Shown here: positions 1 to 42,432 of the stretch, piece after piece
How positions within the stretch are numbered: the first letter of the stretch is position 1
Layout: each line of letters opens with the position of its first letter
Source of the DNA: Oligoflexia bacterium
GTDB taxonomy: Bacteria > Bdellovibrionota > UBA1018 > CAIPTA01 > JAALKR01
DNA length: 42,432 nucleotides
Reading direction: 5' to 3'
Assembly (NCBI GenBank): GCA_011087955.1
Contig: JAALKR010000016.1
Coordinates: 1-42,432, forward strand
The notes under the pieces: model-generated
Seen by the model: the letters and a program-made list of their open reading frames with translations, nothing else
What the model was told of the DNA's origin: nothing
Database searches by the model: none
Translations under genes and position numbers: made by a program

Positions 1-111
1 CAACCAAGAGGGGGTTGCCTAGGCTCTGACCCACAACTTTTGGGCGTATCTCAGCAATTAATGTCCTATATCCTAGAGAAAGAAGTGACTAGGGACAATC
101 CATTCACCTAA
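1..111 (+). CDS. C-terminal tail of an unidentified protein (5' end outside window)
   Basis: Frame 1 is open from the first base to a TAA at 109-111, giving 36 residues that end LEKEVTRDNPFT. The other two forward frames hit stops within the first 30 bases. The stop lies 15 bp before the ATG of the next gene on the same strand, which fits the end of an upstream operon partner. The tail is too short to name a family. It could also be a chance open frame; the start lies outside the window. Confidence 0.4.
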   Translation, partial: QPRGGCLGSDPQLLGVSQQLMSYILEKEVTRDNPFT

Positions 112-126
112 GCGAAGAGGATATTT

Positions 127-1512
127 ATGAGGATAGCTATTACAGGGGCCTCCGGGCTCGTGGGCAAGGAGTTAGGTAAAGAGCTGGTAAAAGCCGGGCA
201 TGAGATTGTCGTCCTTGCCCGTCCCAGCAGTAACGCCAAATCCTTTCGCTTTCCTTTTCCTTGTGAGTGTTTGGCCTGGGACGCGGCTAAAGATACATCC
301 CTTCCAAGAGAGCTATGGGATAGGCCGGTGGATGCATTCGTACATTTGGCTGGCGAATCGATTGTGGGCAAGCGCTGGAGTAAAGAGTGGAAGCAAAAAT
401 TATGGAATTCTCGAGTGGCTGGAGCTAGGGCGATCACGAACAGTATAAATGAGCTGCCGGAAGTAAAACGTCCTAGAGTAGTGGTTACTGCATCCGCCAT
501 TGGTATTTATGGAGATAGTGGTGAGTCGAAGGTTGATGAAAGTAGCACTCTTGGTGAGGACTATTTAGCGGAGCTTTGCCAAGCCTGGGAGTCTGAGTTT
601 TCTAGCTCACTGCCAGGAGCTATTCGTTTTTGTGCCGTTCGAGTAGGGTTAGTGCTCAGTGAAAGTGGCGGACTTTTAGAAAAGCTTAGTCCCATATTTC
701 GTGCGGGCCTGGGTGGAAGGCTTGGTAATGGTAAGCAATGGATGAGTTGGATTCATTTAACAGATCTTGTAAATCTTTTTAAAGCAGCGATTGAGCGAGC
801 GGAGTATGTAGGCGCGATAAACGGAGTGAGCCCTAATCCGGAAAAAAATTCTCAATTTACAAAATTAATGGCAGATGCTTTGGGTCGATTAGCACTTTTC
901 CCCGTCCCATATTTGGCTTTACGTGTGGCAAAGGGGGAGTTTGCCAAATTCATTTTGACATCTCAAAGAGTATTGCCGTCTAAGGCAGAGCAGTTGGGTT
1001 TTCATTTCAAATTTTCTTCTATTGACTCTGCGTTCGACAATATTTTCCGCGAGAAAGAAGGGGATTTAATCTATATTGCTGAGCAATGGGTGCCAAAGCC
1101 TAGGGAGGAAATTTTTCTTTTTTTTGCCGATGAAAAGAATTTAGAAGCTATTACTCCGCCGTGGTTAAATTTCCGTGTTTTAGATAAATCCACAGCTGAG
1201 TTAGCTAAAGGAACAGAGATTCGTTATTCTCTCCGTGTGCATGGTATTCCACTGCGCTGGCGCACAAAAATTGTTGAGTGGTCGCCAACAGCAGAATTTG
1301 TAGATAATCAGGAGTCTGGCCCGTACGCGAAATGGCACCACCATCATTTGTTTGAGCCATTAGCTGAAGGTACGTTAATACGGGACTATATTCGATATCG
1401 ATTGCCGCTTGGTAGGATGGGTGAAATCATAGCATGCGCATTCGTTCGTAATGATATCCGGACAATTTTTGACTATCGTCAAAAGATAATTGAAAAATTA
1501 CTAAATAGCTGA
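127..1512 (+). CDS. TIGR01777-type NAD(P)-binding epimerase fused to an SRPBCC domain
   Basis: This 461-residue protein is two domains. Residues 1 to about 300 form an extended SDR/epimerase of the TIGR01777 (YfcH, SDR39U1) family: the Rossmann glycine motif GASGLVG is at 7-13, the SAIGIYGDSGE segment is typical, and the end carries the DUF1731-like part. Residues from about 312 (YIAEQWVPKPREEIF onward) form an SRPBCC/polyketide-cyclase-like ligand-binding domain with the usual WHHHHLFEP strand. Known family members bind NAD(P), but their substrate is not established; the fused lipid-binding-type domain hints at a hydrophobic ligand (inference). The start is supported by GAGGA seven bases before ATG. 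The upstream open frame ends 15 bp earlier, so it may be co-transcribed. It has no signal peptide and is cytoplasmic. Confidence 0.88.
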   Translation: MRIAITGASGLVGKELGKELVKAGHEIVVLARPSSNAKSFRFPFPCECLAWDAAKDTSLPRELWDRPVDAFVHLAGESIVGKRWSKEWKQKLWNSRVAGARAITNSINELPEVKRPRVVVTASAIGIYGDSGESKVDESSTLGEDYLAELCQAWESEFSSSLPGAIRFCAVRVGLVLSESGGLLEKLSPIFRAGLGGRLGNGKQWMSWIHLTDLVNLFKAAIERAEYVGAINGVSPNPEKNSQFTKLMADALGRLALFPVPYLALRVAKGEFAKFILTSQRVLPSKAEQLGFHFKFSSIDSAFDNIFREKEGDLIYIAEQWVPKPREEIFLFFADEKNLEAITPPWLNFRVLDKSTAELAKGTEIRYSLRVHGIPLRWRTKIVEWSPTAEFVDNQESGPYAKWHHHHLFEPLAEGTLIRDYIRYRLPLGRMGEIIACAFVRNDIRTIFDYRQKIIEKLLNS

Positions 1513-1663
1513 AATTAAACAGTTAAAATGACTCCCCTTATGTTATCTGATTTTTTAAATTTGGTACTGACCTCTCGAAAAATAATTGATAGAAAAAGTC
1601 CTTAATTTAAGTATTGCTTTTAAAGGTGAGGCCTACTTGAATTCAACGGAATGAAAGGAAAAA

Positions 1664-2872
1664 ATGAAAACAAAAGATATTGTGGCTGCGGTTGCAGCTA
1701 CGGTAGTATTTGCAGCTGCTGCCTTTAGTCCAGGGCCTGTGTCAGCTGAATCACAAAAACCTGGTGAGAGTAGTTCACCTCGACTGACTGTAACGCTAGA
1801 CGCCGAAAGTATTCGCTATATGCATGGGTCCGGTAACAGAGACGATAAAGTATCTGGCTTTAAGGGACGAGACATTCACTTAGGTGTATCAGCTAAGCTA
1901 ACAAAGAGCCTTCGTGCAAACTTACGTCTTGGCCTTGCTCGTTTGCTCGGACTGGAAGAGTCTGACGACGATGGGGATAGTAGGATAGAAGACTTGCTAG
2001 CGGACATGTCTGCCGACAAGGGTGCCATGGATAGTCTAGAAGAGGCTCTAGAGTTTGCAGAACTCATTTATACCCACGACCAGGAAACAGACAAAATGCT
2101 TAAGACTGTTCTTTTCGGTAAGGGAACAACTGCCTTGCGCGAACTCGTAACAAGTAACCCTGTATACAAGGACTCACTACTCTATGAAGTTGCCCATCAG
2201 GATGACGTTATAGGTATTACGTTTGAGGTAGATCCAGGTGAAATTGCACGGAATATCGAAGCATCTGTTTCCGAGTGTGGAGAAGATGAGATTCTTCGGA
2301 TCTCCGATTGTGTTGGCTTCGCTGCTGCGATGAACGATATCTCTACGCCTATCGATAACTTGACAGCTAATGCTGGAGTTCTTGTTCTTGTTATTGACCC
2401 AGCTCCTACGCCTATGTCTAATGATTGGGAAAAGCGCGCACGTGTTGGCCTCGTATACGACAATGGCAGCGGCATCTGGAAGGCTTATGCTAACGGTGTG
2501 TACTTAGATTCCGCAGAACAGACAGGGTTTGCTACCCAAGTGGGAGCAGAAGTAGCGGTTGGTCCAGGACAAGTAGTTGTAGAATTCGAGTACTTTGAGG
2601 ACATGGCTAATCAGTGGGTGGTTGCTTATAACAACATCCCATTGGGCGCTAACCTGATGACCCTACTATCTCTATATGTTAGGTATCGGTTTAACGACGA
2701 AGTAGTTAGAGCAGACAGCACAGAAGTGGGCTTAAACGTTCAGACTAAATTCGGCCGGACCTCTCTATATGTTAGGCATCGGTTTAACGACGAAGTAGTT
2801 AGAGCAGACAGCACAGAAGTGGGCTTAAACGTTAAGACTAAATTCGGTTGGACGCCACAAATTCCGAACTAA
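1664..2872 (+). CDS. Exported protein, probable outer-membrane beta-barrel, with a duplicated C-terminal hairpin
   Basis: 402 residues with a clear Sec signal peptide (positively charged start, Ala/Val-rich core, cleavage near VSA-E at about 28). I recognise no named family. The mature part mixes short amphipathic strands (AKLTKSLRANLRLGLARLLG; ARVGLVYDNGSGIW; QVVVEFEYFEDM) with an acidic helical middle (residues about 95-150, rich in Asp/Glu). Alternating strands near the end look like barrel strands. The last 62 residues are two near-identical 31-residue units (LYVRYRFNDEV... and LYVRHRFNDEV...), each readable as a beta-hairpin. The C-terminus (TPQIPN) lacks the usual terminal aromatic residue of outer-membrane barrels, so the barrel call is tentative. 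AAAGGA lies five bases before the ATG. A hairpin spans the stop codon. Confidence 0.6.
   Translation: MKTKDIVAAVAATVVFAAAAFSPGPVSAESQKPGESSSPRLTVTLDAESIRYMHGSGNRDDKVSGFKGRDIHLGVSAKLTKSLRANLRLGLARLLGLEESDDDGDSRIEDLLADMSADKGAMDSLEEALEFAELIYTHDQETDKMLKTVLFGKGTTALRELVTSNPVYKDSLLYEVAHQDDVIGITFEVDPGEIARNIEASVSECGEDEILRISDCVGFAAAMNDISTPIDNLTANAGVLVLVIDPAPTPMSNDWEKRARVGLVYDNGSGIWKAYANGVYLDSAEQTGFATQVGAEVAVGPGQVVVEFEYFEDMANQWVVAYNNIPLGANLMTLLSLYVRYRFNDEVVRADSTEVGLNVQTKFGRTSLYVRHRFNDEVVRADSTEVGLNVKTKFGWTPQIPN
2669..2854 (+). repeat. 93-bp in-frame tandem duplication (two copies)
   Basis: Copy 1 is 2669-2761 and copy 2 is 2762-2854. They match at 88 of 93 positions by direct reading. The unit is exactly 31 codons and encodes what looks like a two-stranded beta-hairpin at the C-terminus of the exported protein. 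The near identity at DNA level, including third positions, points to a recent duplication. Confidence 0.95.
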
Positions 2873-2887
2873 TTACTTATTAGTTCG
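2865..2887 (+). terminator. Hairpin straddling the stop codon; possible terminator
   Basis: A perfect 9-bp inverted repeat (CGAACTAAT / ATTAGTTCG) with a 5-base loop covers the TAA at 2870-2872. It is A+T-rich and has no clear T-run behind it, so it could act as an mRNA 3' stabiliser or a weak terminator instead of a classical intrinsic terminator. Confidence 0.4.
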
Positions 2888-2963
2888 TTCTACGATCTGA
2901 ATAGAATCTAAAATGAATTAAATGTAAAAGTGTCATTACAAGTCAAAACTTTCACAAATTAAA

Positions 2964-3006
2964 TGCCGGAAGTCGCAAATGAATTTGATCTACGTGGCTT
3001 CCGGCA
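2964..3006. promoter_or_regulatory. 9-bp perfect inverted repeat in front of the TPR gene
   Basis: TGCCGGAAG at 2964-2972 is repeated inverted as CTTCCGGCA at 2998-3006, separated by 25 bases. The right arm ends 31 bases before the ATG of the next gene. It may be an operator with two half-sites, a leader hairpin, or a terminator of the previous gene; no T-run follows. Confidence 0.4.
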
Positions 3007-3037
3007 GAGTTCTACATGAACTCGATAGGAAAATTTT

Positions 3038-4444
3038 ATGTACACTCTACAATTTGCTTTAATAGTTTCCGCACTTATGACAGTGGTTTTTATTCCCAAA
3101 GCCGAAGCTGGCTTCAATATCCTAGGCATGGAGCTTGGCGGGTCAGATTTTTGTTCACCCCCAGCCTTAAAAGAGACGCTGAAGTGCCCAGTTCAGCAAA
3201 TGGATAAATTCTTTAATATGCCTGATGAGGCGATCATGGCAGAGGCTCGCACGACTACGGACACCTGTCGTATGGTGAACCTAGTTCATGAGTTTGAAAT
3301 GCGTTTTCCAATAATTCCACCGGCATTGGGCAAGGCCACTTATCCACATTCGCAGCTAATTACAGCGCAGCTATTGCGAATTAATAAATTGATTGAGGGC
3401 AAGCACTTTGAAGACGCTCTGTATTGGATTGCCAACTACAGAATTGAGCATGTTTACGCTACTAAGGGCAGTGCGCCACCCACTAAGGTACAGCTCGACA
3501 AGACTATGGACGCGCTTATGTCAAAAGCTTGGGACTTGTATCGCGAAGGTGATTTCTGTGATGCGGCTAAGGCATTGGGGACATTTGATATCAATGAAAG
3601 TACGCATTTTTCGATCAATCGCCCAAATAAGTGGCGTGAATCACGGTTCTTACAACTGGCCGCATTTTTTCGTGGAGAATTCTTTAACGAAGTAAGAACA
3701 GCCTCGCGTAAATATCGTCAAGTAGAATTAATTCGAATGCATCAAGCAAAAATTCGAGAAAAGGGTGAGGGTGATAAGAAAAAAATTTTAGCCGACTTGG
3801 CGCTATACTTCGAAGCCCAAGCCTACTTTATGCAGATTCCGAGACCGGAAAATGTACAGAATAGAAGTATATTAGCAAAGCTTAAAATTGTTGAGCTAGA
3901 TCCAAACACCTTAGGTTCAAAATTAGCAGAAAAAGCCCTTGAGAATATGATCAAACTTGTGGAAGGTTATCCAAAATCACCAATTGTAAAGGAAGAAGGT
4001 TGGCCAGTACAAGCTGTATCAGCACAAACCTTTACAAAAGTTCTGGGCTCGGAATTATTCATCGAGCTTGAGGATATTTTTAAGTATGGCGGCACTCTCA
4101 AAGACAAAACGATATTTGCTTATGATTGGCTTGCTCGTAAAGAGATTGAAATTGGTCGTTATTATTTACACTATAAGCAAGCAGGGACTTTGATTTTCGA
4201 TGGCGAGATAAACTATAGGGCGGCAGCTTTGCGATTCAATGGCTTTTTGAATAGATTCCCAAATTCAAAACATAAGCCCGAAGCTTTGTTCCTTCTCTCT
4301 TATGCCTTTTATGGAATGGAAGACTACGAGCAGGAACAGCAAACTGTAGAGCTTATGGAAGAAGTATTTCCTGGGAACGAATTCACTATTAGAGCAAGAG
4401 AAGAATATGAATCACGCGAGAGATTTTTCCGGAGCAGAAAATGA
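3038..4444 (+). CDS. Exported TPR protein, BamD-like at its C-terminus
   Basis: 468 residues. A Sec signal peptide (MYTLQFALIVSALMTVVF... cleavage near AEA-G at 24) is followed by a helical protein with four early cysteines (within residues 32-80). Residues from about 360 show helix pairs of TPR type; the stretch AALRFNGFLNRFPNSKHKPE followed by ALFLLSYAFYGMEDYEQ is the pattern seen in BamD/YfiO and YbgF-like tetratricopeptide proteins, where repeats are spaced by 'YP/FPNS' turns. It has no lipobox, so it is probably a soluble periplasmic protein and not BamD itself. The start at 3038 is favoured over an out-of-frame ATG at 3016 by AGGA eight bases upstream and by the signal peptide. Its 3' end overlaps the convergent antiporter gene by 33 bp. 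Confidence 0.65.
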   Translation: MYTLQFALIVSALMTVVFIPKAEAGFNILGMELGGSDFCSPPALKETLKCPVQQMDKFFNMPDEAIMAEARTTTDTCRMVNLVHEFEMRFPIIPPALGKATYPHSQLITAQLLRINKLIEGKHFEDALYWIANYRIEHVYATKGSAPPTKVQLDKTMDALMSKAWDLYREGDFCDAAKALGTFDINESTHFSINRPNKWRESRFLQLAAFFRGEFFNEVRTASRKYRQVELIRMHQAKIREKGEGDKKKILADLALYFEAQAYFMQIPRPENVQNRSILAKLKIVELDPNTLGSKLAEKALENMIKLVEGYPKSPIVKEEGWPVQAVSAQTFTKVLGSELFIELEDIFKYGGTLKDKTIFAYDWLARKEIEIGRYYLHYKQAGTLIFDGEINYRAAALRFNGFLNRFPNSKHKPEALFLLSYAFYGMEDYEQEQQTVELMEEVFPGNEFTIRAREEYESRERFFRSRK

Positions 4445-6238
4445 AATCAATATGTCATCTGGATCCGGCGCAACGGGCTTTTCTGGTATTTCAATAATCA
4501 AATGACCGTTTTTCCGAATAAGAATTACTGGCACCGCACGGTCAGCAGATTGTTTCACGAATGATTGGAAATCAAACTCCTTGGTGATTTGCGTATGTTT
4601 AAAGCGCCAGCCTCGATAATAGTTGGTCATTAAACCTTCAAATTGCAGGTCATCGTTGAACACGAAACGTCCTCGATTGGAAACCTTTAATACTTTACTT
4701 TCTTTTACTGTTGATCGGTGCATGGGTAGTTGGTAAACGCGGTCTCGCCCAAAATGTGCTGCAAAGGTATTACAGGTAAGGGCATTATAGGCATCATTAT
4801 CGGTTGCAGCGAGAATATAGCCCATTTGAGAAAAGTCAAGGGTAGCTTCGCCTCGTTCGGACAAAATTTCTCCATAATAGACTGGTATATTAGAGTTACG
4901 AGCGTCTTTTAAGTGATGCCAAGAGGAGTCAACAATTAAAACCGGGATATTCATTTTTTTGAGCAAAACCGCAAGATTTGTCGTCCATGGAGATCCACCA
5001 ACAATCACGATTCCTTCACTTTGATTCGAAGCCAGATTTAGTTTTTTGGCAAGCCATGGGAAAGAAAACCCATGGCATATGACAGTGGTAAACACGACAA
5101 AGAAAATGAGTGGTACTAAAGTATCCGCATCGTCATAGCCTGCAGCTAATAGCTTAGGGGCAAAGAGACCTCCCATAGAGGCAGCGACGACTCCGCGAGG
5201 GGCAATCCAACCAATGAGTGTTTTCTCTTGCCAGGTAAGGTTTGTACGCATTGTAGCGATGAATACGGAAATAGGGCGCACCAGAAAAAGTAGGGCTAGA
5301 ACAAACAGCACAGCTTGATAATTTAAATAGGCAAGCTGCTTTGGCTCGAGCGAGGCGGTTAAAATGATGAATACTGCGGAAACCAAAAAGACAGTAATAT
5401 ATTCCTTAAATCGACGGAGTTCATCGATAATGAGGAGACCGATATTGCCGAGTGTGAATCCAAATACGGTCACTGCGAGTAGTCCTGCTTCGTCTTGCAA
5501 TTGATTTGAAAGCCCAAAAATTGCAAAAACGATGCATAAAACTACAGGAACTTTTAGAGATTCAGGAATATAACCTCGATTGAATGTGAACTTTACAAAA
5601 TAGGCGGCTCCCAAGCCTAGAGTACTACTCACAGCAAAAACTAGAAGAATTTGATAAATAATGCCGAAGGAAGGTGAGGTGGTGCCACCGCGGGAGATAA
5701 TATACTCGAAAACAAAAACAGCGAGTAACACACCAAGTGGATCGTTGACGATACCTTCCCACTTAAGTAAGCTTGCCGACCGCGGAGTTAGTTTGGTTTG
5801 TCGGATGAGCGGCATAATCACCGTTGGACCAGTAACTACAAGAATTGAAGCGAGTACTAGGGATACGGGAAGTGATAATCCAGCGACGTAATAGCATGCG
5901 ACCGTTCCGAGAACCCAGGATATGGGCAGCCCAAAGATTACCAAACGGCGCACGGCCTGTCCCGCACGTTTTAACTCAAAGAAGCGTAGATTAAGCCCGC
6001 CCTCAAAAAGAATTACTGCAACCGCAAGCTTAACAAGTACGCCAGAGATCTCCCCAAATTCTGAAGGTGGGTGCACAAAGCCAAAGACTGGGCCTGCCAA
6101 CACGCCAAAGACCGAAAGCAATACGATGGAAGGCATACGCAAGCGCCAAGCCGCCCATTGTGCTACAACTCCGATCGAAAGAACAAGCACTGCTTTCGTG
6201 AGCAATTCATGTTCGGAAATGGGGTTGTACTCAGTCAT
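4412..6238 (-). CDS. Cation:proton antiporter (CPA1 type) with C-terminal RCK/TrkA-N domain
   Basis: 608 residues from the ATG at 6238. The N-terminal ~400 residues form a polytopic Na+/H+ exchanger domain with about 12 hydrophobic segments. Asn165-Asp166 in GIVNDPLGVLL is the ND pair of the electroneutral CPA1/NhaP group, next to the ...WEGIVND... ion site. From about residue 405 a cytoplasmic nucleotide-binding RCK fold follows (EGIVIVGGSPWTTNLAVLLK, IPVLIVDSS, MGYILAATDND), which in relatives regulates transport. Role: inner-membrane exchange of Na+ or K+ for H+ in pH and ion homeostasis. An upstream in-frame TTG at 6304 would add 22 basic residues with no membrane character and lies inside a 33-bp tandem repeat, so I prefer ATG 6238. 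The gene follows the giant lipoprotein genes by 216 bp on the same strand. Confidence 0.88.
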   Translation of the reverse strand: MTEYNPISEHELLTKAVLVLSIGVVAQWAAWRLRMPSIVLLSVFGVLAGPVFGFVHPPSEFGEISGVLVKLAVAVILFEGGLNLRFFELKRAGQAVRRLVIFGLPISWVLGTVACYYVAGLSLPVSLVLASILVVTGPTVIMPLIRQTKLTPRSASLLKWEGIVNDPLGVLLAVFVFEYIISRGGTTSPSFGIIYQILLVFAVSSTLGLGAAYFVKFTFNRGYIPESLKVPVVLCIVFAIFGLSNQLQDEAGLLAVTVFGFTLGNIGLLIIDELRRFKEYITVFLVSAVFIILTASLEPKQLAYLNYQAVLFVLALLFLVRPISVFIATMRTNLTWQEKTLIGWIAPRGVVAASMGGLFAPKLLAAGYDDADTLVPLIFFVVFTTVICHGFSFPWLAKKLNLASNQSEGIVIVGGSPWTTNLAVLLKKMNIPVLIVDSSWHHLKDARNSNIPVYYGEILSERGEATLDFSQMGYILAATDNDAYNALTCNTFAAHFGRDRVYQLPMHRSTVKESKVLKVSNRGRFVFNDDLQFEGLMTNYYRGWRFKHTQITKEFDFQSFVKQSADRAVPVILIRKNGHLIIEIPEKPVAPDPDDILISFSAPEKSLA

Positions 6239-6272
6239 TCGTCCGTACCAAGAATTGATTCCACGTCGAGAA

Positions 6273-6338
6273 CCTATTTTCCGTCGATCTTGCCGCAGTC
6301 GCAAGCTTATTTTCCGTCGATCTTGCCACAGTCACAAC
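6273..6338. repeat. 33-bp tandem repeat upstream of the antiporter
   Basis: Two copies with a 33-bp period (6273-6305 and 6306-6338) share the core TTTTCCGTCGATCTTGCC followed by a near-identical tail; only a few bases differ. They sit 35-100 bp before the antiporter ATG, in the 5' leader or promoter region on the minus strand. Confidence 0.85.
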
Positions 6339-6454
6339 TCTCAAGATAAGCCAAGGTGAGTTAAGTACACGGCGGCGGCTAGAAAATGATGCAAGTTAAT
6401 TTAAACAATCAAGGAAAGGAGGCTCAATCGAGTTAGTGCTTGTTTGGGTTGAAT

Positions 6455-9400
6455 TTAGCGCTCTATTTCAATTGTTTCCCAGTTAAAATCACCCACGAAT
6501 TCTTTTGGTAAGAATATACCACGAGTCTTATCATTAAAGTCACGAATCTTTGAGTGGTAGTCGGAGCGAACTTTTCCTCGGAGTATGCTGGTACTAAAAT
6601 ACGGATCTAGCGATGTACGGAACCAGAGAGGTTTAGCACCTGCCATATGATTGATTTCATAGTCTTCGATCGCATCCTCAAAGGCCTCTATTAGACGAAT
6701 CTCCGTTTGAATTCTCCAAGTTACAGAGAAGTTAATATAGGAGAGGACTTCAGGATCAATATCTAAAAGTAACTCGCGTTCTTGTCGCTCCAAAGTCTTA
6801 TAGAACGTTTTTGCTTTTGACCAGTAGTTCATTCGTTGGTGGAATATCAAGTTCGTTAAATTTGTTGAATCATCTTCTGGCTTGTCACTAGAGCTCTTTT
6901 CTGCGCCAGGTCGAATCCCGCGGTACTCTGAGTACTTGCCTAAGTGATAAGCAGTCATGTAAGTATAAGCGTCGTCGGCCATTTCTATGATTATTGGGAC
7001 GCCTGAGGCATTATATTCAGAGAATAGATAAGTAGGCCCCTTACGAAGGCCATAGAAGGTGTTGTCATCGTAGTGTTCTAGGAGCTTTAAGTCAAAATCA
7101 GTCATACCATTGATGGATACATGTTTAATGGCTCGCTTTGATAAATCTAAAATACTTTTCGACTGAATACGCATTTGATTTTTCTCTTTGGCGATACAAG
7201 CATCATCACAGAGAGCACGCTTCTTCGGGTCGATTTCCGATTCGAATTTTAGGCGGTGAGCTGCTACTCTAGATTGAATTAGGCGGCGTATCTGTTGACT
7301 TACCGAGAATTGCCAATCGTAGAAGCTCGTCCATTTGTAGATACCAAGCTCTGAACCATCACTATTGGTAATATAGAGAATAGCACCGGTCTGGAAATTC
7401 TTTAGATTTTGTTCAAAAGAGAGCTCACTGCTTGGCATAAAGTCGATTTTGCGCTGCCAATCATCTTTTCCTCGTCTCCAATTCACAAAGTCAGCATAGA
7501 ATTCCTTATAGGTAGTAGGGTACTCCACTTCAATCATATCAGCCTCAAGCGACACACCCATTTCATTAAAGCCATGCTTGAGATAGTTGGCAAAACGAAT
7601 GGCAACATCATAGCCATAGTAAGAAAGGAAGTAGGAACCACGATTGTCTATACCAATGAGTGGCTCAAAATTTTTCTCATATCCAGATATCGCAGTAAAC
7701 GCTTTTGTGTAATGAGATTTTTCGTTTAGGAGTACGTTTATACTCGAGTAGAGATAGCCCGCGTCTGGCAGTTCAGTAAAGAATGGCTCTGACCAAATTC
7801 TTGCGTCTGGGTATTCATTGCGTAGCTGTAAGATAGGTTTGTTCTCATGCTCTAAGTTATTTAATGCATCGAGAGCGATGTAGACAATCCGAATAAATTC
7901 GAGTTCCATTTGAAGTAGCTCTGCCTGGCGCAAATGCTCTTCGCGATCAAGAGTTAGTAAGCAGTCAGTTATCGTACTGTCGAGAATATTGGAGCTTTGT
8001 ATGATTTCATTTCGAATGGAGGTGATAGCTTCAACTTCATCATTGATTAGTGGAAGCATGTCATTAAACGTAGTGAGCTTGCCCTTAATCTTGGCACCTT
8101 TGAATACTTTCGACATAATATTCTTAATTAACAAAATAGCTGAAAGGTGTGGATCCACGTCGGAGCGAATAATCTCCAGTGCCTCTGGAACTGCACTTTT
8201 ATAGTTTGCATTCCCTCCCAATACCTCTGAGAGCTTTGCTAAATTTGAAGATCTTTGGCTTAAGCGCCCACGGAAAGTCCACCTAAAAGCTTGCTTTGGC
8301 GATATTTTGGTTAGAATTGGTCGATAGGTACGCCCTTCGCGGAAATTCTTAACTTGCTTACACTCTTCCATAGTGCTTGTATAGAGTGTTACACTTTTTT
8401 CCTTATTTGGGCCGCTCCTTCCTAAATTGCCGCGTAATTTTTTCGACCAATCACGCAACACTTCTTTTTTTGGCAAGAGATAGGAATCAACAAATCGTTT
8501 GAACCAATCCAGCGGGTCTACACCATAGAGTTCAAATAGATTCAATTGCATAGCGAAGTAGATAGAGTACATCACTTCCACTTGATCAATGCCATCATTA
8601 TCGCCCTCATAGTTTGTAAAGCGGAATATTGGTGAAAGCGTACCTTTCAAATACTCTTGCAGAATGATATCGGCATTAATTTCAATCGAATCGCGAAAAA
8701 ACGGTATATAGATTTTTTCCTTATAGTTTAAGACTTTTGCGTAATATGCAAACATCAGTAGGTTCGGGTACGTAACAAGGTATTTTACATTTAGCGGGAG
8801 ATAATCGAAGAAGTCACGCATGCCAGCAGTTGCTGCAGCAATTTCTTTGTCGCCCGTTACGCCACTCAGGCGCCCGTCAATTTCGCCTTCGAAGAAAGAT
8901 CTGATGTTATTGACAGAGCGCCAGTATTCCATCCATAGAGGAGTAATTTTCCCGTCCGATAAACCACGAATCTGATGCATAAATTCTGAAGGATGTAGTT
9001 TTTCCGACTGTTCACTGCGATAGATGTTAGACATCGAAACGTTCGTTATGAGCGTATTATGAATCAAATGAACACGCATCATACTATCAAGTATTTCGAT
9101 CATCCGCTTACCATCTTTAGAAGTCGATTCCCAATAAGGGAGGACTTCTTCAAAGGAGGTATTTTGGTAGAGCAAAGAAGCGACATAGTAATAGATTTGC
9201 TCGTCTTTCGTCTCAAGCTTCGCTAAATCTACAGTCTTGATATTTAGTCGATTTAGTATTTTTTCGTCAAAATTTAGAATGTCCCAGATAGCCGCTGTGT
9301 AGGACTCTGCTTGTTCTGTTTGTAACATTAAATGGGAAGGGTCGGTAGATCTTGTCTCAGTCAATCGATCAATCGCTAACTGCTCTTGACATTTCAATGC

Positions 9401-10366
9401 GGACTGGAAAGACGGCCATAGCTGTTTTTCCTTCAGTCGAACAGAAATAAATTTTGTGATTACAAATGAGAATTGTGATCCTAATAAAGTTTCGATTTGT
9501 CGAGATTGCAACCAGGTAAATAACTCTAAGAGCATTTCCTGGCTGAGCCCAAGGTTTTCATAATGTGTAGAAGTTTGCATCGTGATAATCAAAAAATTGA
9601 TGAATTGTCCAAGTTCTTCCTTGCGAGCAGGTGTGAAGTCAATCGTAGTCATTCGTGCTGTTTTGCAGGTATCGCCCACATATTCCAAATTTATAAAACG
9701 GCGAATGTTTTCAATCGCGCGCGACATAATTAAAGAGGCGAGCTCTGGATTTTGACGGCCTGAATGAGGCTTAAAAATTAACTGGATATAGCGATAGTAA
9801 TTTTTTACGTCGAGATCTGTGTGTTTTACATATCGACGAATAATATCCGAAGTTTGACTGTCGGAAGAAAAAAACTCCAAGAACTTACAGTTTCTCCAAG
9901 TTCCTGTTTCACAACCAAATGTGTAAATTGAAATAAATTGGTCTATCAGTTCACGGCCTGTGGAGGAGAGGTTACCCGTCGCGTCCACTTGGGAATCAAT
10001 TAGCTGGATGGCTGAATACTGAAAGGCCCAAAGCGCTTTAGGTAAGTCGTGCTCGATCTTTCCTTTATAAGGGTCTTCTAGGAATTGAATATTAAAAAAG
10101 AGTTTGCTTAAAGGCAGTAATGATTTTTCTTGGTGATCTGCAAGGCTAAATAATTGAACGTCAGCCGTAAGTTCTTGGAGATCTAGTGCTAAGAGCTTCG
10201 CACGCATTTCTGCAGGAGATAAGGTTGTCTTCTTAGAAATAGCTTTTACTGTCGGTACTGGGCCGAGGTGAGGCGGTACAGAGTCGTTTGGCTTAGAACT
10301 ACAAGCGGTGAGACTTAATGCTACCACTAGGCTAATCGCAAATTTTAATGGACTATGCCGAATCAT
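6455..10366 (-). CDS. Giant lipoprotein of unknown function (third gene of block, 1303 aa)
   Basis: A lipoprotein signal peptide is clear: MIRHSPLKFAISLVVALSLTAC with lipidated Cys22. I recognise no catalytic motif or named domain. The mature protein is mostly helical by composition, rich in Tyr, Phe, Leu, Glu and Lys, with a few spaced cysteines (for example GCETGTWRNC). It is colinear with the preceding 1575-aa lipoprotein: LNIKTVDLAKL (374) matches LGIQNITRSDL (483), YLVTYPNLLMFAYY (529) matches YLVTTPLMLAMSYY (639), and DCLLTLDREEHLRQ (801) matches DCLERIRKAEDHRK (916). Constant offsets of 109-115 argue for common descent. GGAG lies about ten bases before the ATG; 47 bp separate it from the gene upstream, so it is probably the last gene of a three-gene operon. 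Likely periplasmic or outer-membrane anchored. Function unknown. Confidence 0.85.
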   Translation of the reverse strand: MIRHSPLKFAISLVVALSLTACSSKPNDSVPPHLGPVPTVKAISKKTTLSPAEMRAKLLALDLQELTADVQLFSLADHQEKSLLPLSKLFFNIQFLEDPYKGKIEHDLPKALWAFQYSAIQLIDSQVDATGNLSSTGRELIDQFISIYTFGCETGTWRNCKFLEFFSSDSQTSDIIRRYVKHTDLDVKNYYRYIQLIFKPHSGRQNPELASLIMSRAIENIRRFINLEYVGDTCKTARMTTIDFTPARKEELGQFINFLIITMQTSTHYENLGLSQEMLLELFTWLQSRQIETLLGSQFSFVITKFISVRLKEKQLWPSFQSALKCQEQLAIDRLTETRSTDPSHLMLQTEQAESYTAAIWDILNFDEKILNRLNIKTVDLAKLETKDEQIYYYVASLLYQNTSFEEVLPYWESTSKDGKRMIEILDSMMRVHLIHNTLITNVSMSNIYRSEQSEKLHPSEFMHQIRGLSDGKITPLWMEYWRSVNNIRSFFEGEIDGRLSGVTGDKEIAAATAGMRDFFDYLPLNVKYLVTYPNLLMFAYYAKVLNYKEKIYIPFFRDSIEINADIILQEYLKGTLSPIFRFTNYEGDNDGIDQVEVMYSIYFAMQLNLFELYGVDPLDWFKRFVDSYLLPKKEVLRDWSKKLRGNLGRSGPNKEKSVTLYTSTMEECKQVKNFREGRTYRPILTKISPKQAFRWTFRGRLSQRSSNLAKLSEVLGGNANYKSAVPEALEIIRSDVDPHLSAILLIKNIMSKVFKGAKIKGKLTTFNDMLPLINDEVEAITSIRNEIIQSSNILDSTITDCLLTLDREEHLRQAELLQMELEFIRIVYIALDALNNLEHENKPILQLRNEYPDARIWSEPFFTELPDAGYLYSSINVLLNEKSHYTKAFTAISGYEKNFEPLIGIDNRGSYFLSYYGYDVAIRFANYLKHGFNEMGVSLEADMIEVEYPTTYKEFYADFVNWRRGKDDWQRKIDFMPSSELSFEQNLKNFQTGAILYITNSDGSELGIYKWTSFYDWQFSVSQQIRRLIQSRVAAHRLKFESEIDPKKRALCDDACIAKEKNQMRIQSKSILDLSKRAIKHVSINGMTDFDLKLLEHYDDNTFYGLRKGPTYLFSEYNASGVPIIIEMADDAYTYMTAYHLGKYSEYRGIRPGAEKSSSDKPEDDSTNLTNLIFHQRMNYWSKAKTFYKTLERQERELLLDIDPEVLSYINFSVTWRIQTEIRLIEAFEDAIEDYEINHMAGAKPLWFRTSLDPYFSTSILRGKVRSDYHSKIRDFNDKTRGIFLPKEFVGDFNWETIEIER

Positions 10367-10413
10367 GCACTAATACTCCAAATCTCGTTCACTTTCACTG
10401 GGCGAGAGAAAGG

Positions 10414-13400
10414 CTACTCCTCGCTTCTTTCTGCTGCTCTCACTGTTTCTGTACGGCGCGCATTACGCTCGCGAGCTCTTCGTAAATCTGAATCCAGTTT
10501 CCAAGCCTCATAGCGAACATCACAATCTTGATCTGCGTCTTTTAGAGTTGTTTGCGTCGAAGCTTGTAGCTGCTTGAAGTCTGGATCATTTTCTGTCGGT
10601 AAGGCTTCACAAGCAGACTCCGCTACGAAGAAGCTTCTGGCCTTATTATAGAAGCCAGCCTTCACTGATTCTGGATCATCGCGAAGATAGAGGAATGAAT
10701 CTAAGCGTGATTCCTGATTTCCTTCTTTTCGAGTTTTAATTGGTACATATCTCCAAAGTGAAGGTCTCTCTAGACCATCACTGTTAACATCGGCCTCAAC
10801 AAAACGTTTGTTATCAAAATCATAGAAGGATGAGTCTGGAGAATTCTTATCTTTGCGCTGAAAGACAATTTGACCCAGGTCTGTCTTCGAGTCTTCAAGA
10901 TCCATAATATGTTCTTCAATTGACTCTGCACGACGTAAATGCTGCAAGATTGGTCTACGCACACGGTCTCGTTGCGTTTGTAGGACTGAATCGTTGAGCT
11001 CAAATAAGTGGTGCTCCGGCTTAAAATTATCTTTAATCGATCCACGGAAAACGCTAGCAAAGAAAGCAGAACCGTCGAGACGGTCTTTTTCAACGTACTC
11101 TAGCTTTGAGCCTCTACGCACAACGGCCCATGTTCGGGTAAAATTTCTTTGAAAGAATTTATCAAAGAAGGTCCAATCTTGAGAATCTTCTTTATCTTCC
11201 AGTTTAAACTGTCTTCCTACGTACTGGTGCAATCGACCTTCACGATTAATCCAGTTCAAGATCTCAATATCGTTTTCGTCCAAACGAAAGAAATCGGCAA
11301 ATTTTATGAAATAGTCGACTACATCTTTTGCTTTCACTGCAAAGATTTCACAACCAGGCTCTGCACCTTTCATTGTGCGATAGCCAAATTCATCCAGTGG
11401 GCAAAGCGAACGCTCACCTTGTGTGATCTCAATTGATCCTAGCTGGAACATACGAATTAGGTAGCTTAAGCGCTTCGGAATATACTTTAAGTCCGAACCG
11501 GATGGGCTATGCCATGAGACATACTGTATGCCCTCACGCTCGTCACCGGCGAACTGACCCATGGCCTCTTTAAGGAATGCAGTTTGCGAAGCATTTTCTG
11601 GGTAATACACTTCATTCGAAGCTGTGTCCTTATAAAGATGGTCATTGGCTAACTCGTCAATTGTCAGCATCGGAATATATAGATCGGGGGCAATAGGCAC
11701 TCGCTGATTTGAAGTGCGTCTGGCTTCGTATTCTGCCTCAGAAATGAGGTCAGCCGAAAAGTCAGCTTCCGCTGCATCCATATCCAAAGTTTGAAGCTGA
11801 CGACGAATCCTTACAAGTGTGTCCCATCTTGATTGTACGAAACGATCTGGGTAAATCTTATTTTTGCGCTTAATTTCTCTCTTATCGTAACTATAGAGAT
11901 CTGTTCCTGTAACAAAGAAGCCAAGCTCCTTTTGTAATCCACCGGGAAGCGTAGTCATAATTTCTTGGTGATTATGAATTCCAATGAAAGCACTTAACGC
12001 ATTCCTCAGCCACGGGGTGAAATTATCCGCCTTCAGCTCTTCCTTATGGAAGATTGTAACTGCTGGATTCTGCGTTATATCTGCATTGAAGAGGACGTGG
12101 GTGATGTCAAGCATACGACTTTTCGCATCGGCAAATCCATGCTCATCAATATAGGCTTGGTCTTTACCATCAATAGCAGCCGCATACCACTCATTCACTT
12201 TCGTTTCCAAAAGAGCTCTACCTGCGTTCAAAACGTCTAATGGTTCTGCAAGGGGTGTGACCTCAATCTTTCCACTTTGAGGTGCAACGCTTAGTAGAGA
12301 AATTGCCGCATGTGCATCTCGATAATAATCAAGGTTCGCATCATACAATATCTTTTTTCGATGGTCTTCTGCCTTACGAATTCGCTCTAGACAATCGCGT
12401 TCCTGGCTGACAATCATTTTATCAATATCGATAATACGACGCATGACTTGACGAGTTAGATCGTAGTATTCCTCCAATTCATTATTAATAGTGCTTTTGA
12501 TGGAATTTTTGACCGCCTCTTTTTCCGGTGAAAGCTCATATTTTTCCGAATCTAAATGGCGATACGCGATTTTCATTAAATCCCGGACATAGCGAATTTC
12601 TTGCTGCCAGTAACGGAAATAGCCAAGTCGACCATAGACTTTGGTCATATGATCCAAGAAGGAATCATCACCAACAAGAGTATTAGAGTAGAGCTTATCT
12701 ACAGAGAAATCCATAGGCGTAGTATAAGGGTTTTTACAGGCTGCCGAGAAGCGACCCACGTGATCCTGTACTTGGAGTAACTTATCCAGATCTGTAATTT
12801 GATCTCGGAAAGATCCTTTAAAGAACTTCAATACGTCGTGGAATAAGCGTTCAAAGAAGAGGTACTCATTGGCAAGTTCTGGATGATCGGCATTTACCAA
12901 GTGTGGGTACTTCGCCTTTAGCTTCGCAAGCATTTGCTGGTCTTCTTTTCGGATATCAAACGGGATAAACTCAAAAAGACCAGAACGGAAAGCTAAATCA
13001 AACGATTGTTGCTTCTGGAAATCGTCCATGCGAAACCAGTCAGAACCATAGCGGAAGAATAGAATCATTTTCGAACGTGGGTTAAAGAAGGTAGATAGTG
13101 CATTGGAGCTATCAATAGATAGGGTTTGGTCCTGCCCCGGCATCCAAGCAAATGTCACTACAATATTGTTTTCTGACTTTGCCATATAATAAGACATGGC
13201 TAGCATGAGTGGAGTAGTTACCAAGTAATCGATATGTGAGTTTAGCTTTTCTGTCGAAAGCTGTGTTTTCAGCTTTTTATAGTATTCAGCGACCTTTTTC
13301 TCTTCGTCATTACGAGCACCTTGTCCGTATTTCGAGTTATACGCCTGAATCAAGAAGTCATTGAGGAAGCTAATTCGCTTCTTCATAATTCTCCACTCTG

Positions 13401-15141
13401 AATCAGTAGAAGTATGCAAGTCATCGGCGACATCTTGGAAGAGGTCACCAGTCAAAGAATTATATTTCTTGTAGAAGAAACGAATCGATCGCCCTAGGTT
13501 CATCTGCGTTGTACGTAATAGGTATGCGATTTGCACCTTTACGTAGTTATCCATGAACTGCATGAATTCCATAGGAGTGATGCCTTCCATGCGGTTAAAA
13601 TATTCTCGTGCAAGATCCATATCTAGGCGCTCGTAGAAAATACCGTCAATGATATAATAAGCAAGGTCAGAACGAGTTATATTCTGAATGCCTAAGTTCT
13701 TCATGATATGTGGCTTAGTTGAAATAAAGTCCAATGCATAGACGTAGGATAAGTCGCGCACCGCAATTAGCTCAGTGTTCGTGAGCTGAGATATTTTGGC
13801 CAGTTCAATTTGTGCTTCTTTTTGGATGCGAGGCTCTTCATCTCTAACATAGTTAGAGATGAGAGTTTCTAAATTTTTCCGTTGGTCTGCACAGCTAATG
13901 AAGTCTTTAATAATTAAGTTAAGGTTAGGGTTCTCCTCTTCACCACCGGTGTAATAGGCATATGGTTTAGCATCGATCAAGTAATCACAGTACTCCGCAG
14001 AGTTTGCTGACTTGAGTAATCGAAGTGCGTCTCCAAGAAAATTCTGCCGAGTGCGGTATTCAGCGGCACGTTTTTCCTTCTCCGTTGCACTCAAAGATTG
14101 GAACCAAAGTGCATAGTCTTTTGTATAGCGAATATACTTGAGGTAGTAGTCAAGGTATTGAGAACCATTTAGACCACGATTGCCTAGTAGGAAATAATTA
14201 AAATATGCATTTGTCTCGGCAAAATATTGATCTTGCGCGTCCTTGCGCGCGCTAATGCAGTCTTTCCTAATTTTTTTACGAGTACGGACAATTGTGTACT
14301 CATATGTACATTCACTGGGATTAGCATTTTTTATAGAAGTAAAATCCGATATAGTCTGACTGGTTGCATGGAACTGAGCCTTGGCAGCAAGGAGACGCCT
14401 CTCCTGATTGTCTGCCATAGCAGTCATAAGCTTAACCGCCATATTGTCGCTAAGGTAAAAATCAGCGTTTGTACAACCCTTTAGCTCAGCATCACAATAG
14501 CGAAAAATTTGTGCTTCTAGTTGATTGAGATAAAAGAGTGTCGCTGAGTCTTCTGGATACTCCGTAACCATAACATTCAATGCTTGATTAAATAGGTGAT
14601 AAGCATCTCCCATTTCACGAGAACTCGCTGACCTGCGATTGCTAATAAATCGCTGCTTGAGAATATAAGGCGCAGTTGTCCGGAGCATGGTAATTAGGCC
14701 TCTGCGATTTTCCTCACGTGCGGCGACTAAATCGTCATAGTTATCATCCGGATTGGCTTCATCGGATTCCGAACTGGCTGCATCGGATTCCGAGTTGGTT
14801 CCACTGGATGCTGAGTTCAAAAGCGCAAGAGTAGGTTTTGCCTTTATGGTCTCGATTTTTGCAGAAATCTCAAATCGCTGCTCACGAATCTGTCTCAAAG
14901 ATAGGGATTTATACGGAATAGAAGCAATTCCTGATTTTTCTATCAGAGTCAGGCGAGAACCGGAAACCGTAGCCGCTGATTCCAATAGAGCACTCAGATT
15001 TTGTCCGCCCGAGGAACCGATGGACAAGGCGCCTTTATGCCTTGGTCGGTGAGCTTCTTTTGAATTACAAGCGGCGAGTCCAAAGGTGAGGACTAGAGCA
15101 CTTGCGACTGCTTTGATTAGTTTCGCATTAAGATATTGCAT
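10414..15141 (-). CDS. Giant lipoprotein of unknown function (second gene of block, 1575 aa)
   Basis: The start is ATG at 15141: the sequence MQYLNAKLIKAVASALVLTF then GLAAC gives a textbook lipobox with Cys25, and GAGGA lies about ten bases upstream. A longer frame reaching 15270 would overlap the preceding gene and put 43 unrelated residues before the signal. Behind the lipid anchor comes a Ser/Glu/Asp-rich linker (around residues 115-140, encoded partly by a 21-bp repeat). The rest is long, helix-rich and Tyr-rich, ending in a charged Arg/Glu tail. No HExxH, serine-protease, kinase or glycosidase motif is visible, and I do not recognise the family. It is a distant paralogue of the following 1303-aa lipoprotein. 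Only 20 bp separate it from the metalloprotease gene upstream, so the two are almost surely co-transcribed and perhaps co-translated. Confidence 0.87.
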   Translation of the reverse strand: MQYLNAKLIKAVASALVLTFGLAACNSKEAHRPRHKGALSIGSSGGQNLSALLESAATVSGSRLTLIEKSGIASIPYKSLSLRQIREQRFEISAKIETIKAKPTLALLNSASSGTNSESDAASSESDEANPDDNYDDLVAAREENRRGLITMLRTTAPYILKQRFISNRRSASSREMGDAYHLFNQALNVMVTEYPEDSATLFYLNQLEAQIFRYCDAELKGCTNADFYLSDNMAVKLMTAMADNQERRLLAAKAQFHATSQTISDFTSIKNANPSECTYEYTIVRTRKKIRKDCISARKDAQDQYFAETNAYFNYFLLGNRGLNGSQYLDYYLKYIRYTKDYALWFQSLSATEKEKRAAEYRTRQNFLGDALRLLKSANSAEYCDYLIDAKPYAYYTGGEEENPNLNLIIKDFISCADQRKNLETLISNYVRDEEPRIQKEAQIELAKISQLTNTELIAVRDLSYVYALDFISTKPHIMKNLGIQNITRSDLAYYIIDGIFYERLDMDLAREYFNRMEGITPMEFMQFMDNYVKVQIAYLLRTTQMNLGRSIRFFYKKYNSLTGDLFQDVADDLHTSTDSEWRIMKKRISFLNDFLIQAYNSKYGQGARNDEEKKVAEYYKKLKTQLSTEKLNSHIDYLVTTPLMLAMSYYMAKSENNIVVTFAWMPGQDQTLSIDSSNALSTFFNPRSKMILFFRYGSDWFRMDDFQKQQSFDLAFRSGLFEFIPFDIRKEDQQMLAKLKAKYPHLVNADHPELANEYLFFERLFHDVLKFFKGSFRDQITDLDKLLQVQDHVGRFSAACKNPYTTPMDFSVDKLYSNTLVGDDSFLDHMTKVYGRLGYFRYWQQEIRYVRDLMKIAYRHLDSEKYELSPEKEAVKNSIKSTINNELEEYYDLTRQVMRRIIDIDKMIVSQERDCLERIRKAEDHRKKILYDANLDYYRDAHAAISLLSVAPQSGKIEVTPLAEPLDVLNAGRALLETKVNEWYAAAIDGKDQAYIDEHGFADAKSRMLDITHVLFNADITQNPAVTIFHKEELKADNFTPWLRNALSAFIGIHNHQEIMTTLPGGLQKELGFFVTGTDLYSYDKREIKRKNKIYPDRFVQSRWDTLVRIRRQLQTLDMDAAEADFSADLISEAEYEARRTSNQRVPIAPDLYIPMLTIDELANDHLYKDTASNEVYYPENASQTAFLKEAMGQFAGDEREGIQYVSWHSPSGSDLKYIPKRLSYLIRMFQLGSIEITQGERSLCPLDEFGYRTMKGAEPGCEIFAVKAKDVVDYFIKFADFFRLDENDIEILNWINREGRLHQYVGRQFKLEDKEDSQDWTFFDKFFQRNFTRTWAVVRRGSKLEYVEKDRLDGSAFFASVFRGSIKDNFKPEHHLFELNDSVLQTQRDRVRRPILQHLRRAESIEEHIMDLEDSKTDLGQIVFQRKDKNSPDSSFYDFDNKRFVEADVNSDGLERPSLWRYVPIKTRKEGNQESRLDSFLYLRDDPESVKAGFYNKARSFFVAESACEALPTENDPDFKQLQASTQTTLKDADQDCDVRYEAWKLDSDLRRARERNARRTETVRAAERSEE
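14754..14795. repeat. 21-bp tandem repeat in the Ser/Asp-rich linker
   Basis: Two 21-bp units (14754-14774, 14775-14795) share the core CATCGGATTCCGA. On the minus strand they encode a repeated heptapeptide of the type SESDxAx in the flexible linker of the 1575-aa lipoprotein, about 90-115 residues after its lipidated cysteine. Confidence 0.85.
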
Positions 15142-15161
15142 CGTTTTGTTGTCCTCGCTAA

Positions 15162-18100
15162 TTACTGTAGATCTTTTTCCATGTAATCCAACATGTCTAG
15201 GAACATGTAGCCGTTCATGGCGGAAGCTGCCATTACCAGCACTTTCTGACCCCGTAGAGCTGCTGTACAAGCGTTTGGATCTGGTTTCGTGTTGAGCACT
15301 TTTAATCCATCGGCGCCTTCATTAGCCTCATACAAATCGAAATATGTACGTACGGATTCATGGAATTCATTACGAGACGTTTCGTGTTCATAAATCGTAT
15401 CTGGAAAGTCGAATCCAGGGAATTTCTTCTTTGAGATACTGTCATTGAAGTAGTACTTTAGGCCGGAACGTTCTTTGCCTTCAATGCAAGCCTTCATTGT
15501 CTTATAGTAACGAGATTCGAGCGTCCTTCGCACGGAGTGAGTCTTCAGACGATCGAAATAATCATCTTCGTAATCCAGTTTGATAATCCAGTAGTAACCA
15601 CCAGACTTTGAATACCAACGGATGTCAGAATATGGCAGAATCAAAGAACCAGACGGTGGGATTATAATCGTTCGGTTTTCCCGATACATATAGATTTCGG
15701 GAATTTGCTCCGAACCACGACCCCAGAGGTTATAGATTGAGCCTTTGAACTTACGAACTTTTTGCTCATTCGTCTTGTCTCGTAGTGCATTAATTTCAAC
15801 CGCTGCCCAATTGTATTTATAATTCGCTTGTGAACGCAGGTTCTTCGTATATTGCGTTGGCACGTCCAGGGCATCGTTGGAAAAATAATTGAATGGGAGT
15901 AGGAATCCAAGAGTTTGAACTGCTTTACCAATAGCAGTACGCTTAGATTGGCCGATATTAGCGAATGTTATGTTTTGTGCCACCGTACCAGCAAGGGCCT
16001 CTGTATACTCCTTGGGGTAAAGCGTATTCATTAAGAACATACCGTCGTTACTCGTATACTGCGTAATCGGAAATACCCAGCCTGCCCAAGATACGTATGG
16101 GAATGGAAGAGTAAGAGTATAGAGTGCAGGAGTCTTGATTGGCATACGTGAAAGCTCTTTCCACTTACCAAAGGCAGCGCCCCAGCTCATACGGCCTTCA
16201 CCACCGAAAATTGAGTAGGAGATATAGCGATCAAAACGGTCGATGAAATTATAGTCCGGACCAGACATCTGCAAATAATCATTTAACTCGCTGATAAATA
16301 ATTTTGAAGCCTGACAGAGAGATTTAATTTCCTGCGATTCTGGTGTGTCAGAGTGGAACAATTCGTAAAGTGCTGGGTTATCAATTTCAGCGCGGTCTAC
16401 ACCATCTTGGCACGCTTTAGAGAATTGCAAGAAGGTCTTAATCTTTTTATTTTCACCTACGCCGTTGAGGACGTAAGCAATTTCAGAATCGAATTTTTGG
16501 CGCATGTAATCGTAAAAAACTCGTGCGCGACCAAAAGTGCGCAGTGAGTTCACCCATAAACGGTACTGCTGCCAAGATGGATGTTCGGACTCTTTTCCGT
16601 CTGTAAAGGCATAAATTGATTTTGTGATCTGTGCTTTATAGTCATCTAAATAGGACTGAGTCAGCGTCAAGGCATCATAGCCACGATCCCAACGATTACA
16701 GTATGGATCATAGGACATTGAAGCCGTGAAATCGTTACAGTGAGGAAAATAGGAAAGCTTATATGGTTCAGATTGAGCGTTTATCATGATCTTATTTTGT
16801 GCCCGTAATTCTTCTTCTGCAGTTCGCATGTCCGGCACGATCATTTCTTTTTCGCTCTGGGAGCACTGATTAAAATCTGTAAGTGATGCAGACTGTGGAT
16901 TTATACCTTTATCTAAACTACAGTCATTGTAAGTGACTCGTACAAGTTGCTTATGGATAATGCCGTCCTCACCAAGCTTGGCAAATTTGAAATCAGTATC
17001 AGCAGCGGCTACCTTTACTGCATCATTTGGAATTGCCGGGTACTCCTGGTTATAGAGGTAACGAAGTACTAACTCATCCATCGGGCCGGGCTTGAGGTCA
17101 TCGTAGTCAGTGATAACGTCTGTGACGCCGTTCTTATAACCCATAACCGTAGTGTAGTTTATCATGTCATGGTTTTTGGCACGATCGATAAGGCCGCCTT
17201 TGCCATCTAGGTATTTACTAGGAACTGTTCCGCGCTCTGGCAGTATGTTTTCCTTAAAGTTGTGACCCAAGCCAATCATATGGCCCACTTCGTGGAGGAG
17301 TAGGTCTTTGGCAAATGGGCGAAGTGCTTCAATTTTGTTTTTGCCGTAGCGTTCAAAACCCATTTGGTATTGTAGAGCTACCTGGCTAGCTTTACGGTCC
17401 ATATCAAAGGCGGCGGCACTCACTCCCGTACCAGCAATTGTCTTACCTAGATGTTCAGCAGCAACGGCTTTGGTAAGGGGTAGGCCTTTGCTAATAAATG
17501 CTTCTTTCTCCTTTGGCGAGCGGAATGGAAGACTGTCAGCAGACTCTTTGAGCGTAGGAAATCCAATTAATTTTTGGAAATTATCAAAATTGAAAAATTC
17601 CTGTCGAGATGGATAATTTCTATGCTCGTGGTGAAATTTGTTTGCTTGGGCGATAAAATCTTTGGCCAAGATGTCCACATAGCCATTTTCACCGTTTAGA
17701 GCACGAGTCACTTCGCTAAGCTGACGGGCAATGTCAGTGTTAATGTTAAGTCTATCAAGCAGATTATTTCCACCTTGAGCAATGGATAAATCGACAGAGC
17801 GGTCGTCTACTGTAATCATGAGCCTTCCGTCTGGAATACTGTTGCCAGAACCAGTTTCGAAACGATAACGCTCTAAATCCTCAAAAATTGCGGCTTCTGA
17901 GTGTTCCATGATCAAGGAACGAACTGGATTGTGAGAAGCAAAATCAGAGGCGTCGTTAAAGACCTTTTCCATCGCCTCCAAGCGAGCCGTCATGTCCTGC
18001 GGAAGCGCTTCCATCAAGTTCTTATAATGGAGCAAGGATTCTCGCTTAGAGCGAAGGGCCTCACGAACCATTTCGCGTGCATCCTCACGACTTGGAGTTT

Positions 18101-19499
18101 CTATTAAACGCTCCGGAACCACACTGTGGTTCGGCCCAAACTGGCGACTTTCTGGCTCTGCCAAGCTCAATTGTACAATTGGTTTACTGTTGTGACCGTA
18201 GGCTTCTGCCATGGCAGAAGTGGATTCTACAGGGCTATAGCGGTTAACAATTTTTTCGAGCAAACCACCCCAAACAGTGACGCCGCCCCAAAGGACTTTG
18301 CCATTGCGAACGTCGGCAGCAATCATACCCACACCAAGTGGTGCGTACATGGAGGTTTCTATGTCGTCAACCCAGGTAATGCCTGGATAGCGCAAATCAA
18401 ATGTATATTTAGCGCCATCCCGATAAGCTATCTCGAACGGACGACCGTGGCCAATCTTCTCAAAGGTGTCATTCCAGTGATTAATAACGTCTTTACCAAT
18501 TTGCTTATAGGCGCGAGGGAAATTATTTAAATGGATTGTATGCTTTTTACGCGTGTCCCATTTTGCCGCATATAGGATTTGGTCATTACCATTGACCTTT
18601 TCACCCATGATATGCAGCACGTTAAGGTGTTTGGCATTACGTTGATTATACGGTGTTTGTTTAAAGCTTGGGTCATGCTTAAACTCTAAGAAGTTGAAAC
18701 GGAATCGACCCTGCATGCGAGACCCATAAAGGCCATGAGTTGCAGTCAGAGTGAAACCTAAGAAATTATTTTCATAGTCCCATTCGATATCTTCAATTTT
18801 ATCCACATCATGGCCGCCCCAAAACAGATCCATCGCCCATTCTTTGATTTTCATGCCGCGAAGGTCTAGTGTCATAGAAGGTCGTTGTGACCAGTGGTCT
18901 TGGCTAGTGTTTTCAATATACTTCGATTTCTGTTCGCGGCCGTACTTATCTCTCGGGTGCTCGTAGTGGTAGTGCTTCGTGATTGGGATTGTGATGACAT
19001 TAGGCCATAGAGAGCGATCATCTACCTTTGAAGGAATGACCATGCGGCCAACTAGCTCATTTTCAGTAATTGTGAATTCGATATTACAGTGTTCTGCATA
19101 GTTGTAGTGGTCAAATATGTAGTTACCCCACTTTCCCGCAGTCGATTCTGGTGACCAACCACAGAGGAATGTTCTGGGCTTGAGAACTGTCTTAGAAACC
19201 TCTTTCCAGCCATTGTTCTTAGCAAATTTGCTTAGTTTTGGTTGTTCATGCTCTTGGGCCAATAAATTGCCTTTATCTCGTACAAGGAGATTAAGCTTTC
19301 GAGCCGTATCGATTGTAACCTTCGTGCCCTGATTTTCATTTGTATAGAAAGTTTGAGTGATGATCGTTTGGAAAAAGCTCTTACCAACACCGAACTCTGT
19401 AGGAACTGGTTGCTCCTCCGGCGGTGTTATGTAGGAACAGCTTGCCAAGGTTAGGGTAATAAAGAGTAAGGGAGAAAGTGACTTAAATAATCTAATCAT
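15162..19499 (-). CDS. Lipoprotein zinc metalloprotease, metzincin type (DUF5117/DUF4953-like), 1445 aa
   Basis: A lipoprotein signal peptide (MIRLFKSLSPLLFITLTLASC, lipid on Cys21) precedes a very long mature protein. Residues 736-746 read HEVGHMIGLGH, the metzincin zinc motif HExxHxxGxxH with catalytic Glu737. Met786 in TTVMGY, 40 residues later, fits the Met-turn. The preceding segment ('HWNDTFEKIGHGRPFEIAY', 'WVDDIETSMYAPLGVG', 'DVRNGKVLWGG') is the layout of the large zinc-dependent metalloproteases with DUF5117 and DUF4953 known from Bacteroidetes and proteobacteria. About 650 residues follow the catalytic core with no motif I recognise. It probably cleaves proteins at the outer membrane or cell surface. 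It is the first gene of the lipoprotein block; a possible promoter lies about 75-100 bp upstream. The 3' end is 20 bp from the next gene. Confidence 0.85.
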   Translation of the reverse strand: MIRLFKSLSPLLFITLTLASCSYITPPEEQPVPTEFGVGKSFFQTIITQTFYTNENQGTKVTIDTARKLNLLVRDKGNLLAQEHEQPKLSKFAKNNGWKEVSKTVLKPRTFLCGWSPESTAGKWGNYIFDHYNYAEHCNIEFTITENELVGRMVIPSKVDDRSLWPNVITIPITKHYHYEHPRDKYGREQKSKYIENTSQDHWSQRPSMTLDLRGMKIKEWAMDLFWGGHDVDKIEDIEWDYENNFLGFTLTATHGLYGSRMQGRFRFNFLEFKHDPSFKQTPYNQRNAKHLNVLHIMGEKVNGNDQILYAAKWDTRKKHTIHLNNFPRAYKQIGKDVINHWNDTFEKIGHGRPFEIAYRDGAKYTFDLRYPGITWVDDIETSMYAPLGVGMIAADVRNGKVLWGGVTVWGGLLEKIVNRYSPVESTSAMAEAYGHNSKPIVQLSLAEPESRQFGPNHSVVPERLIETPSREDAREMVREALRSKRESLLHYKNLMEALPQDMTARLEAMEKVFNDASDFASHNPVRSLIMEHSEAAIFEDLERYRFETGSGNSIPDGRLMITVDDRSVDLSIAQGGNNLLDRLNINTDIARQLSEVTRALNGENGYVDILAKDFIAQANKFHHEHRNYPSRQEFFNFDNFQKLIGFPTLKESADSLPFRSPKEKEAFISKGLPLTKAVAAEHLGKTIAGTGVSAAAFDMDRKASQVALQYQMGFERYGKNKIEALRPFAKDLLLHEVGHMIGLGHNFKENILPERGTVPSKYLDGKGGLIDRAKNHDMINYTTVMGYKNGVTDVITDYDDLKPGPMDELVLRYLYNQEYPAIPNDAVKVAAADTDFKFAKLGEDGIIHKQLVRVTYNDCSLDKGINPQSASLTDFNQCSQSEKEMIVPDMRTAEEELRAQNKIMINAQSEPYKLSYFPHCNDFTASMSYDPYCNRWDRGYDALTLTQSYLDDYKAQITKSIYAFTDGKESEHPSWQQYRLWVNSLRTFGRARVFYDYMRQKFDSEIAYVLNGVGENKKIKTFLQFSKACQDGVDRAEIDNPALYELFHSDTPESQEIKSLCQASKLFISELNDYLQMSGPDYNFIDRFDRYISYSIFGGEGRMSWGAAFGKWKELSRMPIKTPALYTLTLPFPYVSWAGWVFPITQYTSNDGMFLMNTLYPKEYTEALAGTVAQNITFANIGQSKRTAIGKAVQTLGFLLPFNYFSNDALDVPTQYTKNLRSQANYKYNWAAVEINALRDKTNEQKVRKFKGSIYNLWGRGSEQIPEIYMYRENRTIIIPPSGSLILPYSDIRWYSKSGGYYWIIKLDYEDDYFDRLKTHSVRRTLESRYYKTMKACIEGKERSGLKYYFNDSISKKKFPGFDFPDTIYEHETSRNEFHESVRTYFDLYEANEGADGLKVLNTKPDPNACTAALRGQKVLVMAASAMNGYMFLDMLDYMEKDLQ

Positions 19500-19571
19500 T
19501 ACACATACTTTCTAGTGGCCACGGACTATCAGTCGTTTAAGCTTCAAGTTTCAGTTTTAAACCTGAGGGGA

Positions 19572-19600
19572 TGTATACCATAAAAATTAATGCAATGCAA
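19572..19600 (-). promoter_or_regulatory. Candidate sigma70-type promoter for the giant lipoprotein block
   Basis: On the minus strand TTGCAT (19595-19600) and TATACA (19572-19577) are separated by exactly 17 bases. Each matches its consensus only partly (3/6 and 4/6). A start site here would leave a leader of about 65-70 nt before the ATG at 19499. Confidence 0.35.
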
Positions 19601-19880
19601 AAAAATTCTAAGGTTCTCGCCAGATAACCTGGCAATATTTACAATGCTTAGGGAGTATGAAAGCTTAGAAATGTGAAAGCTCCATCAAGGTTTTCAGCAT
19701 TATGCCCCAGGCTCCCAGCTCATCCGCATTCGATTCTCCTACCATAAGAAACAAATGGAGAAATTAAAATTTGCAAAAGTGACACTTGCTCCTAAGGTGG
19801 GTGTCCAATTAGCGAAAGCAAACCATGTGTTGCCTAACCCCAAATGGCTTGCTGAATTTCTTCGCGCATTTGAATCATGA

Positions 19881-20235
19881 AACACACAATATGTTGTGGT
19901 GGTGGGGAAAAAGAAAAAATATGCGTGCCCTACGTGTTCAGAATGTATGAAGCAAGCGAGGGCTGAAAGTATTTTGCCTGGGACGATCGCAACAAGTGAA
20001 CTCCTCTCTTACATTATCTTCTCGAAGTTCTTTCAGGGTTTACCACTGTATCGTCTAGAAGAGCTCTTGGGGTTCCCCAGGCCTGAGCTCGAAGGTTTTA
20101 TGAGTAGCGGCAAAAATTAATGGTAAAGATCCGTACCAGGTATTGAAAACAGTTTTTGACCTATTATCCAAAGCAGAAACGATCGATGAATACGAGAAGC
20201 TGGCTGATGTTTTGATCGTCGTGTGGAACGGATAG
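19881..20235 (+). pseudogene. tnpC: IS66-family transposase (tnpC) remnant with an internal deletion
   Basis: Two pieces of an IS66 TnpC-type transposase remain. The first (to about 20105) contains the zinc-finger start (KKKKYACPTC), then ILPGTIATSELLSYIIFSKF and LPLYRLEELLG, which correspond to the IS66 zinc-finger and the beginning of the DDE domain. The second, in another frame (about 20107-20235), reads AAKINGKDPYQVLKTVFDLL and AETIDEYEKLADVL, matching the extreme C-terminus of IS66 transposases (NGxxPxxYLxxVLxxLPxA pattern). The middle with the catalytic DDE residues is gone and the frames differ, so it is inactive. A short open stretch just before it (to TGA at 19878-19880, ending NPKWLAEFLRAFES) may be the tail of the accessory tnpA gene, but that is uncertain. 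Confidence 0.75.
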
Positions 20236-20377
20236 GACTCTTCCAGTTTCTCAATCATAAATAAGGCTAGATCTTCGCGCTCAAGCTGATCATCCGGCTC
20301 TAAAAGATAGGCCGTGATTGCCTTGGCAAACCTCTTGATGGCCGGCATTGCAGGTTTCGACGTCATCGAAGAAGCTC

Positions 20378-20464
20378 AGAGTTATAAAAATAAGAGTTAT
20401 AAAAATCCGTTTCCGTGTGCAGTTAAACCTAATCTGCTTCCGTGTGAAATTAAATCCTAATCTA
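20378..20464. repeat. Two adjacent families of short direct repeats
   Basis: AGAGTTATAAAAAT occurs at 20378-20391 and again at 20393-20406 (period 15). It is followed by two imperfect 26-27-bp units beginning TTCCGTGTG at 20411 and 20438 and ending CCTAATCT(G/A). A weaker third unit may follow near 20470-20485. Multiple short repeats of this kind occur at the ends of some insertion sequences (for example IS21-type elements), so this may be the end of a lost element; that is a guess. Confidence 0.65.
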
Positions 20465-20569
20465 CTTTCGCCTGTTTCCAGTTAGACATACAATATCAGG
20501 GTGAGGCTTTGCACATAGACACGTTAGACATAGTTAGAGTCTCGAATATAGCCAGGAGGGGAGCCCATT

Positions 20570-22120
20570 TTGTCACGAAATAGTCTATTTACCGGTGCCT
20601 TGACTCTTTTATTCATTATAACTGGATGCGCAAATCAAAGCAAACAGGGGAAGATACACAAATTATCGCATAAGCATTCGGAAGAAGCGATTGAGGATAT
20701 CTCGTCTCGCTCTGAGAAAGATTTTCAGGGCTTGGAAGCGCGTTTTGAAGAGATTGAAGATAGCTTGGAGAAAGAAGATCTTTCTCTAAACTCCGCAGCG
20801 GATAGACCAGAACATGCCTCTTCGCGTGCCGCCTCCGTGGATGGAATCAAATTAGAGTTCAATGATCATGTGAAGAAGTGGATTCGCTATTTTGCGGTTC
20901 GCTCTAAAGCTCGGTTTCAACGTCATTTGGATCGAGGTGAAAAATATCGAGACGTGGTGGAAGAGGTTCTTAGGCAACATGGCCTACCACCAGAACTGTA
21001 TTATTTAGCGATGATTGAAAGTGGATACTCAAATCATGCTCGAAGTCCGATGGCAGCTGTGGGTGCTTGGCAGTTTATTCCTGGTACTGGTCGTCGTTAT
21101 GGACTCGGTTTAAATCGTTACTTGGATGAAAGAAGAGACCCGATTCGAGCAACAGAAGCCGCGAGTCGCTACTTGACAGACTTGTTTAATGTATTCAACT
21201 CCTGGTACCTAGCGATGGCCGCATATAATGCAGGCGAAGGTAGGGTATTAAATGCAATAATGCGTGGAAATACCCGAGACTTTTGGGAGTTAGTACGAAT
21301 GAAAAAGCTTCCGCGAGAGACGAGAAGTTATGTACCAAAGTTTATGGCGGCGGCCATTATCGGTCGGAACCCGGAACGGTTTGGGTTCCGTACGCCCAGG
21401 GCTGAGCCGTACCCGGATGTTACTGCAGTAGAGCTACCCTCTCCAATTAGCTTGAAGGCTATTGCTCGCGAATCTAATATTTCGCTGAATCAGTTAAAGA
21501 AGGTGAATGCCCATTTACTTCGTGGAGTCACTTCGCCGAATAAGCGGACTTACGATGTGTGGATTCCATCCAAGCTAGTGGCTTCTGTCAAGAAAGTGCG
21601 TAAAAGCTTAGTTTCTCACCGAATTGCCAAATTGAGTAAGCTGGCACTCAATCGCAGAAATCCGAATTACCACCGAGTGAAGCGAGGTGAGTCCTTGTCC
21701 AGTATTGCAAGTAAATACCGTATCAGCTTGAGTGAATTAAAGCGGGCCAATCGTTTGAACGGGAACCGAATTATTGCGGGCTCCCGATTGCGGGTGGCCT
21801 CTAGTGGATATCAGAGGAGCCAAGGCTCGAAACATAGAGTGCGCCGAGGGGAGACTTTGTCTTCGATTGCTCGGAAATATGATATGACGATCACCGAAAT
21901 TCGCTCGAAGAATGGTCTACGCTCCAATCGAATTTATGCCGGACAGCAGTTATCAGTTCGAGTGAGCAAACAGGCAAAAATTCATGTTGTTCGCCGAGGA
22001 GAGAGTCTCTTTCGAATTGCAAAGAAATATGGCCAAAGTGTGAAAAGGATTATGCGTTTGAATCAAATGACGACAAAAACAATCTATCCTGGAACACACC
22101 TCATAGTTGCCCAGCGCTAG
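20570..22120 (+). CDS. mltD: MltD-like membrane-bound lytic murein transglycosylase with three LysM domains
   Basis: 516 residues starting at TTG 20570, with AGGAGG ten bases upstream; a lipoprotein signal (MSRNSLFTGALTLLFIITGC, lipid on Cys20) confirms the start. Residues about 110-275 form the SLT (lysozyme-like) domain: catalytic Glu150 in AMIESGYSN, then the conserved GAWQFIPGTGRRYGL and YNAGEGRV motifs. Three C-terminal LysM repeats begin near 367, 421 and 471 (HRVKRGESLSSIA, HRVRRGETLSSIA, HVVRRGESLFRIA); a divergent LysM-like segment lies near 285-330. The enzyme cuts the MurNAc-GlcNAc bond with 1,6-anhydro ring formation; LysM domains bind peptidoglycan. It is anchored by lipid, probably at the outer membrane. 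It converges on the EamA gene with only two bases between the stop codons. Confidence 0.93.
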   Translation: MSRNSLFTGALTLLFIITGCANQSKQGKIHKLSHKHSEEAIEDISSRSEKDFQGLEARFEEIEDSLEKEDLSLNSAADRPEHASSRAASVDGIKLEFNDHVKKWIRYFAVRSKARFQRHLDRGEKYRDVVEEVLRQHGLPPELYYLAMIESGYSNHARSPMAAVGAWQFIPGTGRRYGLGLNRYLDERRDPIRATEAASRYLTDLFNVFNSWYLAMAAYNAGEGRVLNAIMRGNTRDFWELVRMKKLPRETRSYVPKFMAAAIIGRNPERFGFRTPRAEPYPDVTAVELPSPISLKAIARESNISLNQLKKVNAHLLRGVTSPNKRTYDVWIPSKLVASVKKVRKSLVSHRIAKLSKLALNRRNPNYHRVKRGESLSSIASKYRISLSELKRANRLNGNRIIAGSRLRVASSGYQRSQGSKHRVRRGETLSSIARKYDMTITEIRSKNGLRSNRIYAGQQLSVRVSKQAKIHVVRRGESLFRIAKKYGQSVKRIMRLNQMTTKTIYPGTHLIVAQR

Positions 22121-22122
22121 TC

Positions 22123-23010
22123 CTAAAGGCGGTCAGCTAGCAATACTAGAAGAGTTCCAATTATAAGTCCGACGGTCCCTATGATCTTTTTCCGCGTGAG
22201 TGATTCTCGGAAGAAGATTAAACCGCCGGCGAGGGCGCCAATTAATCCGAAAGATCGTTTTAGTGCCTCAAACAATGCAACTTCATAGACGCGGATAACG
22301 AGCAACTGAAAGAAGAGTGCAGAGCAGGCGGCTACACCCGCGATAAATAGGAGGCGTCTATTTTCTTTCGCCATTGCCCAAAGTGAGTTCGTTGCTGGTC
22401 TAGTGCTCACAAAGAAACGACCAAGAAGAAGTAATCCAACGAAGAAGCATTGTATTCCAGCATGCATCGAAGGGGTAGTATAGCGAATGCAAAGCTTATC
22501 GGTGACGGGAGTGATGGACCAAAGAAGCGCAACGCCTACCATCATTAATAGTCCAACCTTTACCACTTTTTGTTCCGCCCCCCCGTCTCCTTCATCTAGT
22601 CTTTGGATTTGATAGGTGGAGGCAACAATGACAAGGATCCCGAGCATCTGTGGCCATAGGAGTAATTCGTTTAGTATGACCCAAGAGCTGAGTGAGGAAA
22701 ATACTGGCGTAAAGGAGAGCATGGGAATCGCGAGTGACACCGGTGCTCGACGCAAGGACTCTAAAAAGAGGACATTGGCGACAAGGTTTAATAGGATCGA
22801 AGCGATTGCCGGCCGCCAATAGTTCTCCACCGATTCAATCGAAAACCCTTCCCAACTAGCGATAGCGGCAAAAAGGGGTACTTGCACCATCATCAATAGG
22901 ATGACCACTTCCGTGGCAGGAAGTCGATTGGCTAAGCCCTTGCGAGCAAGGTCAAAGCCGGTCCATGAGATCGAGGAAAGAAGGAGTTGTCCGAATATAA
23001 CTGGAGTCAT
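22123..23010 (-). CDS. EamA/DMT-superfamily inner-membrane transporter
   Basis: 295 residues with about ten hydrophobic segments arranged as two five-helix EamA repeats (residues about 1-140 and 155-295). The internal duplication is visible as a proline- and glycine-marked hydrophobic pattern ([20 protein letters not shown] in the first half and [19 protein letters not shown] in the second). Relatives export metabolites such as amino acids; the substrate cannot be told here. GAAG lies about eight bases before the ATG. The start codon directly abuts the metH start on the other strand (shared CATATG), so promoter elements for each must lie inside the other's coding region. Because of that arrangement a role linked to methionine metabolism is possible but unproven. 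Confidence 0.85.
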
Positions 23011-26000
23011 ATGATTACTTCTATAGTATCAAGCTCTATGGATAAAGTTCTAAGAGACAAACCTCTCAGCCCAGCTGGAAAAGAACTCAAAGCACTCGCA
23101 GCGCAGCGCATTGTTATCCTGGATGGAGCAATGGGTACGATGGTCCAGTCCTACAAGCTCGAAGAAGCTGATTTTTGTGGGACTTTATTTGCAGATCACG
23201 ACAAGGATCTTAAGGGCAATAATGACCTGCTCTGCCTCACGAAACCGGAGATCATCCGTGAAATTCATGAAAAATTTTTAGATGCTGGTGCGGACATTAT
23301 CGAAACAAATACATTTTCAGGAACGCGTATTGCCCAGGCAGACTATGGTTTGGAGTCGTCGGTTCGCGATATCAATATTGCGGCGGCTAGGATAGCAAAG
23401 GAAGCCTGCGCGGCTATGAGGGCAAAGGATCCGAATCGAAAATGTTACGTTGCAGGGGCATTGGGACCTACAAATCGTACGGCAAGTATTTCTCCAGATG
23501 TCAATAATCCAGCTTTTCGTACGGTGAGTTTCGATGAGCTGGTTGATGCTTACTATGAACAGGCGAAAGCCTTGGTTGAAGGTGGCGTGGATGCTTTACT
23601 TCCGGAAACTACTTTCGATACGCTCAATCTAAAGGCAGCAATTTTTGCGGTTGAAAAACTACACTCAGAATTGCGAGAACGATTACCGCTCATGCTCTCT
23701 GTGACAATTACAGATAATTCCGGTCGCACGCTTAGTGGGCAAACGGTAGAGGCCTTTTGGCATTCTATCCGACATGCGGAACCGCTTTCCGTAGGAATTA
23801 ATTGTGCACTCGGTGCTGGGGAAATGCGCCCCTATATCGAAGCACTGTCGGAGATCGCTGATACGAGAATTTCTTGTTACCCGAATGCGGGCTTGCCAAA
23901 TCCTCTATCTGAAACTGGCTATGATGAGACGCCAGAAGCAATGGCCAGTTGTATTAAGGACTTTGCAGAAAGTGGTTTTTTAAATTTTGTTGGCGGTTGT
24001 TGTGGCACAACGCCGGACTACATTTACAATATAGCCCAGGCGGTCGCCTCATTTGCGCCCAGGAAAATACCCAGCCCAGGGAATGCTTCTCGCTATTCCG
24101 GTCTAGAACTTTTGACGCTTCCTTATGAGAGGGAGGTTCCGTTCATGATGGTTGGGGAGCGGACAAATGTTACCGGCTCTCCAAAGTTTGCACGGCTTAT
24201 TCGGGAAGACAATTACGAAGCTGCTTTAGAGGTTGCAAAGCAACAGGTTGAAAATGGTGCGAATATTCTAGATGTAAATTTCGATGAAGGATTGCTCGAT
24301 AGCGAAGCCTGTATGACTCGATTTTTGAATTTGATAGCCTCGGAGCCGGACATCGCTCGCGTTCCGATTATGATTGATTCTTCAAAGTGGTCGGTGATCG
24401 AAGCCGGACTGAAGTGTGTTCAGGGAAAAGCAATTATTAATTCCATCTCACTCAAGGAAGGAGAAGAGGAATTTAAACGACAGGCTAGACTTGCTTTGCA
24501 GTACGGCGCGGCGGTTATCGTTATGGCTTTTGATGAAGAGGGGCAAGCGGCGGAAAAAGACGATAAGGTTCGTATTTGTCAGCGCACATTTAAAATCCTC
24601 ACCGAAGCGGTAGGTATGGATGCCTCAGACATTATTTTTGATCCAAATATTCTTACGGTTGCCACGGGAATAGAGGAGCACAATAACTACGCCGTGAATT
24701 TTATGGAGGCAGTGCGCGAAATTAAATCCACATGTCCAGGGGTGCGGACTTCGGGGGGCATAAGTAATATATCCTTTTCTTTTCGAGGAAATAATATTGT
24801 TCGGGAAGCAATGCATTCGGCATTTCTCCACCACGGGATTCAAGCGGGCCTCGATATGGGGATTGTCAATGCAGGAATGTTGGATGTCTACGAAGAGATT
24901 GATCCTAAATTACTCGAATGTGTAGAAGACGTTTTGCTCAATCGTCGAGAAGATGCGACGGAGCGTTTAGTTGATCTTGCCGAAGCGGTGAAAGATAAGT
25001 CCAAGGAGCGCAAGAACACGCAGGATCTTTCTTGGCGAGAAGCTCCAGTGGCCGAACGCTTAAAGCACGCATTGGTGAAAGGGGTAGACTCTTTTATTGA
25101 AGAGGATACGGAGGAAGCGCGGAAGAGTCATGAGCGCCCTTTGCATGTAATTGAAGGCCCACTTATGGATGGTATGAAAGTGGTCGGAGAATTATTTGGT
25201 GCCGGAAAGATGTTTTTGCCTCAAGTAGTAAAGTCCGCGCGAGTGATGAAGAAGGCGGTAGCCCACCTGACTCCATTTATGGAAGAGGAAGAGGATACGG
25301 AGGTGAGAGCGGGTCGTATGGTTCTAGCCACAGTGAAGGGCGACGTACATGATATTGGCAAGAATATTGTAGCCGTTGTGTTGCGCTGTAATGGTTATGA
25401 AGTGAAGGATTTGGGCGTTATGGTAAGTTGCGACCAAATTTTAAAAGAGGCGAAAGAATTCAATGCAGATTTAATTGGCTTAAGTGGTTTGATTACACCG
25501 TCCTTAGATGAAATGGTTCGTAACGCTCGCGAAATGGAGCGGCTTGAATTTAAAATCCCACTTCTTATTGGCGGCGCAACAACCTCGCGAGCCCATACCG
25601 CAATTAAAATTGCCCCAAACTACTCGGGGCCGATCATGCACGTGATGGATGCCTCCCTTGTTGTGGAGGCTTGCGCTAAGGTCTTGGAGAAGGATAAGGC
25701 AAAGCATGAGGCCAATATTCGGGATTTACGAGCCGCGCAGGAGAGAGCCCGTAAACGCTTTGAGGAGAGTCAAGCAAAACAAGTACCTCTTACTCCCTAT
25801 AGCGAGGCAAAAACCGTTCGCAGTTTAAATTTAGACTTTTCGCCCGGAAAAATTGCTCAGCCGATTGAGCTTGGGGCTAAAACTATGTTGGTTCCCGTAG
25901 CAGACTTAGTCCCTTATATCGATTGGTCACCGTTTTTCTGGACTTGGGACCTGAAGGGGCTATTTCCTAAGATATTAGAGCACCCTAAATATGGTGAAGA

Positions 26001-26742
26001 GGCAAAGAAGCTGCATAAAGATGCGGAGTTAATGCTCGATCGAATTATTAGAGAGAAGCGGCTGCTTCCCAAGGCCGTGTCGGGCCTATGGCAAGCCAAG
26101 CGTGTTACCGAAGATACGATTGTGCTTTTCGATGCAGAGCAAAGTAAAGAAAGAATACGCTTTGAGTTTTTGAGGCAGCAGTCTGTGAATGCGGAAAAGC
26201 CTTGCCGCTCGCTTGCGGATTATATTTCTGGTTCAGAAACGGATTATATGGGCGCTTTTGCTGTCACAGCTGGGTCGCAAGTGGAGGATTTTGCCGCTGA
26301 ATTTGAGGAGAAGGGCGATGACTATAATTCAATTTTAGTAAAGTCGATTGGAGATCGACTTGCGGAAGCCTTGGCTGAATGGGCGCATGAGGAGATTCGC
26401 AAGCGTTGGGCCTATGGGGCCAAGGAGAGTTTATCCAAGGAAGAATTAGTTACAGAGTCTTACCGAGGAATTCGACCGGCACCGGGATATCCTTCTTGCC
26501 CAGACCACACAGAAAAGCGCAAGATTTGGGATTTACTTTCTGTTGAGTCGAAGATTGGTGCAAAGCTGACGGAAAACTGCGCGATGAGCCCTCCGTCGTC
26601 GGTCTCTGGGTATTATTTTGCCCACCCTGAATCGAAATATTTCCACTTAGGCAAGATAGGGCGCGATCAAGTCGAGAGCTATGCGGAGCGTAAAAACATG
26701 AGCATAACTGAAGTTGAAAAGTGGTTGTCTCCAAATTTTTAA
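23011..26742 (+). CDS. metH: Cobalamin-dependent methionine synthase
   Basis: 1243 residues, full length for MetH, with all four modules. The homocysteine-binding barrel carries zinc ligands Cys265 (GINCALGAG) and Cys330-Cys331 ([10 protein letters not shown]). The methyltetrahydrofolate (pterin-binding) barrel starts near 375 ([21 protein letters not shown]). The cobalamin cap and Rossmann domains follow near 665-900, with His780 in DVHDIGKNI as lower axial ligand. The C-terminal reactivation domain has Arg1155 in [12 protein letters not shown] for S-adenosylmethionine. It transfers methyl from 5-methyl-THF to homocysteine in the cytoplasm. ATG 23011 has GGAG four to five bases upstream and is preferred over TTG 22987 or ATG 23038. 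No cobalamin riboswitch is possible upstream because the region is coding sequence of the divergent exporter. Confidence 0.97.
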
Positions 26743-26809
26743 TCAATTGACAAAGTAGCGTTTCTTGGTAGCTTTCACAAGAAAATTTGTATCTGTGAAT
26801 TATCTTCGT

Positions 26810-26820
26810 GGGGGGGGGGG
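26810..26820 (+). repeat. Homopolymeric run of 11 G in the ribosome-binding region of the subtilase
   Basis: Eleven consecutive G lie five bases before the ATG at 26826, exactly where the Shine-Dalgarno sequence should be. No other SD-like motif is present. Changes in run length would alter SD strength and spacing; such tracts are classic sites of slipped-strand phase variation. An upstream GTG at 26808 is in frame through the run only at this length. Confidence 0.9.
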
Positions 26821-26825
26821 CTATT

Positions 26826-29800
26826 ATGAGGATCATTATCAAGACTGCCTTGGTGGAAGCACGGTATAAAGGGAGATTTTATTTTCTAGTTCTAGTTCTA
26901 GTTCTAGTTCTAGTGCTAGTCACTTTAAGTGCGTGTTCAGAGTCACAAGAGAGCACCGGCTCGGGTTCGACGGTTTTGGTTTCGGCAGATCGCGCTACTG
27001 AAGACTCACCTGCAAGTACGGAAGATAATCCGTCCGTGATCGCCAAAGACCTAAAAACGATCTTGCAAGAACACGAACTTTTTAAATACCCAGATTTAAC
27101 TTTTTTAATCGCGGTAAAGGACGCGCAGTTTTCTGCGGCGAAGATTCGCCAAGTCGGGGGCGTAGTGACCTACGACCCAAACCACGGTAATGGGTCTGAC
27201 ATTCCATTCTTGATTGCAACTTTGCCTCCGGACAAAGTCGTCGACGTAGAGTTTGTGCGTAACCTAGGTGTTTTGGCTATGTCGGTAGATCACCCGAGTG
27301 TTCGTCGAATCGTGCCTAATGCCTCAGCTCTTCCCCCTTTTGGTGATAATCCGAATCATTTCATTCCATACAAAGAGGTTGGTGTGGAACGTCTGCGTTC
27401 CGCTGGCTCCGGCCGGGCGCTTGGAGAAGGCACCATCGTTGCTGTTATCGATACTGGCGTAGATGCCTCACACCCTGTTTTTGAAAATCGAGTGATTTAT
27501 TGGGCCGACCAAACCCAAGAAACACGCACTACTCTCACTCCAGTAGGGCCGCCCAATAAAGGTGTAGTGGAAGTTAACGGTAAGCAGTGGCAAGTGCCAG
27601 CTGCTATTGCAAGTTCAGAATCTTTGTTTGTTGCTATAATTTCGGAAGCAGCCATGGCTGCACAAATTAATGACCTTGATAGGGTGCAAGGTTTGGAAGG
27701 ACTAGATTTCAATCGCAACGGTGTATTGACCGATACCTATGCGGCTCTAGTTGGGTTTGATGGTGAAAACTGGTTGGTATTTGTCGATACGGATGCGGAT
27801 GGAGAACTGTCGACGCCTGAAGCTGAAGTGGGTGTGGTTGATTTCAACGTAGCTCGTGCTGGGGCAGATGGAAACGTGGCTACAAATACGGTTACAAATC
27901 TAGTAGATCTGTTGAAGCTTCCAGGCCGTTCGAATAGGATTGCTTATCCAGTTCTGCTGACGATGGAGGAAAATAAGCCAAAGGATCTACAACTCGGCGT
28001 GGATTTTGGTTCTCATGGTACCCACGTAGCAGGCTCAATTGCGGCAAACGGGGCTTACATTAGGGGTGCGGCACCAAAAGCAAAAATCATGGCTCAAAGA
28101 GCTTGCTCTGGGGTTTCATGTACGGAGTCGGCAATTCTTCGTGCACTAGTGGATACGTTTTATAATGATGCTGGCTTAACCCCGGATGTAGTGAATATCT
28201 CTCTAGGTTCACCCGAACAATATCGCCAAGACGTTTTTAATTATTTAATGCGTGATCTGGCAGCTAAATTTGGGGCGGTCTTTTTCATATCGGCCTCCAA
28301 TTCTGGACCGGGCTATCGCACGATCAATTCCTTTGGATCCTTTGGGCCGGTAGTACAGGTTGGTGCACATGTTTCAAAAGAAACAATGGAGAAACATTAT
28401 AATTTGCAGCCAGGCACAGAAGTTCCAGCAGATAACCTCCTATCTTTCTCATCGGTCGGTCCATCCTATACGGGTCAATTGCGTCCGAATATTGTGGCTC
28501 CTGGGTCCTCTCAGTCCTCCACGGCCATCATTGATGATTTATCGAGCATGTATAATGGAACAAGCATGAGCTCTCCTCTAGCTGCCGGTGCGACAGCCGC
28601 GATGATTTCGTTGCTTAAGCAAGACTCGGAATACGCTTTCTTTGAAGAGTTAAAAGCGGCCAAGCGAGATGAAATCTTTGCAGGTATGGAAAATACGCTA
28701 GGCTCTCTGTCCTTTTTCCCACTGGCCGTTCGATCGAGTTTAGAGTCTACAGCTACTCGAATGAACCACTTGACGATTACGCAGCAGGGACATGGTCTAA
28801 TTGACGTGCATAGGGCTTACAATAATCTGAAGAGCAAGATGGCGAGTTTGCAGGAAGATAACGTTCGTAGTGGGCGCTATTTTGATATTTCGTTGAATGG
28901 CTCTGCGAAGAATAGGCGACTTTATCGCCGTGACCTTGAGGTACAAGCCGTACGACAGATAACGCTAGATCTGGAGGTTGATGGAGAAGAGCGCATCTCC
29001 GATCGACAGACTATTCGTTCGAAGGCAACGAACGTTCGCTTAGTGCAGGTGGAGGTCCAGGCCCCAAGTGGAGAAGTTGTTCGCACTGCAGTTCAACATG
29101 AAAGTGATCTGGCTAAGGTTCCATTTTCGATTGCAAAGCAGGGGCAATCGGGATCACCGAAAATTTCTCAGGAACTAGTGCTCGGTAATCCTTTGAAGAA
29201 GTCCCTGTTTTCGGTTCGAAACCTTTCCAAGATGGAGCCAGGCTACACGTATATCGCTCACTACGCTGTAGACCGCGGTCGGGAGCGAATATATTCCTTT
29301 GTGGACGTAGTACATATGCCGATCGAGCTTTCTATTCTTGCACGTCGGGTGCATGTGCCGGGAATTGGTCCAGCGACAGATAAGAAAAAATTAGCCTTTG
29401 TGAAATCAAATACTGCAATTGAGGCAAATGGCTTCCACCGCTATTTTATCGCAGTCACAGAAGCAGATCATGCACTCTCCTTGAAGCTTGGTTTCCATCC
29501 AGGCCAGGAAGGTGTGCTTTATATGCAAGTGTATAGTCCAGATGGACGTCAGCTTGGTTTCGAGTGGGCTTCCCTTTCACCGCAGCTTTCGCGAGAGAAG
29601 CCGCTTGCGGAGATGTCTTTGTCTGAGCTGAAACCTGGCATTTATGAAGTGGTTATTTCTGCAGCCTCTGGTCGCTGGATGCAAGCGACGGCTTATGATT
29701 TGCTTTTGCAGGCGCATCGCTTTGGCACAAAGACCAAGCTTATTAAGCTTTTTTCTGCAAATTCTGGAAAGTCAAAGATTGTATCTTTTGTTAATTCTGC

Positions 29801-30425
29801 AGAACAAGTGCATTCGATTCGAAATGCAACCGTGTGGGGGCTTTCTCAGGCGTTCCGCTTTCAAAATGTGAAGGTTAAGCCTAACTTCTGGTCCTATCAA
29901 CCGGTGGTGCTTCCAGTTAAGACGGATGGCAGAGCTCAGTCTGATCTGGTGGTTCAAATCGCAGGTGCAGGGGGCGGATTCTTTGGGCGCTTAGACCACA
30001 GACTCTTTGAGCTCGCTGATGATGGGGAGTTTCAAGAAATTGCAAAAGCTAGTACACAAGGAGTGAGTCGTGGTTCTAAGACCTTCAAAGATATTAAACT
30101 CAGTGTTTCAGATGCGGATTTAAGAGTTGTCTATTTTGCGCTTGAGACCTATGGGGTCGTTCCGGAGGTGGGGGGCTTGCCAGGGGTGAAAGATAGCGTT
30201 GTTATGGACGTGAAGCTTCCACAACTTAAGTTAGGCACTGGAGCGATGAGGATTCGTTCCAAAAAAGTAGCAGATAATTTATTTACGGTTAGCCTAGGTT
30301 GGGATGGTGTGATGCCAGCAGCCACTGTGAATGATTCAGCGGTTGTGGCGAGTGGTACGTTTATTGTGGCTACAGATCGGCCTGGTGTGGATGCAAGAAT
30401 TCCAGTCCTCCTCCTACAGAAGTAG
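26826..30425 (+). CDS. Large lipoprotein subtilisin-family serine protease, tripeptidyl-peptidase II-like
   Basis: 1199 residues from ATG 26826. A lipoprotein signal ends in TLSAC (lipid on Cys37); its hydrophobic core is (Leu-Val)6, encoded by a hexanucleotide repeat. The S8 catalytic triad is Asp209 (AVIDTGVD), His397 (GSHGTHVAGS) and Ser580 (GTSMSSPLAAG), with oxyanion Asn492 (SASNSGPG). The spacing of about 190 residues between Asp and His, far longer than in subtilisin, is a trait of TPP II-like peptidases. The insert has two calcium-loop-like motifs: DFNRNGVLTD at 294 and DTDADGELSTPE at 321. About 600 residues of beta-rich sequence follow the catalytic domain. Likely surface or periplasmic proteolysis. 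TTGACA at 26747-26752, just after the metH stop, may be a -35 box, but no good -10 is seen. GTG 26808 is an alternative start. Confidence 0.88.
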   Translation: MRIIIKTALVEARYKGRFYFLVLVLVLVLVLVTLSACSESQESTGSGSTVLVSADRATEDSPASTEDNPSVIAKDLKTILQEHELFKYPDLTFLIAVKDAQFSAAKIRQVGGVVTYDPNHGNGSDIPFLIATLPPDKVVDVEFVRNLGVLAMSVDHPSVRRIVPNASALPPFGDNPNHFIPYKEVGVERLRSAGSGRALGEGTIVAVIDTGVDASHPVFENRVIYWADQTQETRTTLTPVGPPNKGVVEVNGKQWQVPAAIASSESLFVAIISEAAMAAQINDLDRVQGLEGLDFNRNGVLTDTYAALVGFDGENWLVFVDTDADGELSTPEAEVGVVDFNVARAGADGNVATNTVTNLVDLLKLPGRSNRIAYPVLLTMEENKPKDLQLGVDFGSHGTHVAGSIAANGAYIRGAAPKAKIMAQRACSGVSCTESAILRALVDTFYNDAGLTPDVVNISLGSPEQYRQDVFNYLMRDLAAKFGAVFFISASNSGPGYRTINSFGSFGPVVQVGAHVSKETMEKHYNLQPGTEVPADNLLSFSSVGPSYTGQLRPNIVAPGSSQSSTAIIDDLSSMYNGTSMSSPLAAGATAAMISLLKQDSEYAFFEELKAAKRDEIFAGMENTLGSLSFFPLAVRSSLESTATRMNHLTITQQGHGLIDVHRAYNNLKSKMASLQEDNVRSGRYFDISLNGSAKNRRLYRRDLEVQAVRQITLDLEVDGEERISDRQTIRSKATNVRLVQVEVQAPSGEVVRTAVQHESDLAKVPFSIAKQGQSGSPKISQELVLGNPLKKSLFSVRNLSKMEPGYTYIAHYAVDRGRERIYSFVDVVHMPIELSILARRVHVPGIGPATDKKKLAFVKSNTAIEANGFHRYFIAVTEADHALSLKLGFHPGQEGVLYMQVYSPDGRQLGFEWASLSPQLSREKPLAEMSLSELKPGIYEVVISAASGRWMQATAYDLLLQAHRFGTKTKLIKLFSANSGKSKIVSFVNSAEQVHSIRNATVWGLSQAFRFQNVKVKPNFWSYQPVVLPVKTDGRAQSDLVVQIAGAGGGFFGRLDHRLFELADDGEFQEIAKASTQGVSRGSKTFKDIKLSVSDADLRVVYFALETYGVVPEVGGLPGVKDSVVMDVKLPQLKLGTGAMRIRSKKVADNLFTVSLGWDGVMPAATVNDSAVVASGTFIVATDRPGVDARIPVLLLQK
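26884..26919 (+). repeat. Hexanucleotide repeat (TTCTAG)5 plus TGCTAG in the signal peptide
   Basis: Five perfect TTCTAG units (26884-26913) plus one degenerate unit (26914-26919). In the reading frame they encode alternating Leu-Val in the hydrophobic core of the subtilase signal peptide (residues 21-32). Gain or loss of units stays in frame and changes core length two residues at a time. Confidence 0.95.
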
Positions 30426-30563
30426 AGAGGGCATAGAAGTGGAGAAGGCAGAAAGTAATCGCCAACGACTGATCATTAATTGCATGCTGGCAAATGATTT
30501 TGAGTTCTAGGTTGCTTAAACGCTGCGGTTGACGGTTGCTATACAGAAGGGTATGGCAATAGC

Positions 30564-31637
30564 ATGGCACGGCAGAAGGATATAGCGTTTCAGATTATGA
30601 CCGTAGAGGTAGAGCCTTGGTGGGAAGAGCTAACCGACGAGGAGCTACTTAAGGTGCGGCTTTGTGAGCTGGATTTGGACTTAGAGGGGACCTGGGTCGA
30701 GCGAGCATTTACTCAGGTGAAAACCCAATTGGCCGGCCGTGGCCTTGGCAAGCTCAACCCTTCTATTTGGCTCTCGACGGACTGGTTTTGCCCTGATGAG
30801 CATGCGGGCTTTGCTGTTCCTTTCTACCTTGTTCATCCTCGATTAGCGGTTTTGACAGAGGCGGTGTTGGGGGAAGCGGAAGGAGCTAATTGGGAATGGT
30901 GCTTGAAGTTAATGCGCCATGAACTCGGGCATGTAGTAGAGAATGCTTATCCTAAAGTAGCAAAATCGGCTCTGCGAGAATCGGTCTTTGGTTCAAACTC
31001 TGTACCCTATCCCAAGACCTATACGCCTAAGCCTTACTCAAGAAACTACGTTCGTCACCTAGAAGCCGGATATGCTCAAGCACATCCCACGGAAGACTTT
31101 GCTGAAACCTTTGCTGTTTGGCTGACGGGTCGAAAAATTTGGTTGGACAGGTATGCGAGTGGGGTGCCTCATTTAAAACTAAAAACGATTGAGGCTTTGA
31201 TAGAGCACTTTGTTTATGGGAGTGCTCCTCGGGGTTTTCGATGTAGTTTTGAGCCTTTGCATCGTTCTAAAGAGACCCTGGGTCAGTTTTTGCGTGCAAG
31301 ACTTTGTAAACTCGGTTGCCATGAAGAGTTTCATCGAGAGCGCCAGTACGAGCTTTCATTAGATCGGATCATCGGGGAGAAACACTCCTTTTCAGCTAAG
31401 CGGATTTCCGAGCTTTGGCGAGCCGAGCAGAAGCAACTGGTAGAGCGATTGCAGAAAGAGTTTCAAATTCCTCGATACCAAGTGAAAGCAGCTGTACAAC
31501 CCATAAGTGCGCAGATCCATGAGCGTCGTAATTTATATGTTTTCTGTGATCGCATAGCAACAAACGAGCTCTATCGCTTGGCGAGGAGCGCCTGTCGGCG
31601 CTATCATAAAGGTAGGGAGCATCAGATACCGATATGA
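30564..31637 (+). CDS. Putative zinc-binding metallopeptidase (HELGH) coupled to an ATP-grasp gene
   Basis: 357 residues, no signal peptide, so cytoplasmic. His119-Glu120 and His123 in RHELGHVVE form the HExxH zinc motif, and Glu181 in PTEDFAETFAVWL is a good third ligand; this layout is that of the 'putative zinc-binding metallopeptidase' group of gluzincin-like proteins, whose substrates are unknown. The C-terminal 100 residues are basic and helical. Its TGA overlaps the ATG of the ATP-grasp gene (ATGA), which indicates translational coupling and a shared task, such as trimming and ligating a peptide or peptide-like molecule (inference). The start is not fully certain: ATG 30564 has AGAAGGG some 12-15 bases upstream; ATG 30597 is possible. 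Confidence 0.75.
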   Translation: MARQKDIAFQIMTVEVEPWWEELTDEELLKVRLCELDLDLEGTWVERAFTQVKTQLAGRGLGKLNPSIWLSTDWFCPDEHAGFAVPFYLVHPRLAVLTEAVLGEAEGANWEWCLKLMRHELGHVVENAYPKVAKSALRESVFGSNSVPYPKTYTPKPYSRNYVRHLEAGYAQAHPTEDFAETFAVWLTGRKIWLDRYASGVPHLKLKTIEALIEHFVYGSAPRGFRCSFEPLHRSKETLGQFLRARLCKLGCHEEFHRERQYELSLDRIIGEKHSFSAKRISELWRAEQKQLVERLQKEFQIPRYQVKAAVQPISAQIHERRNLYVFCDRIATNELYRLARSACRRYHKGREHQIPI

Positions 31638-32659
31638 AGCCGTCCCGGGTGCTTGTGATCATGGATGAGGAACTTGTGCCACCGGAGTCCGTCCCTACGA
31701 GTTTTGATCGTGATAGTGTGGACTGGACAAGCGAGTATGATGTGGTGTCCACTCTCCGCAAAAATGGTCATGAAGTCCTCCCGCTTGGGGTAGGCAATGA
31801 CCCGAGTTCTATCCGAGAAGCCATTGAAGAATTCAACCCAGCAGTAACATATAACCTAATGGTTGAGTTTCACAAGGAAGCGCTCTTTGATCATAACGTC
31901 GTTTCTTACCTAGAGCTACTCAAGGCCCCTTATACCGGCTGCAATCCGCGAGGACTAGTTGTTGCGCGCGATAAGTCGATCTCAAAAATTATTTTAGACT
32001 ATGAGGGGGTTAAGGTTCCACGATTTCAAGTGTTCATGCGCAATCGTAAAGCAAAGGTAGATCCGGAGCTGCGCTATCCGATGATCGTAAAGTGTTTGTT
32101 TGAAGAAGCCTCCCTTGGGATTTCACAAGCCTCACTAGTTCATAGCGAAGAAAAATTACTCGAGCGTGTAGAGTTTCTGCATGAGAGCATTGGAGCCGAC
32201 GCAATTGTGGAAGAGTTTGTGAAGGGGCGTGAGCTCTATATGGGTGTTTTGGGCAATTATAAATTACATACCTTACCCGCCTGGGAGTTGCAGTTTAACG
32301 AATCAGATAATCCAGAGTCAAAGATTTATACTTCACGCGCCAAATTCTCTCCGAAATATCGCCGCAAACACGGAATCAAAACCAAAAAATCCACTGTTGA
32401 TGATGAGGTTGAAAAGGAACTCGGCAAGGTTTGCAAGCGCACGTGTCGAGCACTCAATCTAAGTGGATACGCTCGGATTGATATTCGCTTGACCGAAGAA
32501 AATGAAATCTATGTGCTGGACGTGAACCCGAATCCCAACATTTCTATCGATGATGAGTTTGCGCTTTCAGCGAAAGCCGGGGATTGGAAATATAATGATC
32601 TTTTGGAAAAAATTCTTTCTTTAGGCGTTGCCTGGCATAACAAAACATTTGATGAGTGA
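31634..32659 (+). CDS. ATP-grasp ligase of the D-Ala-D-Ala ligase/RimK-like superfamily
   Basis: 341 residues. The N-terminal part is a Rossmann-like preATP-grasp domain (VLVIMDEELVPPES, GHEVLPLGVG, NLMVEFHKE). The ATP-grasp fold follows: MIVKCLFEEASLGIS is the phosphate-loop/lysine strand, AIVEEFVKGRELYMGV the adenine-hinge strand, and YARIDIRLTEENEIYVLDVNPNPNI carries the magnesium-binding Asp/Asn residues (D..N.N). D-Ala-D-Ala ligases share this end motif, but the start and overall sequence are unlike a housekeeping Ddl, so it more likely joins another carboxylate to an amine. It overlaps the zinc peptidase gene by four bases. A strong hairpin follows the stop at 32688-32718. Confidence 0.8.
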   Translation: MKPSRVLVIMDEELVPPESVPTSFDRDSVDWTSEYDVVSTLRKNGHEVLPLGVGNDPSSIREAIEEFNPAVTYNLMVEFHKEALFDHNVVSYLELLKAPYTGCNPRGLVVARDKSISKIILDYEGVKVPRFQVFMRNRKAKVDPELRYPMIVKCLFEEASLGISQASLVHSEEKLLERVEFLHESIGADAIVEEFVKGRELYMGVLGNYKLHTLPAWELQFNESDNPESKIYTSRAKFSPKYRRKHGIKTKKSTVDDEVEKELGKVCKRTCRALNLSGYARIDIRLTEENEIYVLDVNPNPNISIDDEFALSAKAGDWKYNDLLEKILSLGVAWHNKTFDE

Positions 32660-32687
32660 TATTTCGCTGGCTCGCCTCCGACTCGCT

Positions 32688-32718
32688 CGCCCCAAGGGGT
32701 ATTGCTGCTCTTGGGGCG
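32688..32718. terminator. Hairpin between convergent genes
   Basis: CGCCCCAAG (32688-32696) and CTTGGGGCG (32710-32718) form a perfect 9-bp G+C-rich stem with a 13-base loop between the convergent ATP-grasp gene and the small exported-protein gene. No clear T-run follows on either strand, so termination efficiency is uncertain; it could serve both directions. Confidence 0.5.
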
Positions 32719-32732
32719 TTAGAAAGTAGAAT

Positions 32733-33209
32733 TTATTGAATCATGTAAATCACTTCTGTTGTGCCAGTAGCCTTTAATGTGCCGACTGGCTCAAGGTATG
32801 GCGCTCTAAATTCTTCGAGGATAACTTTGATGAGATTCGCTGGTAGGTCAGTGCAAAGGCGATTAGTGTGGTTAATCACAGTTAGCTGCAGGTAGTTGCC
32901 TTGGATTGCTTTTGATATAGTATCTGTGGCAACGATTTCTTGAGAGCTGCAGTCGATTGTGTGGTCAGAGACGACGAATAATCTCTTCGCCTGCGCTTCA
33001 TCCAAGCTTAGGTAGAAGCCAGCTTGAGATTGATCGTCCACTGTGAAATTCACAAGGTAAACAAATTCTTCATGAGACAGAGTCCCACTAGCTTCACTAA
33101 CGAGCATTTTTGCTTGGTAACGTGGACGCTCTTGGCCTGGAATAAAAATAGCATACGCTTGTGTTGAAATTAATAGTGTTGCTGCAACAGAAAATAGAAA
33201 TTGTTTCAT
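32733..33209 (-). CDS. Small exported protein of unknown function
   Basis: 158 residues. The Sec signal peptide MKQFLFSVAATLLISTQAYA is followed by a short beta-rich mature domain with two cysteines (in HTIDCSSQE and NRLCTDLP) that could form a disulfide. I recognise no family. GGAGGG lies eight bases before the ATG, a strong ribosome-binding site. It is the third minus-strand gene after an HD-GYP gene and another exported protein, with a 99-bp gap, so it may have its own promoter. Probably periplasmic. Confidence 0.7.
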   Translation of the reverse strand: MKQFLFSVAATLLISTQAYAIFIPGQERPRYQAKMLVSEASGTLSHEEFVYLVNFTVDDQSQAGFYLSLDEAQAKRLFVVSDHTIDCSSQEIVATDTISKAIQGNYLQLTVINHTNRLCTDLPANLIKVILEEFRAPYLEPVGTLKATGTTEVIYMIQ

Positions 33210-33308
33210 TAGGTTTTCCCTCCAAATTATTGAGTCCGGTTGTACACGAGAAAAATAAGTAGTAAAAATTATTTGTTTTACTATTGAGTCATTAGTTTAA
33301 TTAATAAT

Positions 33309-33998
33309 TTATTGGTTCTTTTTTTGCGCTTTATTTTTGCTTTTTTTGAGCTCTCTTTCGCTTTGAATCATATTGAGCGAGGTCTCTATGATGTCGAGGA
33401 TCCCTTGCACACTGCGATTGATGTCCTGGTTGTCTTGGGTAACGTTACTTAAGAACTGGGCTGCTGTACGGATATCCTCCATATTCTTCTCGCAGGCTTT
33501 TACCTGATCTTCTGCACTCAAAGGAAACCATTTCTTAATATTGGGTAATGTCTTTCCAGAGGGAGAAGCGCTAGAAATTTCAGTTGTAGCTCCTTCGAGA
33601 GAAAGGGCATTGATTGCAAAGGCAGTAGAACGGATTGGAAAAAGTTTATTGATAGCTTTTACTACAAGATTGTATTCGCAGCGGGAATTAGTTTCTGAGA
33701 TTTCATAACAAGGTGGTTCGACTTTGCGGAGCACGGCAAAGCGGGTGCTCGCTTTAACGGGCACGCAAGAGGGGCAGGGAAGCTTTTTTAACAGTGGGCC
33801 TCTTGCCGTTACGGATTCATTAAAATAATGCAATTCAATTCCTTGGGCTGCAGTCACGACAACGATGTCTCCGACCTTAATTTGGTAGAATCCGTTAGCG
33901 AAAGCTGAACCGGATACCGTAAGTCCAATTAGGGCCAATAGATATAGATATAGATGCTGACTAGTCAGCTGATTATTTTTTCTTCTCCGGAGTATCAT
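33309..33998 (-). CDS. Exported protein with cysteine-rich N-terminal half and helical C-terminus
   Basis: 229 residues from ATG 33998; a longer frame from 34055 would only add residues overlapping the HD-GYP gene. Residues about 14-34 are a signal sequence (LYLYLLALIGLTVSGSAFA). The first half is a small beta-domain (FYQIKVGDIVVVTAAQGIEL) with cysteines in LPCPSCVP, PPCYE and SRCEY. The second half is helical and ends in a very Lys-rich tail (about 340 to the end of the gene: ELKKSKNKAQKKNQ). No family recognised. It overlaps the 3' end of the HD-GYP gene by 26 bp, which suggests translational coupling. Confidence 0.65.
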   Translation of the reverse strand: MILRRRKNNQLTSQHLYLYLLALIGLTVSGSAFANGFYQIKVGDIVVVTAAQGIELHYFNESVTARGPLLKKLPCPSCVPVKASTRFAVLRKVEPPCYEISETNSRCEYNLVVKAINKLFPIRSTAFAINALSLEGATTEISSASPSGKTLPNIKKWFPLSAEDQVKACEKNMEDIRTAAQFLSNVTQDNQDINRSVQGILDIIETSLNMIQSERELKKSKNKAQKKNQ

Positions 33999-35103
33999 TG
34001 TTGATAGGCTTTTCTTCAACTGTGAGTGGTAACTCCCGATATGGCCTACAAGCATCGAAGCTATCGTCGATAGAGAGTTTCCGAGTCTTTACACTGTTAG
34101 AAATTTTTTTAATGTGGCTAGCAAATACTTCAAAAAGATTTGGGTCTAATTTCTTGTTCACTGTCGAGCGCATTGCTTCCACTGCCTCTTCAATAGATAT
34201 TGGTTCATGATAGGAGCGCTTTGTCGTAATGGCGTCAAAGAAATCGGCAATAGCCGTAATACGAGCCAAAATATGGATAGATGAACCACTTATGCCATTT
34301 GGATAGCCGGTGCCATCGTAGTTTTCGTGATGTTGCAATATGATTTTTGACACAATTTCCGCATCCACTTCGTTGGGCATTTGAATATCGTCATTACCTA
34401 AAAGCGTATTGCCGCGATCTGGGTGCTCCTGAAGAATTTTAAATTCTTTCGGTTCTAGCTTGCCCGGCTTGTTTAGAAGGTGGGTTGGGATATTGATTTT
34501 ACCTAAATCATGGAGCATGCCACCGAGGCCAGCGGTTAAGAGTATTTCGCGACTAGCTGACGGATTGATGATTTTGTAAATGGAAATGCAATACATTGAA
34601 ACGTTAATTGAGTGGTCATAGGTATAAAAATCATGGAAAAAAAGCTTAGAGATATGCTCTTGTAGTTGCACAATATCAAACTCGTTAATCACTTCGATCA
34701 TCGATTCCACAGTGCTACGACATCCTTCAATCGCATCGTTTAGCACTTCTGTCGTAAATTCTTTATTAAACAAATTATCTAAGTGCTTAATTGCAGTGTC
34801 TTTAATTGCTTCTGATTTTTGTTCTGGAGTACAGGTTTGGGATTTAACCAAACTCTGCAAATACTCTTCTCGTTCGGCTTCCGGCACGTAGAGGCGTGGG
34901 TATTTCTTACAAAACTCTTCAATGTCGATCTTTTGTAAAGTCTCGCCCTTAGGAAAGATGCGAACGAAGTGCAGGCGTTCCTCGTTTGAAGATGCGTTAA
35001 CAAATAGGTTATATGGGAGTTTGATGTCCACTTGAATTAAGTCCATGGATATGGAGAAATATGAATGTAGCAAATTGTCTTTGTTTGACGCCTTTGTAGA
35101 CAT
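33973..35103 (-). CDS. HD-GYP domain cyclic-di-GMP phosphodiesterase
   Basis: 376 residues. An N-terminal regulatory part (1 to about 135, residues LIQVDIKLPYNLFVN onward; family not recognised, in the position of the DUF3391-type sensor) is followed by the HD-GYP domain. His198-Asp199 in MLHDLGKINIP are metal ligands, and the diagnostic HHENYDGTGYP lies at 258-268. The enzyme class degrades c-di-GMP, affecting motility, adhesion and predation-like behaviours; substrate is family knowledge. It is cytoplasmic. TATAAT on the minus strand at 35164-35169 is a likely -10. Its 3' end overlaps the gene for an exported protein, an unusual partner for a phosphodiesterase. Confidence 0.92.
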   Translation of the reverse strand: MSTKASNKDNLLHSYFSISMDLIQVDIKLPYNLFVNASSNEERLHFVRIFPKGETLQKIDIEEFCKKYPRLYVPEAEREEYLQSLVKSQTCTPEQKSEAIKDTAIKHLDNLFNKEFTTEVLNDAIEGCRSTVESMIEVINEFDIVQLQEHISKLFFHDFYTYDHSINVSMYCISIYKIINPSASREILLTAGLGGMLHDLGKINIPTHLLNKPGKLEPKEFKILQEHPDRGNTLLGNDDIQMPNEVDAEIVSKIILQHHENYDGTGYPNGISGSSIHILARITAIADFFDAITTKRSYHEPISIEEAVEAMRSTVNKKLDPNLFEVFASHIKKISNSVKTRKLSIDDSFDACRPYRELPLTVEEKPINNDTPEKKK

Positions 35104-35144
35104 AGATGTATTCTACACCGATACGGGATTATTCTGCATCGATT

Positions 35145-35173
35145 TTGACAATCGGACACACAAATTATATATC
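35145..35173 (+). promoter_or_regulatory. Candidate promoter for the acyltransferase gene
   Basis: A perfect -35 TTGACA (35145-35150) and TATATC (35168-35173) are 17 bases apart. The expected start near 35180 leaves a leader of about 36 nt with GGGTGGG before the ATG. Confidence 0.55.
35164..35169 (-). promoter_or_regulatory. Candidate -10 box for the HD-GYP gene
   Basis: The minus strand reads TATAAT here, a perfect -10, 60 bp before the HD-GYP ATG. No good -35 is visible. It overlaps the -10 of the divergent acyltransferase promoter, so the two transcripts probably compete for polymerase. Confidence 0.4.
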
Positions 35174-35215
35174 ACACGTCATACATAAATTTATCTTATT
35201 GATGGGTGGGTTTCC

Positions 35216-35980
35216 ATGGATTTGGCTTTAGGACAGTTTCGAAGCCACGCGTCGGCGCTTCGTAAACTCTTATCGTTTTATCGTTTCACATTTGCTCACC
35301 TACGTGTGCTCAAGGCAAATTTAGATGTAGACGGTAATATTATTGATCAGAAGGTGGTTGATGATGCAAAAACTATGTGGCCGAAAGAGATCTTCGAGTT
35401 GATGAATGTTCAGGTAGAGGTGAGGGGTAAGGAAAACCTAAGCCAGGAGGAAGCTCATCTCTTTGTTGGGAATCATGTTTCTTATCTCGACATTCCATTA
35501 TTGTTTTCCATTGCTCCAGTAACGTTTGTGGCGAAAAAAGAGCTGGCCGCATGGCCAATTATTGGCCATTGCATTAAGGCAGCGGACACATTACTGCTTA
35601 AGCGTGAGAGTGCGGATTCACGCAGAAAAGCTAGGCGCCAAGTGGCAGAAGAGGTGTTAGAGCGTAAGTGCAATGTAGTAATCTTTCCTTCTGGTACGAC
35701 GACTCTCGATGAATCTAAGCCTTGGCGCTTTGGTGCTTTCGAAATTGCGAAGGAGCATAATGTTCCGGTGCAACCGTTTCGCTTGCGGTTTGATCCATTA
35801 CGTAAGTCCGCTTATATCGATGATGATACATTCTTATTTCATTTCTTTGCCCTATTGCAGGAAAAGGAGATTCGGGCGGAGATCGAGCTTGGTGAATCGT
35901 TCCGAGTTACGGATATAGAAAAAGATGCGGCTCGTGTGCAAGCCTGGTCCCAGGAAGTTCTCAGGGTATATAGCATATAG
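35216..35980 (+). CDS. PlsC-type 1-acyl-sn-glycerol-3-phosphate acyltransferase family protein
   Basis: 254 residues with the PlsC/LPLAT fold. The catalytic H(X)4D motif is NHVSYLD with His87 and Asp92. The substrate-binding block KELAAWPIIGHCIK follows, and then FPSGTT at 157-162, where most PlsC proteins have FPEGTR; the Glu and Arg that contact phosphate are replaced by Ser and Thr. That change suggests another acyl acceptor than lysophosphatidic acid, or an ornithine-lipid-type acyltransferase (OlsA-like), but this is inference. The C-terminus has the usual VPVQPFRLRF strand. Inner-membrane associated lipid synthesis. ATG 35216 has a G-rich SD (GGGTGGG). The divergent HD-GYP gene shares the promoter region. 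Confidence 0.85.
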   Translation: MDLALGQFRSHASALRKLLSFYRFTFAHLRVLKANLDVDGNIIDQKVVDDAKTMWPKEIFELMNVQVEVRGKENLSQEEAHLFVGNHVSYLDIPLLFSIAPVTFVAKKELAAWPIIGHCIKAADTLLLKRESADSRRKARRQVAEEVLERKCNVVIFPSGTTTLDESKPWRFGAFEIAKEHNVPVQPFRLRFDPLRKSAYIDDDTFLFHFFALLQEKEIRAEIELGESFRVTDIEKDAARVQAWSQEVLRVYSI

Positions 35981-36061
35981 GGCATTACATTACAGCCTAC
36001 AAGTCTCTGCGCGTTAATTATCTAGTGTTACCTTCTAGTAGCACTACCTTCTAATAGCATT

Positions 36062-36097
36062 ATTTTCTAAAGCATTTTCTAAAGCATTTTCTCATGC
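36062..36097. repeat. 12-bp tandem repeat (about 2.6 copies) before the HEIGHH gene
   Basis: ATTTTCTAAAGC is repeated exactly at 36062-36073 and 36074-36085, with a third partial unit at 36086-36097. Related, longer units (TACCTTCTAGTAGCAC, TACCTTCTAATAGCAT) precede it at about 36028-36060. The array lies in the leader, 20-90 bp before the ATG. Confidence 0.85.
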
Positions 36098-36116
36098 AGC
36101 CCGAGTAATACCAATA

Positions 36117-37421
36117 ATGAAAGTTAAGATAAATTTATATTTTATATTTTTATTAGTAATTTTACTGCCGCTGCCGCCAGCTTCATTTGCTTTAGCTAAT
36201 TCTAACACGATTCAGTGTTTCCCAAAGACAGATCAACGGATTCCTGTCACTGCCAATGGTTCTTTTCCGATTACCGGTTTGAACCAAGCTCAATTCAATA
36301 AAATATTGGACAATGTGGAACGAGTCTACGCTCCAATTATTGCAGCCAAGGGTGCGCGCTTGCAGCTCATAAAGAATTGGCAGGGCTCAGAAGTCAATGC
36401 CTACGCTTCTCGGCAGGGTAATATTTGGCGCGTGGAAATGCTTGGAGGTCTTGCTCGACATAGAGAAGTAACTGTGGAAGGTCTATATGCAGTGGCTTGC
36501 CACGAAATTGGGCATCACTTAGGTGGAGCACCTCTCTATTCGGAGTCAGAAAACTCCTGGGCATCTACTGAAGGTCAGTCTGATTATTTTGCCACCTTAA
36601 AATGCTTGCGTAAGGTCTTTCGCACGGTAGATATGAGTGAATTGGCAATAGATCCAAGAGTGGGTGAAGAGTGTGCTCGTAGTTTCACGGACGAAACAGA
36701 CATCCGTATTTGTGTAGCTAGCACCTTAGGTGCGCAATCATTAGCGCGTCTAATGCATTCTCTGGCTGGTGGTGGCGCCGCAGCACCAAATATTTCTACC
36801 CCTGATACTCGCGTAGTCTCACGAACCTTTGAGTCGCATCCAGCAGGACAGTGTCGCTTAGACACTGGGTTTCAAGGAGCACTTTGTACAGTGAACGACT
36901 CCATAGAAATGGATGCAAATAATCCAAACACAGGTACATGCAATCGTCGTGAAGGGTTTAGCTCAGGGTTACGTCCAAGTTGTTGGTTTAAGCCTGCTAT
37001 TGATGGAGGAGGTAGTGACGATGATGATGACAGCAGGGGGGAGGGGATTGCCAAAGCTCCGCTATTAAATAGAAAAAGAACTCTTCCAATAAATAATCCT
37101 TGGCAGGCAGTAACGGTTCGATTCGATGTTTCTGAGTTTAAAGACGCAGGGGCAGTCGGAGTCTATATTGAAGCTTCGCGACCAAATCGTAGTTTTTCCA
37201 ATCCAAACGGAACGGCTAGAGATCCTGCGGCTCCCAAAGGAGTTTCACTTCGGGCTTTGCGCGGTGAGTACACCTTTCTTCCCGGGCGACAACTTCCGAG
37301 CTGGGGAGTTTATCAGATTCGAGTGATACCGATTAGCTGGCAACGAACAGTGGGGCGATTTTCAAATCCTGCTTCGTTGTTCTTTCAGCGCACCCTTCGG
37401 TACAGGGGTAGAAAGAGATAA
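36117..37421 (+). CDS. Secreted putative metallopeptidase (HEIGHH) with Asp-rich linker
   Basis: 434 residues with a Sec signal peptide (MKVKINLYFIFLLVILLPLP..., cleavage near FALA-N). His129-Glu130 and His133 in ACHEIGHHLGG form an HExxH zinc motif, and Glu152 in ASTEGQSDYFA, 19 residues later, is a fitting third ligand as in gluzincins. Paired cysteines (for example C35, C128, C161, C185, C197) suggest a disulfide-bonded exported enzyme. A Gly/Asp-rich linker (GGGSDDDDDSRGEG, about 298-311) leads to a C-terminal beta-sandwich-like domain of about 110 residues. No exact family recognised. There is no good Shine-Dalgarno before the ATG. It ends 20 bp from the convergent RND gene. Likely extracellular or periplasmic proteolysis. 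Confidence 0.68.
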   Translation: MKVKINLYFIFLLVILLPLPPASFALANSNTIQCFPKTDQRIPVTANGSFPITGLNQAQFNKILDNVERVYAPIIAAKGARLQLIKNWQGSEVNAYASRQGNIWRVEMLGGLARHREVTVEGLYAVACHEIGHHLGGAPLYSESENSWASTEGQSDYFATLKCLRKVFRTVDMSELAIDPRVGEECARSFTDETDIRICVASTLGAQSLARLMHSLAGGGAAAPNISTPDTRVVSRTFESHPAGQCRLDTGFQGALCTVNDSIEMDANNPNTGTCNRREGFSSGLRPSCWFKPAIDGGGSDDDDDSRGEGIAKAPLLNRKRTLPINNPWQAVTVRFDVSEFKDAGAVGVYIEASRPNRSFSNPNGTARDPAAPKGVSLRALRGEYTFLPGRQLPSWGVYQIRVIPISWQRTVGRFSNPASLFFQRTLRYRGRKR

Positions 37422-37441
37422 GGAGAAGAAGTAGGCTCTAT

Positions 37442-40400
37442 TTACCATTTCCACATAAACCTTGGAGCGATCGCCACTAGAGCCGGTAATGCAAAAATTG
37501 TCAACAGTGAGGCCATAAAGATACCCCACCCTAAGACAAGTGCAATAGGTTGCACAAACATATCGGTTCCACCAATGCCATAGATTGTTGGTGTCAATCC
37601 AATGAGAGTTGTTATCGTAGTAATAACGATCGGTCGCAAACGTCTCGAGCTTGCGGCAATCAGAGCATCTTCAAAATCAACCCCTTCTTTGAGGCGTTCT
37701 TGTAAATATTTTAGAAGAATGATGGATACATTGACCACAACTCCTGAAAGTCCAACGACCCCAATAAGGCCCATCAATGTCATACCTTTCCCATGGAGGG
37801 TGAGCGCCCAGACGACGCCACATAAACCCATTGGAATCGTGAGCAAGACAAAGAACGGGTAAGTGAAGGAGCGAAAGGATAGGCTGATTGTCATGAATAC
37901 TAACACAATGGCAAGTAGATAGAGTCGAATCGTATCTGCGAGGGCGTGCATGCGATCTCGCTCTCCGCCGCCGGCTTCAATTTTTATAGATGGGTTGTCC
38001 TTCTGTAGTTTTTCAATGAATGGGCGAATCTTCATATTGGCTTCTTTACCCGAGATGATCTTTTCATTGACTTCAGCAAAGAGAGTAATGGTGCGTAATC
38101 CATTTATACGTTGAATGGAAGAAGGTCCTTTTTCTTCCATCACTTTAACATAGGCACGGATAGGGGCGGCTCGCCCGGCATTATTTCGTACGCGTAAATT
38201 AAGAATTTCATTAAGCTCTTTTTCTTTTTTTGCATCGGCAATGCTGACTAGGATTTCAACTTTTTCTGAATTTTTTAATATCTCAGTCGTAACTCGACCG
38301 GTTGTCGCTGCGAAGATCGTTTGTGAAATATTATCTGGATTAATACCTCCTGAAATAGCTAAGTCATTATTAATTAAAAAACGGTATTTCAAAACGTCGC
38401 CATCGAGATCCGTTTCCAGCCCATAAACTCCATCAATTTTATTCAGTTCGATCTTTATGCGGTCGACAATTTCTTTACCAAAATCTAAATCGCGGGAAGT
38501 GACCTGGAGCTGAATTGGCTTTCCAATAGGCGGACCAGGACGATCGAGGGTAATGGAAGTCTTAGTGCCGGTCTCCTGGCTAAAGTTCCGGGAGATTTTG
38601 CGAATATCACGGACTATTTCCTTTTCTTTGTCTGGCCACCATGCCGCACTGGTGAATATGATAGAAATAATCCCTAGATGAGAGCCGTTCTGTTGTGAAC
38701 CCCCGGCGCCACCGGTTCGGACCGAGCCAACTTTGGCATAGATACTTTCAAAGCTTTCCTGGGAAACGCTAATCAATTGTTTACTAAGTTCGTTGATTCG
38801 TGTTTCCGTTTGAGCAAGGGGTGTATTTTTTTCTAACTCAAGGCGAATGCTTAGCCCATTCAGTCCTTCTGCAGGGAAGAGAGTGAAGCGCTTAAAGAGT
38901 TGGTGACCTTGCAGAAAAGACCCACCAAAAATTACAATCACTGCTCCGAAGACTATATATTTGTTCCGCATCGTCCAGTGTAGGTAATGTTCATAGACTT
39001 CATTGATTTTGGTAAAGATCGACTTAGACTTTTTTATCGGTTTTAGGAGTTCTGCACAATGAACTGGTAAAATTATGAGAGCTTCGAACAGGGAAAGCAT
39101 TAGTAAGCAAATAACCGCAGCAGGGATCACGCGCAGGAATTGTCCCATGATACCCTCCATAAAAAGAATCGGAAAAAAGGAGAGCACAGTTGTTAAAACA
39201 GTAGCAATCACTGGTATAGCAATCTCCTGGACGCCAACCAAAGCCGCATGCACCGGAGCTAGTCCTTTCTCGATATGGACGTAGATATTTTCGGTGACTA
39301 CGATGGCGTCATCCACCAACATTCCAAGGACAATAATCATTCCGACGATGGTGAGTGAGTTTAGTGTATTCCCTAGGTAGTAGATAAAGAAAATACCTCC
39401 GAGAATAGCTACTGGAATTCCTATGGAAGTGACAAGGGCAGAACGCCAATCCAATAACAGCATCAAAATGATCAAAACTAGGACCAAGCCAAAAATTGCA
39501 TTGGATACGACGATACTCATTCGATTGCGAACACGAATAGAGTCATCAGTGTAAAACTTGTATTTGAGCCTTTTATCGAGGTTTGATTGATAGCGGTTGA
39601 TCTCTGATTTAATGAGGTCTACAGTTTTTACTGCATCGGCAAAAGGTTTCTTGACGATCGTGAGCAGGACCGCGCTTTCTCCTGCAAAGGAGGATGAGAC
39701 TTGGGTGTTCTCGGTATCATATTTGATTTCAGCCAAGTTTGCTAATTTTACTTTTCGACCAGAGTCGTTTGATTGGACCACAAAATCAGATATTTTATCG
39801 AGCTTGTTATAATTTTCGCCAATTATAATATTTGTAGTTTGTTTCGAATTCTCTAGGAGTCCGCCTGGTTTTTGTTTCGACCAGCTACGAAGCCGGGACA
39901 TGATCTCGACTAGTGTAATATCGTAATCGTTTAGTTTCTCCGGGTTGAGCAAAATTTTAAGCTGTAAATCTTCTAACCCGGAGTAATCGATGCTTTGAAC
40001 ACTCTGGATATTTTTTAAAAAATCTTTTAACTTTTCGACTTCTAATCTCATGTCAAAAGGGGCTAGTTCGCCGTAAAGTGCTAGACGCAACACAGGACGG
40101 TTTGCTGCCTTAATTTCACGGATGGCTGGATTACTAACCTCCTCCGGCAAGCTATTGATTTCAGCCATTTTGCGACGGATTTCATCCACGGCTTCCGAGG
40201 GCTCTGGATAGTCATCATCTATCCGTATTGAAATGGCGCCAGCTCCGGAAAAAGAGACAGATCGATATTCTTCAATCCCATCAATTTCCGAAATCTTTTC
40301 TTCGATAGGGTCAATTACAAGTTCTTCAATATCCGATGGGGAAGCACCTGGGAAGGTAGCTGAAATTGCGACACGATTAAAGTTTACATTCGGGCGAGCT

Positions 40401-40504
40401 TCTCGCTGCATTTTAGAAATCGCTATCAAGCCGACAATAGAAATTACTAATGTTAGATAATGAATGAATAGTCTATTGGATTGTACAATTTCAAAAAATC
40501 TCAC
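37442..40504 (-). CDS. RND-family efflux transporter permease (AcrB-like)
   Basis: 1020 residues, full length for the family. It has the N-terminal helix, two large periplasmic loops and 12 transmembrane segments in the RND arrangement. Asp398-Asp399 in GMLVDDAIVVTEN are the TM4 proton-relay pair equivalent to AcrB D407-D408. In TM10 the AcrB lysine is not conserved: the segment reads VGLSGVVVNVSIILL, as in the non-AcrB branch of multidrug/solute RND pumps. It would be a proton-driven exporter in the inner membrane working with an adaptor and TolC. It starts with GTG and overlaps the TolC gene by four bases (GTGA), so the two are translationally coupled. No adaptor gene is present between or beside them in this window. 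Confidence 0.94.
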   Translation of the reverse strand: MRFFEIVQSNRLFIHYLTLVISIVGLIAISKMQREARPNVNFNRVAISATFPGASPSDIEELVIDPIEEKISEIDGIEEYRSVSFSGAGAISIRIDDDYPEPSEAVDEIRRKMAEINSLPEEVSNPAIREIKAANRPVLRLALYGELAPFDMRLEVEKLKDFLKNIQSVQSIDYSGLEDLQLKILLNPEKLNDYDITLVEIMSRLRSWSKQKPGGLLENSKQTTNIIIGENYNKLDKISDFVVQSNDSGRKVKLANLAEIKYDTENTQVSSSFAGESAVLLTIVKKPFADAVKTVDLIKSEINRYQSNLDKRLKYKFYTDDSIRVRNRMSIVVSNAIFGLVLVLIILMLLLDWRSALVTSIGIPVAILGGIFFIYYLGNTLNSLTIVGMIIVLGMLVDDAIVVTENIYVHIEKGLAPVHAALVGVQEIAIPVIATVLTTVLSFFPILFMEGIMGQFLRVIPAAVICLLMLSLFEALIILPVHCAELLKPIKKSKSIFTKINEVYEHYLHWTMRNKYIVFGAVIVIFGGSFLQGHQLFKRFTLFPAEGLNGLSIRLELEKNTPLAQTETRINELSKQLISVSQESFESIYAKVGSVRTGGAGGSQQNGSHLGIISIIFTSAAWWPDKEKEIVRDIRKISRNFSQETGTKTSITLDRPGPPIGKPIQLQVTSRDLDFGKEIVDRIKIELNKIDGVYGLETDLDGDVLKYRFLINNDLAISGGINPDNISQTIFAATTGRVTTEILKNSEKVEILVSIADAKKEKELNEILNLRVRNNAGRAAPIRAYVKVMEEKGPSSIQRINGLRTITLFAEVNEKIISGKEANMKIRPFIEKLQKDNPSIKIEAGGGERDRMHALADTIRLYLLAIVLVFMTISLSFRSFTYPFFVLLTIPMGLCGVVWALTLHGKGMTLMGLIGVVGLSGVVVNVSIILLKYLQERLKEGVDFEDALIAASSRRLRPIVITTITTLIGLTPTIYGIGGTDMFVQPIALVLGWGIFMASLLTIFALPALVAIAPRFMWKW

Positions 40505-42000
40505 TTCGCCGCTCCTAAATTAAAGCGATCGAAGTATTGGAAGAAGTCGATATATTCCACAGTTTGTAGCACTATAGATCGTCGCAGGCTTGCTAAACGC
40601 TGTTGGCTTTGAATTAAGCTCTTTTGAAATTCTGTTAGCGAAAAAAAATCAATGCGGCCGTTATTGAAATCCCTTTGTGCGTCTTTCAGGATTTTTTGTG
40701 AGAGCTCGACATTCTCTTTATAGTTCTGATAACTCGACATGTCTTGCTCTAGAGCGAACTGTAATTTCTTAAATTGGGAACGGCGCTCGTCTTTTAGTTT
40801 TTGCACACGGTTTTCTAGAATGACTGTATTCATACGATTGGCAGCAGCATTGATCTCTGCGGAACGGGGAGTGAAGGGGAAAGCGAGTGTGATGGAGCCG
40901 TAGAGGAGCTTATAGTCGGTATCCGCAATATCGCTATGAGCCTTGCCAATATTGTTTTTAAGGCCTGAGAGGCTTGTTTTAAATTCAATAGCAAGGTCGG
41001 GCTTCTTTAAAGCGTCTAACTCAACCTGTTTCGCTGTTGATGCATCACGCTTTGCTCTGAGGGCTATGAGGTCGTCGCTTGCTTCAAAGTCGACTTTGGA
41101 AGGGGAGTATTCAGGGCTTTCACAAAGTTGTCGAAACTCCCGGAAAAATCCATCTACATTAATAGATTTATATGAGTCTGGGTCTACCTTAAAAGTAACA
41201 CTCAGTTCTTCCTTACGTTTTTTTATTAGTTTTCGCAGATTTTTCGTTGAAACGGCACAATTATTATCTTCCTGCCGACTCAGGAGATAGTCACGGCGCC
41301 GAATAGATCCACGCTTAAAACGGGCCGCGAGCTTATTTTTCTGCGCATGGATATTCTCACAAAGGGCTGTTTGTAGTTTAAGGTCATCTTGCAATTCGAG
41401 AATTTCGGCGAGAGTTACCAAAGCGCGAACGAGAACAGCTTTCTGTTTAATCTTTGATTCGCTTTGAATTGCAATTTCATTGAATTGAATCCGTTCTGGG
41501 ACTGCGTTGTGTCGAGATGAAAAGAGGTCACGAAAGAGGCTAGTGGAAAGACCTAGGCTAAGTTCTGGGTTGTAGTAGTCTTGGTCGGTGCGGGTCGGAA
41601 ATCCAGTAAAGTTATCGAGCAATTCGTAATTTAAACTACTAGAAATTCCGCTCTGCCAAAGTTTCGATAAGGATGCAGAGTAATTTCTTTTGAGAGTTTT
41701 TTCGGACGAGAAGGGTGAGGTCGGTGGGTCCTTTGTGCTCGCCCACTTTGCACCAATGCGAGCTGTCACATCAAATTGTCCAAGATCGATTTTATTGCGT
41801 AATGAATCAGCCTCCGCTTGCGCTTCAATGATTTTTAAATCGATGGCGCTTTGGGAAACGTCGAGCAAAAAGCGTTCAATAGCTGAGCTATCATGTTCAT
41901 TGAAATTTGCTAAGAGAGGTAGGGATAGGAGGGGCAGGAATAGAAGAAGCAGATGGAAGAGCAGCAGACGTATAACGAAGGGAGGCACTAAGAGTAACAT
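40501..42000 (-). CDS. TolC-family outer-membrane efflux protein
   Basis: 499 residues with a very Leu-rich signal peptide (about 31 residues, ending LPLLANF). The rest has the TolC pattern: two internal repeats of long coiled-coil helices (KQKAVLVRALVTLAEILELQ, LAARFKRGSIRRRDYLLSRQ; LKDERRSQFKKLQFALEQ, ILKDAQRDFNNGRIDFFSLT) separated by beta-strand parts (YSASLSKLWQSGISSSLNYE; DYKLLYGSITLAFPFT). It forms the trimeric channel of a tripartite exporter through the outer membrane and periplasm. The gene precedes and overlaps that of the RND pump. A candidate promoter lies at 42091-42120. The ribosome-binding site is weak (GAGG about 15 bases upstream). Confidence 0.9.
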   Translation of the reverse strand: MLLLVPPFVIRLLLFHLLLLFLPLLSLPLLANFNEHDSSAIERFLLDVSQSAIDLKIIEAQAEADSLRNKIDLGQFDVTARIGAKWASTKDPPTSPFSSEKTLKRNYSASLSKLWQSGISSSLNYELLDNFTGFPTRTDQDYYNPELSLGLSTSLFRDLFSSRHNAVPERIQFNEIAIQSESKIKQKAVLVRALVTLAEILELQDDLKLQTALCENIHAQKNKLAARFKRGSIRRRDYLLSRQEDNNCAVSTKNLRKLIKKRKEELSVTFKVDPDSYKSINVDGFFREFRQLCESPEYSPSKVDFEASDDLIALRAKRDASTAKQVELDALKKPDLAIEFKTSLSGLKNNIGKAHSDIADTDYKLLYGSITLAFPFTPRSAEINAAANRMNTVILENRVQKLKDERRSQFKKLQFALEQDMSSYQNYKENVELSQKILKDAQRDFNNGRIDFFSLTEFQKSLIQSQQRLASLRRSIVLQTVEYIDFFQYFDRFNLGAAK

Positions 42001-42090
42001 ACAGGGTCAGAACTACCTCACGTTGCCTTTTAACTCAAGACTAGGAGCTTAAGTACCGAGCCATGCTTCACTGAATTCCCCATATCTCTT

Positions 42091-42120
42091 CTTATAGTCT
42101 ATGGCGTGATTACCAATCAA
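42091..42120 (-). promoter_or_regulatory. Candidate promoter for the TolC/RND operon
   Basis: On the minus strand TTGATT (42115-42120) and TATAAG (42091-42096) are 18 bases apart, matching consensus at 4/6 and 5/6. The expected leader is about 80 nt. Confidence 0.5.
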
Positions 42121-42128
42121 TTTTTTTA

Positions 42129-42157
42129 TTGACGTTTATTTCTGACTAAAATAGTAT
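42129..42157 (+). promoter_or_regulatory. Candidate promoter for the right-edge gene
   Basis: TTGACG (42129-42134) and TAGTAT (42152-42157) are 17 bases apart. Transcription from about 42164 would give a 55-nt leader that contains a hairpin (42169-42201). It is back to back with the TolC promoter. Confidence 0.55.
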
Positions 42158-42168
42158 TGTATTAAGAG

Positions 42169-42201
42169 TGCCCTTAGCTTTTTCTAAGCGTCTTTAGGGC
42201 A
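42169..42201 (+). promoter_or_regulatory. Leader hairpins with alternative pairings
   Basis: TGCCCT (42169-42174) can pair with AGGGCA (42196-42201). Inside it CTTAG (42173-42177) can pair with CTAAG (42184-42188). The two stems share bases 42173-42174, so they compete in part. The Shine-Dalgarno GGAGGGG follows some ten bases later. Confidence 0.4.
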
Positions 42202-42219
42202 TTCCAGTTGGAGGGGATT

Positions 42220-42432
42220 ATGACTGGGAACGCTTACTATTTTCTTTTAAGGGTTTTATTGTGTTTCAGCCTTGTAGCTGGAATTGTGCCAGCGGAGTGC
42301 TCTGAAGGTGGTGATCCAGATAGTAGTAGCTCAACATCACCGAGCAGATTTATCTCCATCTGGAGAATCCCTCCGTTAGATCTGGATATCCAGTTGCCTT
42401 TGAGATCGGGTTACAACTATGACTTCACTGTA
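42220..42432 (+). CDS. Exported protein, N-terminal part only (runs off the window)
   Basis: 71 residues are visible from ATG 42220 with no stop before the window end. GGAGGGG lies four to five bases upstream, an excellent ribosome-binding site. The start MTGNAYYFLLRVLLCFSLVA then GIVPAECS is a signal peptide; LVAGIVPAEC is not a proper lipobox, so cleavage near PAEC by signal peptidase I is more likely. A Ser-rich stretch (DPDSSSSTSPS) follows. Too short to name. Confidence 0.75.
   Translation, partial: MTGNAYYFLLRVLLCFSLVAGIVPAECSEGGDPDSSSSTSPSRFISIWRIPPLDLDIQLPLRSGYNYDFTV

Follow-up and report, generated by a model that had tools for sequence, protein, structure and literature searches.

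Three giant lipoproteins encoded in succession on a contig of an Oligoflexia bacterium of the phylum Bdellovibrionota raise the question of whether they constitute one functional unit and, if so, what such a unit might do. The window, meaning the entire stretch of 42,432 nucleotides that was analysed, carries the three genes on its minus strand. Gene A (15162..19499), encoding a lipoprotein metzincin protease of 1445 aa, is followed by gene X (10414..15141), encoding a large, mostly alpha-helical (by prediction) lipoprotein of 1575 aa, and by gene Y (6455..10366), encoding a second large lipoprotein of 1303 aa; profile scores identify X and Y as the first and second paralogue, respectively, and Y follows X as it does in all other copies. 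The length of X is counted from its ATG, the mechanical open reading frame from an upstream TTG comprising 1618 aa. The intergenic gaps, likewise on the minus strand, amount to 20 bp between the stop codon of A and the ATG of X (15142..15161) and 47 bp between X and Y (10367..10413), with the ribosome-binding-like sequences GAGGA and GGAG located before the ATG of X and of Y, respectively. Each protein possesses a signal peptide and a lipobox, LASC in A (Cys21), LAAC in X, and LTAC in Y, and the lipobox with its cysteine is also present in most relatives. The earlier note on this DNA had described three lipobox proteins of these lengths, lying head to tail with these gaps, and the reading frames, gaps, and lipoboxes were all confirmed. 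A scan for promoters and terminators returned sites no more numerous than those in shuffled sequence.

Judged from its HExxHxxGxxH zinc site and Met-turn, A is a metzincin. Residues 736-746 read HEVGHMIGLGH, and H736, E737, H740, and H746, as well as M786 and Y788 of the Met-turn VMGY (M786-x-Y788), are invariant in 31/31 aligned relatives, which bears out the complete metzincin motif and the Met-turn candidate previously noticed in the first protein. The zinc ligands, catalytic Glu, Met, and Tyr are invariant in 22/22 long-type A copies as well. A passes the Pfam family DUF4953 (PF16313) weakly, on the active-site motif, with 28.2 bits against a cut-off of 24.2 and a best stretch consisting of 19 active-site residues, and 25 of the 31 aligned relatives match this family at E 0.01 or better. 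Pfam detected neither DUF5117 nor DUF5118 in the 31 A-type proteins and no known accessory domains in A, and PF17162 had no match in the window's genome. Among solved structures, the A profile matches metzincins only, from the active site to the Met-turn and weakly (E 0.01-0.08). The structure model of A is of low confidence (pLDDT 64), and its fold search against the PDB, with only weak matrix-metalloprotease matches at E of about 1.5, is uninformative owing to the weak model. Conservation along the protein is high at residues 101-450, 701-850, and 901-1445 and low at 451-700, and a Pro-rich motif lies just after the lipidated Cys.

X and Y had been called paralogous in the earlier note, a relationship that is invisible to BLASTP (window X versus window Y, not significant, best E 0.075) but correct by profiles. 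In hhalign, X and Y profiles built from the other genomes align with a probability of 100% and E 3e-101 over 1062 columns, while either profile aligned with A remains under 4% probability. With models built without the window sequences, window X reaches 304 bits against the X profile, matching it over about 1300 residues, and 127 bits against the Y profile; window Y, over its full length, reaches 245 bits against the Y profile and 240 against that of X. These profile comparisons indicate that X and Y are real, old, full-length paralogues. Among the 324 ORFs of module loci, no other ORF was matched by the X/Y profiles. No family match for either protein was found in Pfam or NCBIfam, TPR and other Pfam solenoid or repeat models included, and a sequence search of the PDB produced chance matches only; X/Y define a protein family without a known relative in Pfam, NCBIfam, or the PDB.

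Besides the lipidated one, four Cys of X/Y are invariant in 12/12 aligned sequences. The AlphaFold2 model of the 1177-aa X of locus L005 (mean pLDDT 75) predicts a mostly helical fold for X that includes a 74-residue helix. A likeness of this fold to exportins and other HEAT proteins, considered by Foldseek against the PDB, was rejected as generic helical solenoid similarity, with TM of about 0.1 and rmsd of about 38 A. Across all loci, the lipidated Cys of most X and Y is followed at a distance of about 10-11 residues by a His, often with a Glu behind it, and this motif, together with the Pro-rich motif of A, suggests a common docking or sorting signal. In E. coli, Asp at position +2 of a lipoprotein is an inner-membrane retention signal; the same residue occupies this position in a few of the X and Y lipoproteins, which tells against the outer-membrane reading given below.

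Between copies, mean identity is 33.0% for A, 19.7% for X, and 15.9% for Y, so that X and Y diverge faster than A, which fits the expectation for substrate-facing parts and could equally be compatible with weak constraint. Rapid evolution is also typical of surface proteins, and this, along with the strict linkage of A with X/Y and the lipid anchors of both X and Y, would suit a different explanation in which X and Y are substrates of A, namely giant adhesin-like or scaffold-like surface proteins cleaved or matured by the protease, with the predicted barrel S described below as their outer-membrane anchor. However, X and Y are mostly alpha-helical over their length in the model, match no adhesin domain in Pfam, and revealed no conserved cleavage-like linker, and this explanation is considered unlikely.

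Whether the three genes belong together was addressed in a survey of 369 genomes of Bdellovibrionota. X/Y are present in 21 of these, distributed over six families and 15 genera; long-type A occurs in all 21, and X/Y never occur without it. Where a junction lies on one contig, the two genes share a strand, with A ahead of X in 22/22 copies and X ahead of Y in 21/21. Such recurrence places the A-X-Y arrangement far beyond chance, and of the two outcomes that the earlier note had named as speaking against its proposal, a known family for the large proteins and an unconserved gene order in relatives, neither was encountered. Distances and trees between copies are congruent (A-X r 0.87, A-Y 0.83, X-Y 0.94; 0/1000 permutations as high), which implies that the parts are inherited as a unit, and the window copy and that of G306a are sisters in the A, X, and Y trees. 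The window's 1.8-Mb genome contains three copies of the module, occupying about 2% of its length. The genus g73, probably Bdellovibrio and represented by many single-contig genomes, possesses only distant A-like proteins and no X/Y; if g73 is indeed Bdellovibrio, predation does not in general require the module.

X/Y and long A were found in none of the 57 searched class and order relatives of the window's genome. Misbinning of the window contig was considered and rejected on its tetranucleotide profile, which correlates with the genome centre at r 0.97, the closest of all sampled contigs, although the window is also the longest and hence least noisy stretch in that sample; related modules from other genomes reach 0.58-0.78. 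Given this typical composition, contamination is a less likely explanation of the module's presence than horizontal gain or differential loss. Further along the window lies an RND pump of the AcrB family (37442-40504), which shares 58% identity with a protein of G309 and 56% with one of G103, both genomes outside the class, and about 32% at best with the class relatives tested, making horizontal transfer of the pump possible from its sequence. Additionally, a subtilase of 1205 aa is followed by a Peptidase_Mx protein of 357 aa (26808-31637, plus strand), so that the window, with A, holds at least three different predicted proteases. The absence of the module from the 57 relatives, the outside affinity of the RND pump, and a degraded IS66 transposase remnant upstream of A (19900..20110, plus strand), a weak match to PF03050 with E 5.7e-4 and below the cut-off, would agree with A, X, and Y being mere neighbours that travel on a mobile island with no joint function. 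Congruent trees, an order that is invariant over six families, multiple divergent copies that all keep the set, and a fourth gene, S, that is kept elsewhere in the genome when missing from the cluster make this very improbable.

S is a gene of about 280-450 aa that separates X from Y in 13 of 21 copies. In the window's own genome, copy b (L087/L134) and copy c (L088) read A-X-S-Y. The S genes form one family, characterised by a signal peptide, strands in alternation, and a C-terminus that is mostly aromatic; of 16 members, one matches the Pfam model OMP_b-brl (E 9e-4). On these sequence features S is predicted to be an outer-membrane beta-barrel; its profile matched no PDB chain. A strong S is present in 20/21 module genomes, the exception being G345, which is 74% complete, and in G163 and G324, beyond the 21 genomes, a fragment of A lies next to S where a contig ends. 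In G308 and G309, S is far from the module, standing alone at L127:6693-7907 and L126:8171-9385, respectively, and the three A-X-Y copies of G309, none with its own S, may share the stand-alone gene. In eight copies, that of the window among them, S is missing from the interval separating X from Y; the barrel may therefore be dispensable, or one barrel may be shared. A six-frame search found S absent from the window copy. In the nearest related copy (G306a; L105), S lies just upstream of A instead of between X and Y, the position taken in the window by the IS66 remnant, and loss of S from the window copy by insertion is possible on this evidence. The interpretation of the earlier note is partly supported: synteny, co-occurrence, and congruent trees speak for a functional unit, but the note had missed S as well as the other two copies that the window's genome carries.

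A barrel gene accompanying a protease and predicted helical arms near the outer membrane brings to mind BepA, an M48 metalloprotease of E. coli (PMC7950410, PMC8423444) that acts on LptD at the BAM complex (PMC8423444). By analogy, the set could carry out quality control of outer-membrane proteins in the periplasm, or their assembly, X and Y then being arms that work like chaperones, and the combination of a metalloprotease with helical arms at the outer membrane is perhaps a true likeness. Unlike BepA, A is a metzincin that matches metzincin families rather than M48, and the arms here are separate giant lipoproteins without a TPR match in Pfam. Furthermore, a module found in only 21/369 genomes, with up to three divergent copies per genome, does not resemble housekeeping envelope biogenesis, and a BepA-like role is held to be quite unlikely.

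Other genomes of the phylum contain unaccompanied A-like proteases of 840-1580 aa (L077-L086, e.g. L082:5986-11697), which often adjoin a barrel-like gene remotely related to S, with neither X nor Y present. In a profile comparison of S with the barrel family found beside short A-like proteases, the two align at 97.3% and E 2e-11, a value to be read with caution because barrels resemble each other. Plausibly, the module began as an old pair of barrel and protease and acquired X and Y afterwards.

The linkage of A, X, and Y, together with S, as one functional unit is strongly supported by the genomic evidence, and their joint retention and evolution make it probable that they constitute a single machine for handling protein in the cell envelope. 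The reading preferred here, with a probability of roughly 0.5, is that A, X, Y, and S constitute one envelope machine at the outer membrane, in which X and Y act as arms that capture substrate for A. A, X, and Y would be lipid-anchored at the outer membrane; the two paralogues, as arms of mostly alpha-helical structure that probably operate in a pair, would capture polypeptide substrates and hand them to the metzincin active site of A, which would do the cutting; and S would anchor the assembly in the outer membrane or provide a route in or out. The physical complex, its membrane side and topology, its substrate, and the capturing role of X and Y are presumed in this scheme. More tentatively, and with some doubt, the set may represent an undescribed four-part outer-membrane proteolytic machine, combining a lipid-anchored metzincin with a barrel of its own and with two giant solenoid lipoproteins that have a new fold and pair as a heterodimer, which takes apart and imports external or prey protein, or remodels the envelope, and which evolved from a simpler barrel-protease pair still found elsewhere in the phylum.

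In the open-access literature searched, which is incomplete, no described system of A-X-Y(-S) composition was found, in agreement with the earlier note, which knew of none, and neither DUF4953 nor DUF5117 was mentioned. The set appears from its sequences to be an envelope metalloprotease with new partners, a gene set so far undescribed in that literature. With the DUF4953 Met-zincin family (PF16313), A shares HExxHxxGxxH and the Met-turn, but it matches only around the zinc motif, without DUF5117/DUF5118, and differs from it further: some 280 aa of variable sequence separate its N-terminal domain from the active site, its C-terminal part includes an additional conserved region of more than 500 aa, and X and Y are its fixed partners. 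Serralysins and astacins have M-x-Y at the Met-turn. A has it too and resembles the serralysin, astacin, and archaemetzincin branches from the active site to the Met-turn, whereas the likeness is confined to this catalytic core and A differs in size and lipid anchor. SusCD/RagAB-type systems for nutrient uptake at the outer membrane consist of a barrel and lipoproteins. The set described here likewise comprises a predicted barrel and lipoproteins, possibly handling peptides, but S, at about 290 aa, is too small for a TonB-dependent transporter, and the Pfam models of this type (TonB-dependent transporter, SusD/RagB) had no match in A, X, Y, or S. PopA of Bdellovibrio is a plugged, 16-stranded outer-membrane barrel (PMC12228718); a word search of that paper gave no link to a metalloprotease. 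PopA, from a predatory relative, has the outer-membrane barrel nature that is predicted for S, but the S profile matched no PDB chain. Three hypothetical giant proteins here become a defined, widespread module with a fourth partner. If this module is a substrate-capturing protease complex, it would give Gram-negative bacteria of the Bdellovibrio phylum a novel means of dealing with protein at the outer membrane.
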